A stretch of DNA of 64,000 nucleotides, from assembly GCF_025822765.1 (NCBI RefSeq), contig NZ_JACKUK010000035.1, positions 101,708 to 165,707 of the forward strand. Reading direction: 5' to 3'. A program made the position numbers and the translations under genes. Below, one piece after another: positions 1 to 64,000 of this stretch. The first letter of the stretch is position 1. The number at the start of each line of letters is the position of its first letter. The notes under the pieces are model-generated. The model saw only the letters and a list, made by a program, of their open reading frames with translations, did no database searches and was not told where the DNA came from. Source of the stretch: Mycobacterium barrassiae (GTDB lineage Bacteria; Actinomycetota; Actinomycetes; Mycobacteriales; Mycobacteriaceae).

Positions 1-1103
1 GGCTGCGTAACGACCTCGACCAGACCAGCGGTGTAGCACACCGCGAGGCGTTGCTGCTCGGGGACAGCTACGTCATCGTGTGGGCTGACCCGCTCGGCCG
101 TCCACGGGTGACCGTCGAGTCGGCGAAACAGGTGGCTGTGCTGACCGATCCGGGTAGCCGGCAGATCGTCGCCGCGGTGAAGCGGTGGGAGGACACACAG
201 GCCAAGACGACCGAGGCCGTGGTGTATCAGCCCGACGAGATTCGTCGGCTGCGCGCCGATCAGCAGGGCGCGGTGGCCAACGGTTTCCAGACTCTCGAAG
301 TCATTCCTAACCCGCTCGGTGTGGTGCCGGTCGTGCGGTTGTCCAACACCGACCGCATCGTCGGCGACTGGGGTAGCTCGGAGGTTGACGACCTGAAACC
401 GCTTGTGGACGCGCTCAACAAGTCGCTGGCCGACATGATGGTGACGAGCGAATTCGTCGGCCGTCCGCGCCGCTGGGCGACCGGAATCGAGCTGACCGAG
501 GAACCGGTGACCGACGACGACGGCAACCCGGTACTGGACGACGACGGCCAGCCCATCATGCGGGAAGTCAACCCGATTCCCGAAGGGCACCGGGCGATGA
601 TCTCGGAGAGCGATCAGGCCAAGTTCGGCCAGTTGGCCGCTGCGGACCTGTCTGGCTATGAGGCCAGCGTGCGGACGATCCTCGGTCAGATCATGGCCGT
701 GTCAACGCTGCCCGCGCACTACGTCGGAGTGCTGACCGACAACCCGGCCAGCGCGGACGCGCTGCGTGCTGCCGAGGCGTCGTTGACCGCCCGTGCCGAG
801 GCCCGTCAGCAGACGTTCGGCCGAGCGTGGGAACAGGTCGCCAAGCTGATGGTTGCGGTGAAGGACGGCCGCGACCCGGCACAGGTTGAGGCGCGGGTGC
901 AGTGGGCCAATGCCGCGACCCGTTCGGTCGCACAGGAGGCCGACGCGGTGGTCAAGCTGTACCAGGCCGGTCTACTGCCGATCTCCTACGCGCTGGCCAA
1001 GCTCGGTTACTCCGATGACGACATTGCCGCGATCCGGGTGGCCCGACGCGGTGAAGCGCTCGACGGGGCCGGGGTTGATCTGTTGGGCGGCCGCAACGCA
1101 TGA
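1..1103 (+). CDS. phage portal protein (5' end outside window)
   Basis: The frame is open from base 3 to the stop at 1101-1103, so the gene starts upstream of the window; the TTG at 51 is internal. The visible part is about 366 residues. It resembles SPP1 Gp6-type portal proteins of mycobacteriophages, which form the dodecameric ring at one capsid vertex through which DNA enters and the tail attaches. Family-like stretches include DDLKPLVDALNKSLADMM and the later helical segment with ALRAAEASL. An acidic insert rich in DDDG lies around codons 160-180. The stop overlaps the next start (ATGA). Identification rests on overall resemblance and position at the head of a head-gene operon. Confidence 0.8.
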   Translation, partial: LRNDLDQTSGVAHREALLLGDSYVIVWADPLGRPRVTVESAKQVAVLTDPGSRQIVAAVKRWEDTQAKTTEAVVYQPDEIRRLRADQQGAVANGFQTLEVIPNPLGVVPVVRLSNTDRIVGDWGSSEVDDLKPLVDALNKSLADMMVTSEFVGRPRRWATGIELTEEPVTDDDGNPVLDDDGQPIMREVNPIPEGHRAMISESDQAKFGQLAAADLSGYEASVRTILGQIMAVSTLPAHYVGVLTDNPASADALRAAEASLTARAEARQQTFGRAWEQVAKLMVAVKDGRDPAQVEARVQWANAATRSVAQEADAVVKLYQAGLLPISYALAKLGYSDDDIAAIRVARRGEALDGAGVDLLGGRNA

Positions 1104-1669
1104 CGACGGCAACGGCGATGACCGGCGTGGGCCGTTACCAAACGCTCACCGACGATCTGGCGACCTGGACGGCCGCTGCGGCGGTGCACGTCTACTTTCG
1201 CAGCGCTCTGTCGCGAGCCGAGATCGCTGCCGCGATAGCCGCTGTGATCGCGGCCGGTAATGCGGCAGCGGTGACGCTGGCGGCGTTGTTCGTCCGCGCG
1301 GTGCTGGAGGAGTCCGCGGGAGACCCCGTGTCGGCGGTGGGTTTACCGCCCGTTGACGGCACCGAGCGGCTGACCCGGGCTGTGGCGACCGTCCTCGATG
1401 ACGCGGCCCCCGAATCGTCAGCACCGATGCGCGTAAAACGGCTTGCCCGGAGCGAAGTTCTGGACGCGGGACAGCAGGCCGTCACGGACATCATCGCCAC
1501 GGTTCCGGTTGTCACCGGCTGGCGGCGCGTCCTCGACGCCGACCCCTGCGAGCGCTGCCAGCGGTGGGCCGAGGACGGGCGAGTGTTCCCGAAAGGTCAC
1601 CACTTCAAGCGGCATTACGGCTGCAACTGCCAGGCCGAGATCGTTACAACGAAAGGAACAGGATCATGA
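1100..1669 (+). CDS. MuF-like minor head protein
   Basis: A 189-residue protein starting at an ATG that overlaps the portal stop by four bases. The N-terminal two thirds is Ala-rich and helical. The C-terminus (about residues 150-185) has a Cys/His cluster, CERC then HHFKRHYGCNC, as seen at the end of MuF/VG15-type minor head proteins encoded directly after portal genes. Such proteins associate with portal and capsid and may be injected or help assembly. The cluster may bind zinc (inference). The gene ends in an ATGA overlap with the scaffold gene. Confidence 0.65.
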   Translation: MTTATAMTGVGRYQTLTDDLATWTAAAAVHVYFRSALSRAEIAAAIAAVIAAGNAAAVTLAALFVRAVLEESAGDPVSAVGLPPVDGTERLTRAVATVLDDAAPESSAPMRVKRLARSEVLDAGQQAVTDIIATVPVVTGWRRVLDADPCERCQRWAEDGRVFPKGHHFKRHYGCNCQAEIVTTKGTGS

Positions 1670-2118
1670 CCGACACAGCCACCGAGGACGCCGCCACGAC
1701 CGAGGAGGCCCCAAACCTCGACGACATCGCGGCCGAGGACACGGCCACCGAGGAGGACGCCGCAGAGACCGGCGACGATCAGCCCGACGACGCCGAGACG
1801 TTCCCGCGGTCGGTGGTCGAAAAGCTGCGTCAGGAGAACGGGCGCTACCGGCAGCGTGCCCAGCAGACCGACGCCTACGCGCAGCGGCTGCACACCGAGC
1901 TAGTGCGGGCGACCGGACGCCTGGCCGACCCGTCCGATCTGGAGTTCGACGCCGAGCACCTGGACGACGCCGAGGCGCTGACTGCGGCGATTGACGAACT
2001 GCTGACCGATAAACCGCACCTGGCGTCCCGCAAGCCGGTTGGCGATATCGGGCAGGGTCACCGCGGCGGTTCGTCTGAGCCGTTCTCGCTGCTGGGAATG
2101 CTCAAAGAGCGGACGTAG
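1666..2118 (+). CDS. phage capsid scaffolding protein
   Basis: A 150-residue, strongly acidic protein. I chose the ATG at 1666, which overlaps the previous stop and follows an AAGGA ribosome-binding site, rather than an upstream in-frame start inside the MuF-like gene. The first 45 residues are almost only Asp, Glu, Ala and Thr. A helical segment (about 50-85, RQENGRYRQRAQQ) can form a coiled coil. The size, charge and place immediately before the capsid gene are those of scaffolding proteins, which template the procapsid and then leave. No protease domain is seen. Confidence 0.7.
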   Translation: MTDTATEDAATTEEAPNLDDIAAEDTATEEDAAETGDDQPDDAETFPRSVVEKLRQENGRYRQRAQQTDAYAQRLHTELVRATGRLADPSDLEFDAEHLDDAEALTAAIDELLTDKPHLASRKPVGDIGQGHRGGSSEPFSLLGMLKERT

Positions 2119-2138
2119 TCGGACTAGCATCGTCGAGC

Positions 2139-2330
2139 GTGGCGACGATCAGGGAGTACACGGACGACATCTGCTCGGAATGCAGGCAACAGATGTACTC
2201 CGAAGTGATGGAGATTGGCAACGCGGCGTCTTCGCCCAGGTTCCGCGTAGACGGTCCTACCTGTTGGACCCAGGGTTGCTCGCTCGATCAACAGAGACGG
2301 CTGTCGAAGTTCTTCACGACCAATCGTTAA
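2139..2330 (+). CDS. small Cys-containing protein in the head operon, function unknown
   Basis: A 63-residue frame with a GTG start, lying in the 303-base gap between scaffold and capsid. It has four cysteines, a CSEC pair near residue 12 and two more near residues 42 and 47, an arrangement that could bind a metal. I do not recognise the family. Support for its being real is its position, strand, size and non-repetitive composition. Against it, another plus-strand frame overlaps it (2039-2368) and no clear ribosome-binding site is visible. The remaining 90 bases before the capsid gene hold nothing I can identify. Confidence 0.4.
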   Translation: MATIREYTDDICSECRQQMYSEVMEIGNAASSPRFRVDGPTCWTQGCSLDQQRRLSKFFTTNR

Positions 2331-2421
2331 GATGGTCACGTAGGGCCTGGCGCCCGAATCCCGATTGACGCCCTGGCGGCGTGTCGAATCCCCCACCGAC
2401 ACAAAGCGTTAGGACGCCATC

Positions 2422-3285
2422 GTGGCCATCGAAGTAACTTCGGGCAATTCCACCCTGATTCAGTCGCAGGTCGCCAGCCTGCTCGTTCAGCCGCTAGAGC
2501 AGGTATCGACGTTCCTTGCCGCGGGGCCGGTCGTGCTCGACAGCTCCAGCCCGGTCCGGGTGCCGCGCATCGTCAACGGCGTCACTGCCGGATTCGTCGC
2601 CGAAGGTGCCCAGATCAGTGACGGCGATGTGGCGTTCGATGAGGTGACGCTGCTGCCGAGCACGCTCAAGGGACTTAAGGTGCTGGTGAAGCTCTCGAAT
2701 GAGCTGATCCGAACCTCGGTCGTCGGCCTGGAGGCGGTGCTGCGGACCCGTCTGGTCACCGACGTGGCGAACGCGCTCGACGCGGCGCTGTGGGACGGTG
2801 CTGGCACGTCGAACACCATCAAGGGCATCCTTCGCCAGACCGGGATCACGACCGGCGTGCTGGACCTGACCGACCCGGACAGCCTCATTGACGGCCTGGC
2901 CGTCGCGCAGGGCAACAAGGTCACGCCGACTCACTGGGTGATGACCGCTGCGTCGTTCGCGGCCATTCGCAAGATCAAGGTCGGTGCCGGGGATGCCCGC
3001 TACGTGATCGACCCGAACACGATTCAGAACGGGACCGATCTGCGGCTGTTGGGTCTACCGGTCATCATCACCGACAACATCCCGAACGCGGCCGGTACGC
3101 CGACCAAGGCACGTGTGGCGCTCGTGGACATGTCCAAGGTGGTCGTGGCCCGCGACGTCAACGCCGAGGTCAAGATTCTCGATCAGACCTGGGGCGATTA
3201 CGACAGCATCGGTATCCGCGTCGTCAGCCGTTGGGACACAGCGCTGTTGCAGTCCAAGGCCGTCACGCTGCTGACCGAGGCGTAG
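2422..3285 (+). CDS. major capsid protein, HK97 fold
   Basis: A 287-residue protein with a GTG start. It resembles HK97-type major capsid proteins without a large cleaved delta domain: residues 30-80 match the N-arm/E-loop region (PVRVPRIVNG, AEGAQISDGDV), followed by a spine helix with ALDAALWDGAG around 110-120, and a C-terminal half ending in ISDNIP-like and TWGDYDSIGIRVVSRWD stretches. It forms the icosahedral shell. Scaffold lies directly upstream, consistent with scaffold-directed assembly. Only a weak ribosome-binding site precedes the start. Confidence 0.85.
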   Translation: MAIEVTSGNSTLIQSQVASLLVQPLEQVSTFLAAGPVVLDSSSPVRVPRIVNGVTAGFVAEGAQISDGDVAFDEVTLLPSTLKGLKVLVKLSNELIRTSVVGLEAVLRTRLVTDVANALDAALWDGAGTSNTIKGILRQTGITTGVLDLTDPDSLIDGLAVAQGNKVTPTHWVMTAASFAAIRKIKVGAGDARYVIDPNTIQNGTDLRLLGLPVIITDNIPNAAGTPTKARVALVDMSKVVVARDVNAEVKILDQTWGDYDSIGIRVVSRWDTALLQSKAVTLLTEA

Positions 3286-3334
3286 ACAACGCCTAGCTGA
3301 CATAGGGATTGTCAACGCCCGCAACGTAAAAGGC

Positions 3335-3377
3335 GGGTGACCCTCCAGTCCCGGACAGCGGTTGCGGAGGGTCACCC
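3335..3377. terminator. 12-bp perfect hairpin after the capsid gene
   Basis: GGGTGACCCTCC (3335-3346) and its exact complement (3366-3377) are separated by 19 bases. The hairpin lies between the capsid stop and the next gene's ribosome-binding site. There is no T tract, so it may be a partial terminator, an mRNA 3' stabiliser for abundant capsid message, or an attenuator reducing expression of the connectors. Confidence 0.55.
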
Positions 3378-3396
3378 ACTCGAAAGGATAACGAGA

Positions 3397-3711
3397 ATGG
3401 CGGCAGTCACCGGGCAGGCCGTGGCCGACTTCCTCGGTCAGGGCGACGATGACACACTCGTCGAGCTGGCATCCGAGCACGCCGCGATCATGACCGCGCT
3501 CGCACGGTCGTACACGCGAGGCCGCGGATTCGCGGGCGCGGACCCGGCCGAGGACATCGCCGCCGTGATCGTCACCGCTACGGCTCGTCTGGTGGCCAAC
3601 CCGGAACAGTTGGCGTCCGAGGTCGGCAGCGTGGCGATTCGCGGCGGCTGGCAAGGCTGGAACTTGGCGGAGCAGATCGTCCTGAATCGCTACCGAGTGC
3701 GGGCGCTGTGA
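3397..3711 (+). CDS. head-to-tail adaptor (connector) protein
   Basis: A 104-residue protein. The ATG at 3397 follows an AAAGGA ribosome-binding site; the upstream in-frame GTG at 3337 sits inside the hairpin and is rejected. The pattern (an N-terminal ADFLGQGDDDTLVELA stretch, then an Ala-rich helix, then ATARLVANPEQ) is typical of mycobacteriophage head-to-tail adaptors that dock under the portal. Its stop overlaps the next ATG. In a capsid-forming satellite this protein would be the interface to a helper phage's tails (inference). Confidence 0.65.
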   Translation: MAAVTGQAVADFLGQGDDDTLVELASEHAAIMTALARSYTRGRGFAGADPAEDIAAVIVTATARLVANPEQLASEVGSVAIRGGWQGWNLAEQIVLNRYRVRAL

Positions 3712-4019
3712 TGCTGGGCCGCGACAAGATCACCATCAACTTCTCCGAAGGTCGGACCGGACCACGTTTCAGCCGGACCGTCTACGGGACCATCGTCACC
3801 GAGCATCTGGACGGCAAGCTACAGCCGTTCTCTAACGTGCTGGTGTTCTTGAACTACTACCGGCTGATCCTCCCGCGGACCCTTGATCTCAGTGGCGGCA
3901 ACATCGTGACGGTGGATTTCGGAACGAAGGTCGGTGCGCGATTCGAGACGCCGCCCGTGCGGGTCTACGACGCCCGCGGCCGGGTGCGCCACTGGGAGGG
4001 GGTCGTGCGGTCGAGCTGA
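3711..4019 (+). CDS. probable head-to-tail stopper or connector
   Basis: A 102-residue beta-rich protein. The ATG at 3711 overlaps the previous TGA by one base; a GTG directly before it at 3708 is an alternative. Position after the adaptor and size suit a head-tail stopper or neck protein that closes the filled head, but I see no diagnostic motif. It is the last phage gene: its stop is 56 bases from the tRNA 3' end, and no tail tube, chaperone or tape-measure gene follows. Confidence 0.5.
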   Translation: MLGRDKITINFSEGRTGPRFSRTVYGTIVTEHLDGKLQPFSNVLVFLNYYRLILPRTLDLSGGNIVTVDFGTKVGARFETPPVRVYDARGRVRHWEGVVRSS

Positions 4020-4075
4020 CTGCCCGATCTTGCACGTATGTTGCACGCAATTGCCAGAAATATGCGCTGACCTTG

Positions 4076-4148
<73 letters not shown>

Positions 4149-4297
4149 CGGCTCGCCCGCGATGTCGCCATAGCGCGGGCCGAGGCATGACTTTAGCGCA
4201 CCCGGCGTTCGCGCCGCCAATACGCCGCCGCCCAGCGCGCACTCAGGCGAGTGAGGCAGGATAGAGAGGTACTGCACCGTCGTTCGGGAGGGGCCTT

Positions 4298-4561
4298 GTG
4301 ATCCGGTATCTCGCCGTGTTGGCCGTCGGCTACGTATTGGGCACAAAGGCGGGCCGGCGCCGATATGAACAGATCGCGGGCACCTACAAGGCGGTCACCG
4401 AGAGTCCGGCGGCCAAAGCCGTGATCGACGCGGGCCGCCGCAAGATTGCCGACCGGGTATCGCCGGATCCGCCGATGGTCACACTCACCGAAATCGACCG
4501 CGGCACCGCCGTGATCGGACCGGAGTCGGCGAAGGCCGCGCCCAAGGGGCGTGTGCGCTAG
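4298..4561 (+). CDS. conserved mycobacterial YtxH-like small protein
   Basis: An 87-residue protein with a GTG start preceded by a GGGAGGGG ribosome-binding site. An N-terminal hydrophobic segment (about 3-15) is followed by GTKAGRRRYEQI, the short helix typical of YtxH-like proteins, and an amphipathic helix. It is probably membrane-anchored, with a C-terminus of unknown role. It corresponds in position to Rv2342 of M. tuberculosis, next to dnaG. It ends four bases inside the convergent gene that follows. Confidence 0.75.
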   Translation: MIRYLAVLAVGYVLGTKAGRRRYEQIAGTYKAVTESPAAKAVIDAGRRKIADRVSPDPPMVTLTEIDRGTAVIGPESAKAAPKGRVR

Positions 4562-4878
4562 CCGATTCCCCGGTTGATGGTCGTACCCGGGAACAGCGGG
4601 CCGGTGTTGACGCCGATGCCACCGTTCTCGCCGAAGGCACCGACCGCCGGCGTGCCCAGGTTGACGCCGTTGCCCTGGGAGTAGCCCAGGCACTTACCGG
4701 TCTCCTGGTTGCCGTACCACGCCAGGCAACCCGGGGGCAGCGCGACGGCATCAGAACTATCAGTCGTGGTCAGCGCCGATGCGGCGAAGGGCGCCGCGAC
4801 CGCGGCCACTGCGAACGCGCCAGCGGCAATGAGTTTCCGCGCCCGGTTCTTGGTCGCCCGGTTCCTGGTCGTTGTCAC
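4558..4878 (-). CDS. small secreted protein of unknown function
   Basis: A 106-residue protein starting at GTG 4878, with GAAAGG upstream. Residues 1-36 form a signal peptide: an unusually basic n-region (RNRATKNRARK), an Ala-rich core, and a likely cut after AAS-A. The mature part is about 70 residues with a Cys pair (GCLAWYGNQETGKCL) that could form a disulfide, followed by a Gly-rich stretch with repeated GVN/TP motifs. The family is known only as a short exported protein of mycobacteria; no function is assigned. Transcribed convergently with the gene to its left. Confidence 0.7.
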   Translation of the reverse strand: MTTTRNRATKNRARKLIAAGAFAVAAVAAPFAASALTTTDSSDAVALPPGCLAWYGNQETGKCLGYSQGNGVNLGTPAVGAFGENGGIGVNTGPLFPGTTINRGIG

Positions 4879-4942
4879 GAGTGTGCCTTTCTCAGCGTTC
4901 CCCGACGTAGATCGCGGCCCTACCCTATCGCGTTACCGGACT

Positions 4943-6859
4943 TCACGCAGTGAGGTCGTCGCCGCTGGCCTGTTCCAACAGGCTGCGGCGATAGGCCTCC
5001 ATTGCGACCAGGTCCCCGAACAGGGCGTGGTACTCGTCGCCCTGCTCCACCGGCGACATGCGCTGAAGCTTCGACTTGACCTCGGCGATCTGCCGTCCGA
5101 CCCAGACTTCCTGCAGCCGGGCCAGCACCCCGGCGATGTAGCGCGGCATCTTCTCGTCGTCGTCGACGTTGATGGCCTCCACGCCGAGCTCGTTGACCAG
5201 CCCCGCGGCCGCCTCCGATGCCGCCTGCCCGCGGACGGCGTCGATCCACTGCGCGCCGGAGTGCCCCGCGGCCGCACCGCCTGCCGCGCTGATCGCGGCC
5301 CGCACCGCGGCGTACCCGGGATGGGTGAAGCTCTCCACGGTCAACGAGTCGAACACCGGACCGGCCAGCGCCGGGTATTGCAGCGCGGATTTCAATGCCT
5401 CGCGCTGGGGCCACAGCGTCGGATCGGCCGGATCGGGGCGTTTGACAGCAGGCGCTGCCGCGCGTCGGGGCGCGGCGGCTTCGGTCGGGGCGCGCCGCCG
5501 ACCGGTGCGCTCGGGCATACCGCGCCTCTGCGCCTCCTCGCGCACCCGGCCGATCACCTGGTTGACCTCATCCCAGCCGACCCACCCGGCCAACCGGCGC
5601 GCGTATTCGTCGCGCAGCATGCTGTCCTTGATCCGCGCAACCATCGGCACGCACTGCCGCAGCGCGTTCACCCGGCCCTCGGCGCTGTCGAGATCGTGTT
5701 CGGCAAGCGCTGTGCGAACGGCGAACTCGAACAGCGGCGTGCGGCGCGCCACCAGGTCCCGCAGCGCCCCGTCGCCCGCCTTGAGGCGCAGATCGCACGG
5801 GTCCATCCCGTCGTCCGCCACGGCCACGAAGGACTGCCCGGCGAGGTTCTGTTCACCCTCGAAGGCCTTCACCGCCGCCGCGCGTCCCGCCGCGTCCCCG
5901 TCGAAGACGTAGATCAGCTCGCCGCGAAAGAAGTTGTCGTCCATCATGAGTCGGCGCAGCATCGCCAGATGCTCGTCACCGAATGCGGTGCCGCAGGAGG
6001 CGACAGCGGTGGTCACCCCCGCGAGGTGCATCGCCATCACGTCGGTGTAGCCCTCCACCACGACCGCCTGATGCCCCTTGGCGATGTCACGCTTGGCCAG
6101 GTCGAGGCCAAACAACACCGACGACTTCTTGTAGAGCACGGTCTCGGGGGTGTTGACGTACTTCGCTTCCATCGGGTCGTCGTCGAAGATGCGTCGCGCC
6201 CCGAACCCGATGACCTCCCCGCCGGCCGCCCGGATGGGCCACAGCAGACGACGGTGGAAACGGTCCATGGGACCGCGCCTGCCCTCCCGCGACAGACCGG
6301 CGGCCTCCAGCTCCTTGAACTCAAATCCCTTGCGCATCAAGTGCTTTGTCAGCGTCTCCCACCCCGAGGGCGCGAACCCGCATCCGAACCTCGAGGCGGC
6401 TTCGGCGTCGAAGTTGCGCTCGAGCAGGTACGCGCGGGCGGGGGCGGCCTCGTCGGACTTCAGCGCCTCGGCGTAGAACTCCTGGGCGGCGGCGTTCGCG
6501 GCGAGCAGCCTGCTGCGGCTGCCGCGGTCGCGCTGCACGTTCGTCGTCGAGCCGCCGGTGTAGGTGACGGTGTAGCCCACCCGGTCGGCCAGCAGCTCGA
6601 CGGCCTCGACGAAGCTGACGTGCTCGATCTTCTGGACGAACGCGTAGACGTCGCCGCCCTCGCCGCAGCCGAAGCAGTGGAAGTGGCCGTGGTTGGGTCG
6701 CACATGAAACGACGGCGACTTCTCGTCGTGGAACGGGCACAGCCCCTTCAGCGAGTCGGCGCCAGCCCGGCGCAGCTGCACGTAGTCTCCGACGACGTCT
6801 TCGATGCGTACGCGTTCACGAATGGCCGCGATGTCACGATCGGGGATGCGGCCGGCCAC
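4943..6859 (-). CDS. dnaG: DNA primase DnaG
   Basis: A 638-residue primase that makes RNA primers for replication. The N-terminal CHC2 zinc ribbon has C41, H44, C62 and C65 (CPFHDEKSPSF, CFGCGEGGD). The catalytic core and TOPRIM domain follow (about 260-350), with VVEGYTDVMA holding the acidic residue and VFDGDAAGR the second metal site. The C-terminal 150 residues match the DnaB-binding helical domain, preceded by an Ala/Arg-rich linker (about 440-470). GTG start. dgt lies 34 bases upstream on the same strand, so the two are probably co-transcribed. Normal length and intact motifs. Confidence 0.97.
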   Translation of the reverse strand: MAGRIPDRDIAAIRERVRIEDVVGDYVQLRRAGADSLKGLCPFHDEKSPSFHVRPNHGHFHCFGCGEGGDVYAFVQKIEHVSFVEAVELLADRVGYTVTYTGGSTTNVQRDRGSRSRLLAANAAAQEFYAEALKSDEAAPARAYLLERNFDAEAASRFGCGFAPSGWETLTKHLMRKGFEFKELEAAGLSREGRRGPMDRFHRRLLWPIRAAGGEVIGFGARRIFDDDPMEAKYVNTPETVLYKKSSVLFGLDLAKRDIAKGHQAVVVEGYTDVMAMHLAGVTTAVASCGTAFGDEHLAMLRRLMMDDNFFRGELIYVFDGDAAGRAAAVKAFEGEQNLAGQSFVAVADDGMDPCDLRLKAGDGALRDLVARRTPLFEFAVRTALAEHDLDSAEGRVNALRQCVPMVARIKDSMLRDEYARRLAGWVGWDEVNQVIGRVREEAQRRGMPERTGRRRAPTEAAAPRRAAAPAVKRPDPADPTLWPQREALKSALQYPALAGPVFDSLTVESFTHPGYAAVRAAISAAGGAAAGHSGAQWIDAVRGQAASEAAAGLVNELGVEAINVDDDEKMPRYIAGVLARLQEVWVGRQIAEVKSKLQRMSPVEQGDEYHALFGDLVAMEAYRRSLLEQASGDDLTA

Positions 6860-6893
6860 CGGGCCAGTCTAGAGCGCCGGGGGTGGGGCCCGG

Positions 6894-8156
6894 TCACGCG
6901 AACGCGGGTTCCAATCGCTCCAGTCGTCCCTCGGTGAAGGAGGCCACCTGGTCGATGACGACCCGCAGCCGGGCACCGTCGGTTTCGGCGGCGTTGAACG
7001 CCGGGGCGAAGACCGGATCCAGCGTCGCGGGGGCGCCCGCGAGCGTCCACTCCACCACGCGGTGGACGCGGTCGCGCTGCCTCGCCTGCAGGTCCAGGTG
7101 TCGCGGATCGGACATGATGAACTGCAACGCCAGGATCTTCAGCACCGCCACCTCGGCCCGGACGAGGTCGGGCACATGGAGCTCGGACTGGTACCGCACC
7201 AGCGGACCTGCCCCGGCGACCTCCCTGGTCGCGGCGATGGCGGCGGAGGCGAACCGGCCGACCAGCTCGCTGGTCAACCGCTTGAGCGCGACGGACGCCG
7301 CAAGGGTGGCGTCGTACTTGCCGACGGCGGCGACGACGGGCAGGTTCGACAAGCGGTTCGCAGCGGCCACCAGGTCGTCGGCGCGTAGTCCGGCACCCAT
7401 CCCGCTGGATTCGCCGAGACGTCCCAACTCGGCGGCCGCGTCGTCGTCGGCCAGCACCCTCATGTCTATGCGGCCCGACACGACGCCGTCCTCGACGTCG
7501 TGCACTGAATAGGCCACGTCGTCGGCCCAGTCCATGACCTGCGCCTCCAGGCACGGCCTCGCGTCGGGCGTGCCGGAGCGGACCCAGTCGGCGGCGGTGG
7601 CGTCGTCCTCGTAGAAGCCGAACTTGCCCTGCTGCCCGGTCCGACGCCAGGGGTACTTGGTCACCGCGTCCAGTCCAGCCCGGGTGAGGTTCAGTCCGGC
7701 GCTACGACCTTGGGCGTCAAGGACTTTGGGCTCCAGACGGGTCAGGATGCGGAAGTTCTGCGCGTTGCCTTCGAAGCCGCCGCAATCGGCAGCGATCTCG
7801 TTGAGCGCCCGCTCGCCGTTGTGGCCGTACGGCGGGTGGCCGATGTCGTGGGCAAGACCGGCCATGTCGACCAGGTCGGGATCGCAGCCCAGGCCGATCG
7901 CCATCCCCCGGCCGATCTGGGCGACCTCCAGCGAATGGGTCAGCCGGGTGCGGGGGGTATCACCCTGCCGGGGACCGACCACCTGGGTCTTGTCGGCCAG
8001 CCGCCGCAGCGCGGCACAGTGCAGAACTCTGGCCCGGTCACGGGCGAAATCCGTGCGGTGTTCGGTGTCCGTGCCCGGCAGCGCGGCACCCTTCTGCGGC
8101 TCGACCACCAGCCGTTCGCGGTCGAACTCGTCATAGGGTCCTTGATTCGCAGCCAC
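6894..8156 (-). CDS. dgt: dGTPase-like deoxynucleotide triphosphohydrolase
   Basis: An HD-domain enzyme hydrolysing dNTP (dGTP in the type family) to deoxynucleoside and triphosphate, so adjusting dNTP pools beside the primase gene. I chose GTG 8156, giving 420 residues and an N-terminus that lines up with the M. tuberculosis protein ([10 protein letters not shown] near residue 10). The frame stays open to an ATG at 8192 and beyond, but that start would lie inside the divergent gene. Metal ligands are visible: H74 ([10 protein letters not shown]) and H103-D104 ([15 protein letters not shown]), with a later [13 protein letters not shown] giving the distal Asp. Upstream of dnaG in the same operon. 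Confidence 0.93.
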
Positions 8157-8190
8157 CGCCGCACAGTCTGCCAGTACTAGATTGGCGGGC

Positions 8191-10200
8191 ATGCGCATCG
8201 CCCGCTTGTTCAGCGTCGTGTTCGCGATACTCGTTGCCGGTCTCGTCCTGGCTCCGGCCACGACGGCAGAACCACCGTTCCGCGTCCCCGACTACGTCAC
8301 CGACAGGGCAGGCGTGCTGTCGCCGAGCCAGCGCGCGCAGGTCGAGAGCGCGATCAACGAGCTCTACAACGACAACCGCACCCGGCTGTGGGTGGTGTAC
8401 GTCGACAGCTTCGGACAAGGCGCCGTCGGCTGGGCGCGAACGACGATGCAGATCAGCGATTTCGGTGACCGCGACGCGCTGTTGGCGGTCGCCACCCGCG
8501 AACGTGCCTACGCATTCCAGGTGCCGTCGGACGTCATGAGTCAGTCCAACGCGGCGGCCCTGCAGCGCAACACCATCGAACCCGCGCTGCGCCAGGGCGA
8601 TTGGGCGGGTGCGGCCATCGCCGCGGCACAGGGCCTACAGGAGCCGCCCTCGTCGGGCGCGGGCATCACCTGGTACGGCCTGCTGGTCGCGATGGCGATC
8701 TTCGGCCTGATCATTCTGGGGCTGTGGCTGTGGTCCCGGCGCCGTCGCCGCAAGAGGCGTGAAGCCGAGTTCGCCGCGGCCCGGCGGGTGGACCCCGCCG
8801 ACCCCCAGGCCTTGGCGGCCGTCTCGCTCGACGCACTCGACGACCTCTCCAAGATGATGGTGGTCGACGTCGACAATGCGGTACGCACCAGCGAGAGCGA
8901 ATTAGCCCTGGCGGTGGAGGAATTCGGCACCGCGCAGACCGAACCCTTCAGCCGGGCCGTCGCGAACGCGAAAACGACGCTGGCGCAGGCGTTCAACGTG
9001 CGCCAGATCCTCGACGACGCCATCCCCGAGACGCCGCAGCAGCGCCGCGACCTGCTCACCCGCGTGGTCGTCGCCGCCGCCAAGGCCGACCGGGAGCTGG
9101 AGGCGCAGTCGGAGGCCTTCGAGAAACTGCGCGATCTCGTCATCAACGCACCTACCCGTCTCGACACCCTGACCCAGCAGATGGTCGACCTCACCGCGCG
9201 GCTCGGCCCGTCGGAGGAGGCGCTGAAAGCCCTGCACGATCAATTCGACGCTGCTGCACTGACTTCCGTCGCCGACAACGTGAAGACCGCCAGGGAACGG
9301 TTGAACTTCGCCGACAAGAACATCACCACCGCGCGCAACTGCGTCGCCAGGCCGGTGGGCCAGCAGATGGGTCTGGTCGATGCGATCCGCGCCGCGGAAT
9401 CGTCGCTGGGGCAGGCCCGTTCGCTGCTGGATGCGGTCGACAGTGCGGGAGCGGACATCAGTCGCGCCGCCGCGGCGCTGCCTGCGGCGATCGACGACAT
9501 CAAGAACGGTGTCAGCCAGGCGGACGAACAGCTGCGCCAGGGCAAGATCTCCCTGCAGAACGAACTGAGGGCGGCGCGTGACCAGGCAGCAGCCGCGATC
9601 GCCGACGCCGAGAAGAACGGCAGCACCGACCCGCTCGGCACGTTCACCCGGCTGACCAAGGCCGACGCCGAACTCGATCGGCTGCTCGCCAGCGCGACCG
9701 AGGAACGCCAAGCCACCGAACGCCTCACCCGGGCGTTTGACCAGGCGCTGTTCTCCGCGCAGTCGCGCGTTCGTGGGGTCTCGGACTTCATCGACACCCG
9801 CCGCGGCAGCATCGGACCCGAGGCGCGCACAAGGCTCGCCGAAGCGGTCCGCCAATTGCAGGCCGCTCAGGACAAGAGGGCGACGAACCTGAGCGAGGCG
9901 ATCGCGCACGCCAACGGCGCGGACATGCTCGCCGCACAGGCGCAGTCGCTGGCCAGCCAGGACGTCGCAGCCGCGCAGCGGTCCTACACGTCCGGCTGGG
10001 GCGGCGGTGGCAGCGGGTCCGACATGGGCGGGGTCATCGGCGGCATCATCATCGGCAACATCCTCAGCGGCGCGCTGCGTGGCGGGTTCGGCGGCTTCGG
10101 CGGTTTCGGTGGCGGGCTCGGGATGGGCCGGTCGACGTCGTTCGGCGGGTCGTCGCATTCGTCGGGGCGCAGCTACGGCGGTGGCGGCGGCCGCTTCTAG
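8191..10200 (+). CDS. TPM-domain membrane protein with coiled coil and Gly-rich tail
   Basis: A 669-residue protein corresponding to Rv2345. The ATG at 8191 is preferred over the in-frame TTG at 8182. A signal peptide (1-27, cut near TTA-E) precedes a TPM (TPM_phosphatase) domain (about 33-150, beginning [14 protein letters not shown]). A membrane segment (about 157-180) is followed by an RRRRRKRR stop-transfer. Residues 190-590 are long helices with coiled-coil character, and the end is [12 protein letters not shown] followed by a Ser/Gly/Tyr tail. The N-terminus is therefore outside the membrane and the coiled coil is cytoplasmic. The biochemical role is not established. Divergent from dgt. 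Confidence 0.85.
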
Positions 10201-10211
10201 CCCGTTCTTTG

Positions 10212-10279
10212 CCGCGAGCGTGCGTGTCTGCGAGCGACACGCCGTGTAATAATTCGATTTCACGCACGCTCACGCCGCC
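10212..10279 (+). repeat. 68-bp palindromic repeat, copy A
   Basis: Aligns by eye with the reverse complement of 11241-11308, with roughly a dozen mismatches in 68. Its ends are themselves inverted: GAGCGTGCGTG near the left edge and CACGCACGCTC near the right. The stop codon of the DUF559 gene (10270-10272) lies inside it. It also sits downstream of the converging TPM gene, so it could act as a bidirectional terminator. Confidence 0.8.
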
Positions 10280-11157
10280 TGCGAACGCTGCAACTGAACT
10301 TCGATGCGGCGCAACATATCTTGGGGCTGACGCCGGACATCGTCAAACACCACCGAGACGACGGACCAGCCAATCTCTTGTAGTGCCGCCCGCTTCTGTC
10401 GATCTCGGCGAAACTTCTCTGGATCGCTGTGGAAGTCGAAACCGTCGTACTCAACGGCGACCTTTCGGCCGGGCCACGCGCAGTCGACGCGCCACCGACG
10501 ACCGTCGCGATCGACGATCTCGTACTGCAGTTCGTCTGGCGGCAGTCCACCGTCGATCATCACCAGTCGCGTTTCGCTTTCCATCGGCGACTCGGCCTCC
10601 GCCCTTGCCAACGGGATCAACTCGCGCACCGCGACGATCCCGCGTCGACCCGATTGCAGCACCGCGGCCGCCCACAACTCGCTAGCAGTGCAGGTTCTGC
10701 TGCGCAGAGCCGCGTCGAGCGTGGCCAGCGCCCGAGGCCGCCGCAGCGATCGGGCCACCTCAACGGCGGTCCAGGCCGGCGCCGTCGCCAGACGGCCGTC
10801 GATTTCGGTCAGCGGTGCGCCCTCGCGACGATGCACGAACAGTCCGTCGCAGTGGCGTAGCTGATGATGATCAGGATTCAGGACGTGCAGATCGACGACG
10901 TCTTCGGTGTCGAATCCGTATGCAGCTGCTGCGGTGCCCAGACACATTGCGACTGGCTCACCAGCCCGAAGATCGACACCCCGCAGTCTGATCAGCGTGT
11001 CCGGTTCCTCGCGGCTGTAGACGCCCGGCCACACCCTCATCAGCTCTCCAGTGGCGATTTTGGTGTCGAGCTGGCTGCGGCTCAGCACCGCCAATAGTTG
11101 GCCGCTGGTGGCCACGTCGCCTTGGGTGTCGAAGAGCGCGGTCAAGTCGTCGGTCAT
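10270..11157 (-). CDS. AbiEi-type HTH plus DUF559 (Vsr-like) endonuclease-domain protein
   Basis: A 295-residue protein. Residues 1-60 resemble the AbiEi_4 winged helix found in antitoxin-like proteins (SGQLLAVLSRSQL, ELMRVWPGVYS). The C-terminal 80 residues are a DUF559 domain related to Vsr and other PD-(D/E)xK nucleases: RWRVDCAWP supplies the Asp, KVAVEYDG the Glu, and the segment ends in a WSVVSVVFDD strand. Such fusions are common and multi-copy in mycobacteria, and their role is not settled; defence or antitoxin-like regulation are guesses. No AbiEii-type toxin lies beside it. The gene is flanked by two inverted repeat copies that define a unit of about 1.1 kb. Confidence 0.75.
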   Translation of the reverse strand: MTDDLTALFDTQGDVATSGQLLAVLSRSQLDTKIATGELMRVWPGVYSREEPDTLIRLRGVDLRAGEPVAMCLGTAAAAYGFDTEDVVDLHVLNPDHHQLRHCDGLFVHRREGAPLTEIDGRLATAPAWTAVEVARSLRRPRALATLDAALRSRTCTASELWAAAVLQSGRRGIVAVRELIPLARAEAESPMESETRLVMIDGGLPPDELQYEIVDRDGRRWRVDCAWPGRKVAVEYDGFDFHSDPEKFRRDRQKRAALQEIGWSVVSVVFDDVRRQPQDMLRRIEVQLQRSQAA

Positions 11158-11240
11158 GTCGACGATCGTCAGACTGACGTGGCTCGCGATGTGGGCGACG
11201 AATCAAAGTTGTGGATGGGTTGCCAGTTGGGGATAACCAG

Positions 11241-11308
11241 CGCGGCGTGAGCGTGCGCGAACTCGGATTCTGGCGCGGCGTGTCGCCCTCAGACACGCAC
11301 GCTCGCGG
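11241..11308 (-). repeat. 68-bp palindromic repeat, copy B (inverted)
   Basis: Inverted relative to copy A. It contains GCGTGAGCGTGCGCG at its left end and CACGCACGCTCGCGG at its right. It lies 83 bases upstream of the DUF559 gene's start and just after the glyS stop. Confidence 0.8.
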
Positions 11309-11323
11309 TAGTTGACTCGGCGG

Positions 11324-12730
11324 TTAGCAGCCTTTGAGGCGGGTCGCCAGGTAGTCGCTGACGTTGTCCATCGCGACGCGGTCCTGTGTCATGGCGTCGC
11401 GTTCGCGGACCGTCACCGCGTGATCCTCGAGCGAATCGAAGTCGACCGTCACACAGAACGGCGTGCCGATCTCGTCCTGCCGGCGATAGCGCCGTCCGAT
11501 CGCGCCCGCATCGTCGAACTCGACGTTCCACGACTTGCGCAGCTCGGCCGCGAGATCGCGGGCCTTCGGTGACAGCTCCTCGTTACGCGACAGCGGCAGC
11601 ACCGCGGCCTTGACCGGCGCCAGCCGCGGATCGAGCCGCAGCACCGTGCGTTTGTCCACCCCGCCCTTGGCGTTGGGCGCCTCGTCCTCGCAGTAGGCGT
11701 CGACGAGAAATGCCATCAGGGACCGGGTCAGGCCGGCTGCGGGTTCGATGACGTAGGGCACGTAGCGGGTATCGGTCGCCTGGTCGTAGAACGACAGGTC
11801 GACGCCGGAATGCTGTGCGTGCGTGGACAAATCGAAGTTGGTTCGGTTCGCGACACCCTCGAGTTCACCCCACGGGTTGCCCTGGAAGCCGAACTTGTAC
11901 TCGATGTCGACCGTTCGATCGCTGTAGTGCGACAGCTTGTCCTTCGGATGTTCGTAGAGCCGCAGGTTGTCGCGGTCGATGCCGAGGTCGACGTACCACT
12001 GCAGCCGGGTGTCGATCCAGTACTGGTGCCATTCGGGAGCGGTGTCGGGTTCGACGAAGAACTCCATCTCCATCTGCTCGAACTCGCGTGTGCGGAAGAT
12101 GAAGTTGCCCGGCGTGATCTCGTTGCGGAAGCTCTTGCCGATCTGGCCGATGCCGAACGGCGGCTTCTTACGCGCGGTCGTCACGACGTTCGCGAAGTTG
12201 ACGAAGATGCCCTGCGCGGTTTCCGGCCGCAGATAGTGCAGGCCTTCTTCGGTCTCGATCGGACCGAGATAGGTCTTGAGCATCATGTTGAAGTCGCGCG
12301 GCTCGGTCCACTGCCCCTTGGTGCCGCAGTCCGGGCACACGATCTCCGACATCGGCACCGAGTCAGGGCTGGAGAAGCCCTTCTTCTCGCCTCCTTTTTC
12401 GAAGAATGCCTCCTGCATGTGGTCCTGCCGGTGGCGCTTGTGACAGTTCAGGCATTCGACGAGCGGATCGTTGAACACGTCGACGTGCCCGGACGCCACC
12501 CAGACCTCACGCGGCAGGATGATCGCGCTGTCGAGGCCGACGACGTCGTCGCGGCCGGTGACTACCGAGCGCCACCACTGCCGCTTGATGTTCTCCTTGA
12601 GCTCCACCCCGAGTGGGCCGTAATCCCACGCCGACCTCGTGCCGCCGTAGATCTCGCCGGATTGAAAGACGAGGCCACGACGCTTGGCGAGATTGGCGAC
12701 GGTGTCGATGATCGACGAAGACTGAGCCAC
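11324..12730 (-). CDS. glyS: glycyl-tRNA synthetase, alpha2 type
   Basis: A 468-residue class II synthetase charging tRNA-Gly. GTG 12730 gives the [11 protein letters not shown] start and the family's normal length. The open frame continues another 164 codons upstream, across the smtB promoter and gene, and is rejected. Visible features are the N-terminal [17 protein letters not shown], a zinc-binding insertion with CLNCHKRH and CPDCGTKG pairs, motif 2 around FRNEITPG and FEQMEMEFF, motif 3 near [14 protein letters not shown], and the C-terminal anticodon-binding domain. Divergent from smtB with a 69-bp gap. Confidence 0.96.
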
Positions 12731-12762
12731 AGGTGCACAGCCTAGCGACCTGCCAGAGCGCA

Positions 12763-12790
12763 TTGACATGCGGAAGTGTGCATGTATTCT
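12763..12790 (+). promoter_or_regulatory. smtB-zur promoter with overlapping inverted repeat
   Basis: TTGACA (12763-12768) and TATTCT (12785-12790) are spaced 16 bases, a good sigma-A promoter. A perfect inverted repeat ACATGC-8-GCATGT (12766-12785) spans the spacer and touches both elements, the expected place for an ArsR/SmtB operator. The predicted start of transcription falls at or within a few bases of the ATG at 12800, so the message may be leaderless. Confidence 0.65.
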
Positions 12791-12799
12791 GGCGCCATA

Positions 12800-13159
12800 A
12801 TGGAAACCGTTTCCACTTTCGCTGTCGAGGACGGACACGACCACAGCGGCGGGCCCTTTCCGGAGCTTCCCCCTCGCGACGTGCTGGACACCTCCGGCGA
12901 CCTCCTGCGTGCACTGGCCGCGCCCGTCCGCATCGCGATCGTCCTGCAGCTGCGCGAGTCGGCGCGCTGCGTTCACGAACTCGTCGACGCGCTCGCCGTA
13001 CCCCAACCGTTGGTCAGCCAGCACCTGCGGATCCTCAAGTCCGCGGGCGTCGTCGCGGGCGAGCGGTCGGGACGCGAAGTGATGTACCGCCTCGTCGATC
13101 ATCACCTCGCCGACATCGTCGTCGCAGCGGTGACCCACGCGGCGGAAGGCCACGCGTGA
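12800..13159 (+). CDS. smtB: zinc-responsive ArsR/SmtB repressor
   Basis: A 119-residue winged-helix repressor. ATG 12800 is chosen over an in-frame ATG at 12776, which lies within the promoter. The recognition helix is [14 protein letters not shown] (about 68-80). The alpha5 zinc site is complete and spaced as in SmtB: D100-x-H102 and H113-x2-E116. A His-rich N-terminus (DGHDHSGG) may add ligands. In mycobacteria SmtB releases DNA when zinc is plentiful, allowing expression of the downstream zur, and thereby links zinc excess to Zur repression. Overlaps zur by four bases (GTGA), so the two are translationally coupled. Confidence 0.93.
12801..12815 (+). promoter_or_regulatory. 15-bp perfect palindrome at the smtB start codon
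   Basis: TGGAAAC-C-GTTTCCA begins at the second base of the ATG. The 7-1-7 layout with A/T-rich inner arms resembles actinobacterial Zur boxes, so it could be a Zur or second SmtB site controlling the smtB-zur operon. It also encodes residues 2-5, so chance is not excluded. Confidence 0.4.
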
Positions 13160-13566
13160 CGGGCTCCTCGGCGGCACCGATGGGCGTCCGCTCCACAAGG
13201 CAGCGCGCCGCCATCTCGGCACTGCTGGACAAGCTCGACGACTTCCGCTCCGCCCAGGAGCTGCACGACGAATTACGCAGGCGCGGTGAGGGAATCGGCC
13301 TCACCACGGTGTACCGCACCCTGCAGCAGATGGCCGCGGCCGGCCTCGTCGACACGCTGCGCACCGACACCGGCGAGTCCGTGTACCGGCGCTGCTCCGA
13401 CGACCACCATCACCACCTGGTGTGCCGGGCGTGCGGCGCGACCGTCGAGGTGTCCGGCGGTCAGGTCGAGACGTGGGCCGCCGAAGTGGCTCGCCAGCAC
13501 GGCTTCTCCGATGTCAGTCACACCATCGAGATCTTCGGGCTCTGCGGCGCCTGCACCACCAACTGA
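13156..13566 (+). CDS. zur: zinc uptake regulator Zur (FurB)
   Basis: A 136-residue Fur-family repressor. The GTG at 13156 overlaps the smtB stop; a later in-frame ATG (codon 9) is possible. The winged helix covers about 11-80 ([26 protein letters not shown]). The structural zinc site has C90, C93, C130 and C133 (CRACG, CGAC). The regulatory region includes C80 and the HHHH run 84-87. With zinc bound it represses zinc uptake and alternative ribosomal protein genes. Matches FurB/Zur (Rv2359) in sequence features and context. Confidence 0.95.
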
Positions 13567-13569
13567 CGG

Positions 13570-13992
13570 TCAGATCAGGGCGCGTCGCACATCCGAGCCG
13601 GTGGCCAGCACCATCAACACCAGCGTGCGCAGTGCGTCGTCGCTTAACCCGGCGGCGGGAAAGTTGTAGCGCAGCAACACATCCGCGACCTTCTTGGAGT
13701 TGCGCTTGGCTCCGGCCGCGATCTCTTTGTGGCCGCTCTTTGCCGCCAGCGACACCGTCCCCAGCAGCGTGGTGTGCGCATGATCGGCCACCTTGGCCCG
13801 CAGTTTCGCGTCCAACGGCAAGTCCCACGCCAGGATCTGGGTGAGCGACACCAACTCCAGGCCTTCGGCGACTTCCACCACCCGCAGCGACGCGAACGTA
13901 CCGTTGTGGTGCACTGTGATCGCGCCATCCTCTTCCCGCGTCAGCGGGAGGATTTCGCCGAGCACGTCGGCCAGCCGGTCCTGCAGGGTCAT
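13570..13992 (-). CDS. conserved mycobacterial protein (Rv2360c-like), YbjN/T3SS-chaperone-like
   Basis: A 140-residue alpha/beta protein with no signal peptide or membrane segment. The N-terminal half (TREEDGAITVHHNGTFASLRVVEVAEGLELVS) has the strand pattern of YbjN-like or secretion-chaperone-like folds; this is an impression of fold, not a motif match. The function is unknown. It overlaps the uppS stop by one base and is probably co-transcribed with uppS and recO, an order shared with M. tuberculosis Rv2362c-Rv2360c. Confidence 0.7.
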   Translation of the reverse strand: MTLQDRLADVLGEILPLTREEDGAITVHHNGTFASLRVVEVAEGLELVSLTQILAWDLPLDAKLRAKVADHAHTTLLGTVSLAAKSGHKEIAAGAKRNSKKVADVLLRYNFPAAGLSDDALRTLVLMVLATGSDVRRALI

Positions 13993-14879
13993 CAGGCTCT
14001 ACCGAACCTGCGGTTGCGGTGGACGTATTCCTCGCACGCCGCCCACAGATCGCGGCGGTCGTAGTCCGGCCACAGCTTGTCCTGAAAGACGTACTCGGCG
14101 TAGGCCGCCTGCCACAGCAGGAAGTTGCTCGCCCGCTGCTCCCCCGACGTCCGGATGAACAGGTCGACGTCGGGAATGTCGGCGCGGTGCAGGTGCTTGG
14201 CGAACATCGCCTCGCTGATCCGGTTCGGGTTGATCTTGCCGTCGACCGCCTCCTGCGCCAACGCCCGCGCCGCTTCGACGATCTCCGTGCGACCCCCGTA
14301 ATTCACGCAGTAGTTGATGGTGATGACGTCGTTGCCGACCGTCATCTGCTCCGCGATGTCGAATTCCTTGATGACGCTGCGCCACATGCGGGGTCGCGAC
14401 CCCACCCAGCGCATCCGGACGCCCATGTCGTTGAGGTTCTCGCGGCGCCGACGGACCACCTCGCGGTTGAACCCCATCAGGAAGCGCACCTCTTCGGTGC
14501 TGCGTTTCCAGTTCTCGGTCGAGAAGGCGTACACCGTCAGGTGCTTGATGCCGATTTCGATTGCTCCGCAGGTGATGTCGATGAGCACCGCCTCGCCCAT
14601 CTTGTGGCCCTCGGTGCGGTGCAAGCCGCGCTGGGTGGCCCACCGGCCGTTGCCGTCCATCACCACGGCGACGTGGTTCGGCACCTGGCCGGCCGGGATC
14701 TTCGGCGCGGCGGCCTTCGACGTGTGTTGCGGCGGACGGGCGAACCGGCCGTTGGTGCCCGCCGGAATCTCGGGGAAGACGACGGGCCAGGTCGACTTGT
14801 CCGGAAAGGTGGGATAGTCGTCAGGCGCCGGGGGCAGCTGTGGGTAGGTCTCCTTCTCCTTGCCCCTCTTGATAGCCAT
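13992..14879 (-). CDS. uppS: decaprenyl diphosphate synthase (cis-prenyltransferase)
   Basis: A 295-residue cis-prenyltransferase that extends a short prenyl diphosphate with IPP to decaprenyl diphosphate, the lipid carrier for peptidoglycan, arabinogalactan and LAM. Catalytic D75 lies in [13 protein letters not shown]; later conserved stretches are [19 protein letters not shown], and [15 protein letters not shown] near the C-terminus for diphosphate binding. A 65-residue N-terminal extension before the core is normal for the mycobacterial enzyme. Its first 59 bases overlap the end of recO. Confidence 0.95.
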
Positions 14880-15669
14880 GCGCCATATCCTGCCCGACCA
14901 CCGACACCCGTACGTCGGCGACGCTCTGATCCACTCGGTACATCCGTTCCACCAGCGGCAACGTTCGTAGCTGGCGTTCCAGGTGCCACTGCAGGTGCGC
15001 GGCGACCAAACCGCTGGCCTGGCTGCGATGCGACGACGTCGACGCCTGCGCGTACTCCCAGTCCCCGTCGTACAGCGCGGCCATCAGATCCAACACCCCC
15101 TGCGGCGGTGTCGCCGACCCCGACGGCCGGCAGTGGATGCACACGCTGCCCCCGGCCGCGACGTGGAACGCCCTGTGCGGGCCAGGTGCCGCACAGCGGG
15201 CGCATTCGGTCAGCGCAGGCGCCCATCCGGCGATTCCCATGGCGCGCAACAGGTACGCGTCCAGCACGAGCTCCCTGGGCCTGCTGCCGTCGGCCACCGC
15301 CCGCAGCGCCGCGACGGTCAGCCGGTGCAGTGCGGGCATCGGCGCCCGCTCCTCACCCGCCAAGCGCTCCGCGGTCTCGAGGACCGCGCACGCGCAGGTG
15401 TAGCGGCCGTAGTCGCTGACGATGTCGGTGGCGAACGCGTCGATGGCCTGGACCTGGGTGACGATGTCCAGATTGCGGCCGGGATGCAGCTGAACATCGA
15501 TGTGCGCGAACGGCTCCAGCCGTGCCCCGAACTTGCTGCGGGTGCGCCGCACCCCCTTGGCCACCGCACGCACCAGCCCGTGGTCGCGGGTCAGCAGGGT
15601 GACGATTCGGTCGGCCTCGCCGAGCTTGTGCTGACGCAGCACCACCGCTCGATCCCGGTACAGCCGCAT
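14821..15669 (-). CDS. recO: DNA repair protein RecO
   Basis: A 282-residue protein for RecF-pathway repair that loads RecA onto SSB-coated DNA. The N-terminal OB-fold starts [26 protein letters not shown] zinc finger with two Cys pairs (ECARC, CIHC) lies about 165-195. ATG 15669 is preferred; a GTG one codon upstream (15672) is equally possible. The 3' end overlaps the uppS start by 59 bases. Confidence 0.93.
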
Positions 15670-15731
15670 CACAACAGTCTCCCATTGCGATCCGACAGAT
15701 CACGGCAGCGGCGCCGATACTCTTGTAGGCG

Positions 15732-17204
15732 ATGGTCGAACAGTTCCGTTTCCCCACGCTCACTCAGCAGCTCTTTCAGCTGGCGAGTGGTTCCCTCACG
15801 TCCGTTGACCTCGTACGCCGGTCGCTCGACGCGATCGCGGCCAGCCAGCCCACGCTGAACGCGTTCCGTGTGGTGCTGGCCGAACAGGCGCTGGCCGACG
15901 CCGCCGAGGCCGACCGCAAACGTGCAGCGGGTGAACAACTTCCGCTGCTCGGCATCCCGATCGCGGTGAAGGACGACGTCGACGTCAAGGGCGTGCCCAC
16001 CCGGTTCGGCGCCGACGGCAGGATCGCCCCCGCCGAAGCCGACTCCGAAGTGGTGCGACGGCTGAAGGCGGCGGGCGCCGTGATCGTCGGCAAGACGAAC
16101 ACGTGCGAGCTGGGCCAGTGGCCGTTCACCAGCGGACCGGCCTTCGGGCACACCCGCAATCCGTGGTCGCGTGAACACACCCCTGGCGGATCGTCGGGCG
16201 GCAGCGCCGCCGCGGTGGCCGCCGGGTTGGTGACCGCCGCGATCGGATCCGACGGCGCGGGCAGCGTCCGCATTCCCGCCGCATGGACGCACCTCGTCGG
16301 CATCAAGCCGCAGCGCGGCCGGATCTCCACCTGGCCGCTGCCCGAGGCGTTCAACGGCATCACCGTCAACGGCGTGCTCGCCCGCACGGTCACCGATGCG
16401 GCGATCGTGCTCGACGCGGCGTCGGGCAACGTGCCCGGCGATCTGCATCAGCCGCCGCCGGTGCAGGTGTCGGACTCCGTCGGCTCCGCGCCCGGACCGC
16501 TGCGAATTGCGCTGTCCACCAAGTTCCCCTTCACCTTCTTCCGGGCCAAGCTGCATCCCGAAATCCGCGACGCCCTCGAGGTCACCGCTGCGCAACTCGA
16601 AGAACTCGGGCACACGATCGTGTCGGCCGACCCCGGCTACAACCTGGCCATGTCGTGGAACTTCCTGTCCCGGTCGACGTCGGGGCTGCTGGACTGGGCG
16701 GACCGGCTGGGTTACGACGTCACCCTCGACAAGCGCACCAAGGCGAACATCCGCACCGGCTGGCTGTTGTCGCAGCACACCCTGCGCAAGGCCCGCGCCC
16801 GCGAGGCCGAGTCCCAGCGCCGCATCGGCTGGATCTTCAATATCGCCGACGTCGTCCTCGCGCCGACGACCGCGCAGCCGCCGCCCGAAGCGCACGAATT
16901 CGACAAGCTCGGCGGGCTGGCCACCAACCGCACCATGATCCGGGCCTGCCCCGTCACCTGGCCGTGGAATCTGCTGGGCTGGCCGTCGATCAATGTGCCC
17001 GCCGGGTTCACGTCGTCGGGTCTGCCGATCGGCGTGCAATTGATGGGCCCGGCCAACAGCGAGCCCCTGTTGGTGTCGCTGGCCGCCGCGCTCGAGGCCA
17101 TCAACGGCTGGGCGAACAAGGAGCCGGAGCCGTGGTGGCTGCCGCCGGAGGCACCGGAGCCGGAACGTTCGATTGAGGACCTCCGCCCAGGCGAGGTGGC
17201 GTAA
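15732..17204 (+). CDS. amiA2: amidase signature family enzyme
   Basis: A 490-residue amide hydrolase. The Ser-cisSer-Lys triad is complete: K80 (IAVKDDVD), S154/S155 in TPGGSSGGSAAA, and nucleophile S178 in GSDGAGSVRIPAA. The physiological substrate is unknown; the family includes aliphatic and aryl amidases as well as GatA, but a gatB/gatC context is missing. Position after recO matches AmiA2 (Rv2363) of M. tuberculosis, which is the basis for the symbol. Divergent from recO. Confidence 0.85.
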   Translation: MVEQFRFPTLTQQLFQLASGSLTSVDLVRRSLDAIAASQPTLNAFRVVLAEQALADAAEADRKRAAGEQLPLLGIPIAVKDDVDVKGVPTRFGADGRIAPAEADSEVVRRLKAAGAVIVGKTNTCELGQWPFTSGPAFGHTRNPWSREHTPGGSSGGSAAAVAAGLVTAAIGSDGAGSVRIPAAWTHLVGIKPQRGRISTWPLPEAFNGITVNGVLARTVTDAAIVLDAASGNVPGDLHQPPPVQVSDSVGSAPGPLRIALSTKFPFTFFRAKLHPEIRDALEVTAAQLEELGHTIVSADPGYNLAMSWNFLSRSTSGLLDWADRLGYDVTLDKRTKANIRTGWLLSQHTLRKARAREAESQRRIGWIFNIADVVLAPTTAQPPPEAHEFDKLGGLATNRTMIRACPVTWPWNLLGWPSINVPAGFTSSGLPIGVQLMGPANSEPLLVSLAAALEAINGWANKEPEPWWLPPEAPEPERSIEDLRPGEVA

Positions 17205-17215
17205 GGTCTTCGACC

Positions 17216-17764
17216 ATGACAGCGCGGTACTGGGCTTATGCGATCCCCGCCGTAGTGCTGGCGGCCGGCAGCGTCGCCGGGACACCGGCGGCGGGCGCCG
17301 ACAACAAACGGCTCAACGACGGTGTGGTCGCCAACGTGTACACCATGCAACACCAGGCCGGGTGCACCACCGACATCAAGATCAACCCCAAGCTGCGGCT
17401 CGCCGCGCAATGGCACACCGACGACGTGATGAACAACCGCGCGCTCAACGGTGACATCGGCTCGGACGGGTCGACGGTCGCCGATCGCGCACGCAACGCG
17501 GGCTACGCCGGCGCGGTGTCGGAGACGACGGCGATCAACCCCGCGCTGGCGATCAGCGGGATCGAGTTGATCAACCAGTGGTACTACCGGCCCGACTACC
17601 ACGCCATCATGTCGGACTGCGCCAACGTCGACATCGGCGTGTGGTCGGCGAACTCGCTCGACCGCAGCGTCGTGGTCGCGGTCTACGGCAAGGGCGACGG
17701 CGACCCGCCGGTGCAGTCGCCGGGTCGCCCGTTCGGCCAGCCGGGCGCGGGCGCTCCGGGCTGA
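17216..17764 (+). CDS. secreted CAP/SCP-like protein
   Basis: A 182-residue exported protein. The signal peptide (about 1-29) has a hydrophobic core and probable cut after AAGA. The mature domain (about 30-160) is CAP-like: helix NDGVVANVYTMQHQAGC, the LRLAAQWHTDDVMNN stretch holding the conserved His, and a C-terminal CANVDIGVWSANS strand. Two cysteines (about 44 and 136) could pair. The tail is Pro/Gly-rich. Only 11 bases after the amidase, so it is likely co-transcribed. CAP proteins are extracellular; the molecular role here is unknown. Confidence 0.7.
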   Translation: MTARYWAYAIPAVVLAAGSVAGTPAAGADNKRLNDGVVANVYTMQHQAGCTTDIKINPKLRLAAQWHTDDVMNNRALNGDIGSDGSTVADRARNAGYAGAVSETTAINPALAISGIELINQWYYRPDYHAIMSDCANVDIGVWSANSLDRSVVVAVYGKGDGDPPVQSPGRPFGQPGAGAPG

Positions 17765-17767
17765 CGT

Positions 17768-18691
17768 TCAGAATCCCAACCGGCCGAGCTGTTTGGGATC
17801 GCGCTGCCAGTTCTTGGCGATCTTGACCCTCAGGTCGAGGTAAACCTTTGTGCCCAGCAGCTTTTCGATCTGCGTGCGCGCCGCGGTGCCGACCTCGCGC
17901 AACCTCGCACCGCCCTTGCCGATGACGATGCCCTTCTGGCTGTCCCGCTCGACGTAGAGGACCGCGTGCACGTCGATGAGCTCGCCCTGCTCCGGTGAGC
18001 GTCCCTCGCGGGGTTCGACGTCCTCGATGACGACGGCCAGCGAGTGGGGCAGCTCGTCGCGCACGCCTTCCAGTGCGGCCTCGCGGATCAGCTCGGCCAT
18101 CAGCACTTCCTCGGGCTCGTCGGTGAGCTCGCCGTCGGGGTAGAACGCAGGACCCGGCGGCAGCTGGGCCGCGAGGACGTCGGTCAGCACGTCGAGGTTC
18201 TCACCGGTGGTCGCCGACACCGGGACGATCTCGGCGTCGGGTCCGATGAGCTCGCTCACCGCGATCAGCTGAGCCGCGACGCGATCGCGCGGCACTTTGT
18301 CGATCTTGGTGACGATCGCGATCAGCGTGGTCTTCGGCGCGATGACGCGGATCTGTTCGAGGATCCACCGGTCCCCCGGCCCGATCTTCTCGTCGGCGGG
18401 GATGCACATCCCGATCACGTCGACCTCGGAGTACGTGTCCTTGACCAGGTCGTTGAGCCGCTGACCGAGCAGGGTGCGCGGACGGTGCAGGCCCGGGGTG
18501 TCGATCAGGATGATCTGGAAGTTCTCGCGATGCACGATGCCGCGAATGGTGTGCCGAGTGGTCTGCGGCCGGTTCGACGTGATCGCGACCTTGGTGCCGA
18601 CGAGCGCGTTGGTCAACGTCGACTTGCCGGTGTTGGGCCGTCCGACGAAGCAGACGAATCCGGAACGGAACTCGGTCACCGTGTGCTCCAT
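17768..18691 (-). CDS. era: GTPase Era
   Basis: A 307-residue GTPase that binds 16S rRNA near its 3' end and helps 30S maturation. G1 is GRPNTGKS (17-24), G3 DTPGLH, G4 TKID, followed by a C-terminal KH domain with IVIGKGGARLREVG (about 255-270). Normal length. It sits in a run of same-strand genes (phoH, ybeY, CNNM protein, deaminase-like, era) whose frames touch or overlap, so an operon linked to rRNA processing is likely. Convergent with the secreted protein gene. Confidence 0.96.
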   Translation of the reverse strand: MEHTVTEFRSGFVCFVGRPNTGKSTLTNALVGTKVAITSNRPQTTRHTIRGIVHRENFQIILIDTPGLHRPRTLLGQRLNDLVKDTYSEVDVIGMCIPADEKIGPGDRWILEQIRVIAPKTTLIAIVTKIDKVPRDRVAAQLIAVSELIGPDAEIVPVSATTGENLDVLTDVLAAQLPPGPAFYPDGELTDEPEEVLMAELIREAALEGVRDELPHSLAVVIEDVEPREGRSPEQGELIDVHAVLYVERDSQKGIVIGKGGARLREVGTAARTQIEKLLGTKVYLDLRVKIAKNWQRDPKQLGRLGF

Positions 18692-18701
18692 GCCTCGAGC
18701 G

Positions 18702-19019
18702 TCATAGCGGGTTGCCCGCTCGATCGGTAACGATTACCGCCGCGTCGGCCGACAGCTCGCGCACTGCGGCCAGCCCGGCGTCGTCGTCGGAGCCGCCGAC
18801 CAGGACGGCGGCCTCGAGTCCCGTTGCCCCGCTTGACACCGCCGCGGCGACGGCTGCCTGCAGCGCGGTCAGCGACAGCGAGTCCAGCGTCACTGGCGCG
18901 CCGGCATAGGTTCGGCCGTCGACGTCGCGCACCGCCGCACCGGTCGGCGCCTCAGCACGCCCCATCGCCCCGCGCGCCAGCGTGACCAGCTTGGCGTCCT
19001 CGGCATCCAGTTCAGTCAT
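18702..19019 (-). CDS. cytidine-deaminase-like small protein
   Basis: A 105-residue protein with the secondary structure of the deaminase fold ([18 protein letters not shown] at the N-terminal strands). It lacks the zinc-binding HAE and PCxxC motifs, so catalytic activity is unlikely. The usual database name for its M. tuberculosis counterpart (Rv2365c) is conserved hypothetical. It overlaps the CNNM gene by eight bases and precedes era by ten, and is conserved in this place. Confidence 0.65.
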
Positions 19020-20313
19020 TGCGTTTCTTCTCGTCCTTCTCCACGGGCTCGCTCGGACTCACAAGTACGGTGCCGACGCGGACCCGCCCGCGATGATCCG
19101 GCCCGCCCTCGGCGCGCAGCCGCAGCCCGTCCCACGTCACCTCGGCACCCGGCAGCGGGACGCGGCCCAGCTCGAACGCCACCAGACCGCCGACGGTGTC
19201 GACGTCGAAATCCTCGTCGAACTCGATGTCGTACAGCTCGCCGAGGTCCTCGATCGGCAACCGCGCCGACACCCGATACCGCCGGTCGCCCAGGTCCTCC
19301 ACCGGCGCGACCTCGTCGGTGTCGTACTCATCGGCGATCTCGCCGACGATCTCCTCCAGCACGTCCTCGATGGTGACCAGCCCGGCGATCGCGCCGTATT
19401 CGTCGACCAGCAGCACCATGTGGACGCGGTCGCGCTGCATCTCGCGCAGCAGCTCGTCCAGTGGTTTGGAGTCCGGCACGAACACCGCGGGCCGCATCAC
19501 GTCGGACACTTGGGTGTCGCGTCCGCCGTTGCGCGAGTAGTACGTCCGCTGCACAAGGTCTTTCAGATAGACCACGCCGACGACGTCGTCGACGTTCTCG
19601 CCGATCACCGGAATGCGCGAGTGTCCGCTGCGCACCGCCAACGACGTCGCCTGCCCCGCCGTCTTGTCGCCCTCGATCCACACCATCTCGGTACGCGGCA
19701 CCATCACTTCGCGGGCCGGGGTGTCGCCGAGTTCGAATACCGACTGGATCATGCGTCGCTCGTCGTCGGCGACCACACCGCTCTGCTGCGCCAGGTCGAC
19801 GACCTCACGAAGCTCGATCTCGGATGCGAACGGACCGTTCCGAAAACCACGACCGGGCGTCAGCGCGTTACCGATCAACACCAGCAGCCGGCTCACCGGG
19901 GTGAGCACCACCGAAATCGCCTGCAGCGGAAGCGCGGCCACCAATGAGATGGAGTAGGCGTTCTGCCTGCCGATGGTCCTCGGGCCGACGCCGATCGCGA
20001 CGAAGCTGATCACCGTCATGATCGTCGCCGCCGAGACCAGTCCCCAACTCACCCCGAGATAGTCGTCCAGGAACGCGGCCAACAGAACCGTCGCGCTGAC
20101 CTCACAGGCGATTCGGAGCAGGACGCAGAGGTTGATGAAGCGGGGCCGCTCGGCCATCACCCGGGCCAGCCGGACTGCGCCGGGGCGTTCGTCGCGGACG
20201 AGTTCCTCGACGCGCGCTATCGACACGGTGCTGATGGCGGCATCGGTGGCTGCGAAAAGACCGGCGACGCCGATCAAGACGATCGCGCCGATCAGCTGAC
20301 TCACATTGTTCAC
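19012..20313 (-). CDS. CNNM/CorC (hemolysin-like) membrane protein with CBS pair
   Basis: A 433-residue protein corresponding to Rv2366c. The GTG at 20313 overlaps the ybeY stop (GTGA); the longer frame to 20406 lies inside ybeY and is rejected. The DUF21/CNNM domain covers about 1-170 with three to four membrane helices. Two CBS domains follow (about 190-310; [34 protein letters not shown]), then a CorC/HlyC C-terminal domain. The family is linked to magnesium or cobalt efflux; the older hemolysin name is not supported here. Confidence 0.88.
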
Positions 20314-20846
20314 GGCTCGTCGAAAAATCGAGATTTGTCCAGCAGGCGCCGGTCCTTCTCGGACTGCCGGTCCTGGTGATATGCCTCGACCTGATCGGCC
20401 ACCCATTCCTCGAGGAGTTGGCGCTGCAGCGCGAACATTTCCTTCTCCTCGTCGGGTTCAGCGTGGTCGTACCCCAGCAGATGCAACACCCCGTGCACGG
20501 TCAGCAAGGCGAGTTCCTGTCCGAGCGAATGGCCCGCCGCGGCGGCCTGGTCGGCGGCGAACGACGGGCACAGCACGATGTCGCCGAGCATCGCAGGCCC
20601 GGGTTCGGGCGCATCGGGCCGACCGCCGGGCTCGAGTTCGTCCATCGGGAAACTCATCACGTCGGTGGGGCCCGGCAGGTCCATCCACCGCATGTGCAGG
20701 TCGGCCATCGCCGACTGGTCCAGCAGCACCATCGAGAGTTCGGCGGCGGGATTCACGTTCATCTTGCGGATGACGAATCGGGCGATGCTGATCAGTTCCT
20801 CTTCGGAAACGTCGATGCCCGATTCGTTGGACACCTCAATGCTCAT
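20310..20846 (-). CDS. ybeY: endoribonuclease YbeY
   Basis: A 178-residue zinc metalloprotein needed for 16S rRNA 3'-end maturation and ribosome quality control. The metal motif [11 protein letters not shown] is intact (about 118-128), and the upstream [10 protein letters not shown] stretch is conserved. It lies 11 bases after phoH, a pairing conserved across bacteria, and overlaps the CNNM gene by four bases. Confidence 0.96.
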
Positions 20847-20857
20847 GTCGAGTTCCG

Positions 20858-22969
20858 TTACCGCCGTGGCCGACTGCCGGACGCACGCCGCTGCGCCCTG
20901 TTCATCAGCTCAGGCTCTTCGGACTTCGCGTACGCGTCGACGATGTCGGACACCAGTCGGTGCCGCACGACGTCGGCACTCGTCAGTTCGGCGAAGTGGA
21001 TGTCGTCGATGCCGTCGAGAATGCGCATCGCCGTCCGCAGGCCCGACGATGCGCCGCCGGGCAGGTCGACCTGCGTGATATCGCCTGTGACAACGATTTT
21101 CGAGCCGAACCCGAGCCGGGTCAGGAACATCTTCATCTGCTCGCCGGTGGTGTTCTGCGCCTCGTCGAGAATGATGAACGCATCCGACAGTGTGTTGTGC
21201 GTCAACAGGAAATCCTCGGTGACGTAAAGCGAGTCCGCAGCCGCGACCTGAATGCAGACCGCCTCCTCGGTTCCGGCCGACTCAATTCGATCGATATAGC
21301 GTTTCGGATGTCCTCCGCCCGCTTCGTCATACTTGGCGGCCTTCCGCGCAAGACGGAACGGTTGAAACCCTTCAGGCAGCCGGATGTCCAGAATGTGTGC
21401 GTCGTGCCGATGATGGACCTCGCGACCACGCGCCAAGCCCGGCTTGCGGCCCTCTGCCTTACGAGTGCGCGTGTAAACGACCCCGCCGATCGAACGAACG
21501 AGGAAAATCACGTCGTCGCGCAGGCGATCAGAAACTGTCGTGAACTGAATGCGACATGTCCGTCCGTGCTGGCAGACTGGACCGCCATCGGAATCGAAAA
21601 GACCCTGCAGGACAGCCAGTCGAATCTCAGCCGTGTTGAAAAGGTATTTTCTCGGAACGAACTTGGTGTCCGATCTCGCACCCGCGAGCCCCAAGTCGCG
21701 CATCGCATTAGTGATCGGGTTCGGGATGGTCGTATCGCCGCAGTTGCCGGCCTCTCTGACGAGGACGTAGTCGATCTCAGATTTCCGCCTCACCGCAATC
21801 CCCGGAATGAGACGTTCCAGCTCGCCGACAAGCTCTGGATCAGTGGTCGCGAACGACGGCGAAGTCCTGCTCGAGAAGGACCCGTCACCTAGCAGCAGGC
21901 CAAGAGCGTACGGGTCGAGAGGCACCGGCTGGGCCTCGAACTCCGCCGGTTCACTCAACAGTGGAAGTTCGTAGCGATGGTAGTGGGCTGCGCGAAGATT
22001 GCCGATCATCTCCTTGGTCTGCAATACCCTCGCCGGTTTACCCCGACGACGGTCATCGCGGGTATAGACAGACCAGAGGTGGTCGCCGGACGCCAGTGTC
22101 GATGCGCCATCCTGGGTGTGGACTCGGTAGATCTCCTTGAAGCCTTGCGGATACACGCCAACCACTGCAGTAGGTTGCCCGTCAGATCCGATTACGAGGT
22201 CGCCGACCTCGAGGTCTCCGATCGCCTGAAACCCCTCCGGGGTCAACACCTCGGTGGAAACGGGCTGCGCACGTCCCCGCATATACGCCAGCGGCGCAAC
22301 CTCGATGATGCCGGCGTTCATCAGCTTCGGAATGGACTCGGGGTCCATCATGTCGTAGAGCGCGTCGTACAGCGGGCGCAGATACGGATCGATCTTCTCG
22401 CTCAACGTGCCGGGCAGGAACCCGAGGCGCTCACCGGCTTCCACCGCTGGGCGGGTGAGGATGATCCTGGTGACCTGCTTGGACTGTAATGCGTTGACCG
22501 CCTTGGCCATTGCGAGATAGGTCTTGCCGGTACCGGCCGGGCCGATGCCGAAGACGATGGTGTGAGCGTCGATGGCGTCCACATATCGCTTCTGGTTCAA
22601 CGTCTTCGGGCGGATCGTCTTGCCGCGCCGCGACAGGATGTCGAGGGTCAGCACCTCCGCCGGTGATTCGTTGCCGGTTCCGGTGAGCATCGCGACGCTG
22701 TGCCTGACGGCGTCAGGACTGAGCCGCTGACCGCTGGACACGATCGCGACGAGTTCGGAGATCACCCGCTCGGCCAGCGCCACGTCGGCAGGCTCCCCGG
22801 ACAGGGTCAGCGCGTTGCCGCGGACATGGATATCGGCTGCGAGGAGGCTTTCGAGTGCGCGCAGATTCTCGTCGGCGGATCCAAGCAGGCCTACGACGAG
22901 GTCGGGCGGAACATCGATGCTGCTGCGAACGGTCGCGTCGGAGTCAGCGTTCGTTTCGCTGGGCGTCAC
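20858..22969 (-). CDS. phoH: PhoH-family ATPase interrupted by an intein
   Basis: A 703-residue precursor with GTG start. The exteins (1-233 and 593-703) join to a 344-residue PhoH1-type protein, a P-loop ATPase often linked to RNA metabolism. Walker A is [10 protein letters not shown] (141-150) and Walker B is IILDEAQ (599-605). The intein (234-592) separates them and sits just before Walker B, between R233 and T593 in the sequence YMRGR/TLSDAF, so the ATPase can work only after splicing. The N-terminus resembles the KH-like PhoH N-domain. Followed by ybeY and era. The open frame and intact splice-site residues suggest an active intein. Confidence 0.95.
21194..22270 (-). mobile_element. intein with LAGLIDADG homing endonuclease, class 3 type
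   Basis: A 359-residue intein encoded in frame within phoH. It begins with Ala, not Cys or Ser, and ends THN followed by Thr, the arrangement of class 3 inteins. The defining W-C-T triplet is present: Trp in block B (DHLW, intein residue 66), Cys in block F (VCIQV, residue 339) and Thr in block G (THN, residue 357). Two LAGLIDADG motifs with acidic residues intact, LGLLLGDG and LQGLFDSDG, suggest a working homing endonuclease. The DNA looks less GC-rich than its exteins. Confidence 0.9.
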
Positions 22970-23058
22970 GTGGGGCTTTCTGCCTGCTTTCTGGGTCTGG
23001 CCTGGTTGTTTACCACCGTCTGCCCAGTTTACCGCCGCGCACCGACCCAGCCCAACCG

Positions 23059-26000
23059 TTAACTACGCACCCGGCTGGCCACGAACACGTGCTGGTCGAG
23101 CATCGCCAGCGGATCGTCGTCCGTCGGCAGCGTCTGCACCGGGCTGAAACCGTTCGCCATCAGCTGCTCGTGCCACTCGTCCTTGGTCAAGAAGATCCTG
23201 TCGGTGCCGGCGCGGACGTCGGTCAAGCCGACCTGCGGCCGGCCGGGAGGCGGCGACATCAGGAAATACACCGAGGTCATGAACGAGCAGTGCGCCTTGC
23301 ACACCTCGATGAACACCACCGACCCACCGGGGCGCACGAGGTCATGAAGCTCCCCCAGCGTCCGCCCGACGTCGAGTGCGTTGTGGACGACGTTGGAGGC
23401 CACGACGACGTCGCAGGGCGGTTGGCTGCGCAGGTCCGCGTTCAGGTCGACGATGCCGAACCGCATCCACGGCTTGTCCGCGAATCGCTTGCGGGCCGCG
23501 TTGAGGAAGAACGTCGACACGTCCGTGAAGTGGTAGTCGACCGGCAGGCCGGTCAACCCCGCGACGATGTCGTTCGTCATGCCGCCGACGCCGGCGCCCA
23601 GCTCCAGGATGCGAACGGGCGATCGGTCGACGGCGATTCGACGGACAGCGTCGGCGACGGCCGAGCGGGCGCCGAGGTTCAGGTACCGGCTGACGACGTT
23701 GTCGCGGTAGAACGCGTCGGCGGTGGTTGTCGACCCGTTCGGGAACAACAGCTCCTGCACGCTCAGCTGGTCGGTGACCAGGTCGGCGAGGTTCGTGTTG
23801 GCGGCGTCGAGAAACTGTCCGAACGGTGGGAGGTAGCCCAGATCTGCGCACACCTCGACGAGCGAGGACCGAGTCGGCGACGGCAATGTCTCGGCCCGCC
23901 GGTATCCGCCGTCGTAATGCAGGTAGCCGCGAGTGGTGAGTTCGTGCAACCACTGTCGCAACACCCAGCGGTGCCGCTCGGCGAAGTCGAGGCGGTCGGC
24001 GATTTCATCCGCCGTGCCGCCGTCACCGAGCGCGGGCTCGAGGACGCGCCAGATGGCGTTCAATCCGAACAGATCCAGATCGCTACGCGCGGAGGCGATC
24101 CGGCTGGTGTCGAATTCAACGGCGGCCCTGGGCGTGGGTTGCGACGGGGCCCGAGTTGCGGCAGGTGCTGGCGCTCCGGTCTTCACCATCTGCACGACGT
24201 CGTCGAGCGTGGCTCCGCCCAACAGATCGGAAACCGCTACCTCACAACGGAATTCGGTCTTGATTCGCCGCCGTAAGTTCAGTGCGTTGAGCGAGTCGAG
24301 CCCCAACGCCACCAGCGGCAGCGTGCTGTCAAGGGCTCGCAGATCGTCCGCGCCGATCACGTCGGCGAGCAGTTGCAGTAGGCGCTTCGGCAGGTCCGCC
24401 ACAGCGGAGGTCTGCTCGACCTCGGTTTCTTCGGCCATGTTGCCGACCTGCGACAGGGTCGGACCGTAACCTAGCGTTGCGAACACCTCGCGGGCGCGAT
24501 CCCAGTCGAACGCCGCGACCGCGGCAGTCGCCGGTAATGCGCTGAGCCCCAGCGAGATAGCGTCCGATGAGTGCATCGGAAGGTAGCCAACCTCCGCCAG
24601 GTTCGCGATGTCCGCACTGTCCTGGCCCTGATACACGGCCCATTGGCCCCACTGCACCGCCACGCAGTCGCGGCCGTGGGCACGCAGCTGCCGGGCGTAC
24701 GCGTCGAGCATCCGGTTGGCCGCCGCGTACGCGATTTTGCCTCGGCCACCGAGCACCGACGCCGTCGACGAGCACATCACCACCCGGCAGTCATCGGTGA
24801 GGGAAACCGTGTCGAGGACATGCGAGATGCCGATGACCTTTCCGCGCAGCGCGGTGTCGAGTTTCGCCTCGGTGAGGTCGTTCAGCGCGACGGCAGCGGC
24901 GGTGGTTCCGTCCAGTGCGGCATGAACGACGAGATCAACTGGGGCGTGGCGGATCTCGTCAGCCAACTGCTGCACATCGTCCAGATCCCCAATGTCGCAG
25001 GCGATGACCCGGATGTCCGTTGCCGCCAGTGGCCCTAGCCGGGAGGTGGCGGCCGGCGTCTCCCCTGACCGGTTGACCAGGGTGATCCGGCGCGCGCCGT
25101 GCTGTGCGGCGTATTCGCAGAACTCGAGCCCGACATTGCCGGTCCCGCCGGTGATCAGCACATGCTTACCCGTCAGCGGCAGCGGGGAGGACGTCGTGTC
25201 GGCGGTGATCAGCCGCTTGGCATAGACGCCGTCACGCAACGCCAGTTCCGGCTCGTCGGCGGTATGCAACGCTGCGATGATCGCCGCGGCTGATTCGGCG
25301 CGCGCATGGTCCGGCGTAAGGTCGAGGTGCCGGAATGCGATGTCGGGGTATTCGCCGCCGAGACAACGGAATCCAGCACTGATGGCGGCAGGGACAGGGT
25401 GCGGCGCACCGTCGGTAGCCACGACGGGCTCTCCGCCGACGGTGACCAACCAGTACTCCTTGAGTTCCGCGGGCGGCGTCAACCACCACGTCCGGTCGGC
25501 GAAGAATCGTGTCACCTGTCGGGCGGCCTCGGCCTGGGTCATGCCATCGAACGCGGGAAGAAGGACGACGAGCGCGTCGATGTCGGCCGCGTCCGCGGTG
25601 ACGAGTCGCGCGGACAACTCCTGACTTTCGGCGTGGGCACACAGCGCGCCGGCCAATTCGTTGTCGCCCGCGTAGTCGATCACCCCGAGGCGCCGGGGCG
25701 GCGCCATCGAGCGTCTCGTGAGCGCGGTCCATTCTTCGACGATGACCTGCGGCGGCGTGGACCGCGACGGTGCGGATGGCGACGCAGCCTGCCGCGACGG
25801 CGCGCTGTCGTACGGCAACCACAGCGACGATTCGTTCATCTGCGTGTTCGGGAAGTCCAACAGCGGAAGCGGCATGGCACCAACAGCTTCCGTACGGAGA
25901 ACATCCCAGCGGTAGTCGATGTCGTTGACCGCCAGGACGGCGAGGTTGCGCGTGAACTCCGTAAGGTCGCGGGCCCGCCTGTCGGAGGTACCGACCACGA

Positions 26001-27141
26001 TCGCGAACTCCGCCGCCAGGACGTCGAGGTTCTCCTGCAGGGCGAACTGCAGCGTCGGGTGTTCGGCGAGCTCGACGAACGTGTCGATTTGATCCGAGAC
26101 CGCGGCGGCCACAGCACGGTCGAACCGGACGGTGTTGCGCAGGTTCCAGAACCAGTATTCGGCGACGCCGAAGTCGGATGTCACGCACTCGCCGAGAGTC
26201 GCTCCGATGCAATCGATGTCGCTGTCGAGGAAGCGCTCATTGCGCACCCGACCGCGCACCGCGGCTTCGATCTCGTCGCGGAACTGGTTCACCATGCTGG
26301 TGTGCGCCGGATAGCGGACGGGGATCAGGCGGGTGAACCGCCCGCCCGCATCCAACGCGGCCACGGTCGCCTCGACGGTGGCGCGGTCCCCGGAAATACC
26401 AACCATGCGTGGCGAATTCATCACCGACACCTGTGCCCACCCGGACTGGCGGGCCAGCACGCTCTCGCATTCGTCGCGGTCGGCGGCGACCACCGCCATC
26501 GCGTAGTCGTCAGAGGAGATGTTCTCGACCGCGCGCGCCCGCGTGCCGAGGATCAGCACGGCGTCCTCGCACGTCATCTTTCCCGACAGATAGGCGCCGG
26601 CAATCTCGCCCTGACTGTGTCCGACGACGGCATCGACGTCGACGCCGACCGCGCGCCACATCGCACCGAGCCCGACCATCTGCATGAACAGCGCCGACTG
26701 CACCACCGTGGTGCCGTCGCCGACGTCGGCGGTGCCCAACAGGTAGGGCAACGGCGATTCGCCGAACAACTCAACGAACAGCTCATGGCAGCGGTCGATT
26801 TCGGCTCGGAAGGCCGGGACCGAGTGGTAGAACATGGCGCCCATGCCCGGCCGCTGTCCCCCTTGACCGGGCAGAACGAACGCGCGCCGATGCGCCGCCG
26901 CGGGTTTGTCACCGCGGACGACGGCGGGGTGCGCGCCCCCTTCGGCCACCGCCCGCAGGGACTCCTGCAGCCCGGAACCGTCGCTCACCATGGCCAACGC
27001 CCGGTATCGCCTCGCGGCCCGCGTCCGAAACAGCATGTCCGCCACGCGTTGCGGCGGCACTGCGGGATGCTCGCGCAGGTAGGCCAACAGCGCGCCGGCC
27101 TCGGCGCGGAGCAGGCTCGGACTGTCTGCCGACAGCAGCAC
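23059..27141 (-). CDS. mbtD: mycobactin polyketide synthase MbtD with added C-terminal methyltransferase
   Basis: A PKS subunit that works with MbtC to build the beta-hydroxy acid of mycobactin. From GTG 27141 it is 1360 residues. Acyltransferase (about 85-390) has GHSQG with S176; the ketoreductase (about 655-840) has ITGGTGNVGL; the carrier domain has LGLDSLNAL with S950. After it come about 350 residues absent from the roughly 1000-residue M. tuberculosis MbtD: a winged-helix-like segment (about 1030-1080) and a SAM methyltransferase with ILELGAGVGG (1178-1187). The frame is open to 27177, and upstream codons read LPDGTVPVLLSA, so the true start may be a non-standard codon there. Confidence 0.9.
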   Translation of the reverse strand: MLLSADSPSLLRAEAGALLAYLREHPAVPPQRVADMLFRTRAARRYRALAMVSDGSGLQESLRAVAEGGAHPAVVRGDKPAAAHRRAFVLPGQGGQRPGMGAMFYHSVPAFRAEIDRCHELFVELFGESPLPYLLGTADVGDGTTVVQSALFMQMVGLGAMWRAVGVDVDAVVGHSQGEIAGAYLSGKMTCEDAVLILGTRARAVENISSDDYAMAVVAADRDECESVLARQSGWAQVSVMNSPRMVGISGDRATVEATVAALDAGGRFTRLIPVRYPAHTSMVNQFRDEIEAAVRGRVRNERFLDSDIDCIGATLGECVTSDFGVAEYWFWNLRNTVRFDRAVAAAVSDQIDTFVELAEHPTLQFALQENLDVLAAEFAIVVGTSDRRARDLTEFTRNLAVLAVNDIDYRWDVLRTEAVGAMPLPLLDFPNTQMNESSLWLPYDSAPSRQAASPSAPSRSTPPQVIVEEWTALTRRSMAPPRRLGVIDYAGDNELAGALCAHAESQELSARLVTADAADIDALVVLLPAFDGMTQAEAARQVTRFFADRTWWLTPPAELKEYWLVTVGGEPVVATDGAPHPVPAAISAGFRCLGGEYPDIAFRHLDLTPDHARAESAAAIIAALHTADEPELALRDGVYAKRLITADTTSSPLPLTGKHVLITGGTGNVGLEFCEYAAQHGARRITLVNRSGETPAATSRLGPLAATDIRVIACDIGDLDDVQQLADEIRHAPVDLVVHAALDGTTAAAVALNDLTEAKLDTALRGKVIGISHVLDTVSLTDDCRVVMCSSTASVLGGRGKIAYAAANRMLDAYARQLRAHGRDCVAVQWGQWAVYQGQDSADIANLAEVGYLPMHSSDAISLGLSALPATAAVAAFDWDRAREVFATLGYGPTLSQVGNMAEETEVEQTSAVADLPKRLLQLLADVIGADDLRALDSTLPLVALGLDSLNALNLRRRIKTEFRCEVAVSDLLGGATLDDVVQMVKTGAPAPAATRAPSQPTPRAAVEFDTSRIASARSDLDLFGLNAIWRVLEPALGDGGTADEIADRLDFAERHRWVLRQWLHELTTRGYLHYDGGYRRAETLPSPTRSSLVEVCADLGYLPPFGQFLDAANTNLADLVTDQLSVQELLFPNGSTTTADAFYRDNVVSRYLNLGARSAVADAVRRIAVDRSPVRILELGAGVGGMTNDIVAGLTGLPVDYHFTDVSTFFLNAARKRFADKPWMRFGIVDLNADLRSQPPCDVVVASNVVHNALDVGRTLGELHDLVRPGGSVVFIEVCKAHCSFMTSVYFLMSPPPGRPQVGLTDVRAGTDRIFLTKDEWHEQLMANGFSPVQTLPTDDDPLAMLDQHVFVASRVRS

Positions 27142-27169
27142 CGGGACGGTTCCGTCGGGCAGCCGGTAC

Positions 27170-28483
27170 TCAGAAATCGTCGTGCTCCTCTCGGACCGGC
27201 ATGCCGATGATGGTGTGCGCGTTGACCCCGTCCGCCCCGTACGACGACACAGCGCCGTACCGGTGGCCGTTCTTCGGTTCCCACGGATGCAACTTGGTGG
27301 CCAGCCGCAGACCCGACGAATCCCAGTCCACCGCGGTGGTGGGGTTTTCGGTGAACAGCGACGCCGGGACGTGGCCGTGCCAGCCGGCGAGGAGCACCTT
27401 GATCAGCCCCAACATGCCGCCTGCCGCTTGCGCGTGGCCGAGGTTCGATTTCGCCGAGCCGACGAATGCGGTCGAACCGGCCGCGCCGTAGGTGTTGAAG
27501 AGCGCGGTGAGCTCGGCCTTGTCCCCTGCTCTGGTGGCGGTGCCATGCCCCTCGATCATTCCCACGTCGGCGGCGTCTACGCCCGAGCCGTCGACGACCC
27601 GGCGGATCAGCTTCTGCTGCGCCTCGAAGCGCGGCGTCAGGATGGGTTTGCCCTTGCCGTTGTGGTTGTAATGGCTGGCCAGGATGTGGCCGAAGACGCG
27701 ATGGCCCAACCGCCGCGCGCGCGACTCCGGCTCCACGACGACGAACCCGGCGCCCTCACCCCAGAGTGTGCCGCTCGAGTCGTCGGCGTAGACGCGGCAG
27801 TGACCGTCGACGGCTAGCTCGTTCTGTCTCGCGAAGTCGTAGATGATCGCCGGGGATCCCATGACGCAGACGCCGCCGGCCAGTGCCCAATCGCACTCGC
27901 CGTTGCGCACCGACGCGGCGGCCAGGTGCAGTGCGGTCAACGAGGAGGCGCACCCGGTGTTCACCGTCGCACACGGACCGGCGAAGCCAAGACTGTGCGA
28001 GACCCGGCCGGCAATGCCCTCGGTGATGCGGCCGACGGTCCGGTATCCGGAGTAATCGTCGGCCTGTCCGCCCACGGGCCCGTACTCGGTGGGGTACGCC
28101 CCGACGAAACATCCGGCGTCTTCCTCGTCGAGTGCGGCAGCGTTGATTCCGGTGTTCTCCAAGGCTTTCCAGGCCACCCGCATCGCAAGGCGGATCTGCG
28201 GACTCGTGACCGTCGCCTCGCGCTGGCTGATGTTGAAGAAGACCGGATCGAAGGCGCCGGGGTCGTCGAGGAACCCGCCGGCGTCACACGCGTCGGCCCA
28301 CCCTTCGAGCCGCGACAACGACAACATGTCATCGACCGGCCAGCCGCGGTCACGCGGGATCGGGCCGATGAGTTCACGAGATTCGCTCAGCGCGGCCCAG
28401 TACTGCGATAGAGTGCGCACACCGCCCGGCGCCTCCACTGCGAATCCCGAGATGACGATCGGGTCGGCGGTTGACGGCAACAT
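27170..28483 (-). CDS. mbtC: mycobactin ketosynthase MbtC
   Basis: A 437-residue stand-alone ketosynthase. The ATG at 28483 overlaps the mbtT stop (TGATG); a TTG one codon earlier is possible. The catalytic triad is intact: C178 (VNTGCASSL), H313 (EGHGTATRAGD) and H350 (KSNLGHAQAAGG). It catalyses the decarboxylative condensation using the acyltransferase and carrier domains on MbtD; the two together equal one split PKS module. It lies in the mbtT-mbtC-mbtD operon behind an iron box. Confidence 0.93.
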   Translation of the reverse strand: MLPSTADPIVISGFAVEAPGGVRTLSQYWAALSESRELIGPIPRDRGWPVDDMLSLSRLEGWADACDAGGFLDDPGAFDPVFFNISQREATVTSPQIRLAMRVAWKALENTGINAAALDEEDAGCFVGAYPTEYGPVGGQADDYSGYRTVGRITEGIAGRVSHSLGFAGPCATVNTGCASSLTALHLAAASVRNGECDWALAGGVCVMGSPAIIYDFARQNELAVDGHCRVYADDSSGTLWGEGAGFVVVEPESRARRLGHRVFGHILASHYNHNGKGKPILTPRFEAQQKLIRRVVDGSGVDAADVGMIEGHGTATRAGDKAELTALFNTYGAAGSTAFVGSAKSNLGHAQAAGGMLGLIKVLLAGWHGHVPASLFTENPTTAVDWDSSGLRLATKLHPWEPKNGHRYGAVSSYGADGVNAHTIIGMPVREEHDDF

Positions 28484-29256
28484 CAACGGATTCTGCTCTC
28501 CGACAACAGGTCTCTGATGTCAGCGACGTGGTCGAGCAGAAAGAAGTGGCCCCCGTCGAGCATGGTCACTTCCACATCGTCGCTGTGTTCGCGCCACCCG
28601 TGCAGGTCGGCCATCGAGACGATGGGGTCCTGGTCACCGCCGATCACCTGGATTCGGGCCGCGATACGTGCGCTGCGGTCGCACGAATATGTCTCCGCCG
28701 CACGGTGATCCGCCTTCACGACCGGGAACGTCATCGTGACGAGTTCGGGGTCGGCGATCACGTCGGCGTTGGTGCCGCCGAGCCACCGCAGGTGGTCCAG
28801 CAGCCCTTGATCATCCTTGGGCGCGGGTGGCTTGTCCGCGGCACGGTGCGGAGCCACGGCCGCCAGAACGGTGACCTGTCGCACCTTCACGCCGGCGGCC
28901 TCGGCGATTCTGGCGAATTCGAACGAGACGAGCGCACCCATGCTGTGGCCCAGCGTTGTGATCGCGTCCCCGCGGTTGAATTCCGAGGCGACGAATTCGG
29001 CGAACGCTCCCGCGGCGATGTCCTGCAGCGAGGTCAGCAGCGGTTCGGCCGCGCGGTCCTGGCGGCCCGGGTACTGGAAGGCGATGACCTCGAAGTCCTC
29101 GCTCAGCTCCTTCGAGAACTGCCTGTACCAAGAGGCGCCGGCACCCGCATGCGGAAAGATCAACAATGTCGGTCGGTCGGACGAGTCCCGATTATGAAAC
29201 TTCCTGATCCATAGCGGGCCGACCTGGGCGTTTTGCTCTACAGCATGGTTCGGCAC
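28483..29256 (-). CDS. mbtT: type II thioesterase MbtT
   Basis: A 257-residue alpha/beta hydrolase of the external NRPS/PKS thioesterase family. GHSMG carries nucleophile S105; the acid is in GGDQDPIV (about 210) and His in DGGHFFLLDH (about 236). It probably clears stalled or wrongly loaded carrier domains of the mycobactin assembly line. In M. tuberculosis a similar thioesterase is the C-terminal domain of MbtB; here MbtB ends without one. GTG start, first gene of the mbtT-C-D operon, directly behind an iron box. Confidence 0.88.
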   Translation of the reverse strand: MPNHAVEQNAQVGPLWIRKFHNRDSSDRPTLLIFPHAGAGASWYRQFSKELSEDFEVIAFQYPGRQDRAAEPLLTSLQDIAAGAFAEFVASEFNRGDAITTLGHSMGALVSFEFARIAEAAGVKVRQVTVLAAVAPHRAADKPPAPKDDQGLLDHLRWLGGTNADVIADPELVTMTFPVVKADHRAAETYSCDRSARIAARIQVIGGDQDPIVSMADLHGWREHSDDVEVTMLDGGHFFLLDHVADIRDLLSESRIR

Positions 29257-29262
29257 GGTAGG

Positions 29263-29281
29263 TTAATTTAGCCTAACCTCG
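29263..29281 (-). promoter_or_regulatory. IdeR iron box upstream of mbtT
   Basis: CGAGGTTAGGCTAAATTAA on the minus strand agrees with the IdeR consensus TTAGGTTAGGCTAACCTAA at 15 of 19 positions by hand count. It ends seven bases before the GTG of mbtT, so IdeR-Fe would block transcription or initiation of mbtT-mbtC-mbtD in high iron. Confidence 0.8.
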
Positions 29282-29299
29282 CTCGCCTCAGGGGCCTCC

Positions 29300-30100
29300 C
29301 TAAACGGGCTGCGCGGGTGCCGAACCTGGATCGGCCCACCGACTGGTGAGCACGCCCAGGGCACCCAACGCGACAGCCGCCGCGGTCGAGGTGCGCAGCA
29401 CGGTCGGCCCGAGCCGGACCGTCGTCGCGCCCGCCCCGGTCAGCGCCGCGATCTCGTCATCGGCGATGCCACCTTCCGGGCCGACGACGAGCAGCAGCGA
29501 AGCCGCTTCAGCCACAGGCACTTCCGTGATCGGCTGTAACGCGGATTCATGCAGGACGAGCACCGACGTTTCCGCGATGTCGCGCACCCGCTCCACCAGC
29601 TCGGTCGTCGAGACCACGCCGCTCACGGTGGGAATGTACGCCCGCCGCGACTGCCTCGCGGCCGACCGGGCGACGGCGCGCCAGCGGCGCAAACCCTTGT
29701 CGACGCGGGCCTGCGCGTCCCAGCGCGCCACGCAGCGCGACGCCTGCCAGGCGACGAACGCGTCGGCGCCCGCTTCGGTCGCCAACTCGATGGCCAGTTC
29801 GGAACGGTCCGACTTGGGCAGCGCCTGCACGACGGTGATCCGCGGCGTCGGTTGCGGGACTGCCCGCAGGTCCAACACCCGCGCGGTCAGCGCGCCCTTG
29901 CCGACGTCCTCGACGACGCACCGCGCGATCGCGCCGAGTCCATCGCTCAGATCGAGTTTCTCGCCCACGCGGATCCGGCGGACGTTCGCCGCGTGGAAAC
30001 CCTCGTCGCCGTCCACCACGGCGAGCTCACCGACGGCGGGCAGCGCGTCGACATAGAAGAGCGCGCCCGCGAAACGAGGAGCGGTCGGGTCCCCTGTCAC
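29300..30100 (-). CDS. rsmE: 16S rRNA (uracil-1498-N3)-methyltransferase RsmE
   Basis: A 266-residue SPOUT-class methyltransferase for m3U1498 of 16S rRNA. The N-terminal PUA-like domain includes [19 protein letters not shown] (about 37-55). The C-terminal knot has [13 protein letters not shown] (about 210) and [15 protein letters not shown] at the SAM site. GTG start, six bases after dnaJ2. Conserved order hrcA-dnaJ2-rsmE. Confidence 0.94.
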
Positions 30101-30106
30101 GGGGTC

Positions 30107-31249
30107 TCAGCGACCGCTGAACGTTTCGCGAAGCCGGCTGAAAAGCCCACCGCCGGAGGAGTTCGACTGCGCGCTGCGCACCTCGGCGGTGTCGCGGGTG
30201 CGCTTGTCCTTCAGCTTGCGCAGCAACTCGATGTCCTCGTGGTCCAGGCGCGTCGGGACCACCACGTCGATGTGGGCGTGCAGGTCGCCCCGCACGCCGG
30301 ACCGCAGGTGCGGCATTCCGTGCCCGCGCAGGGTGATGACCTCACCCGGCTGGGTGCCGGCGCCGATGGTGATGTCGGTCGGGCCGTCGAGGATGGCGTC
30401 GATCGTGACGGTGGCGCCGAGCGCCGCGTCGACCATCGGCACGGAGATGGTGCAGTGCAGATCGTCGCCGTCGCGGACGAAGACGTCGTGCGCCTTCTCG
30501 TGAACCTCGACGTACAGGTCGCCCGCCGGCCCACCGCCGGGCCCGACCTCACCCTGCGCGGCGAGTCGCACGCGCATGCCGTCGCCGACACCCGCGGGAA
30601 TCTTGACGCTGATCTCGCGACGCGCGCGCACCCGGCCGTCGCCGCCGCACCGGTGACACGGATCCGGGATGACCTCGCCGACGCCGCCGCACACCGGACA
30701 GGGTCGCGACGTCATCACCTGGCCGAGCAGTGAGCGCTGCACGGTCTGCACCTCACCGCGGCCGTGGCAGGTGTCGCACGTGGCCGGTCGTGAATTGCCG
30801 TGGGTGCCTTTGCCTTGACACAGGTCGCACAGCACGGCGGTGTCGACGGTGACCTGCTTGGTCACCCCGGTCGCACACTCCTCCAGGTCCAGCCGCATCC
30901 GCAGCAGCGAATCCGAACCGGGCCGCACGCGGCCGATCGGCCCGCGTGACGTGGCCCCACCGCCGAAGAACGCCTCGAACACGTCGCCGAGCCCACCGAA
31001 GCCGGCGAAGCCGTTGCCCGCAGCACCGCTGGACTCCAGCGGATCGCCACCGAGGTCGACGATGCGGCGCTTCTCCGGATCGCTGAGCACTTCGTAGGCG
31101 GCGCTGATCTCCTTGAAGCGCGCCTGCGCGTCCTCGTCCGGGTTGACGTCGGGGTGCAGTTCCCGGGCCAGCTTGCGGTAGGCGCGTTTGATCTCCGCAT
31201 CGCTTGCGCCCCTGCTCACCCCGAGCAGCCCGTAGTAGTCGCGTGCCAC
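30107..31249 (-). CDS. dnaJ2: chaperone protein DnaJ (DnaJ2)
   Basis: A 380-residue type I Hsp40 that delivers clients to DnaK and stimulates its ATPase. The J domain (1-70) has the HPD motif in [10 protein letters not shown] Gly/Phe-rich linker follows (about 75-100). The zinc domain has four repeats: [24 protein letters not shown] and CHRCGGDG. Then come the two substrate-binding beta domains. This is the second mycobacterial dnaJ, next to hrcA, not the one in the dnaK operon. Confidence 0.96.
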
Positions 31250-31315
31250 GCTGACCTTGCCTGACCTTTCCGTCCTGTTCGAAGCCGTCCTGGTTCGAAG
31301 CCGGCTGTGCCGGCG

Positions 31316-32347
31316 CTAGCGGTTGCCTAAGACTTCCCCGATATAGAGAGCAACCGCAGCGACATTGGCGATAGTTCCCGGATAGTCCATTCTCGTCGGT
31401 CCGAGCACACCCATGCCGCCGTATACCTTGCCTGAACTTCCGTATCCAGTGGTAATCACGGACGTTCCTGCCATCTGCTCGGCCTCGGTCTCATGGCCGA
31501 TCCGCACGGTGATCTTGCCGGCCTCCTGCTGTGCCGCCAGCAGCTTCAGCACCACCACCTGCTCCTCGAGCGCTTCGAGCACCGAGCGCAGCGAGCCGCC
31601 GAAGTCGGCGGTGTTGCGGGTCAGGTTGGCCGTGCCGCCAAGCATCAGCCGTTCCTCGCTGTGCTCGACCAGCGTCTCGACCAGCACCGTGGCCGACCGG
31701 CCGACCGCGTCGGCGAGTCCGCTGCGGTCGTTCAGCCCCGACGCGAGATCGGAGACCGCGATCGATGCGGCCGCCAGCGGCTTGCCCTCCAGGGCCTGTC
31801 CCAGCAGGTCACGCAGCTTGGCGATGTCCTGCTCGTCCAGCGCGTCACCCAGTTCGACGATGCGCTGGTCGACGCGGCCGGTGTCGGTGATCACGACGAG
31901 CAGCAGCCGCGCCGGCGTCAACGCGACCACCTCGAGGTGGCGCACCGACGACGTCGACAGCGTCGGGTACTGGACGATCGCGACCTGACGCGTCAGCTGC
32001 GCGAGCAACCGCACCGCGCGGCGCAGCACGTCGTCGAGGTCGACACCGGACTCCAGGAACCCCTGGATCGCTCGGCGTTCGGCGACCGACAGCGGTTTGA
32101 CGTCCTCCAGCCGGTCGACGAACTCGCGGTAGCCCTTCTCGGTGGGCACCCGGCCCGAGCTGGTGTGCGGCTGGGCGATGTACCCCTCGGCCTCAAGGAC
32201 CGCCATGTCGTTGCGGACGGTCGCGCTGGAAACACCCAGGTTGTGCCGCTCCACGAGGGTTTTCGAGCCGATCGGTTCCTTGGTGGCCACGAAGTCGGCG
32301 ACGATCGCGCGCAGCACCTCGAATCGGCGTTCTTCGGCGCTACTCAC
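31316..32347 (-). CDS. hrcA: heat-inducible transcription repressor HrcA
   Basis: A 343-residue repressor of the groE heat-shock genes through CIRCE elements. GTG 32347 gives the [16 protein letters not shown] start and normal length; the 18-codon upstream extension is rejected. The N-terminal winged helix (about 1-75) has [18 protein letters not shown] as recognition region. The rest is a GAF-like domain and dimerisation region ending near the usual [11 protein letters not shown]. No CIRCE element was noticed in this window; its targets are expected elsewhere. Upstream of dnaJ2 by 66 bases. Confidence 0.95.
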
Positions 32348-32529
32348 GCGTTCACCTGCCTCTCTTATCGTCGGCGTATCGGTACCACTGCTAGCTGGCA
32401 TTCATTTTACGGTCATCATCAGCGGCGATACTGCGCGAGAGGCTGACCGCGTGCCGACCGGCGTGTTTGCGATAGCCTTCCCAGGGTGATGCGTTTTCCT
32501 CGGGGGACGACGCGGGGGTGCGACGCCCG

Positions 32530-32850
32530 ATGATCTTCAAAGGTGTTCTGGACGGAAGGCCCTATCCCGAGCATGGGCTGTCGCATCGGCAGTGGGCGCA
32601 GATTCCGCCCCGCCAGATACGGCTCGATGAGCTGGTGATGACGACCACGGTGCTGGCGCTCGACCGGTTGCTGTCGGAGGACTCGACGTTCTACGGCGAC
32701 CTCTTCCCCCACGCGGTGAAGTGGCGCGGCGACGTCTACCTGGAGGACGGCCTGCACCGCGCAGTGCGCTCGGCGTTGCGTAACCGGGTCGTGCTGCACG
32801 CGCGGGTGTTCGACATGGATGCGCCGATGTCCGAACAGGTTTCGATGTAA
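32530..32850 (+). CDS. conserved mycobacterial protein (Rv2375-like)
   Basis: A 106-residue protein from ATG 32530 (the GTG at 32518 gives four extra residues). The sequence is compact and charged, with IRLDELVMTTTVLALDRLL and FPHAVKWRGDVYLEDGLHRAV. Relatives carry the automatic name VapB-family antitoxin, but I see no ribbon-helix-helix or AbrB motif and no PIN-domain toxin next to it, so that name is doubtful. M. tuberculosis has the same gene beside hrcA on the opposite strand, which suggests a housekeeping role. Confidence 0.75.
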   Translation: MIFKGVLDGRPYPEHGLSHRQWAQIPPRQIRLDELVMTTTVLALDRLLSEDSTFYGDLFPHAVKWRGDVYLEDGLHRAVRSALRNRVVLHARVFDMDAPMSEQVSM

Positions 32851-32862
32851 CTCTCGACGCGC

Positions 32863-33519
32863 CTATCGGGATTCCAGGAAGGCCAGCACGGCGAGCACCC
32901 GACGGTGATCCTCCCCCGTCTCGGGCAGGTTCAGCTTGTTCATGATGCTGCGGATGTGCTTCTCGACGGTGCCCTCGGTGACCCAAATACGGTGCGCGAT
33001 ACCGGCATTCGATCGGCCCTCGGCCATCAGCGCCAGCACCTCGGCCTCCCGCTCGCTCAGCACGCTCAGCGGATCGTCGCGCTTGCGCGCCGATACCAAC
33101 TCGCGCACCAGGGCCGGATCGACCACCGACGCCCCACGGGCGACCCGCTCGAGTGAATCGATGAAATCGGTCACGTCGGTGACGCGGCTCTTGAGCAGGT
33201 AACCGACCCGGTCCCCTGCCGCCAACAGATCCATCGCATCCTCGACGACGACATGTGCCGAGAGCACCATGATCGCCGTGTCCGGCAGGTCCTGGCGGAT
33301 CAGCCGGGCGGCGTCCAGGCCCTCACTCGTGTTGGTGGGCGGCATGCGGATGTCGGTCACCACGAGGTCAGGTCTCATGGCGCGGACGAGGCTCAGCAGC
33401 TGCTCACCGTCGCCCGCCTCGCCGACGACGTCGAACCCCGCGCCTTCGAGCAGACTCACCAGACCTGCCCGCAGCAACACGTCGTCGTCGGCAAGCACCA
33501 CCCGCGTCGTCTCCGCCAT
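32863..33519 (-). CDS. NarL/LuxR-family response regulator, no adjacent kinase
   Basis: A 218-residue two-component regulator. The receiver domain (1-120) has the acidic pocket at D11-D13 (ADDDVLL), phosphoacceptor D56 (VVTDIRMPP) and conserved Lys in YLLKSRV. The C-terminal LuxR HTH (about 152-200) is LSEREAEVLALMAEGRSN followed by the recognition helix. ATG 33519 is chosen; a TTG sits one codon upstream. No histidine kinase is nearby, so the partner is unlinked or absent. Target genes unknown. Confidence 0.88.
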   Translation of the reverse strand: MAETTRVVLADDDVLLRAGLVSLLEGAGFDVVGEAGDGEQLLSLVRAMRPDLVVTDIRMPPTNTSEGLDAARLIRQDLPDTAIMVLSAHVVVEDAMDLLAAGDRVGYLLKSRVTDVTDFIDSLERVARGASVVDPALVRELVSARKRDDPLSVLSEREAEVLALMAEGRSNAGIAHRIWVTEGTVEKHIRSIMNKLNLPETGEDHRRVLAVLAFLESR

Positions 33520-33552
33520 CAACCAACTCCTTCCGCGCGCCCCGTTGCAACG

Positions 33553-34206
33553 TCACGTCGGGGTCGGACCAACAAGACGCGGTCTGACCAACAGTGCGAT
33601 ACCGGTGAAAATCTGCCAGATCATGATCGTGTACACACTGCCCCGCTCGACGAGACCGATATGCATGAAGTCGCGCGCCCAGGTGTTGTACGTCTGCAGC
33701 AGCGCCGCGGTCGTCAGGCCCGCCACGCCGATCAGCACCCCGATAGGCCGGTACCAGCGCAGCGACACCGCATAGCCGACCACCGCCGACCCGACGATGA
33801 CGGCGCCATTGCCTCCGCAGATCGCCATAAACGCACCGAGCCGGTGCAGCCAGTCGTAGCCGTCATTCCACAACGGCGAGAAGCCGTGCACGAAGCCGAC
33901 AAGCACATTGCCGACGGCGTTGATGGTGGTCAGCAGGAGGAAGATCGCACCCCGCCACTGTCCGCCGAGTGCGTGGACGGCCGCGATCGCCCCGGCGAGG
34001 AACAGCGCGGCCTGCAGATAGAACGCCGCGTTCATCAGCGATGCGCGCGGTGACCATTCGGGGACGCCCAGGACGCTGATGTACTGCGCGACATAGCTGT
34101 ACGACGGAACGGCGGCCGCCGCGATGGCCTCGAACGTGATGAAGATGACGGCCGCAGAGATCCACAAGACGGCGGCGGCCGTGAGCGCACGCCGGCGAGT
34201 GGTCAC
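33553..34206 (-). CDS. DUF998-type membrane protein
   Basis: A 217-residue protein with about six hydrophobic helices (near 10-32, 58-78, 85-106, 123-145, 150-170 and 188-208). The SYVAQYISVLGVPEWSPRASLMN stretch after helix 1 is typical of the DUF998 family, for which no activity is established. GTG start; 33 bases upstream of the response regulator gene on the same strand, so co-transcription is possible. Confidence 0.75.
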   Translation of the reverse strand: MTTRRRALTAAAVLWISAAVIFITFEAIAAAAVPSYSYVAQYISVLGVPEWSPRASLMNAAFYLQAALFLAGAIAAVHALGGQWRGAIFLLLTTINAVGNVLVGFVHGFSPLWNDGYDWLHRLGAFMAICGGNGAVIVGSAVVGYAVSLRWYRPIGVLIGVAGLTTAALLQTYNTWARDFMHIGLVERGSVYTIMIWQIFTGIALLVRPRLVGPTPT

Positions 34207-34313
34207 GGCACAACCGTAGAGCAGCCCGACGGTCTCAGCCGGTTACTACAACAGGCGTTTTCGCTGCACTCGGGGCCGATGCGGTCGGCAGGACGGGGCC
34301 CACCGAATTAGTC

Positions 34314-34332
34314 CAAGGTTAGGCTACGCTAA
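34314..34332 (+). promoter_or_regulatory. IdeR iron box upstream of irtA
   Basis: CAAGGTTAGGCTACGCTAA agrees with the 19-bp IdeR consensus at 15 positions by hand count and lies 31 bases before the irtA start. It predicts iron repression of irtA-irtB. Confidence 0.75.
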
Positions 34333-34363
34333 CTGAAATCCGGGCGACCAGAGGATTCAGGAC

Positions 34364-36946
34364 ATGGGTAGAGGTTTGCAGGGCGCCCTGCTGCGGGGCT
34401 TTGGGGGACGCGACCACGAGGCCACCGTCCATGAAGTCTCGCGGATTGCCCCGCACTTCGTCCGGATCACGATGTCGTCGCCGACGCTCTTCGAGGACGT
34501 CACGGTCGAGCCGACGGCCTTTCTGCGGTTCTGGTTCCCCGACCCGGAGGGCAGCGACAGCGAGTTTCAGCGCGTCTACACGATCGTGTGGGCCGACCCG
34601 GACTCGGGCCGCTTCGCGATCGACATGGTGCTGCACGAACCGTCCGGACCCGCGAGTCATTGGGCTGCCAACGCCGAACCGGGCATGACGCTGCCGGTCG
34701 TATCGCTGGGATCCAGGGGCTTTCACGTCCCCGACGAACTGCCGGCGGGCTTCCTTCTGATCGGCGACTCGGCATCGATACCCGCCATCAACTCGATCCT
34801 GGCGGTGATCCCCGCCGATATCGACGTCGAGGTGTACCTGGAACGCCACAGCGCCGACGATGAACTCATTCCGATCGTGGACCATCCGCGTCGGGTTCTG
34901 CACTGGGTCGACAGAACGGATGACCTCGCGCTCGCCGCGGCGATCGAAGACCGTGACTGGTCGGATTGGTACGCGTGGGCGGGCCCCGAGGCCGGTTCCC
35001 TCAAGCATCTGCGCAAGCGGTTGCGGGAGGCGTTCGGATTCCCGAAGACCGATCTGCATGCGCAGGCGTACTGGACGCAGGGCCGCGAGATGGGTAGCCG
35101 CCGCGACGGCGACGACAAGCCGACCGCCGAGGTCAAGCGCGCCGAGCCGGTGGCCGCTGTCGTCACCGAAAGCGCCGCACCCAAGGGACGGTGGCGATCG
35201 CAAGCGGCCAAGGATCTGCTGGCGCCGGTGAAGCCGCAGCTGATCGCCACCGGCGTGCTGGAGCTGCTGATCACCTTGCTGCAGCTGGCCCCGTTCGTCG
35301 TGTTGGTCGAACTGGCCAGGCAACTGCTGGGCGGTGCGGGCGAGTCCGCGCTACGGGGCACGTTGATCGTTTTCGTCGTGCTGCTGGGCGCCGGCGCCCT
35401 GCTGAGCGCCGGACTTCTGTTGTGGCTGCACGTAGTTGACATGCGGTTCAGCGCTACGGTTCGCCGACGATTACTCGACAAGCTCGCGCGCGTGCCGCTG
35501 GGGTGGTTCACACAGCGCGGGTCGGGTGCGGTCAAGAAACTCATCCAGGACGACACCCTGGCGCTGCACTACCTCGTGACGCACGCGGTGTCGGATGCGG
35601 TTGCCGCCGTCGTCGCACCGCTCGCCGTTCTCGTGTACCTCTTCATCGTCGATTGGCGATTGGCGCTGATCCTGCTCCTGCCGATCCTGGTCTACATCAT
35701 CACCACGTGGACGATGGTGTACCAGAGCGGTCCAAAGATCACCGAGGCGTCGCGGTGGGCCGAGCGGATGAACGGTGAAGCGGCGGCGTACCTCGAGGGT
35801 CAGCCGGTCATCAGGGTGTTCGGTGGTGCGGCCGCCTCGTCGTTCCGCCGCAGTCTGGACGACTACATCGAGTTCCTCAACGTCTGGCAGCGGCCGTTCA
35901 TCGGCAAGAAGACGTTCATGGATCTGGTGACCCGTCCCTCGACGTTCCTGTGGCTCATCGCTTCGGCGGGAACCCTTTTCGTCATTTCAGGTGCGATGGA
36001 GCCGACGACGCTGCTGCCGTTCCTCATCCTCGGCACCACCTTCGGCACTCGCCTGTTGGGTATCGCGTTCGGCTTCGGCGGTCTGCGCGAAGGCATGCAG
36101 GCCGCCCGCCGAATCGCCGTCACCCTCGACGAGGACGAACTGGCCACGCGCAACGAGGAGGCAGCCTCACCTGCTCCCGCGCCGGGCACGGTCACCTTCG
36201 AGAACGTCGTGTTCGGTTACCGCCCAGGGGTTCCCGTCATCCAGGACGTGAGCTTCACCCTGCGGCCGGGCACGGTCACCGCACTGGTGGGCCCGTCGGG
36301 CTCCGGCAAGTCGACGCTGGCCTCGCTGCTTGCGCGGTTCCACGACATCGACCAGGGCGCGATCCGGATCGACGGTCGCGACGTGCGGTCGCTGACGCCG
36401 GACGAGTTGTACACCAAGGTCGGTTTCGTCTTCCAGGACGTCCAGCTGGTCCACGGCTCCGTCCGCGACAACATCGCGCTGGCCCGGCCCGAGGCGGGCC
36501 TCGACGACGTCAAGGCCGCCGCGACGGACGCGCAGATCCATGACCGGATCATGCGGTTGCCCAACGGCTATGACACCGTGCTCGGTGCCAACAGTCAGCT
36601 GTCGGGAGGCGAACGCCAGCGCCTGACGATCGCCAGGGCGCTGCTCGCCGACACCCCGATACTGATCATGGACGAGGCGACGGCCTTCGCCGACCCGGAA
36701 TCGGAATACCTTGTGCAGCAGGCGTTGGGCCGTCTCATCCGTAACCGGACCGTGCTGGTGATCGCCCATCGGTTGCACACCTTCACCGAGGCTGATCAGA
36801 TCGTCGTCCTCGATCACGGACGTATCGCCGAAATCGGCACGCACACCGAGCTGCTCAACGCCGACGGCCGCTACCGACAGCTGTGGGACAGCCGCCTCGG
36901 CGAGACTCGGACGCAGAGCGTACTGACTGGGGAGGCCACCCGATGA
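34364..36946 (+). CDS. irtA: mycobactin/carboxymycobactin ABC transporter subunit IrtA with reductase domain
   Basis: An 860-residue fusion. Residues 1-260 are a siderophore-interacting FAD domain ([27 protein letters not shown] near 148), which in IrtA reduces ferric siderophore on the cytoplasmic side. Residues 280-560 are an ABC exporter-fold membrane domain with about six helices. The ATPase (about 590-860) has Walker A GPSGSGKS near 643, signature LSGGERQR near 746, and [15 protein letters not shown]. It forms a heterodimer with IrtB and imports ferric (carboxy)mycobactin despite its exporter fold. Four-base overlap with irtB (ATGA). Confidence 0.96.
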
Positions 36947-38694
36947 TCGGCAATCTTCTCCGCCTGATCCCCGCCGAACACCGCGGCGTGCTCATCGGCT
37001 ACACAGCGCTGACATTCGTCTCGGTGATCCTGCGGGCCGCGGCCGCGCTGCTGTTGGTGCCGCTGCTCGGCGCCCTGTTCAGCTCGACGCCCGCCGATGC
37101 GCTGACTTGGCTCGGCGTGCTCAGCGCGGTCACCGCGGTCGGCTGGGTGGTCGACATGACCCTGGCGCGCATCGGCTACCGCATCGGTTTCGCACTGGTC
37201 AACGACACTCAGCATCGAATGGCCGATCGGCTCACCGACATTCCGCTTGGCTGGTTCACCCCCGACAACACCGCGATGGCGCGCCAGGCCATCGCCGCGA
37301 GCGCTCCCGATGTCGTCGCGTTCGTCGCGAACCTGCTCACGCCGTTCCTCGGCGCGGTGCTGCTGCCCGCGGCGATCACGGTCGGATTGTTCTTCGTCTC
37401 TTGGCAACTCGGTGTCGCGGCGGCGATCACGCTGCCGCTGCTGTTGGGCGCGCTGGTGGCCAGCCAGCGGATCGTGCGCGCCGCCGACGCGGCCGACTCG
37501 CGGGCGCACAATGCACTGACCGAGCGGATCTTGGAGTTCGCACGCACCCAGCAGGCGCTGCGGGCGAGCCGGCGGGCCACCGCCGCGCGCAGCCAGACGG
37601 GTGAGGCGGTGACCTCCGCACAGGGCGCGACGATGCGGCTGCTGCTGTTCCAGATCCCCGGGCAGCTGTTGTTCAGCGTCGCCAGCCAGATCGCGCTCAT
37701 CGCGCTGGCGGGCACGATCACGACGCTTGCGGTGCGCGGTGAGATCGGTGCACCGGAAGCCGTGGCGCTGTTGATCGTCATGGTGCGGTTCCTCGAGCCC
37801 TTCACCGTGCTGGCCGACCTGTCCACCGCCGTCGAGTCGTCGCGCGGCGTGCTCGCGAATCTGCGCAGCATCATCGATGCTCCCCGCGCCGCTCAGGGCG
37901 CCGATCGCACTGACTCCCGGGTCGGAACCCGTTCGCCTCGAATCGAATTCCGCGACGTCAGCTTCCGCTACGACGGTTCGGACACCGACGTTCTCTCCGG
38001 GCTGAACTTTGTGCTGGAGCCCGGGAGCACGACGGCGATCGTCGGACCGTCGGGTTCGGGCAAGAGCACCATCCTGTCGCTGATCGCCGGCCTGCACACA
38101 CCCGACCGCGGTCAGATCCTCGTCGACGGCACCGATATCGGCGATCTCGATCCACGCACGCGCCAGGAGCTGGTCAGCATGGTGTTCCAGCATCCGTATC
38201 TGTTCGACGGTCCGCTCGAGGACAACGTCCGCGCCGGCCACCCGGACGCCGCCGACAAGGATGTCCGAGATGCCATGTCGCTGGCCCGCGTCGACGAGAT
38301 CGTCTCGCGCCTACCCGACGGCGGGACGACCCGGGTCGGCGAGGCGGGCGCCGCGCTGTCCGGTGGTGAGCGTCAACGGGTCAGCATCGCCCGCGCACTC
38401 GTGAAGCCTGCGGGTGTCCTGCTGATCGACGAGGCGACCAGCGCACTGGACAACGAGAACGAGTCGTCGGTCACCGACGCGGTCAGAGACGATCCGCGCG
38501 GGCGCACCCGCGTCATCGTCGCGCATCGCCTCGGCGCGATCCGCAACGCCGACCAGGTGTTGTTCGTCGCCGACGGTGCGATCGTCGAGCAGGGCGGGAT
38601 CGACGAACTGACCCAGCGCGGTGGGCACTTCGCCGAGTTCTGGCGGCAGCAGGAGAAGAGTTCCGGCTGGCGGATCGCCGCCGCCCCGGCCTAG
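36943..38694 (+). CDS. irtB: mycobactin ABC transporter subunit IrtB
   Basis: A 583-residue ABC half-transporter, partner of IrtA. The ATG at 36943 overlaps the irtA stop. Membrane domain about 1-310; ATPase about 340-583 with Walker [10 protein letters not shown] near 367, [15 protein letters not shown], and [15 protein letters not shown]. Followed by a strong hairpin and the convergent mbtG. Confidence 0.96.
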
Positions 38695-38708
38695 GCGACC
38701 TTCAAGCC

Positions 38709-38776
38709 CCTAAGAGCGAGATTGCACTCAGGGCTGTCGAGATCAACACAGCCCTGGATGCAATCTCGACCCTAGG
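38709..38776. terminator. long imperfect hairpin between convergent irtB and mbtG
   Basis: Two 29-base arms (38709-38737 and 38748-38776) pair at 24 positions around a 10-base loop; the core GCGAGATTGCA...CAGGGCTGT is the strongest part. It ends 10 bases from the mbtG stop and starts 14 bases after the irtB stop, suiting a bidirectional terminator. The sequence may also be a dispersed mycobacterial repeat. Confidence 0.7.
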
Positions 38777-38786
38777 ACCGTCGAGG

Positions 38787-40103
38787 TCAGCCGACCCTGG
38801 CCACATCTGTACGGACACGCTCTCCTGTCGCGCTGAAGTCGGCACCGAGCACCCGGTCGGACAGCAACCCGAGGCAGGACAGGTTGGGAAAACCCGGTCC
38901 CTGCGTCAGTCCGGACAGGCCGGGCAGGAACAGTTTCGGTGTGAGACCGGTGATCGCCAGGTCGTCGCCGATGGACTCCTGCAGTGAGTCACCGGTGAGT
39001 GGACCCCCGAGGCTCAGCTCGAGCAGGTCCAGCGCGTCCTGTCGTAGCAGAGGTACGAACCACAGGGAGTCGGCACCCGACCCGTCGATCACCATGTCGA
39101 AACCATGTACGGTCTCGAGGTTCTCACCGTATTGATTCGTGCTCAGCGTCAAGCGGATTCGGCCATCTCGAGGCACCGCGTGCGCGACGCGACCCCGAAG
39201 GTGGCGGATCCGGTCGTCGGACAGCAGCGCATCCTGCACCCGGGCGGAGAACACCCCGCGGTCCGTGCGGAACAGCGCATCGCGCCGCTCCTCGAGCGTG
39301 AGAGCGGTCCAGCCGGTGGGGTCGGAGAACAGTGTGTTCTCGAAGAACCCCTCGCCTCGGGTGAACAGTGTCACCTGGGGCGAAATGACGGTGATCGTCG
39401 AAACCCGGTGCCGGAAAAGCTCATTGAGCATAGACGCGGCGGTCTCACCGCCCCCGATCACGGCAACGCGCTCGGCGGTGAGGTCGTTGCGCGCGGCCCG
39501 GTGCCAGAACTGCGCGATCGACAGCACCCGCGGGTTGCCGGGCAGTATCGACCGCTCGGGCTGGCCGGGACCGGTGATCATCACGCCGTCGGCGAGCACC
39601 ACCTGGTCGGGTGTGTGCAGCGCCCATCGCGACGTCTCGGCTGTGCCGTCCACGGAGATCCCGGTGACCTCGCCGGAGATGACGTTCATCTCGCAGTTGC
39701 CCGCGACCCAGCGCAGGTACTGGCTCCACTTGCGGTGAGGGGGTGCGGGTCTGCCGCGGTCCACCCATTCTGCGAACTGGCCGGTGGCGATCAGATAGGA
39801 CTGCCAACTGTGCCGGGTCATGCGTTCATCGAGTTCGGCATTGCGGCCCGGCGCCTGGGCCCCCGCCCGCAGGGCAGGGGACGACGAGCGATACGGGAAG
39901 CCGACGTCTTTCTCGGGGCTGGTGCCCAGCCGGTGCTGACCGTCGGTCCAGCCGCCCTCGGCCTGCCAGTTGGCCGCGACGCCGGTGCGTTCCACCGCAA
40001 CGACTTTGGGCACATCGACGCCCATGTCGTGGAGTTCGGCCGCCTTGGCAGCGACGGCGACGGCCTTCGCTCCGGCTCCGACAACGGCAAGGGTGGGTCT
40101 CAT
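38787..40103 (-). CDS. mbtG: L-lysine N6-monooxygenase MbtG
   Basis: A 438-residue flavin enzyme that N-hydroxylates lysine side chains to make the hydroxamates of mycobactin. ATG 40103 overlaps the mbtF stop (ATGA); longer upstream frames lie inside mbtF. The FAD site is LAVVGAGAKAVAVAAKAAEL at the N-terminus, slightly unlike the usual GxGxxG. The NADPH site is VAVIGGGETAASMLNEL (about 215). The C-terminal DGSGADSLWFVPLL and LPGLSGLTQGPGFPNLSCLG are family-typical. Last gene of the mbtE-mbtF-mbtG operon. Confidence 0.94.
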   Translation of the reverse strand: MRPTLAVVGAGAKAVAVAAKAAELHDMGVDVPKVVAVERTGVAANWQAEGGWTDGQHRLGTSPEKDVGFPYRSSSPALRAGAQAPGRNAELDERMTRHSWQSYLIATGQFAEWVDRGRPAPPHRKWSQYLRWVAGNCEMNVISGEVTGISVDGTAETSRWALHTPDQVVLADGVMITGPGQPERSILPGNPRVLSIAQFWHRAARNDLTAERVAVIGGGETAASMLNELFRHRVSTITVISPQVTLFTRGEGFFENTLFSDPTGWTALTLEERRDALFRTDRGVFSARVQDALLSDDRIRHLRGRVAHAVPRDGRIRLTLSTNQYGENLETVHGFDMVIDGSGADSLWFVPLLRQDALDLLELSLGGPLTGDSLQESIGDDLAITGLTPKLFLPGLSGLTQGPGFPNLSCLGLLSDRVLGADFSATGERVRTDVARVG

Positions 40104-43100
40104 GGTGCAACCTCTCGTAGCGAGTCCTGCCACATCGACTGCAGCGTCGCGACGTCGTGGGCGGAGAGGATGTCCGGCAGCGTGCGCCACTGCGTGCCTA
40201 GTACCTGGTTGTCCCCTTCGCCGAGCACCGCCGCCAAGATGGTCAACTCGTGGCGCACCGCGAGTTCGGGTTCGGGCAGCGGGGACACCTGCGCCAGCAG
40301 CTCGCGGTCGGGTTTCAACTCGCCGCCGACCGCGACGTGGATCCTGCCCAGGAAGTTCAGCAGAATCTGCGGTTCGGCATACGCCTTCAGCCGCTGGGCG
40401 GTATCCCTACGCAGATAGCGCAGCAGCCCGTAGTCGATACCGTCGCTCGGCATCGCATCGATCGCCGCGCGCGTGGGAATGCGCAGCGGGTAGATCGCGG
40501 TGAGCAGCCCGACGGTGTCGGAGGTGTCGGCGTCTTCGACGATGTCGTCGGCGCGGCCGTGGGTCTCCAGCGCGAGAAGCGGTGGCGCCAAGTCCTGTCC
40601 GCGGCGGCGCCGCCACCGGGTGACGGTTCGAGCGGCCGCATCGGCCAGCAGGTGCTGAATCGGCTCCGACGCGTTCAGCAGCCGTCGCGACACGTCGGCA
40701 TCAGCCAGCACAGTGGTGACGACGACATCGCCGATCCGATCGGTCTGCGGCCGCACCCGGCGGGCCCCGATCGTCGGGTCGTCGCCGCGGAGCTGGTCTT
40801 CCCAGAAGTCACACGTGTCGAGGGTGGCGGCCCGTTCGCCGAGCATCCGCGACCATTGCCGATAGCTGGTGTGCTCGCGGGTGGGCACCGGGTCCCGTCC
40901 CGATTTGATGGTGTGCCATCCCGCGTCCAGCTCGCCGAACACGATCCGCCACGACGCCGGATCCAGTGCCAGCACGTGTGCGGTGAGCAGCAGCACGCCG
41001 GGCGCGTCGGGCTCCTGCAACCACACCGCGGAAAGCATCGAACCCTGCTGTGGGTCAAGACTTTCCACTGACCGCCGCGACTGTTCGGCAACCGCGGCCG
41101 CCATGTCGCCGTCGACCCAGACCTCGGTCAGGAGATTTCCCGGCTGGTGCTCGACGAGCGTCATCGTGTCGATGTCCAGGCGGCTGCGCAGCGCTTCGTG
41201 TCCGTCAACGACGGCCTGCAGCATGCGGTCCAGATCAGCCCGGGTGATCCCGTCGGGTAGCCGGACCGCCTCTGTCTGCGCCAGCCGCCGCGGCCTGCCG
41301 TGTTCGTAAAGCCAGTGCGCGTTGGGCAGCACAGGGATCGGGCCGCTCTCCCCCTCGTCCTGGCGGGCGACGGTGACGGCCTCGCTGTCGATGGCCGCAG
41401 CGAGCTCGCGGATGGTCGCGCATTCGAGCATCAGTCGCGCCCGCAACGGAATACCGCGCCTGCGGGCGGCCTGCACCACCGACAGCGCGACGATGCTGTC
41501 GAGGCCGAGTTGAAGGAATTCCGCGGTGACGTCGATCTCGACGCCGTCGAGCAGTTCGGCCAGCACCGCAACGAGCGCCGACTCGGTTTCGGTCTCCGGT
41601 GCGGCCGACGGGCCGTCGTCGACGGAGATCGCGGCCAGTGCGGCGTCGTCGATCTTGCCGTGCGACGTCAGCGGCATCTGGTCGACGGTCACGATGTTCT
41701 GCGGAACCATGTAGCGCGGCAACCGCTTCGACAGCATCGCCCGCAGTTCCGCCACATCGGGTGCCGGGTCGGCGGCCACGTATGCCATCAGCCGCTGTCC
41801 GCCGCGAATCCCCTGGCGCACCGCGACGTGGGCGTGCTGCACCGCCGGATGGCTGTGCAGCACCGCCGCGATCTCCGCGGGCTCGACGCGGAAGCCGCGA
41901 ATCTTGACCTGCGCGTCGGACCGGCCCAGGAACTGCAGTGTCCCGTCGGGCTGGCGGCGCACCACGTCGCCGGTCCGGTACATCCGCTCGCCGGACGCAT
42001 ATGGGTCTGCGACGAACCGGCCCGCTGTCTCACCGGGCCGCCCGAGATATCCGCGCGTCAACTGGTGACCCGCCAGGTAGAGCTCGCCGGACACGCCCGC
42101 AGGGACGAGCCGCAGCCATGAATCGAGCACGTACGCGCGGGTGCCCGCGGTGGGCCGCCCGATGGTCGGCTTCTCGTGGTCGGCGATCGCCGCGACGACG
42201 GCCTCGACCGTGGTTTCGGTTGGGCCGTAACAGTTGTAGGCCGACATGCCGGTGCGTGCGCATTCGTCACGGATCTGGTTCCACGCGGGTATGCCGATCG
42301 CCTCACCGCCGAGCGCGAGCACGCCGAGGGGCACCGTGGTCAGCAGGCCGACGGCGTACAACTGAGCGAGCATCGACGGTGTGGTGTCGATCATGTCGAT
42401 GCCGTAGCGCGCGATGGTCTCGACCAGCGCCTCGGCGTCGCGTTGGACGTCGGCGTCGACGATGTGCACCGAGTGGCCGTCGAGCAACGCGACCAGTGGC
42501 TGCCACGCGGCGTCGAATGTGAACGACCAGGCGTGCGCCACCCGCAACGGATGGCTCAGCCGGGCCGCCGCGGGTCGCAGCACATGCTGCGCGTGGTCCT
42601 CGGCGTAGGCGAGCAATGCCTGGTGGGTTCCGATGACACCCTTGGGCCGGCCCGTCGTACCCGAGGTGAACACCATGTAGGCCGCCTGACCGGGCCGCGC
42701 GGCGACGGGTTGGAAGTCGGGATGCTCGGCGGGCACCTCCGCGACCAGCGCGTCGTCGACGACGACCGCAGGCCGGCATTGGCTGAGGATGTCTGCGACC
42801 CGCTCGGACGGCATGGCCGGGTCGAGCGGAACGATCACCCCGCCCGCCTTGAGCACGCCCAGCATGGCAATCACGTACTGCGGACCGCGGGACAGGTTGA
42901 TCGCCACCGGATCCTCGCGCTGCACACCACGCGTCACCAACACGGCCGCGAGGCGGTCGGCGGCCTCGTCGAGTTCGCGGTAGGTCAAAATGCCGTCGGT
43001 CCAGCTGAGCGCCGGAGAGCCGAGCCTGGTGTAAGCGGTCTCGGTGAACTTGGTGTGCACACCCGCATGGGTTGGCGCACCGAGCGGTTCCTCGGCGACG

Positions 43101-44443
43101 GTCGCCTCACCGTCGAGCAGAATGCTGACGTTGCGTAGCGCGCTGTCCCACTGGGCAATCAGCCGCTGGACGGTGGTCAGCAGGCGGTCGCCCAGCGATT
43201 CTGGACTCATCGTGCCCAACGCACCATCGACGACCTCGACGAGCACCGTGAGCTGATCGTCAACCATGTGGGCGGCGATCGTCACCGGAAAGTGCGACAG
43301 GCTCTCCAGCGACGCCGGTCGGAATGTGGCGCCGTTGGCGGTGAATTCGCCGCCTCCGACAAGTTCGCCGGGCGGGAAGTTCTCGTAGACCAACAGGCTG
43401 TCGTAGAGCTCGCCGACACCGCCGAGCGCGCGGAGTTCGGAGTGGGCCAGGTAGCTGTGGTCGCGCAGTTTCGCCGCTTCGCGTTGCAGCGCAACGCATT
43501 GCGTACCCACTCCCATGACGGGGTCCAGCCGCACCCGCAGCGGAACGGTGTTGATGAACAGGCCGATCATGGTTTCGACGCCCGTGAGTTCGCTGGGCCT
43601 GCCGGACACCGTGACGCCGAATACGACGTCGCTGCGGTCGGTGAACGCCGAAAGCAGCATGGCCCAGCTCATTTGGACCAGCGTGTTGACGGTGACGCCC
43701 CGTGATCGTGCAGCTTCGGCCAACTGCACGGTGGTCTGCCGGTCGAGTTTCAGCTCGGTGCGCCGCGGCGAACCGGTCGGCGGCTCACCGGCGGTCAGCG
43801 ATGGCGTCACCAGCGTCGGACCGTCGAGGCCGCGGAGGTGGTCGCGCCACAGCTGCCGGCTGAGGTCTTGGTCTCGTGCTGCCAGCCATCCGATGTAGTC
43901 GCGGTAGGGCCGCGGTGGCGGTGGCAGCACGCCGACGTCGCCGCCTGCACGGTACAGCGTGATCAGCTCACCCATGAACAGCGGCAATGACCACCCGTCG
44001 AGGAGGATGTGGTGGGCGACGATCACGAAGCGCCAATGCGATTGGGGTACTTCGATGATCAGGAAACGGATCGCGGGTCCGCGTTCCAGATCGAATGGGC
44101 GGCGCCGTTCGTCGGCATCGAGAGCTTCCACCTCGTCAGCGGTCGCGGTGATCGTGCGCCACGGCACGTCGACCCGGGTGGGGACCACCTGGACGGGCCG
44201 ACTCAGTTCGCCGTGGAGGAAGCTGGCCCGCAAGTTGGGGTGGCGTGCCAGCAGCGCTGCGGCACAGTCGCGCAGCAGTGCCTGGTCGAACTCCCCGACG
44301 ATGTCGGCGGACAGCGCGATGACGTAGGGGTCCTCGGCCCCATCATCCCCACTGTTCAGCTTCGACAGTGAGTACAGCCCCTGCTGTAGCGGGCTCAGGG
44401 CCATCACGTCCTCGATGGCCACCTTCGTTTCGGTTGCGGTCAC
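40100..44443 (-). CDS. mbtF: non-ribosomal peptide synthetase MbtF
   Basis: A 1447-residue NRPS, normal length for MbtF, adding the terminal lysine that becomes the cyclic hydroxylysine. Domains: condensation (about 10-430, AHHILLDGWSLP intact), adenylation (about 460-970, VFTSGTTGRPKGVIG; YRTGDVVRR), carrier (LQLGLDSIVAL, about 1020), and a terminal condensation-like domain (about 1080-1447). In the last domain the HHxxxDG motif is degenerate (TAHVLALDPAS), suggesting release/cyclisation or a non-canonical role. GTG start overlapping the mbtE stop. Confidence 0.95.
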   Translation of the reverse strand: MTATETKVAIEDVMALSPLQQGLYSLSKLNSGDDGAEDPYVIALSADIVGEFDQALLRDCAAALLARHPNLRASFLHGELSRPVQVVPTRVDVPWRTITATADEVEALDADERRRPFDLERGPAIRFLIIEVPQSHWRFVIVAHHILLDGWSLPLFMGELITLYRAGGDVGVLPPPPRPYRDYIGWLAARDQDLSRQLWRDHLRGLDGPTLVTPSLTAGEPPTGSPRRTELKLDRQTTVQLAEAARSRGVTVNTLVQMSWAMLLSAFTDRSDVVFGVTVSGRPSELTGVETMIGLFINTVPLRVRLDPVMGVGTQCVALQREAAKLRDHSYLAHSELRALGGVGELYDSLLVYENFPPGELVGGGEFTANGATFRPASLESLSHFPVTIAAHMVDDQLTVLVEVVDGALGTMSPESLGDRLLTTVQRLIAQWDSALRNVSILLDGEATVAEEPLGAPTHAGVHTKFTETAYTRLGSPALSWTDGILTYRELDEAADRLAAVLVTRGVQREDPVAINLSRGPQYVIAMLGVLKAGGVIVPLDPAMPSERVADILSQCRPAVVVDDALVAEVPAEHPDFQPVAARPGQAAYMVFTSGTTGRPKGVIGTHQALLAYAEDHAQHVLRPAAARLSHPLRVAHAWSFTFDAAWQPLVALLDGHSVHIVDADVQRDAEALVETIARYGIDMIDTTPSMLAQLYAVGLLTTVPLGVLALGGEAIGIPAWNQIRDECARTGMSAYNCYGPTETTVEAVVAAIADHEKPTIGRPTAGTRAYVLDSWLRLVPAGVSGELYLAGHQLTRGYLGRPGETAGRFVADPYASGERMYRTGDVVRRQPDGTLQFLGRSDAQVKIRGFRVEPAEIAAVLHSHPAVQHAHVAVRQGIRGGQRLMAYVAADPAPDVAELRAMLSKRLPRYMVPQNIVTVDQMPLTSHGKIDDAALAAISVDDGPSAAPETETESALVAVLAELLDGVEIDVTAEFLQLGLDSIVALSVVQAARRRGIPLRARLMLECATIRELAAAIDSEAVTVARQDEGESGPIPVLPNAHWLYEHGRPRRLAQTEAVRLPDGITRADLDRMLQAVVDGHEALRSRLDIDTMTLVEHQPGNLLTEVWVDGDMAAAVAEQSRRSVESLDPQQGSMLSAVWLQEPDAPGVLLLTAHVLALDPASWRIVFGELDAGWHTIKSGRDPVPTREHTSYRQWSRMLGERAATLDTCDFWEDQLRGDDPTIGARRVRPQTDRIGDVVVTTVLADADVSRRLLNASEPIQHLLADAAARTVTRWRRRRGQDLAPPLLALETHGRADDIVEDADTSDTVGLLTAIYPLRIPTRAAIDAMPSDGIDYGLLRYLRRDTAQRLKAYAEPQILLNFLGRIHVAVGGELKPDRELLAQVSPLPEPELAVRHELTILAAVLGEGDNQVLGTQWRTLPDILSAHDVATLQSMWQDSLREVAP

Positions 44444-47400
44444 GGCTCTCCGTGTTGCGATGCCGAGAACAAGGCCGTCACCGAGGCGAGTTCGTCATCC
44501 GACAACCCCGACGCCGCCATCGGTTCGTGGTGGGTGTCACCGATCGAGGGGCCGGCCTCGGCGTTGTCGACGGTCGCGGCCAGGTCGTGAATCGCCGGAT
44601 GTTCGAACACCATTCGCGCCGTCAGCGGAATGCCCGCGTCACGCGCCCGTGCGGCCAACTGCACCGCCATGATGCTGTCGCCGCCGAGGCTGAAGAAGTT
44701 GTCGTTGCGCCCGATCTCGGGCACCTCGAGCGCCTCCGCGAGCATCTCGGCGAGTATGCGTTCAGTCTCGGTGCGGACAGGTTCGGCCGGACCGACGCGG
44801 TCTGCGGGAGCAGCGAGCACGGCCTCGGCCTCGGCCTCGGCCTCGATGATCTCGAGCTGACCCTCCGCGGTCCAGCGGCCTCGCTCACCGGTGGGCGTGA
44901 GCCTGGTGACCTGGTCCGCGTCTACGTGCTCTGTGTGGTCATATACGTCACCGATCACGCCCACTGCGACGGCATCTCGCCAATGGTCGAGCACGCTGAG
45001 ACCGGCCCCGGTGCTGAACGCGTACACCCGACGCCGCTCCTCGCGGTCGGCGATCAGGACGTCGCGCAGCCTCTGGTCGGGATCGTCGGCGAACGCCGTC
45101 AGCACCCGACCCAGCCACCGCACGTAGCGTTCGGCCGTGGACCGCCGGTACAGGTCGGTGCGATAGATGACATGGCAGCGGTACCCGTCGTCGACGGCGA
45201 AGAAGTTGACCGACAGGTCGGCGTGCGCGACGTCGAACGGCGGCTCGAGCGCGGTGAACATCGTGTCGCCGTCGGCGCCGGAGTCCACCAGTTGCCCTGC
45301 GGGCAAGGCTTCCCGAACGTGCACAACGACGTTGAAGAGCGGATTGCGCGACAACGACCGCGCGGGCCGCACCGCGTCGACGACGTGGTCGAAGGGCAGG
45401 TCCTGGTTCGCGTACGCCTCCAGCGCGGTGTCGCGGGCCGCCTTCAGCACGTCCCGCAACGACGGGTTGCCGCTCAGGTCGTTGCGCAGCACCACGATGT
45501 TGATGAAGAAGCCGACCAACTGATCGAGCGCCGCCTCGGTGCGTCCGGCCACCGGGGTGCCCAGCGGGATGTCGGTGCCCTCGCCGGCCTTGTGCAAAGC
45601 GACGGCGACCGCCGATTGAAGCAGCATGAATTCGGTGACACCGAGTTCCTGGCTCAGCTCGGCGAACTTCACACGGGTGGCGGCGTCGATCGTGAACTCG
45701 ACGGCGTCGCCCTCGCCGCTCAGCGTGGCCGGACGAGCGAAATCCGGTGTCAGCCCGACACCCTCGCGCAGTCCCGCAAGCTGTCGGCGCCAGTACTCGC
45801 GCTGCGCCGCGATGGGTCCTTCGGCGTCGGCCAGCAGCGTGGCCTGCCAGGCCGCGTAGTCCGCATACTGCACCGGCATCGGTGCGAACTTCGGTGCCTC
45901 ACCGGACCGGCGCGCGCGGTACGCCGTCAGCAGGTCGTTGAACAGCACCATCGCCGACCAGTGGTCCGCGGCGATGTGATGGACGACCAACGAGACCACG
46001 TGCGCGTCGGGCGTCGACAGCACGGCCGCACGGATCGGCAGGTTTCGTTCGAGCTCGAATACGTGCCGCCGTTCCATGTCGAGTTCGGTCTGCAGCCAGG
46101 CGTCGTCACCGCCGTGGGCCCGCCGCACGGCGACCTCGTGGTCCTCGTCGACGATTTGGTATGGCACGCCGTCGATTTCGCGGTAGGTGGTTCGCAACAC
46201 CTCGTGACGGGCGACGACATCGCGCATCGCCTGCACGAACGCTTCGGTGTCGCACGGCCCGGTGAGCCGGGCCGCGAACGGGATGTTGTTCACCGGATTC
46301 GGCCCGTCCACGCGGTATTGGAACCACATGCGCAGCTGTGACGCCGACATCTGCAGCGGACCGCCGCGAGGGATGGCGACGAGCCGCGGCCGCCGGGATT
46401 CGACGGCCGAAGCCGCATCGATCCGTTCGGCCAGTGCCTTCACCGTGCCGAGCTCGAAGACCTCGCGGACGCCGACGTCGACGTTGAACTGGTCCCGCAC
46501 CGCCGCAACCAGTTTGGTGGCCAGCAGAGAGTGTCCGCCGAGATCGAAGAAGGAGTCGTCAGCACCTACCCGGTCGCGCCCGAGCAGTTCGGCGAACAGA
46601 TCGGCGATGCGTCGCTGCGTGCCCTCGGCGGGCTCGCGGTACTCGACACCGGAGCCGATATCGGGTTCCGGCAGCGCGGTGCGGTCGATCTTGCCGTGCG
46701 CGGTGATCGGGATCTCGTCGAGCACGACGTACGCCGCGGGCGTCATGTACTCCGGCAGCGCAGCGGCGACCCGGGCTCGGATGCGTTCGACGTCGACGTC
46801 CTCGACGTCGTCGGCCGGCGTCAGATAGCCCACCAGGCTCTTGCCGAGGTTCGGCAGATCGCTGACGACGACGACCGCCTGCCCCACACTCGGGTCGACG
46901 GAGATCGCGGCGGCGACCTCACCGAGTTCGATCCGGAAACCGCGGATCTTGACCTGTTCGTCGGCGCGTCCGACGAACTCGATGTCACCGGCGGCATCGC
47001 GGCGGGCGAGATCGCCGGACCGGTAGAGCCGGCCGCCGGAGGTGAAGGGGTCGGCGACGAACCTCTCGGCGGTGAGCGTCGGTCTGCGGTGATAGCCCTG
47101 CGCGACATGCGTTCCGCCGATGTAGATCTCGCCGATGACCCCGACGGGAACCGGCTGCAGCGCATCGTCGAGCAGATGGATCTGGGTGTTGATCTTCGGT
47201 GTACCGATCGGGACGATCCGTGTGCCCTGCTTGCCCTCGACCTTGTACCGGCTGGCGTTGATCACTGTCTCGGTCGGTCCGTAGAAGTTGTGCAGCAGCG
47301 CGTCGAACGTGGCGTGGAACTTATCGGCGAGTTCACCCGGCAGCGCCTCGCCGCCGATCGGCACGCGCTGCAATGTCCGCCACTGATTCACACCCGGCAA

Positions 47401-49548
47401 CGAGAGGAACAGGCCCAGCAGCGAGGGGACGAAGTGCATCGAGGTGATGCCCTCGTTGTGCAGGAGGTCGGTGAGATATCCGATGTCGCGCAGGCCGTCC
47501 GGGCGCGGGATGACCAGGCGCCCACCGCATCCCAGCATGCCGAAGATCTCCCCCATGGAGACGTCGAAGCTCGGCGACGCCACCTGCAGCAGTCGTTCGT
47601 TCTCGTCGATCTGGTAGTCGCCCTTGAACCAGACGAAGTACTCGGCGACGGGTCGGTGCGGCACCGGCACACCCTTGGGCAGCCCGGTCGAACCCGACGT
47701 GTAGATCAGGTAGGCGGTGCTCTCCGGGCTCAACGGCCTGACCCGGTCGGCGTCGGTGGGGTTGTCCTCCCGGAGGCCGTCGAGTTCGGTAACGGCCTCG
47801 CGCAGCACCAGTTTCGGGTCCGAGTCGGAGAGGATGAAGCTGAGCCGGTCCTCCGGATAGGTCGGGTCGACCGGCAGGTAGACGGCGCCCGCCTTGATCA
47901 CACCGAGAGCGGTGATCACCAGTTCGGGTGACCGATCGAGCAGCACCGCGATACGGTCCTCGGTGCCGATGCCCTTCGCGATCAACCAGTGCGCGAACCG
48001 GTTCGCCGCCTCGTTGATCTCGCGGTAGGTGTAGTGACGGCCTTCGTAGACGACGGCCACCGCGTCGGGCGTGCGGGCGACCTGCGATTCCACCAGAGTG
48101 GCCAATGTCTGTGCTTCAGTGACGAATTCCTCGCCTGCCGATACCCGGCGCAGCCAGTCGATGTCGGCAGGGGTCATCAGGCCGAGCTCGCTGATGGGCT
48201 GGTCTGGATCAGCCAGCGCGCTGTCCAACAGCACCGCGTAGTGCTCGACCATCTGCCGCACGAGCGCGGCATTGAGCAACTCGACGAGGTATTCGGCCTC
48301 CACGACGACGCCGGTGTCGTCGAATTCGACCATGAATCCCAGTGGCAGCTGGGTGAACTGGGCGCGTAGGTCGGCTCGGCTGCACGTGATGCCGGCAGGG
48401 TTGAAGCCCGCACCGTCGGCTCCCCGCGCACCGAAGGTCACCCGGGTCATCCGCTCCGCGCCGTGCCGGCGGTCGGGGTTGAGCTCACGGACCACGCGGT
48501 CGATGTTGACGTGCTGATGTGCGAACGCGCCTACCGCGGTGTCGCGCGCATCGGCGAGCACCTCACGGAACGTCTGGCGGCGCTGCGGACGAAGACGCAG
48601 CGCGACGGTGTTGCCGTAGTACCCGATGACGTTCTCGAGTTCCGCGCTGCGATTGAGCACCGGCGCGGCGACGAGGAAGTCGTCGGAGTGCGTGTAGCGG
48701 TGAATCAGGACGCCGAACGCAGCGAGCAGCACCATGTACGGGGTTGCGCCGGACTCCTTGGCCAACGCAGCAACCCGGGCGACCGTCGCCTCGGGCAACT
48801 GCAACGTGGTGCGCGCCGAACGCCAATTCGTCGGTATGGCGGAGCCATTGGGCCCCGGAAGCTCGAGGGGCTCCGGCGGATCGGCCATCACCGTGCGCCA
48901 GTAGTCGAGGTCCTCAGGGGTCGCGCTGTCCGCATGGGACGGGACCGAAAGGGACGGGCCGAGGTGTTCACCGTTGTAGGCCCGGGTGAGGTCGGCGAAG
49001 AACACTTGCCAGCAGCCGTCGTCCCATGCGATGTGGTGTGCGACCAGCAACATGACGTACTCGCCGGGCCCGGTGCGGACGAGGGTCAAGCGCAGCGGGG
49101 CATCGGCACTGAGGTCGAAGTGCGCGCTGAACTCTCGCTGCGCCAACACTTCCAGGCGCAACCGCTGAGGTGTGTCGGCCAGATCGGACAGGTCGTGGAC
49201 GGACCAGCCGGGTGGGAGGTCGGGGTGCACAGTCGGCTGCGGTTCACCGTCGGAGTCGGCCGCGTAGGTGGTGCGCAGCAGTTCATGGCGCGCCGACACG
49301 GCGTTGACGGCGTCCCGCAGCCTCGCCACATCAAGTGCTCCGGTGATGCGGTACGACAGGCAGACGTTGAGCATCGCGCCGGTGGGATCGGCCATCTGAA
49401 CGAACCACATGCGGCGTTGACCATCGGACATCCCGCCGCTGCGGGTGCTCTGTGGCACGGGGCTGACCGACTTCAATCCCCGTTCGGCCAATCTGCGGCG
49501 GATCAGCTCCAGCCGGTGCTCACCAAGCTCCTCTGCGATGTCAGTCAC
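44440..49548 (-). CDS. mbtE: non-ribosomal peptide synthetase MbtE
   Basis: A 1702-residue NRPS that activates and adds the first lysine. GTG 49548 is chosen; the open frame runs 31 codons further upstream, toward the iron boxes. Domains: condensation (about 30-440; AHHIAWDDGCW), adenylation (about 470-960; YTSGSTGLPKGVPV), carrier (DLGGHSLLATK, about 1030), second condensation (about 1080-1520; VHHIAADHWSAM), and carrier (SLGGDSIMAVQ, about 1640). Between the last two is a short stretch (VGVIGDVYD, TGERGRWTAEGQLEI) that looks like a remnant of a deleted adenylation domain. First gene of mbtE-F-G behind two iron boxes. Confidence 0.94.
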   Translation of the reverse strand: MTDIAEELGEHRLELIRRRLAERGLKSVSPVPQSTRSGGMSDGQRRMWFVQMADPTGAMLNVCLSYRITGALDVARLRDAVNAVSARHELLRTTYAADSDGEPQPTVHPDLPPGWSVHDLSDLADTPQRLRLEVLAQREFSAHFDLSADAPLRLTLVRTGPGEYVMLLVAHHIAWDDGCWQVFFADLTRAYNGEHLGPSLSVPSHADSATPEDLDYWRTVMADPPEPLELPGPNGSAIPTNWRSARTTLQLPEATVARVAALAKESGATPYMVLLAAFGVLIHRYTHSDDFLVAAPVLNRSAELENVIGYYGNTVALRLRPQRRQTFREVLADARDTAVGAFAHQHVNIDRVVRELNPDRRHGAERMTRVTFGARGADGAGFNPAGITCSRADLRAQFTQLPLGFMVEFDDTGVVVEAEYLVELLNAALVRQMVEHYAVLLDSALADPDQPISELGLMTPADIDWLRRVSAGEEFVTEAQTLATLVESQVARTPDAVAVVYEGRHYTYREINEAANRFAHWLIAKGIGTEDRIAVLLDRSPELVITALGVIKAGAVYLPVDPTYPEDRLSFILSDSDPKLVLREAVTELDGLREDNPTDADRVRPLSPESTAYLIYTSGSTGLPKGVPVPHRPVAEYFVWFKGDYQIDENERLLQVASPSFDVSMGEIFGMLGCGGRLVIPRPDGLRDIGYLTDLLHNEGITSMHFVPSLLGLFLSLPGVNQWRTLQRVPIGGEALPGELADKFHATFDALLHNFYGPTETVINASRYKVEGKQGTRIVPIGTPKINTQIHLLDDALQPVPVGVIGEIYIGGTHVAQGYHRRPTLTAERFVADPFTSGGRLYRSGDLARRDAAGDIEFVGRADEQVKIRGFRIELGEVAAAISVDPSVGQAVVVVSDLPNLGKSLVGYLTPADDVEDVDVERIRARVAAALPEYMTPAAYVVLDEIPITAHGKIDRTALPEPDIGSGVEYREPAEGTQRRIADLFAELLGRDRVGADDSFFDLGGHSLLATKLVAAVRDQFNVDVGVREVFELGTVKALAERIDAASAVESRRPRLVAIPRGGPLQMSASQLRMWFQYRVDGPNPVNNIPFAARLTGPCDTEAFVQAMRDVVARHEVLRTTYREIDGVPYQIVDEDHEVAVRRAHGGDDAWLQTELDMERRHVFELERNLPIRAAVLSTPDAHVVSLVVHHIAADHWSAMVLFNDLLTAYRARRSGEAPKFAPMPVQYADYAAWQATLLADAEGPIAAQREYWRRQLAGLREGVGLTPDFARPATLSGEGDAVEFTIDAATRVKFAELSQELGVTEFMLLQSAVAVALHKAGEGTDIPLGTPVAGRTEAALDQLVGFFINIVVLRNDLSGNPSLRDVLKAARDTALEAYANQDLPFDHVVDAVRPARSLSRNPLFNVVVHVREALPAGQLVDSGADGDTMFTALEPPFDVAHADLSVNFFAVDDGYRCHVIYRTDLYRRSTAERYVRWLGRVLTAFADDPDQRLRDVLIADREERRRVYAFSTGAGLSVLDHWRDAVAVGVIGDVYDHTEHVDADQVTRLTPTGERGRWTAEGQLEIIEAEAEAEAVLAAPADRVGPAEPVRTETERILAEMLAEALEVPEIGRNDNFFSLGGDSIMAVQLAARARDAGIPLTARMVFEHPAIHDLAATVDNAEAGPSIGDTHHEPMAASGLSDDELASVTALFSASQHGEP
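44821..44844 (+). repeat. hexanucleotide repeat within mbtE
   Basis: Four tandem copies of GGCCTC, encoding a Glu-Ala run on the minus strand in the linker before the last carrier domain. The six-base unit keeps the frame, so copy-number change would only alter linker length. Confidence 0.85.
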
Positions 49549-49663
49549 GCGTGTTTCACTCTCTTCTGATCTCTCTGATCGTTTCCGGGAATGAGACCGG
49601 CGATGCTCAGCCCCGGTGGTGTCTCGCAGCTGGGCCTGCACGCCAAAATTCCCCGAGCGTGAA

Positions 49664-49701
49664 TTAGTGCAGGCTGCCCTAAGTAGGTGAGGTTACCCTA
49701 A
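49664..49701 (-). promoter_or_regulatory. two abutting IdeR iron boxes upstream of mbtE
   Basis: TTAGTGCAGGCTGCCCTAA (49664-49682) and GTAGGTGAGGTTACCCTAA (49683-49701) match the IdeR consensus at 14 and 15 of 19 positions and lie exactly head to tail. They are about 116 bases upstream of mbtE and 96 bases upstream of the divergent LLM gene, so both may be iron regulated. The remainder of the 248-base gap shows nothing else I can name. Confidence 0.75.
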
Positions 49702-49796
49702 ATGGGTCTTTCGATGACCCCTACATGTGCCCCCGGGCGGGCCGATTTTCAGCGCCGGTAGCGTGAGCCGATAGTTCCCCGGGAAAGGATCGATAC

Positions 49797-50657
49797 ATGG
49801 ATCTAGCAGGCATCGGTGTATGGAGTTCGCAGTTGCGCTACGGCGATCCCGGGCAGGCCGCCGAGGCCGCCGCGGAATTGGAGGAACTCGGATTCACCGC
49901 CCTGTGGATCCCCGACGTCGGCGGTCCCGTGCTCGATTCAGTGGCCCACCTCCTGTCGTCGACCAAGCAGGTGGTCATCGCCACCGGGATTCTGAATCTG
50001 TGGATGCACGAACCGTCGGATGTGGCGGAGAAGTACGCCGCGCTGACCGCTGAGCACGGAGAGCGCTTCCTGTTGGGGATCGGGGTGAGCCATGCGCCGC
50101 TCATCGATTCCAAGGAGCCCGGCCTGTATCGGAAACCGCTCGCCGCGACGCGGGCCTACCTGGATGCCATCGATGCGACCGAGAATCCCGTGCCCGTCGC
50201 CAATCGCGTGCTCGCGGCGCTCGGACCGAAGATGCTCGAACTCGCCGCGACGCGGTCCCGGGGCGCGCACCCCTACCTCGTCACGCCCGATCACACCCGC
50301 TACGCGCGTGAGCACCTCGGCGAGGGACCGCTGCTGCTGCCGGAGCAGACCGTCTTCCTGACGAACGACCGCGAGGAGGCCCGCGCGGTCGGGACCAACT
50401 GGTTGCGCTCCTATCTGGCGCTGCCGAACTATGCCAACAACCTGTTGCGCTCGGGCTTCACCCAAGAGGAGCTCGATTCGGTCAGCGACCGGCTGTTCGA
50501 CGCGCTGATCGCATGGGGTGATGAAGAGACCGTGCTGAACCGGGTGAACGAACACCTGCAGGCCGGGGCCGACCACGTCTGCGTCCAGGTGCTCACCGCA
50601 GACCCGCGGGAGTTCCCCCACGAGCAGTGGCGCCGGCTCGGTGCCGCGGTGAGCTAG
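49797..50657 (+). CDS. LLM-class (F420-dependent) oxidoreductase
   Basis: A 286-residue TIM-barrel flavin/F420 oxidoreductase of the luciferase-like monooxygenase superfamily (mycobacterial F420 subfamily). Features: N-terminal GVWSSQLRYGDP strand, ELGFTALWIPDVGG, VVIATGILNLWM, and GERFLLGIGVSHAPLI. The cofactor assignment rests on family resemblance. The substrate is unknown. It lies inside the mycobactin locus, divergent from mbtE and convergent with mbtB (four-base overlap of stops), and may share the iron-box region. Whether it modifies mycobactin or is a passenger is open. Confidence 0.85.
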   Translation: MDLAGIGVWSSQLRYGDPGQAAEAAAELEELGFTALWIPDVGGPVLDSVAHLLSSTKQVVIATGILNLWMHEPSDVAEKYAALTAEHGERFLLGIGVSHAPLIDSKEPGLYRKPLAATRAYLDAIDATENPVPVANRVLAALGPKMLELAATRSRGAHPYLVTPDHTRYAREHLGEGPLLLPEQTVFLTNDREEARAVGTNWLRSYLALPNYANNLLRSGFTQEELDSVSDRLFDALIAWGDEETVLNRVNEHLQAGADHVCVQVLTADPREFPHEQWRRLGAAVS

Positions 50658-53600
50658 CCGCTCGCCAGTTCGGACAGCACCTCGGCGCTCTCCATCCCGG
50701 CGACCTCCAGGTACACCTCGGCGACCATCGTGAGCCGGTCGGCGTCCTGTTCGCGTTCGACGAGTCGATCAGCCAACTTCGACACGCATCGCGCCGCGAA
50801 CATGTCGGCGACCTTAGCGGTCGGTGTATCGAGCCAGTCCCGGACCCGGGCGATCACCTGGGTCGCCAACACGGAATCGCCACCGAGAGAGAAGAAGTCG
50901 TCATCGACCCCGACCGTCTCGGTCGCGACGTCGAGTATCTCGGCGACAATGCCGACCAGCGCGGATTCCAGCGGCGTCGACGGAGCTCGATAGGCGTTCG
51001 CGGCCGGCGGTTCGGCTTGTGCGAGCTCCCGCGCAACGGCTTTGCGATCGAGCTTGCCGTTGACCGTGTAGGGGATCCGGCCGGCCACGACGATGATCTT
51101 GGGGATCATGTGCTCGGGCACCAGTTGGGTCAGCGCGGCGGCGACCGACTGCGGATCGAGATTCGGATCATCGGTGCTGACAAGTGCCGCAAGCAGGTCC
51201 GGCTCTCCGGGAAGGACCGCGGCGACCGCCCCGTCGACGTGCGGCACCCGCTTGAGCGCCGACTCGACGTCGCCGAGTTCGACTCGGTAGTTGCTGATCT
51301 TGACGCGGTGGTCGATGCGACCGACGAAGTCGAGGGTGCCGTCCGGTCGGTAACGGACGAGATCGCCTGTCCGATACCACGTTCGGCTGTCGTACTCAAC
51401 GAACTTCTCGGCGGTCAGGTCCGGCCGGCCGCGGTAGCCGCGCGCGATGCCCCGCCCCGACACCCACAGTTCGCCCGGCACCCAGTCCGGGCAGTCGGAG
51501 CCGTCGGCGGCGACCACGCGACAGACATTGTTGGGCAGCGGCGTGCCGTACGGCACCGCGGTCCACTCCGGCTCCGGATCCGCTACGTCGCAGATGGCCG
51601 CATGGATCGCAAGTTCGGTTGCGCCGCCGAGACCGTGGGCGCGCACGCCGGGTGCGCACTTGCGCAGACCGCGGATGAGTTCGGGGCGCACCCAATCACC
51701 GCCGAGCAGCACCACGCGAAGCCCGGACAACCGCGGGCCGCCGACAGGGAGCAGCATCTCCATCCAGCCGGGCATGAAATTCAGCATGGTGACGGAGTGA
51801 CGTTCGACGAGCTCGGCCCACTTGTCGGGATCGCGCCGGTACTGTTCGTCGACCACGACGACCGCTCCGCCGGCGCGCAGAATCCCGAAAATGTCGACCA
51901 CCGAGTGGTCGCATTCCAGCGTCGACAACGCCAGCGTGCGATCCGTCTCTCCGAGATCGAAACGGCGACTGAGGAACTCGACGGTGTTCATCACCGCGTC
52001 GTGAGTCAGCTCGACACCCTTCGGCTCGCCGGTCGACCCCGACGTGAACAACACGTAGGCCAGATCTCCGGGATCGACCGGGGTGGTTTCGGTGTCGACG
52101 TGAGCCTGCATCGCCGCAGCGACGGTGAGGACCGGTGCGGTCGCTTCGGTGCGGCCGTCGCCGCAGAGCAGCACGGCAGCGACGCCGCTGGACTCGAGGA
52201 TCCTGGCAGTCCGGTCGGCGGGCTGGTCGGTGCCGATCGGGAGATAGGCGGCGCCGGCGGCGAGGATGCCGAGCATCGCGGGGATCTGCTCGGCGCACTT
52301 GGGGCCGACGAGCGCGACCAGATCGCCGGACTGAACTCCGTTGCGGCGTAACGTTTCCGCAATGGCGAGGGCCCGCGTGCGCAACTCTGCATAGGTCAGG
52401 TCGCCGTCCTCACTGAACACGGCGGGCGCATCGGGTGTCGCCAGCGAATTGCGGAAGAACCCGTCGTGGAGCGCCTCCCCACTGGGCGGCGCCGTCACGC
52501 CGTTCACCGCGTCGCGCACCACGCGTTGGCTCTCGGGCACCGCGGGCGGATCGGAAGCGTCCCACGCCGCGTCGTCGGCGGCCAGCCGCGCCAGTTCCGC
52601 CACGTGATAGGCGAACATCGCTTCGGGAACTCCTGGCCGGAACGCGTCGATGCGGACGTCCCAGTTGATCATCAGACCGGTGGCCAGGGGTGTCGCCTGC
52701 GCGTCGATGAGTACCTGCGGGCCTTGGGAAATGGTCCACACCGGCGCACCGAACGCGTCGGTGACCTCACCGGCGAACAGGTCGCCGAGTCCGAGCGCAC
52801 TGGTGTACACGATCGGGGCGAGCGTCTGGGTGCCGCGGTGGCGGCCAAGGTCGCGCAGCACGGACAGGCCGGAGTAACTCGAATGACGGGCGGCGTCGTG
52901 CAATGTCTGCTGCACCGCACGGGTCCGATCCGCGGGGCTCCTGGTCTGCGTCAGGTCGATGTCGAGCATCAGCGACGAGGTGAAGCAGCCGACCAGCTTG
53001 TCGACATCGGGATGGAAAGGCTCCCGGCCGAACATCGGCAGGTTGAGCAGGAACCGGGATCCGCTGGACCACCGCGCCAACGCATTCGAGTACGACGCGG
53101 CCACGGCCATCGCCGGCGTGAACCCGCGCCGGTGCGCGGCCGCGAACAGCGCGTCGCGCGTCGCCACGTCGAAGACATGCCAGAGTCGGATGCTGCGTCG
53201 GGGGTCGGCCTGCTCGGCCAGCGGAACCAGCGGCAGCGCAGGCGATTCGGGCAACTCGGGGATGCGGTCGGCCCACCACTTCCTGTCCTCGTCGGAGGGT
53301 CCGGGATCGGCGGCGGTGAGCGAGCTGCGGTACTGGCGATAGGTGTAGCCCAGTTCGGGCAGTTCACCACCGCGGTAGAACACCGCGAGGTCGGCCATGA
53401 AGTTGCGGTAGCTCACCGCGTCGGCGGCATCCATGTCCATGTCGACGTGTAACCGCGTCCGCCCCTCCGGCAGCAGCGACAGACTCAGCTCGAGCACATC
53501 GCCGTCGAGCATTTGATGCGATTTCTGGTGGCGCAGGTCTTCCAGCCGCTGCTCGGCCGCTTTCAGGTCGAGTTCACGCAGGTCATAGACGGTGACCGGG

Positions 53601-54151
53601 AGGTCGCGATCGCCGATCCGCTGGGTGCCGTCCGGCAGAATCTCCACACGCAACATCGGGTGCCGCGCAACGAGTTTCGCCGCCGCCTCGCGCAGACGGT
53701 CCGGATCGACGCCGGTGCCGTCGAACTCGACGTACAGGTGGGCAGCGACGCCGCCGAGCTGCTGATCGTCGTTGCGGCCCAGCCACATCGCGTGCTGCAT
53801 CGGCGTCAGCGGGAAGGCGTCACCTGAATCCTTACGTGCATCCACATGTGCATCCACACCGGACCGGTCTTCGGCCTCCGCCGATTCGTCGGCCCCCGAG
53901 CGTCCGGCCACCAGCGCCGACCACGCGGCCACCGTCGGGGTCTCCGCCAAGGCGGCGAAGTTGACGTCGATTCCCTGCTTTCGCCACCGCCCGGACAGCG
54001 ACATCATGCGGATCGAATCGAGGCCGGACGCGATCAGGTCGGCGTCGGAGTCGACCTCGTCGGGCGTCACGCCGAGCAGCTCTGCGACCTCCGCGCGGAC
54101 GGTGTCGAGTGAACGACCACCGCTGTTGTCTGCCCCGCCCGCAACACCCAC
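50654..54151 (-). CDS. mbtB: non-ribosomal peptide synthetase MbtB (without thioesterase domain)
   Basis: A 1165-residue NRPS that receives the aryl acid from MbtA and condenses and cyclises it with Ser/Thr to an aryl-oxazoline. I prefer GTG 54151, with GGAGG five bases upstream, over TTG 54163. Domains: aryl carrier (ASGLDSIRMMS, about 40), cyclisation (about 105-530, with the DxxxxD signature as DMDMDAADAVSYR), adenylation (about 555-1010, VLFTSGSTGEPKGVE), carrier (SLGGDSVLATQ, about 1065). It ends after the carrier, about 240 residues short of M. tuberculosis MbtB, which has a C-terminal thioesterase; that activity is probably supplied by mbtT. Confidence 0.94.
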   Translation of the reverse strand: MGVAGGADNSGGRSLDTVRAEVAELLGVTPDEVDSDADLIASGLDSIRMMSLSGRWRKQGIDVNFAALAETPTVAAWSALVAGRSGADESAEAEDRSGVDAHVDARKDSGDAFPLTPMQHAMWLGRNDDQQLGGVAAHLYVEFDGTGVDPDRLREAAAKLVARHPMLRVEILPDGTQRIGDRDLPVTVYDLRELDLKAAEQRLEDLRHQKSHQMLDGDVLELSLSLLPEGRTRLHVDMDMDAADAVSYRNFMADLAVFYRGGELPELGYTYRQYRSSLTAADPGPSDEDRKWWADRIPELPESPALPLVPLAEQADPRRSIRLWHVFDVATRDALFAAAHRRGFTPAMAVAASYSNALARWSSGSRFLLNLPMFGREPFHPDVDKLVGCFTSSLMLDIDLTQTRSPADRTRAVQQTLHDAARHSSYSGLSVLRDLGRHRGTQTLAPIVYTSALGLGDLFAGEVTDAFGAPVWTISQGPQVLIDAQATPLATGLMINWDVRIDAFRPGVPEAMFAYHVAELARLAADDAAWDASDPPAVPESQRVVRDAVNGVTAPPSGEALHDGFFRNSLATPDAPAVFSEDGDLTYAELRTRALAIAETLRRNGVQSGDLVALVGPKCAEQIPAMLGILAAGAAYLPIGTDQPADRTARILESSGVAAVLLCGDGRTEATAPVLTVAAAMQAHVDTETTPVDPGDLAYVLFTSGSTGEPKGVELTHDAVMNTVEFLSRRFDLGETDRTLALSTLECDHSVVDIFGILRAGGAVVVVDEQYRRDPDKWAELVERHSVTMLNFMPGWMEMLLPVGGPRLSGLRVVLLGGDWVRPELIRGLRKCAPGVRAHGLGGATELAIHAAICDVADPEPEWTAVPYGTPLPNNVCRVVAADGSDCPDWVPGELWVSGRGIARGYRGRPDLTAEKFVEYDSRTWYRTGDLVRYRPDGTLDFVGRIDHRVKISNYRVELGDVESALKRVPHVDGAVAAVLPGEPDLLAALVSTDDPNLDPQSVAAALTQLVPEHMIPKIIVVAGRIPYTVNGKLDRKAVARELAQAEPPAANAYRAPSTPLESALVGIVAEILDVATETVGVDDDFFSLGGDSVLATQVIARVRDWLDTPTAKVADMFAARCVSKLADRLVEREQDADRLTMVAEVYLEVAGMESAEVLSELASG

Positions 54152-54164
54152 ACTGTCCTCCAAA

Positions 54165-54206
54165 TTAGTAAAGGCTGCCCTAACTAATTCGGCGAGGCTA
54201 CCTTAT
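54165..54206. promoter_or_regulatory. IdeR iron boxes in the mbtB-mbtA intergenic region
   Basis: TTAGTAAAGGCTGCCCTAA (54165-54183) matches the consensus at 14 of 19 positions and TTCGGCGAGGCTACCTTAT (54188-54206) at about 13. The pair covers the divergent promoter region of mbtB and mbtA, where M. tuberculosis also has two IdeR sites. Confidence 0.7.
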
Positions 54207-54251
54207 ATTCGAGGCACCGAACACACCTACGTCGAGGGGTCATGGCACACC

Positions 54252-55904
54252 ATGAGCACTGGTTTAGAGCCTCAGCAGAGCGATCTCACCACGGGCTTCG
54301 TGCCGTTTCCGGCCGCGCGCGCCCAGCAGTATCGCGAGGCGGGTTACTGGACCGGACGACCGCTGGATTCCATCCTCGGCGACGCCGCCGCGGCCTGGCC
54401 GGATCGCGCCGCGGTAATCGATCCGAACGTCTCCTACACCTTCGCCGAACTGAACATGCGCGCCGACCGCATCGCCGCGGCGTTGGCGGATCGCGGCATC
54501 GCGGCCGGTGATCGAGTGCTGCTGCAGCTGCCCAACACGGCGCAGTTCGCCGTGGCGTTGTTCGGCCTCCTACGCGCGGGCGTGGTACCGGTGATGTGCC
54601 TTCCGGGCCACCGCTATGCCGAGCTGTCGCACTTCGCCGAGGTCAGCGGTGCGGTCGGCGTGGTCATCGCCGACCAGGTCGCCGGGTTCGACTACCGCGA
54701 ACTGGCCCGCGAGTTGATGGCCGACAACCCGCGCCTGACCCACGTGTTCGTCGATGGTGACCCCGGGGAGTTCGAATCGTGGTCGGAGCTGGCCGATTTC
54801 GACGGCCTCATCCCCGACCGCGCGGCCGTCGACACGAGTACGCCCGCGCTGCTTCTGGTGTCGGGCGGCACAACCGGACTGCCGAAGCTGATCGCGCGCA
54901 CCCACGATGACTACGTGTACAACGCGACCGCGTGCGCGAAAGAGTGCGGACTCACCGGCGACGACGTCTACCTCGTCGCCTTGCCCGCCGGCCACAACTT
55001 CCCGCTCGCCTGCCCCGGTCTGCTGGGGTCGATGACCGTCGGCGCCACGTCGGTGTTCACCACCGATCCCAGCCCCGAGTCGGCATTCGCATTGATCGAC
55101 CGGCACCGCGTGACGGTGACCGCGCTCGTCAACGCACTGGCCAAGGTGTGGACGCAGGCCTGCGAGTGGGAACCCGTGCTGCCCACGTCGCTTCGCCTGC
55201 TCCAGGTGGGCGGTTCGCGGATGACCGCCGAGGAGGCGCGCTACATCCTGGACGGTTTGACGCCGGGCCTGCAGCAGATCTTCGGAATGGCCGAGGGGAT
55301 GCTGAATTTCACCCGCCCTGGCGACGATGTCGACGTCGTGCTCAACACGCAGGGCCGGCCGATGTCGCCGCATGACGAGATGCGCGTCGTCGACGAGGCG
55401 GGCCGCGAGGTCGCCCCCGGCGAGGAGGGTGAGTTGCTGGTGCGCGGGCCCTACACCCTCAACGGCTACTACCGGGCCGACGAGGCGAACGCGCGGTCGT
55501 TCAGCCCCGACGGCTTCTACCGCACCGGCGATCGGGTGCGGATCTTCGCCGACGGTCCCCGAGCGGGCTACGTCGAGGTCACCGGACGCATCAAGGATGT
55601 CATCCATCGTGGCGGCGAGACCGTGTCTGCGTCCGACCTCGAGGAGCACCTGTTCGCCCATCCGGCGATCTATGCCGCGGCGGCGGTCGCCCTGCCCGAC
55701 GAGTACCTGGGCGAAAAGATCTGCGCGGCAGTCGTCTTCAGCGGGCCTGCGATCACGCTCAGCGAGCTGAATCAGTTCCTCGACGAACGCGGGGTGTCGG
55801 CACACTCACGGCCCGACGTGCTTGCCCCGATGTCGACGCTGCCCAAGACGGCCGTCGGCAAGGTGGACAAGAAGAAGGTCGTGGCGCACCTCGTGTCGTC
55901 CTGA
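54252..55904 (+). CDS. mbtA: aryl acid-AMP ligase MbtA
   Basis: A 550-residue adenylating enzyme that activates salicylate or a methylated salicylate and transfers it to the MbtB aryl carrier domain. ATG 54252 gives the MSTGLEPQ start; the long upstream frame is antisense to mbtB. Motifs: LLLVSGGTTGLPKLIARTH (about 197-215), FGMAEGMLNFTRPGD, FYRTGDRV, GRIKDVIHRGGETVS and catalytic Lys in KTAVGKVDKKKV. The aryl-acid pocket residues could indicate whether 6-methylsalicylate fits; I cannot judge that without a structural alignment. Five bases separate its stop from that of the convergent PKS. Confidence 0.95.
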   Translation: MSTGLEPQQSDLTTGFVPFPAARAQQYREAGYWTGRPLDSILGDAAAAWPDRAAVIDPNVSYTFAELNMRADRIAAALADRGIAAGDRVLLQLPNTAQFAVALFGLLRAGVVPVMCLPGHRYAELSHFAEVSGAVGVVIADQVAGFDYRELARELMADNPRLTHVFVDGDPGEFESWSELADFDGLIPDRAAVDTSTPALLLVSGGTTGLPKLIARTHDDYVYNATACAKECGLTGDDVYLVALPAGHNFPLACPGLLGSMTVGATSVFTTDPSPESAFALIDRHRVTVTALVNALAKVWTQACEWEPVLPTSLRLLQVGGSRMTAEEARYILDGLTPGLQQIFGMAEGMLNFTRPGDDVDVVLNTQGRPMSPHDEMRVVDEAGREVAPGEEGELLVRGPYTLNGYYRADEANARSFSPDGFYRTGDRVRIFADGPRAGYVEVTGRIKDVIHRGGETVSASDLEEHLFAHPAIYAAAAVALPDEYLGEKICAAVVFSGPAITLSELNQFLDERGVSAHSRPDVLAPMSTLPKTAVGKVDKKKVVAHLVSS

Positions 55905-55909
55905 CGGTA

Positions 55910-58900
55910 CTAGGGCACCGGAACTTCCTGCGAAACGTCCGGCGTCGCCAGGAGTTCGGTGATTCGCTCCGACACGGCCGCCGCGGTCGGGTACTCCCAC
56001 AGCAGCGTCGGCGGCAGCGACAGCCCGGTCTGCTTCTCGAGTTGGCGCAACAGCCCGACGGTCATGATCGAGTCGACACCGATCTCCACCAACGGCAGCG
56101 CGGTGTCCACGTCGCCCTCCGGCAGTCCGAGCTGGGCGGCCACCGCGGCCACCACCCGCTCAGCGACGCGCTGTGGATCGGGCCCGCCGTCGTCGCCGAC
56201 AAAGCTGTCCAACAAAACATCCGGCATGTCCGACCCGTCGTCCTCGACCGGCGCCACGTCGGCGAGCATCGGCACCGCTGCGGCCTCCGGAAGAACCGGC
56301 AGCACAACGATGTTCGATTCGCCGTCGCGCATCGCCAGGTCCAGTGCACGGACGGCTTCATCGGCGCCGATGGTGCCCATGCCGAGCGCGTCCAGCTGCG
56401 CCGCGACGAAGCCTGACGTCGAGCCCATGCCCAGCCCCCGCCACGCCGTCCACGCGATGCTGACGGTGCGGTCGCCGAGGCCCCGGCGATGGCGCGCCAT
56501 GACGTCGAGGAACGAGTTCGCGCACGCGTAGGCTCCCTGGCCGGGGAAGCCTGCGAGGTAGCCACACGACGAGAACAGCACCATCCAGTCCAACTGCTCC
56601 GGCGGGAACACCTCGTGCAACGTCAACGTGCCGTCTACCTTCGGGTGCATGGCGGCCACGAAGTCGGCAGGGCTCGTGTTGACAAGCAGCGCACCGGCTT
56701 CCACACCAGCCGCGTGGATGACACCGCGCACCGGCGGCAGATACCGCAGCGCGGCGCGTAACGCGTCGGCCGCGTCCGGCGCGCCGATGTCGAGCGGGAT
56801 TATGTGCACCGACACGCCGCGCTCCTCCAACGCGGCCACGGTGCGGATCAACTCGGAGTCCCCCGCATCCCGCCACTCGGCGCGTTCGAGCATGCCGGTG
56901 CGGGACAGCAACACCAACCGTCGTGCGCCGATGTCGGCGAGCCGTTGCGCCATGCGCAGACCGAGAACGCCTGTGCCGCCGGTGATCAGGTAGGTGCCAC
57001 CGGCCGAACACTGCATGAGGGTACCGGTCCCGCGGCCTGCGAACGCCAGCCGCGCCACCTGAGCGACGCCGTCACGGAACACGACGACGGGGTGGCCGTG
57101 CAGCGACGCCAATGCGCCGACGGGCAGGAGTTCCGCGCCGACGTCGAGCACGCCGCCGAAGACCTTGGGGTGCTCGGCGGCAGCGACTCTGGCCAGACCC
57201 CACAGCGGCGCGTGGGCCACATTCTCGCCCTCGTGCACGCGTTCGGTCAGCACCCACATGCGGGCCTTCGCACCGTGGTCGAGGAGGTGTCTCAGCGTCC
57301 GCATCACGACATCCACCGACTGCTGCGGCGAATCGCGGTTGCGGGGCAGCACCAACACCACCGCGCCGCGGTCCAACTCCACGTCGGACGCGGCGATGTC
57401 GTCCGGATCGGCGCACACCGCGTGCGGCACATCGGCGGCCACGAGGTCGCGGGTCACGAAGTGCCGGGTGTCGGCATCTCCCCCGACGACGACCACAGCT
57501 GACGGCCGGTCGTCGTCCCGCCACGGGACCACATGCCAGGTGACGCGGTGCAACATGCGCGAAAGATCGCTTCCCGCCGGGTTTTCGAGTTCCTCGAAGG
57601 ACATCCCGATCAGCGAGGCGTGGACGGCCCCCGATTCCTCCGCGATCAACACGTCGGTCGTGGTCGTTCCTGGTCGCCGCCGCACGTGAAGGACGGCCAC
57701 CGCAGACGGGCGTCCGTACACCTGCACGCGTTCGATCCTCGCGGGCATCCGCAGTCGCGGCGGGCCGTCGAAGATGGTGGAGGCCGCCGACGTCGCGGCA
57801 TCCAACAGCGGTGCCCACGTCGCGGGTTCCCTCCGATCGCGGTCGGCGGCGACCCTGGCGATCAACTCACCCTCGCCGCGGCGCAGATCGAGGATCTCCC
57901 AACCGAATCCCATCGCGGCCACGCCGAGCGTCGCCAACGTGTCCACGACGTGGTTGGGCGGCAGCACTTCGGCGCACCTCTCACGCACGGCGGACTCGTC
58001 GATCACCTGTCCCAGGAGATCCTCGATGTCGTCGTCGGCCGCGGCCACGGCGCTGCTGTGGGTGAGCCACCCACCGTCCTCGGAGTCGTCGTCCTCCATC
58101 AACCGGGTCGAGAGCGTCAGACCGCGGTCCTGCAGGACCACCTGCACATCGCGGGCCCTGCTGGGAGCAACGGGAGTGCGCAGCCGGACGTCCACGAGAT
58201 CGGTGCCGGACCGGTCCGAGCGGGTGTTCAGATCGGCGACGGCACCGAGGAATGTGTTCAAAATGACTGCAGCAGGGACGATCTCCGTGTTCTGCACGGG
58301 GTGGTCCCCGGGGTATGGCCGAGTGCTCATGTCGAGCCGTGTCTGCCAAATCGTGGACGCGACGGCCCCGGTCACGTCCATCCGCCCACCCAGCAGGGTG
58401 TGACTGTCGACGTCGTGCACGCCGCGGCCACCCGGTGGCGGTGTCGGCGTACGCCAGAAGCGGCGATGCTGCCACTGTGTGACGGGCAGCGCGTCGGCCC
58501 ACGGCGCCGATGCGTCGATGCCGTGCCGGACGGGTGCACCGTTGCAGTGCAGGTTGCCCACCGCCGTGGCCACCGCGTGCAATTCGTCACGGTCGCGGCG
58601 AAGCATCGGAACGACTGCGTGCTCGCCGATCCCGTTGTGCGTCAACGTCTCGACGATCGAATGCGCGACGACCGGATGAGCGGACACCTCGAGGAACAGC
58701 CGGTGGCCGTCCTCGGCGGCCGCCGTCACGGCCTCGGCGAAGCGCACGCGATCGCGCAGGTTGGCCACCCAGTAGTTCTGATCGCGCGGCGTTGTCGAGC
58801 GCGGGTCGGTCAGCGCGGTTGTGTACAAGGGAGTCTCGGCGGGTCGCGGGCGCGGCAGCGCAGCGGTGAGTCGACCGAGTTCGGCGGTGAGCGCGTCCAT

Positions 58901-61084
58901 CGCCGGACTGTGGAATGCCACGTCGGTGTTGACCCGTCGGATCATCACGCCCTCGTCGGTCCAGATCTTGCAGACGTGCTCGACGGCGTCGACCGTGCCG
59001 GATATCACGGTCGACGCGGGTGAAGCGCTGATCGCCGCCACCACGTCGCCGTGTCCGCTTAGCCGTCGTTCCGCCTCGGAGAACGGCAGCCGCACCAGAG
59101 CCATCGCTCCGTCGCCCATCACCGACTGGAAGCCACGGGCGCGATAGCACGCCACGGCGGCGCCCACCGTCAGGTCGAATACGCCGGCCGTCACGCACGC
59201 GGCGACCTCACCGACCGAGTGTCCGATCACCGCTGCGGGTGTGACGCCTCGCTCGCGCAGCACGGCGGCCAGGCCCACCTGCATCGCAAACGTCAACGCC
59301 TGCACCCGGTCCGTGCCGCCGAGTTCCCCGGTGCGCAGCGCGTCGCGTGCGCAGAACCCCAACTCGGCAGCGAACACCGGATCGATCGCGTCGATGACCG
59401 CGGCGAACGCGGGCTCGCGTTCGAGCAGCTGACGTCCCATCCCCGACCAGTGCGATCCGTGCCCGGAAAACACCCACACGGCGCCGTCGGGTGCCGCGGC
59501 AAGGGCCCGGGCGGTCACGACGGACGGATCGGCCTCATCGTCGGCCAGCGCGTCGAGTCCGGCCACGAGGCCGTCGATGTCGTCGGCCACCACGGCAGCC
59601 CGCGTTGGTTCGTGGGAACGGCGCGTCCACGCGGCGGCGGCCACACGGTCGATTCCGTGGTCACCGGCGCGCAGGTGGTCGGCCAGCGCCCGGGCCTGTG
59701 CACGCAGCCGGGCGGTCGACCGCGCCGATATCGGTACCACCACGGGGTTCGCGATCGCTACGTCGACGGCCGACGGCTCCGCAGCCGGGGCCTCCTCGAG
59801 CAGGATGTGGGCGATCGTGCCGCCGTAGCCGTAGCTGCACACCGCGGCACGGCGCGGTGCGCCCTCGACGCGTTCCCATGGCTCGACCGTGGTGGGCACA
59901 CTCAAACCGCTGGCGGCCCAATCCACCGCTGGTGTAAGTGTTTTCAGTCCGGCGGTGGGTGGGATGGCCTCGTGGTGCAGCGCCAGCGCCGCCTTGATGA
60001 GGCCGACCACGCCCGCCCCACCCTCGAGGTGGCCGACATTGGGCTTCACCGAGCCGATCCGGCACGGCGCTTCGGCTGGTCGATCGACTCCGTAGACGGA
60101 GGCCAGCGCCCGCACCTCGGTCGGATCGCCGGTCGGCGTGCCGGTACCGTGCGCCTCGATGAAGTCGACGCTGCGCGGTGGCACGCCCGCCGATTCGCAT
60201 GCGCGCGCGAACATGTCCGCCTGCGCCTCGCCGTTGGGCGACATGATGCCGACGGTGCGGCCGTCTTGCGCGACCGCGCCCCCACGCACGAGAGCGAGCA
60301 CCCGGTCGCCGTCGCGCACCGCGTCGGCAAGTCGTTTGAGCACGACGACCGCCGCGCCCTCGCCACGCCCGTAGCCGTCGGCGTCCGCGTCGAACGTCTT
60401 GCACCGCCCGTCCGGCGCCGTCGCCCCGGCCTCGTCGAGCACCCGGGTGAGCCCCGGTCCGATCAGCGCGCTGACGCCACCGGCCAGAGCCAGCGACGTC
60501 TCGCCGGCACGCAGCATCTGGCACGCCTGGTGCACGGCGACGAGCGACGCGGCACAGGCGGCGTCCAGCGCGACGCTCGGACCGCGGAGGTCGAGGAGAT
60601 GTGACACGCGGTTGGCGATCCCGCACAGGGACGTGCCGATCCCGGTCCAGGCTTCGATACCGGGCAGGTCCTCCATGATCAACTTGCCGTAGTCGTCGGA
60701 GTTGACGCCCATGAGCACCGCGGTGTCACTACCCGCGAGCGTTCGCGGCGGTACCCCGGCATGTTCGAGCGCCTCCCAACTGACCTCGAGCGCCAGCCGC
60801 TGCTGGGGGTCCATCAGTTCGGCTTCGCGCGGCGATACGCCGAAGAACTCGGCGTCGAAGCCGGCAAGGTCGTCGAGGAAAGTGCCCCAGCGGGTGGTCT
60901 CCTTCAGGACCGCAGCATTACGCGGGTCTCGGCGTAGATACGGCTCCCAGCGCTCCTCAGGAACTTCGCGGACGTCGCTTCGACCCTCGGTCAGAAAGGT
61001 CCAGAACTGGGCGGGGTCGCTGATGCCGCCGCCCAGGCGGCAGCCGATGCCGATGAGCGCGATCGGTTCGTTCGCGGCGGCCAT
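55910..61084 (-). CDS. iterative type I PKS, probable 6-methylsalicylic acid synthase
   Basis: A 1724-residue single-module PKS: KS (1-430; C177 DAACAASL, H312 EAHGTGTPTGD, H352), malonyl-type AT (about 535-830; GHSVG S623, VAFHS), thioester hydrolase/DH-like (about 890-1160; H928), KR (about 1365-1545; ITGGTGVLGL, YACANSF) and ACP (EIGVDSIMTV, about 1675). Length and order equal 6-methylsalicylic acid synthases, and specific stretches match that family: MGVNSDDYGKL, GPGLTRVLDEAG and TRLDMSTRPYPGDHP, TEIVPAA. It should make 6-methylsalicylate from four malonyl/acetyl units for MbtA. It occupies the place of mbtI in M. tuberculosis and has an iron-box-like site upstream. Confidence 0.85.
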   Translation of the reverse strand: MAAANEPIALIGIGCRLGGGISDPAQFWTFLTEGRSDVREVPEERWEPYLRRDPRNAAVLKETTRWGTFLDDLAGFDAEFFGVSPREAELMDPQQRLALEVSWEALEHAGVPPRTLAGSDTAVLMGVNSDDYGKLIMEDLPGIEAWTGIGTSLCGIANRVSHLLDLRGPSVALDAACAASLVAVHQACQMLRAGETSLALAGGVSALIGPGLTRVLDEAGATAPDGRCKTFDADADGYGRGEGAAVVVLKRLADAVRDGDRVLALVRGGAVAQDGRTVGIMSPNGEAQADMFARACESAGVPPRSVDFIEAHGTGTPTGDPTEVRALASVYGVDRPAEAPCRIGSVKPNVGHLEGGAGVVGLIKAALALHHEAIPPTAGLKTLTPAVDWAASGLSVPTTVEPWERVEGAPRRAAVCSYGYGGTIAHILLEEAPAAEPSAVDVAIANPVVVPISARSTARLRAQARALADHLRAGDHGIDRVAAAAWTRRSHEPTRAAVVADDIDGLVAGLDALADDEADPSVVTARALAAAPDGAVWVFSGHGSHWSGMGRQLLEREPAFAAVIDAIDPVFAAELGFCARDALRTGELGGTDRVQALTFAMQVGLAAVLRERGVTPAAVIGHSVGEVAACVTAGVFDLTVGAAVACYRARGFQSVMGDGAMALVRLPFSEAERRLSGHGDVVAAISASPASTVISGTVDAVEHVCKIWTDEGVMIRRVNTDVAFHSPAMDALTAELGRLTAALPRPRPAETPLYTTALTDPRSTTPRDQNYWVANLRDRVRFAEAVTAAAEDGHRLFLEVSAHPVVAHSIVETLTHNGIGEHAVVPMLRRDRDELHAVATAVGNLHCNGAPVRHGIDASAPWADALPVTQWQHRRFWRTPTPPPGGRGVHDVDSHTLLGGRMDVTGAVASTIWQTRLDMSTRPYPGDHPVQNTEIVPAAVILNTFLGAVADLNTRSDRSGTDLVDVRLRTPVAPSRARDVQVVLQDRGLTLSTRLMEDDDSEDGGWLTHSSAVAAADDDIEDLLGQVIDESAVRERCAEVLPPNHVVDTLATLGVAAMGFGWEILDLRRGEGELIARVAADRDRREPATWAPLLDAATSAASTIFDGPPRLRMPARIERVQVYGRPSAVAVLHVRRRPGTTTTDVLIAEESGAVHASLIGMSFEELENPAGSDLSRMLHRVTWHVVPWRDDDRPSAVVVVGGDADTRHFVTRDLVAADVPHAVCADPDDIAASDVELDRGAVVLVLPRNRDSPQQSVDVVMRTLRHLLDHGAKARMWVLTERVHEGENVAHAPLWGLARVAAAEHPKVFGGVLDVGAELLPVGALASLHGHPVVVFRDGVAQVARLAFAGRGTGTLMQCSAGGTYLITGGTGVLGLRMAQRLADIGARRLVLLSRTGMLERAEWRDAGDSELIRTVAALEERGVSVHIIPLDIGAPDAADALRAALRYLPPVRGVIHAAGVEAGALLVNTSPADFVAAMHPKVDGTLTLHEVFPPEQLDWMVLFSSCGYLAGFPGQGAYACANSFLDVMARHRRGLGDRTVSIAWTAWRGLGMGSTSGFVAAQLDALGMGTIGADEAVRALDLAMRDGESNIVVLPVLPEAAAVPMLADVAPVEDDGSDMPDVLLDSFVGDDGGPDPQRVAERVVAAVAAQLGLPEGDVDTALPLVEIGVDSIMTVGLLRQLEKQTGLSLPPTLLWEYPTAAAVSERITELLATPDVSQEVPVP

Positions 61085-61111
61085 GTCAACAAGGCCCCAT
61101 AGGCTCAGAAG

Positions 61112-61130
61112 TCTGGATAGGCTTCCCTAA
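61112..61130 (-). promoter_or_regulatory. probable IdeR iron box upstream of the PKS
   Basis: Read on the plus strand, TCTGGATAGGCTTCCCTAA agrees with the palindromic IdeR consensus at 14 of 19 positions by hand count, as good as one of the mbtE boxes. It lies 27 bases upstream of the PKS start. The remaining gap to the anti-sigma gene contains nothing else recognised. Confidence 0.6.
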
Positions 61131-61269
61131 CAAACCCGGCGTCATGGCGGCCATCCTGGCACACCCGCCCCACTTTTTGGGGTCTACGCTGCGGCTACAC
61201 GGCGACGGCGAGCGTGGCACCCGTCACGTTCGGAAGTGCTTGCGCGCTAGTCAATTTCGCGGTGGCGGG

Positions 61270-61974
61270 TTATAGGGTCTTGACCGCCAGCGGCTCGTCG
61301 GTGCCCGACACCCGGATGTCGACGCTGCGGATGTCCGAGGTGGGGATACTCGTGGCCGCCGACAACCCGGTGGCCTCGTCGCCCGCCGGCCGCCACGAAC
61401 CGACGGTCGTTTGCGCCCCGTCCTTCGTCGTCACGACGATGTCGTAGCTCTTGACGTCACGCGACCACGCCTTGGTGTACTGGCACGCCCAATGGAGTTC
61501 GGTGCCCCACTTCTTTTCTGTGACGGCGAGCTCGGCGGTCAGGCCCTCGCGCGCTCCCGGCTGCATCGGCGCCATCGCCACCGTCTGCACCGTCCCCGCC
61601 GTGCGGGGAAAGACCGTTGCTCCGACGACACCGCCGATGATCGCCAATGCCGCCGCGGCCGCGACGAGCACGGCCAGCCCGGTACGCCGCGAGCGCCGTT
61701 GCCGCGCGGCCGCCCCGTGGGCCAGCGACGCGACGTTGTCGCCCCGCGGTACCTCGGCGGGGCTGTCGCCGAGGTCGGTCAGCGCCAGTGCCTCGTCGCG
61801 GCTGAGCACGCTGAGAATGTCGGGCATCGCGGCGATCTCGTCGAACTCCGCGGTTCGCTCCGGATTGGCGGCGAGATAGTTCTCGAAGGTGCGCCGATCC
61901 TCGAGGTTCAGTGCACCGAGCACGTAGGCGGCGTCCCATTCGGCGACGTCGTCGTCGGGTCGTTCGTCAGTCAC
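61270..61974 (-). CDS. membrane anti-sigma factor (RskA/RslA-like)
   Basis: A 234-residue protein. GTG 61974 overlaps the sigma gene by eight bases, so translation is coupled. The cytoplasmic N-terminus (1-90) has the helical anti-sigma layout, DAAYVLGALNLEDRRTFENYL, but lacks the HxxxCxxC zinc motif. One membrane helix (about 94-118) is followed by an extracytoplasmic RskA-like domain ending in DIRVSGTDEPLAV. It would hold the cognate ECF sigma inactive until a signal triggers proteolysis (known for the family). Confidence 0.82.
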   Translation of the reverse strand: MTDERPDDDVAEWDAAYVLGALNLEDRRTFENYLAANPERTAEFDEIAAMPDILSVLSRDEALALTDLGDSPAEVPRGDNVASLAHGAAARQRRSRRTGLAVLVAAAAALAIIGGVVGATVFPRTAGTVQTVAMAPMQPGAREGLTAELAVTEKKWGTELHWACQYTKAWSRDVKSYDIVVTTKDGAQTTVGSWRPAGDEATGLSAATSIPTSDIRSVDIRVSGTDEPLAVKTL

Positions 61975-62482
61975 GACCAACCCCCCTTTCCTGCAACGCA
62001 ATTCGTAACGCGCGCAGCGCGTAGTGAAGCCTTGATTTGATGGTGCCCTCGGGAACGTGTTCCTCCCGGGCGATGTCGGCCACGGTCTGGCCGAGGTAGT
62101 AGGCGCGCACGATGGCGTTGCGATGGTCTGCCGACAGCGACTTGAGCGCGTCGGCCAGCACCCATTTGTCGACCGCGGGTCCGATTGCGTCGAGGGAGGG
62201 CCGCTCCGGCAGGTTGTCGCTCTGCAGTTCCCTGGTGTAGCGGGCGCTGCGCCTGTCGTCGATGACGAGATTGCGGGCAACGGTGAAGAGCCACGCGCGC
62301 GCCGATTCGCTCGGCTGCTCGAGAATCTCCGGCTTTCGCCAGAGCCGCAGCAGCGACTCCTGCACAACGTCCTCCGCGAACGGCATGTCACCCCTGGTCA
62401 AGCGCAGTACATAGCGCAGCAGATCCTGGCTATGGGCGTCGTGGATCGCTCGCAGTACCGCGGCTTGATCAGGATCAGTCAT
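61967..62482 (-). CDS. ECF RNA polymerase sigma factor, SigL-like
   Basis: A 171-residue group IV sigma factor. Region 2 (about 20-90) has AEDVVQESLLRLWR and ARAWLFTVARNLVIDDRRSA; region 4 (about 112-165) has ADIAREEHVPEGTIKSRLHYALRALR. The closest M. tuberculosis sigma by eye is SigL, but the anti-sigma partner lacks the zinc motif of RslA, so I leave the symbol blank. A matching ECF promoter lies about 47 bases upstream. Confidence 0.88.
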   Translation of the reverse strand: MTDPDQAAVLRAIHDAHSQDLLRYVLRLTRGDMPFAEDVVQESLLRLWRKPEILEQPSESARAWLFTVARNLVIDDRRSARYTRELQSDNLPERPSLDAIGPAVDKWVLADALKSLSADHRNAIVRAYYLGQTVADIAREEHVPEGTIKSRLHYALRALRIALQERGVGRD

Positions 62483-62528
62483 GTCCGATACACCCGCGTA
62501 TGCCTCGCTTTCCGTCGTCGTCGCACAT

Positions 62529-62557
62529 ACAACGGATGACCACCGGAAAAACGTTCA
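62529..62557 (-). promoter_or_regulatory. candidate autoregulatory ECF promoter
   Basis: On the minus strand TGAACG (62557-62552) and CGTTGT (62534-62529) are spaced 17 bases, resembling the TGAACC/CGT promoters of SigL-type sigmas. It predicts a leader of about 40 nt before the sigma ATG. Confidence 0.5.
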
Positions 62558-62632
62558 CCGTCAATCGCAAACGTCTGCTACCCGCACATCTACCCGCACA
62601 CTAGGTGTCGGAATTGCGTGCATCAACCCCCG

Positions 62633-63826
62633 CTAAGCGAGCAGAGTGCGGACCACCGCGTCGGCCAACAGGCGGCCCGGATCCGTGAGGATCAAACGGT
62701 CGCCGTCACGCGTCAGCAGGCCGTCCTCGATCACGGTTTGCGCCCGGCGCAGCTCGGCATCGTCGAGGGCTGCCAGCGGCAGCCCGTCGCGCAACCGCAC
62801 CCGCAACATCACGTCCTCGGTGTGCTGCGCGTTGGAGTCGAGCCGCTCGAAATCGGCGACCGGCAGTACACCGTTGGCCAATACCTGCGCATAAGCGTTG
62901 GGGTGCTTGACATTCCACCACCGCGTCGTACCGACGTAACCGTGCGCACCCGGTCCGGCACCCCACCATTCGCCGCCGTTCCAGTAGCCGATGTTGTGTC
63001 GGCACTCCCCGCCGGGCAGGCACCAGTTGGACACTTCGTACCAACCCAGGCCGGCCGCGGACAGCCGCGCATCGATCAACTCGTAGCGATGCGCGAGCAC
63101 GTCGTTGTCGGGGGCGCTGATCTCACCCCGCCGCACCCGCCGAGCCAGTGCGGTGCCGTCCTCGACAACCAACGCATAGGCCGACACGTGGTCGACCTGC
63201 GCCTCGATCGCGGCGTCCACCGAACGCCGCAGATCGTCGTCGGTCTCCCCCGGAGTGCCATAGATGAGGTCGAGGTTGACGTGGTCGAAGCCCGCCGCGC
63301 GGGCATCACGCGCCGCGTCGAGCGCCCGGCCCGGCGAATGCACCCGGTCGAGCACCGCCAGGACGTGCGGGGCCACCGACTGCATACCGAGCGACACCCG
63401 GGTGAAGCCGGCCGCGCGCAACTGCTCGAAGAGCTGCGGCGACGTCGACTCGGGGTTGGCCTCGGTGGTGACCTCGGCGTCGGCGGCCAGGGTGAAGTGG
63501 CTGCGTATCGCGTCCAGCACCGACGCCAAACCCTGCCCACCGAGCAGCGACGGCGTGCCACCGCCGACGAAGACGGTGTCGATCTCCGGGATGCGGCCCA
63601 GGTGGCGCGCCGCCAGCGCCAACTCCGCCCGCAGCGCCTCGAGCCAGCCGTCGGGGTTGGCGCCGCCCAGCTCGCCGGGGGTATAGGTGTTGAAGTCGCA
63701 GTAGCCGCAGCGTGTGGCGCAAAACGGCACGTGGATATACACGCCGAACGGAAGACCCGGCGCAGGGGCCATCGCCGGCAGCGCCACCGGTGCGGCGTTC
63801 GGAGTCCCTGCGGTTCGGACGGTCAC
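62633..63826 (-). CDS. hemW: heme chaperone HemW (formerly HemN-like)
   Basis: A 397-residue radical SAM protein. GTG 63826 is chosen, giving the expected distance to the cluster motif; the open frame continues to 63949 into insertion-sequence DNA. The 4Fe-4S ligands are C36, C40 and C43 (CATRCGYC), followed by DTVFVGGGTPSLL and NPES. The HemW type lacks the extra N-terminal residues needed for coproporphyrinogen oxidase activity and is thought to insert heme into proteins. In M. tuberculosis hemN (Rv2388c) likewise lies just beyond mbtI. Confidence 0.9.
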   Translation of the reverse strand: MTVRTAGTPNAAPVALPAMAPAPGLPFGVYIHVPFCATRCGYCDFNTYTPGELGGANPDGWLEALRAELALAARHLGRIPEIDTVFVGGGTPSLLGGQGLASVLDAIRSHFTLAADAEVTTEANPESTSPQLFEQLRAAGFTRVSLGMQSVAPHVLAVLDRVHSPGRALDAARDARAAGFDHVNLDLIYGTPGETDDDLRRSVDAAIEAQVDHVSAYALVVEDGTALARRVRRGEISAPDNDVLAHRYELIDARLSAAGLGWYEVSNWCLPGGECRHNIGYWNGGEWWGAGPGAHGYVGTTRWWNVKHPNAYAQVLANGVLPVADFERLDSNAQHTEDVMLRVRLRDGLPLAALDDAELRRAQTVIEDGLLTRDGDRLILTDPGRLLADAVVRTLLA

Positions 63827-63852
63827 CCAGCCAGTTTCCCAGACCGCGGTTT

Positions 63853-63867
63853 CGCTCACCGTGAGCG
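63853..63867. repeat. 15-bp palindrome upstream of hemW
   Basis: CGCTCAC-C-GTGAGCG, a perfect 7-1-7 palindrome 27 bases before the hemW start, followed by GCAAATCTCGCC. It could be an operator or a piece of a dispersed repeat; no regulator is evident. Confidence 0.45.
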
Positions 63868-63906
63868 CAAATCTCGCCCGGTTAGACATCCCAAGTGCGC
63901 AAGTTG

Positions 63907-64000
63907 TCAAGCGGCCTTTGCGGTGGGGATGTTTTGGCGGTGCGACCATGCTGTCTGCTCGTCGTATGCGGTGCGGTGGCGCAGGCAGCCGTGGAGGATG
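63907..64000 (-). CDS. C-terminal end of an IS110-family transposase (rest outside window)
   Basis: The minus strand reads ILHGCLRHRTAYDEQTAW and then SHRQNIPTAKAA before TGA at 63907-63909. An ILHGCL...Y(D/N)E..AW stretch close to the stop is characteristic of the C-terminus of IS110/IS116/IS902 transposases. Only 30 residues are visible, so integrity and element ends cannot be judged. IS110 elements lack long terminal inverted repeats. The insertion lies about 80 bases upstream of hemW and may have replaced its original promoter. Confidence 0.8.
   Translation of the reverse strand, partial: ILHGCLRHRTAYDEQTAWSHRQNIPTAKAA

What the first reader, a model, noticed from the sequence alone, without database searches (positions are those of the whole stretch)
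55910..61084. A 6-methylsalicylic acid synthase sits where mbtI is expected, inside a mycobactin locus
The protein has KS-AT-TH/DH-KR-ACP order, 1724 residues, a malonyl-type AT, and stretches characteristic of 6-MSA synthases rather than ordinary modular PKSs (MGVNSDDYGKL, GPGLTRVLDEAG, TRPYPGDHP with H928, TEIVPAA). It lies tail to tail with mbtA, on the strand and in the place where M. tuberculosis has the salicylate synthase mbtI, with an iron-box-like site upstream. Some mycobactins are known to carry 6-methylsalicylate; this would be the enzyme supplying it, a polyketide route replacing the chorismate route.
Basis: partly seen in the sequence, partly recalled or inferred. Interest (0 to 1): 0.88.

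Follow-up and report, generated by a model that had tools for sequence, protein, structure and literature searches.

The report
Polyketide route to mycobactin's aryl cap
In many environmental mycobacteria the enzyme that normally makes salicylate for their iron-scavenging molecule is replaced by a large polyketide enzyme that most likely makes 6-methylsalicylate, and that enzyme appears to have spread together with a matching partner enzyme.

Summary
Confirmed. Window 55910-61084 (-) encodes an intact 1724-aa PKS (KS-AT-TH/DH-KR-ACP, no thioesterase found; listed catalytic residues kept in 43 of 43 full-length orthologs). It lies tail to tail with mbtA, in the slot and orientation where other mycobacteria have mbtI, behind an IdeR-like box. 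The 99.98%-complete genome has no match over the salicylate synthase cut-off. Among 396 genus genomes, 314 carry mbtA: 105 have this PKS only, 188 MbtI only, 20 both, 1 neither; all 125 PKS genomes have mbtA, within 10 kb in 116 of 117 same-contig cases. In 63 sampled loci MbtA forms two clades that match the PKS/MbtI-only split, whereas hemW and trpE trees do not, so mbtA and the PKS seem to travel together. PKS-linked MbtA has changed residues in its aryl-acid region. Fifteen of the 20 genomes with both, and seven named loci, keep mbtI beside the PKS. Best reading: a 6-methylsalicylate synthase feeding MbtA. The product is inferred, not measured. 6-Methylsalicyl mycobactins are old chemistry (recalled); nine searches of the held open library listed no gene assignment.

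The parts
55910..61084 (-). iterative type I PKS, predicted 6-methylsalicylic acid synthase (1724 aa)
   Evidence: ORF, Pfam domains, KS tree, residues conserved in 43 of 43 full-length orthologs
59795..61069 (-). KS domain (aa 6-430); C177, H312, H352
58535..59479 (-). AT domain (aa 536-850), malonyl-type (GHSVGE, AFHS)
   Evidence: malonyl reading of the motif is recalled knowledge
57515..58402 (-). TH/DH domain (about aa 895-1190; Pfam marks 895-987); H928 and D1095 align with the His and Asp of 7VWK that I take as H949 and D1104 of AviM PT (same spacing of 155 residues in that chain)
56438..56998 (-). KR domain (aa 1363-1549) with NADPH motif; K1482, S1505/S1506, Y1519, N1523
55961..56161 (-). 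ACP (aa 1642-1708), S1672; last domain
61112..61130 (-). IdeR-like iron box just before the PKS start
   Evidence: (32 of 43 orthologs have one at 14 or more of 19)
54252..55904 (+). mbtA, aryl-acid adenylating enzyme of the PKS-linked subfamily (N294, R323, I343, M350, F353)
54165..54183 (+). IdeR-like box between mbtA and mbtB
50654..54163 (-). mbtB-like NRPS (condensation-type, AMP-binding, two carrier matches); start codon uncertain
44440..49641 (-). mbtE-like NRPS; iron boxes at 49664-49701 upstream
40100..44443 (-). mbtF-like NRPS
38787..40190 (-). mbtG-like lysine/ornithine N-monooxygenase
34364..36946 (+). IrtA-like ABC transporter with siderophore-interacting domain; iron boxes at 34314-34337
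28483..29256 (-). thioesterase (mbtT-like), iron boxes at 29258-29281 just upstream
27170..28486 (-). mbtC-like ketosynthase
23059..27141 (-). MbtD/NbtC-like AT-KR-PCP with C-terminal methyltransferase
62633..63949 (-). hemW, the flanking gene also found beyond mbtI in MbtI-type loci

Best explanation
The PKS is a 6-methylsalicylic acid synthase that supplies the aryl cap of this species' mycobactin-type siderophore in place of MbtI. Proposed steps: AT loads malonyl-CoA; KS makes three condensations on an acetyl starter; KR reduces one keto group; the TH/DH domain (H928/D1095) steers dehydration, ring closure and release; free 6-methylsalicylate is adenylated by MbtA and passed to MbtB. Shown here: intact domains and active-site residues, mbtA linkage, iron boxes, absence of MbtI over cut-off, complementary distribution, matched MbtA subfamily. 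Inferred: chain length, reduction pattern, identity of the acid, its use by MbtA. mbtA and the PKS behave as a cassette that most simply entered MbtI-type lineages at least twice; two such lineages still hold an mbtI of their own.
For: Domain order, no thioesterase match; listed catalytic residues in 43 of 43 (46 loci had a PKS, the three left out are L037 cut by its contig, L038 and L130 not in one full frame). KS: 11 mycobacterial rows form a clade, joined with 9 actinobacterial PKSs at 100 support; the other 19 PKS rows sampled lie outside (quick tree, labels set by hand from KS rank and frame length; each of the nine also matches the TH/DH query). TH/DH region: one solved match under E 0.001, 7VWK, taken as the ring-forming domain of the orsellinate synthase AviM. 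No MbtI over cut-off in the own genome; the three weaker hits read to me as TrpE, PabB and isochorismate synthase, the last confirmed by a family model; no PchB over cut-off. Of 314 mbtA genomes: 105 PKS only, 188 MbtI only, 20 both, 1 neither; PKS without mbtA in 0 of 125. Within 10 kb of mbtA in 116 of 117; 29 are co-directional, 28 of them at most 223 bp apart by estimate. Iron boxes. MbtA: 43 PKS rows and 20 MbtI-only rows are two sides of one branch at 100, while hemW (p 5.8e-7) and trpE (p 6.8e-85) reject PKS genomes as one clade. MbtA: N294, R323, I343, F353 in 44 of 44 against P, K, V, Y in 20 of 20; 7 of 9 near-fixed differences lie in residues 249-353, P 2e-4. Precedent: a 6-MSAS is proposed to feed a salicylate-type adenylating enzyme for cahuitamycin C (PMC4757757, passages).
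Against: No product data. Related KR-bearing PKSs make naphthoates in other bacteria (recalled). CahJ, crystallised with 6-methylsalicyl-AMP, has the ordinary residues at the changed MbtA positions, and PchD has R at one of them, so those changes are not required for, nor proof of, 6-methylsalicylate. PKS and MbtI coexist in 20 genomes. The PKS is in two frames in L038 (M. houstonense) and split in G076, so it is dispensable or lost in some lines that have or had mbtI. The best NCBIfam match of the PKS is below its cut-off.
Confidence: 0.86

Rival explanations
1. The PKS supplies MbtA with a different aromatic acid, such as orsellinate (no reduction) or a naphthoate (longer chain).
For: The TH/DH domain is homologous to the AviM ring-forming domain of an orsellinate synthase; domain layout alone does not fix chain length.
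Against: AviM-type orsellinate synthases are KS-AT-PT-ACP, whereas here the KR is complete and its residues are kept in 43 of 43. V to I at a ring-contact position of MbtA (position mapped) narrows rather than widens the pocket, which speaks against a naphthoate; this is inference.
Confidence: 0.08
2. The PKS makes a separate lipid or metabolite and lies by mbtA by chance or as a hitch-hiker.
For: Many mycobacteria carry several PKSs (one search shows 23 and 11 KS matches in two of them); product not shown.
Against: Never without mbtA (0 of 125), 116 of 117 within 10 kb in two gene orders, near-complete exchange with MbtI, iron boxes, KS outside the modular and Pks13-like rows.
Confidence: 0.03
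3. Salicylate still comes from another route in these species and the PKS only adds a minor variant.
For: 20 genomes have both genes; an isochorismate synthase is in the own genome.
Against: In 105 of 125 PKS genomes no MbtI passes (only the four best candidates per genome were scored); the own genome lacks a PchB-type lyase over cut-off (the best hit reads to me as a secreted chorismate mutase). PchB was sought in the own genome only.
Confidence: 0.04

Closest known systems
Bacterial iterative 6-methylsalicylate/orsellinate synthases (AviM and CalO5 seen in PMC9135731 passages; ChlB1 recalled; cahuitamycin 6-MSAS seen in PMC4757757 passages)
   Same: One-module KS-AT-TH/DH(PT)-(KR)-ACP; His-Asp pair aligned with 7VWK
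   Different: Lies beside the siderophore adenylating gene that it is thought to feed; iron box in front; mycobacterial clade of its own
Cahuitamycin pathway of Streptomyces gandocaensis (PMC4757757, passages)
   Same: A 6-MSAS and an MbtI homologue (CahI) are both proposed to feed one aryl-acid ligase (CahJ)
   Different: There the 6-MSAS gene is unlinked (at least about 50 kb away) and CahI is present; here the PKS is linked to mbtA and usually occurs without MbtI
MbtI salicylate synthase of mycobactin loci (TIGR03494)
   Same: Same slot, strand and supposed role
   Different: Unrelated protein and chemistry: chorismate there, acetyl/malonyl-CoA and NADPH here
Mycobactins with 6-methylsalicylate (P, A, H, part of F; Snow and co-workers, recalled, not read)
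   Same: Predicted product type
   Different: Those were chemical findings; no gene assignment was listed by the nine searches named in the report

Membership tests
6-methylsalicylic acid synthase | KS-AT-TH/DH-KR-ACP on one chain, no thioesterase | tested here: met
6-methylsalicylic acid synthase | Active-site residues of KS, AT, TH/DH, KR, ACP intact | tested here: met
   43 of 43 full-length orthologs, window included
6-methylsalicylic acid synthase | KS groups with iterative aromatic PKSs, not modular or lipid PKSs | tested here: inconclusive
   Groups with 9 single-module actinobacterial PKSs and apart from 19 others at 100 support, but no characterised 6-MSAS was in the tree
6-methylsalicylic acid synthase | Malonyl-specific AT | tested here: met
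   GHSVGE and AFHS motifs; motif meaning recalled, specificity not assayed
6-methylsalicylic acid synthase | Makes 6-methylsalicylate | not testable with these tools
   Needs enzyme assay or mass spectrometry
Salicylate synthase MbtI (TIGR03494) | Match over the curated cut-off in the genome | tested here: not met
   best 171 bits, cut-off 325
Mycobactin locus | mbtA, mbtB, mbtE/F-like NRPSs, mbtG, mbtC/D-like PKSs, IdeR-like boxes | tested here: met
   gene names by domain content and position
Mycobactin locus | MbtD over its curated cut-off | tested here: not met
   720 bits for MbtD (cut-off 1150), 1413 for NbtC (cut-off 1150)
Modular or lipid PKS (Mas/Pks2, Pks13) | KS within that clade, match over model cut-off | tested here: not met
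   no Mas/Pks2 row was labelled as such in the tree, the model scores (886 of 2400; 768 of 2100) are below cut-off

The most novel reading that the evidence does not exclude
An mbtA-PKS cassette has spread horizontally among mycobacteria and repeatedly displaced the chorismate route, carrying an MbtA subfamily whose otherwise conserved A5 motif (QQV..MAEGL) is remodelled to QI..MAEGM for 6-methylsalicylate; M. fortuitum-complex species keep both suppliers and so make siderophores with mixed caps from one NRPS line.
Probability: 0.58. Interest if true: 0.78.

Novelty: new variant of a known kind. Interest (0 to 1): 0.72.

Why it matters
It assigns a gene to an old chemical puzzle (6-methylsalicylate in some mycobactins, recalled) and shows that about a third of the mbtA-bearing species sampled (105 of 314) have the PKS and no MbtI over the cut-off. 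MbtI is pursued as a drug target (recalled), so such inhibitors should not starve these species of iron, while MbtA inhibitors might. It also gives a natural case of an unrelated enzyme replacing a pathway entry step together with a change in its partner enzyme, with mixed intermediates still alive.

Tried and rejected
Strict palindrome search TTAGGTTAGNCTAACCTAA found nothing at up to 3 mismatches; a degenerate IdeR consensus, recalled, was then used. The residue four after H928, usually G, is N in this protein (N932), at first suspicious; it varies among orthologs (G in 30 of 43), so it is not a defect. KS-AT similarity to MAS and DEBS in the solved-structure list suggested a lipid PKS; the KS tree did not support that. 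No NCBIfam model reached its cut-off for the PKS among the 25 shown. The far mbtI of G031, G109, G163 and G363 looked like a second siderophore locus; for the three read (G031, G109, G163) it lies about 2.5 kb from hemW. G076 has a split PKS and an mbtI with stops, and L038 (M. houstonense) has its PKS in two frames (biology or assembly error not told apart); both are described only. A first count labelled L130 (G076) as not PKS-type because its broken PKS scored low; it was moved to the PKS group, where its single-frame mbtA piece agrees with that group. PMC10667711 (passages) reports mbtI missing from M. porcinum; locus L019 of M. porcinum holds a 71% mbtI homologue beside the PKS, so that report may reflect a cut-off or strain difference.

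Weak points of the survey: searches scored only the 3 to 4 best candidates per genome; one search rescored all candidates in 21 genomes (the 20 with both, and G355) and agreed. Genomes in those calls are unnamed and were drawn evenly from a larger group. The Fisher P ignores kinship. Trees are quick ones. The residue range 249-353 used was chosen after the first look at the differences. M. phlei, M. aurum and M. thermoresistibile could not be picked out by name, so the recalled chemistry was not tested on them. In the named loci an mbtI further away than the fetched flank would be missed.

Full report
What is there. The minus strand of the window from 61084 to 55910 holds one open frame of 1724 residues. 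Pfam finds KS, AT, the N-terminal half of a PKS dehydratase domain, KR and a terminal carrier domain, with nothing after it. In the own genome, 99.98% complete, the other matches of this protein are an 1818-aa frame that I read as Pks13, the MbtC/MbtD-like pair of this window, and three frames of 417 to 458 aa that I read as FabF/KasA-type enzymes.

Is it a working iterative synthase? In the alignment of the 43, all keep the KS triad, the AT serine and AFHS, H928, D1095, the KR glycine motif with Lys, Ser, Tyr and Asn, and the carrier serine. The TH/DH region matches one solved structure under E 0.001, 7VWK; five others appear only at E 0.002 to 0.8. The text of PMC9135731 holds the code 7VWK once (that passage was not shown to me) and describes (abstract and passages) the ring-forming domain of the orsellinate synthase AviM, with H949 catalytic and D1104 supporting; the aligned His and Asp of 7VWK are 155 residues apart, as H949 and D1104 are, so I take H928 and D1095 as their counterparts. 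AviM is KS-AT-PT-ACP; this protein also has a KR. A tetraketide with one reduction gives 6-methylsalicylate, which is recalled knowledge of 6-MSAS.

KS tree. A quick tree of 39 rows puts 11 mycobacterial proteins in one clade, joined at 100 support with 9 actinobacterial PKSs (frames of 1673 to 2242 aa), and leaves 19 other PKS rows on the other side. I had set the labels by hand from KS rank and frame length; all nine also match the TH/DH query at E 1e-38 or better. The 19 are modular PKSs, three Pks13-like rows and several other mycobacterial or actinobacterial PKSs, among them L096, a one-module 1925-aa protein with a similar TH/DH motif. One of the nine (L087/L092) lies beside a KSIII-like protein, a P450 and an EryCIII-like glycosyltransferase, the kind of setting where aryl acids are attached to larger polyketides (recalled). 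None of the nine is a characterised enzyme, which limits the label. In 200 genomes of the order, matches outside the genus were found in 9 genomes, at most 45% identical.

Does it replace MbtI? The best TIGR03494 matches in the own genome score 171, 88 and 72 bits against a cut-off of 325; by my reading of the frames they are TrpE and PabB, and an isochorismate synthase by family model. A PchB-type lyase is not over its cut-off; its best hit reads to me as a secreted chorismate mutase. In 396 genomes of the genus, the 481-residue TH/DH-to-KR query gives matches at E 1e-20 in 162; 125 of these are below 1e-100, with at least 52% identity, and the listed rest have at most 34%. MbtI passes in 210 of 396 and mbtA in 314 of 396 at E 1e-150. 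Of the 314: 105 PKS only, 188 MbtI only, 20 both, 1 neither (G355, 88% complete); the PKS occurs without mbtA in 0 of 125, MbtI without mbtA in 2 of 210. The Fisher P printed there (1.8e-61) ignores kinship and is only a description.

Where does it sit? In 117 genomes with PKS and mbtA on one contig, 116 have them within 10 kb and 91 within 1 kb, gene ends being estimated from partial matches; 88 are tail to tail and 29 are co-directional, mbtA then PKS. Seven genomes have them on different contigs, and the mbtA place of one (G076) was not listed. In 17 of 17 MbtI loci with both genes in view, of 20 stretches fetched, mbtI is tail to tail with mbtA; in the 9 of these with hemW in view, mbtI lies between mbtA and hemW. 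So the PKS fills the mbtI slot.

Genomes with both. In 15 of the 20, mbtI lies roughly 200 to 300 bp upstream of the PKS on the same strand (my estimate from the positions; three read). Seven of the 30 named orthologous loci show the same pair: M. septicum, three M. peregrinum, M. porcinum, Mycobacterium sp. GA-1841 and M. houstonense, largely the M. fortuitum complex (recalled grouping); in M. houstonense the PKS is in two frames. Four genomes have mbtI far from the PKS; in the three read it is about 2.5 kb from hemW, while mbtA and PKS form a tandem elsewhere. G076 has both genes broken. Recalled chemistry says that mycobactin F of M. fortuitum carries both caps, which would fit; I did not read that source.

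Travelling together. MbtA of 43 PKS loci and 20 MbtI-only loci fall on two sides of one branch with 100 support. On hemW (48 rows, 38 PKS and 10 MbtI-only) PKS genomes need three changes, and one clade is rejected, p 5.8e-7. hemW borders the locus, so trpE was used as a distant marker in 30 genomes chosen 15 and 15: seven changes, at least three forced by strong branches, p 6.8e-85. mbtI of the two lineages with both genes falls in two separate places of the mbtI tree, one of them among MbtI-only kin. The simplest account is transfer of an mbtA-PKS cassette into MbtI lineages, which lost their own mbtA and in some cases kept mbtI. Old paralogues with differential loss are not excluded.

MbtA. 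Between 44 PKS-linked and 20 MbtI-only MbtA proteins, N294/P, R323/K, I343/V and F353/Y differ without exception, and M350/L in 42 of 44; seven of nine near-fixed differences lie in residues 249-353, about a fifth of the chain, P 2e-4; that range was chosen after a first look, and all differences fall on one branch of the mbtA tree. By the alignments, I343 is CahJ V350 and DhbE V329, and M350 is DhbE L336. PMC11253843 (passages) gives V350 and G327 as neighbours of the ring's 5-position and G327/G328 of the 6-position in CahJ, and calls the A5 motif with QQV and MAEGL strictly conserved in aryl-acid enzymes. The two matching glycines (G320, G321) are unchanged here, so a 6-methyl group should fit; the V to I and L to M changes break that motif. 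CahJ itself was crystallised with 6-methylsalicyl-AMP while carrying the ordinary residues, and PchD has R at the 323 position, so these changes mark a subfamily rather than prove a substrate.

Regulation. Sites with 15 or more of 19 matches to a recalled degenerate IdeR consensus occur in the window only at 29.26, 34.31, 49.68, 54.17 and 61.11 kb: before the mbtT-C-D genes, the IrtA-like transporter, mbtE, between mbtA and mbtB, and before the PKS; ten first-order simulations gave none at 15, and two gave some at 14. A site of 14 or more lies just upstream of the PKS in 32 of 43 orthologs, against 46 of 1290 random 300-bp windows of the same loci; five of the 11 without it are loci where the PKS follows mbtA on the same strand, six are not.

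Literature. Full-text searches of the held open library on this question were (sought the AviM paper). Searches held no paper. None of the listings named a paper tying a mycobacterial PKS to 6-methylsalicyl mycobactin; I opened passages of seven papers (PMC4757757, PMC10296737, PMC10667711, PMC10701892, PMC9505556, PMC9135731, PMC11253843) and judged the rest from title and start of abstract. PMC4757757 (passages) is the nearest precedent. PMC10667711 (passages) reports mbtI missing from M. porcinum, of which 8 of 13 isolates were nevertheless CAS-positive. Most subscription papers are not held, so prior description elsewhere is possible.

Verdict. The added points are the genus-wide exchange with MbtI, the cassette behaviour, the genomes with both suppliers, the MbtA subfamily and the iron-box set. 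The enzyme kind is known; its role as a common entry step of a mycobactin-type pathway is, as far as these searches go, unassigned.

Noticed in passing
window 23059-27141 (-): MbtD/NbtC homologue carries a C-terminal methyltransferase domain (aa 1179-1274) and passes the nocobactin NbtC model instead of MbtD; a methyl branch on the hydroxy-acid part would fit recalled mycobactin P chemistry.
   Followed up: partly
window 49797-50657 (+): F420-dependent LLM oxidoreductase (TIGR03620) inside the mbt locus; a homologue over 60% identical lies in 16 of 36 stretches with the PKS and no mbtI in view, and in 0 of 35 others fetched, in two different positions. Stretches differ in length.
   Followed up: partly
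window 61270-62391 (-): 373-aa protein with weak anti-sigma similarity and no Pfam hit, between the PKS and hemW; found in the nearest relatives among the loci compared (L012, L013, L030-L032, L138).
   Followed up: no
window 20858-22969 (-): PhoH-like protein of 703 aa, PhoH match in two pieces with a LAGLIDADG match (aa 449-509): probably an intein.
   Followed up: no
L130, L129 (G076): A genome in which the PKS is split and mbtI carries stops: apparent decay of the siderophore pathway.
   Followed up: partly
L038 10001-15140 (+), M. houstonense: PKS open in two frames of 501 and 1192 aa, with mbtI beside it; loss or assembly error.
   Followed up: no
L089, L090 (G029, G206): A second family of about 1800-1925 aa single-module PKSs with a similar TH/DH motif (HRFHGVEVVPA, HRIGGVEVVPA) but only about 31-32% identity to the TH/DH query, seen in MbtI-type and PKS-type mycobacteria; product unknown.
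   Followed up: no
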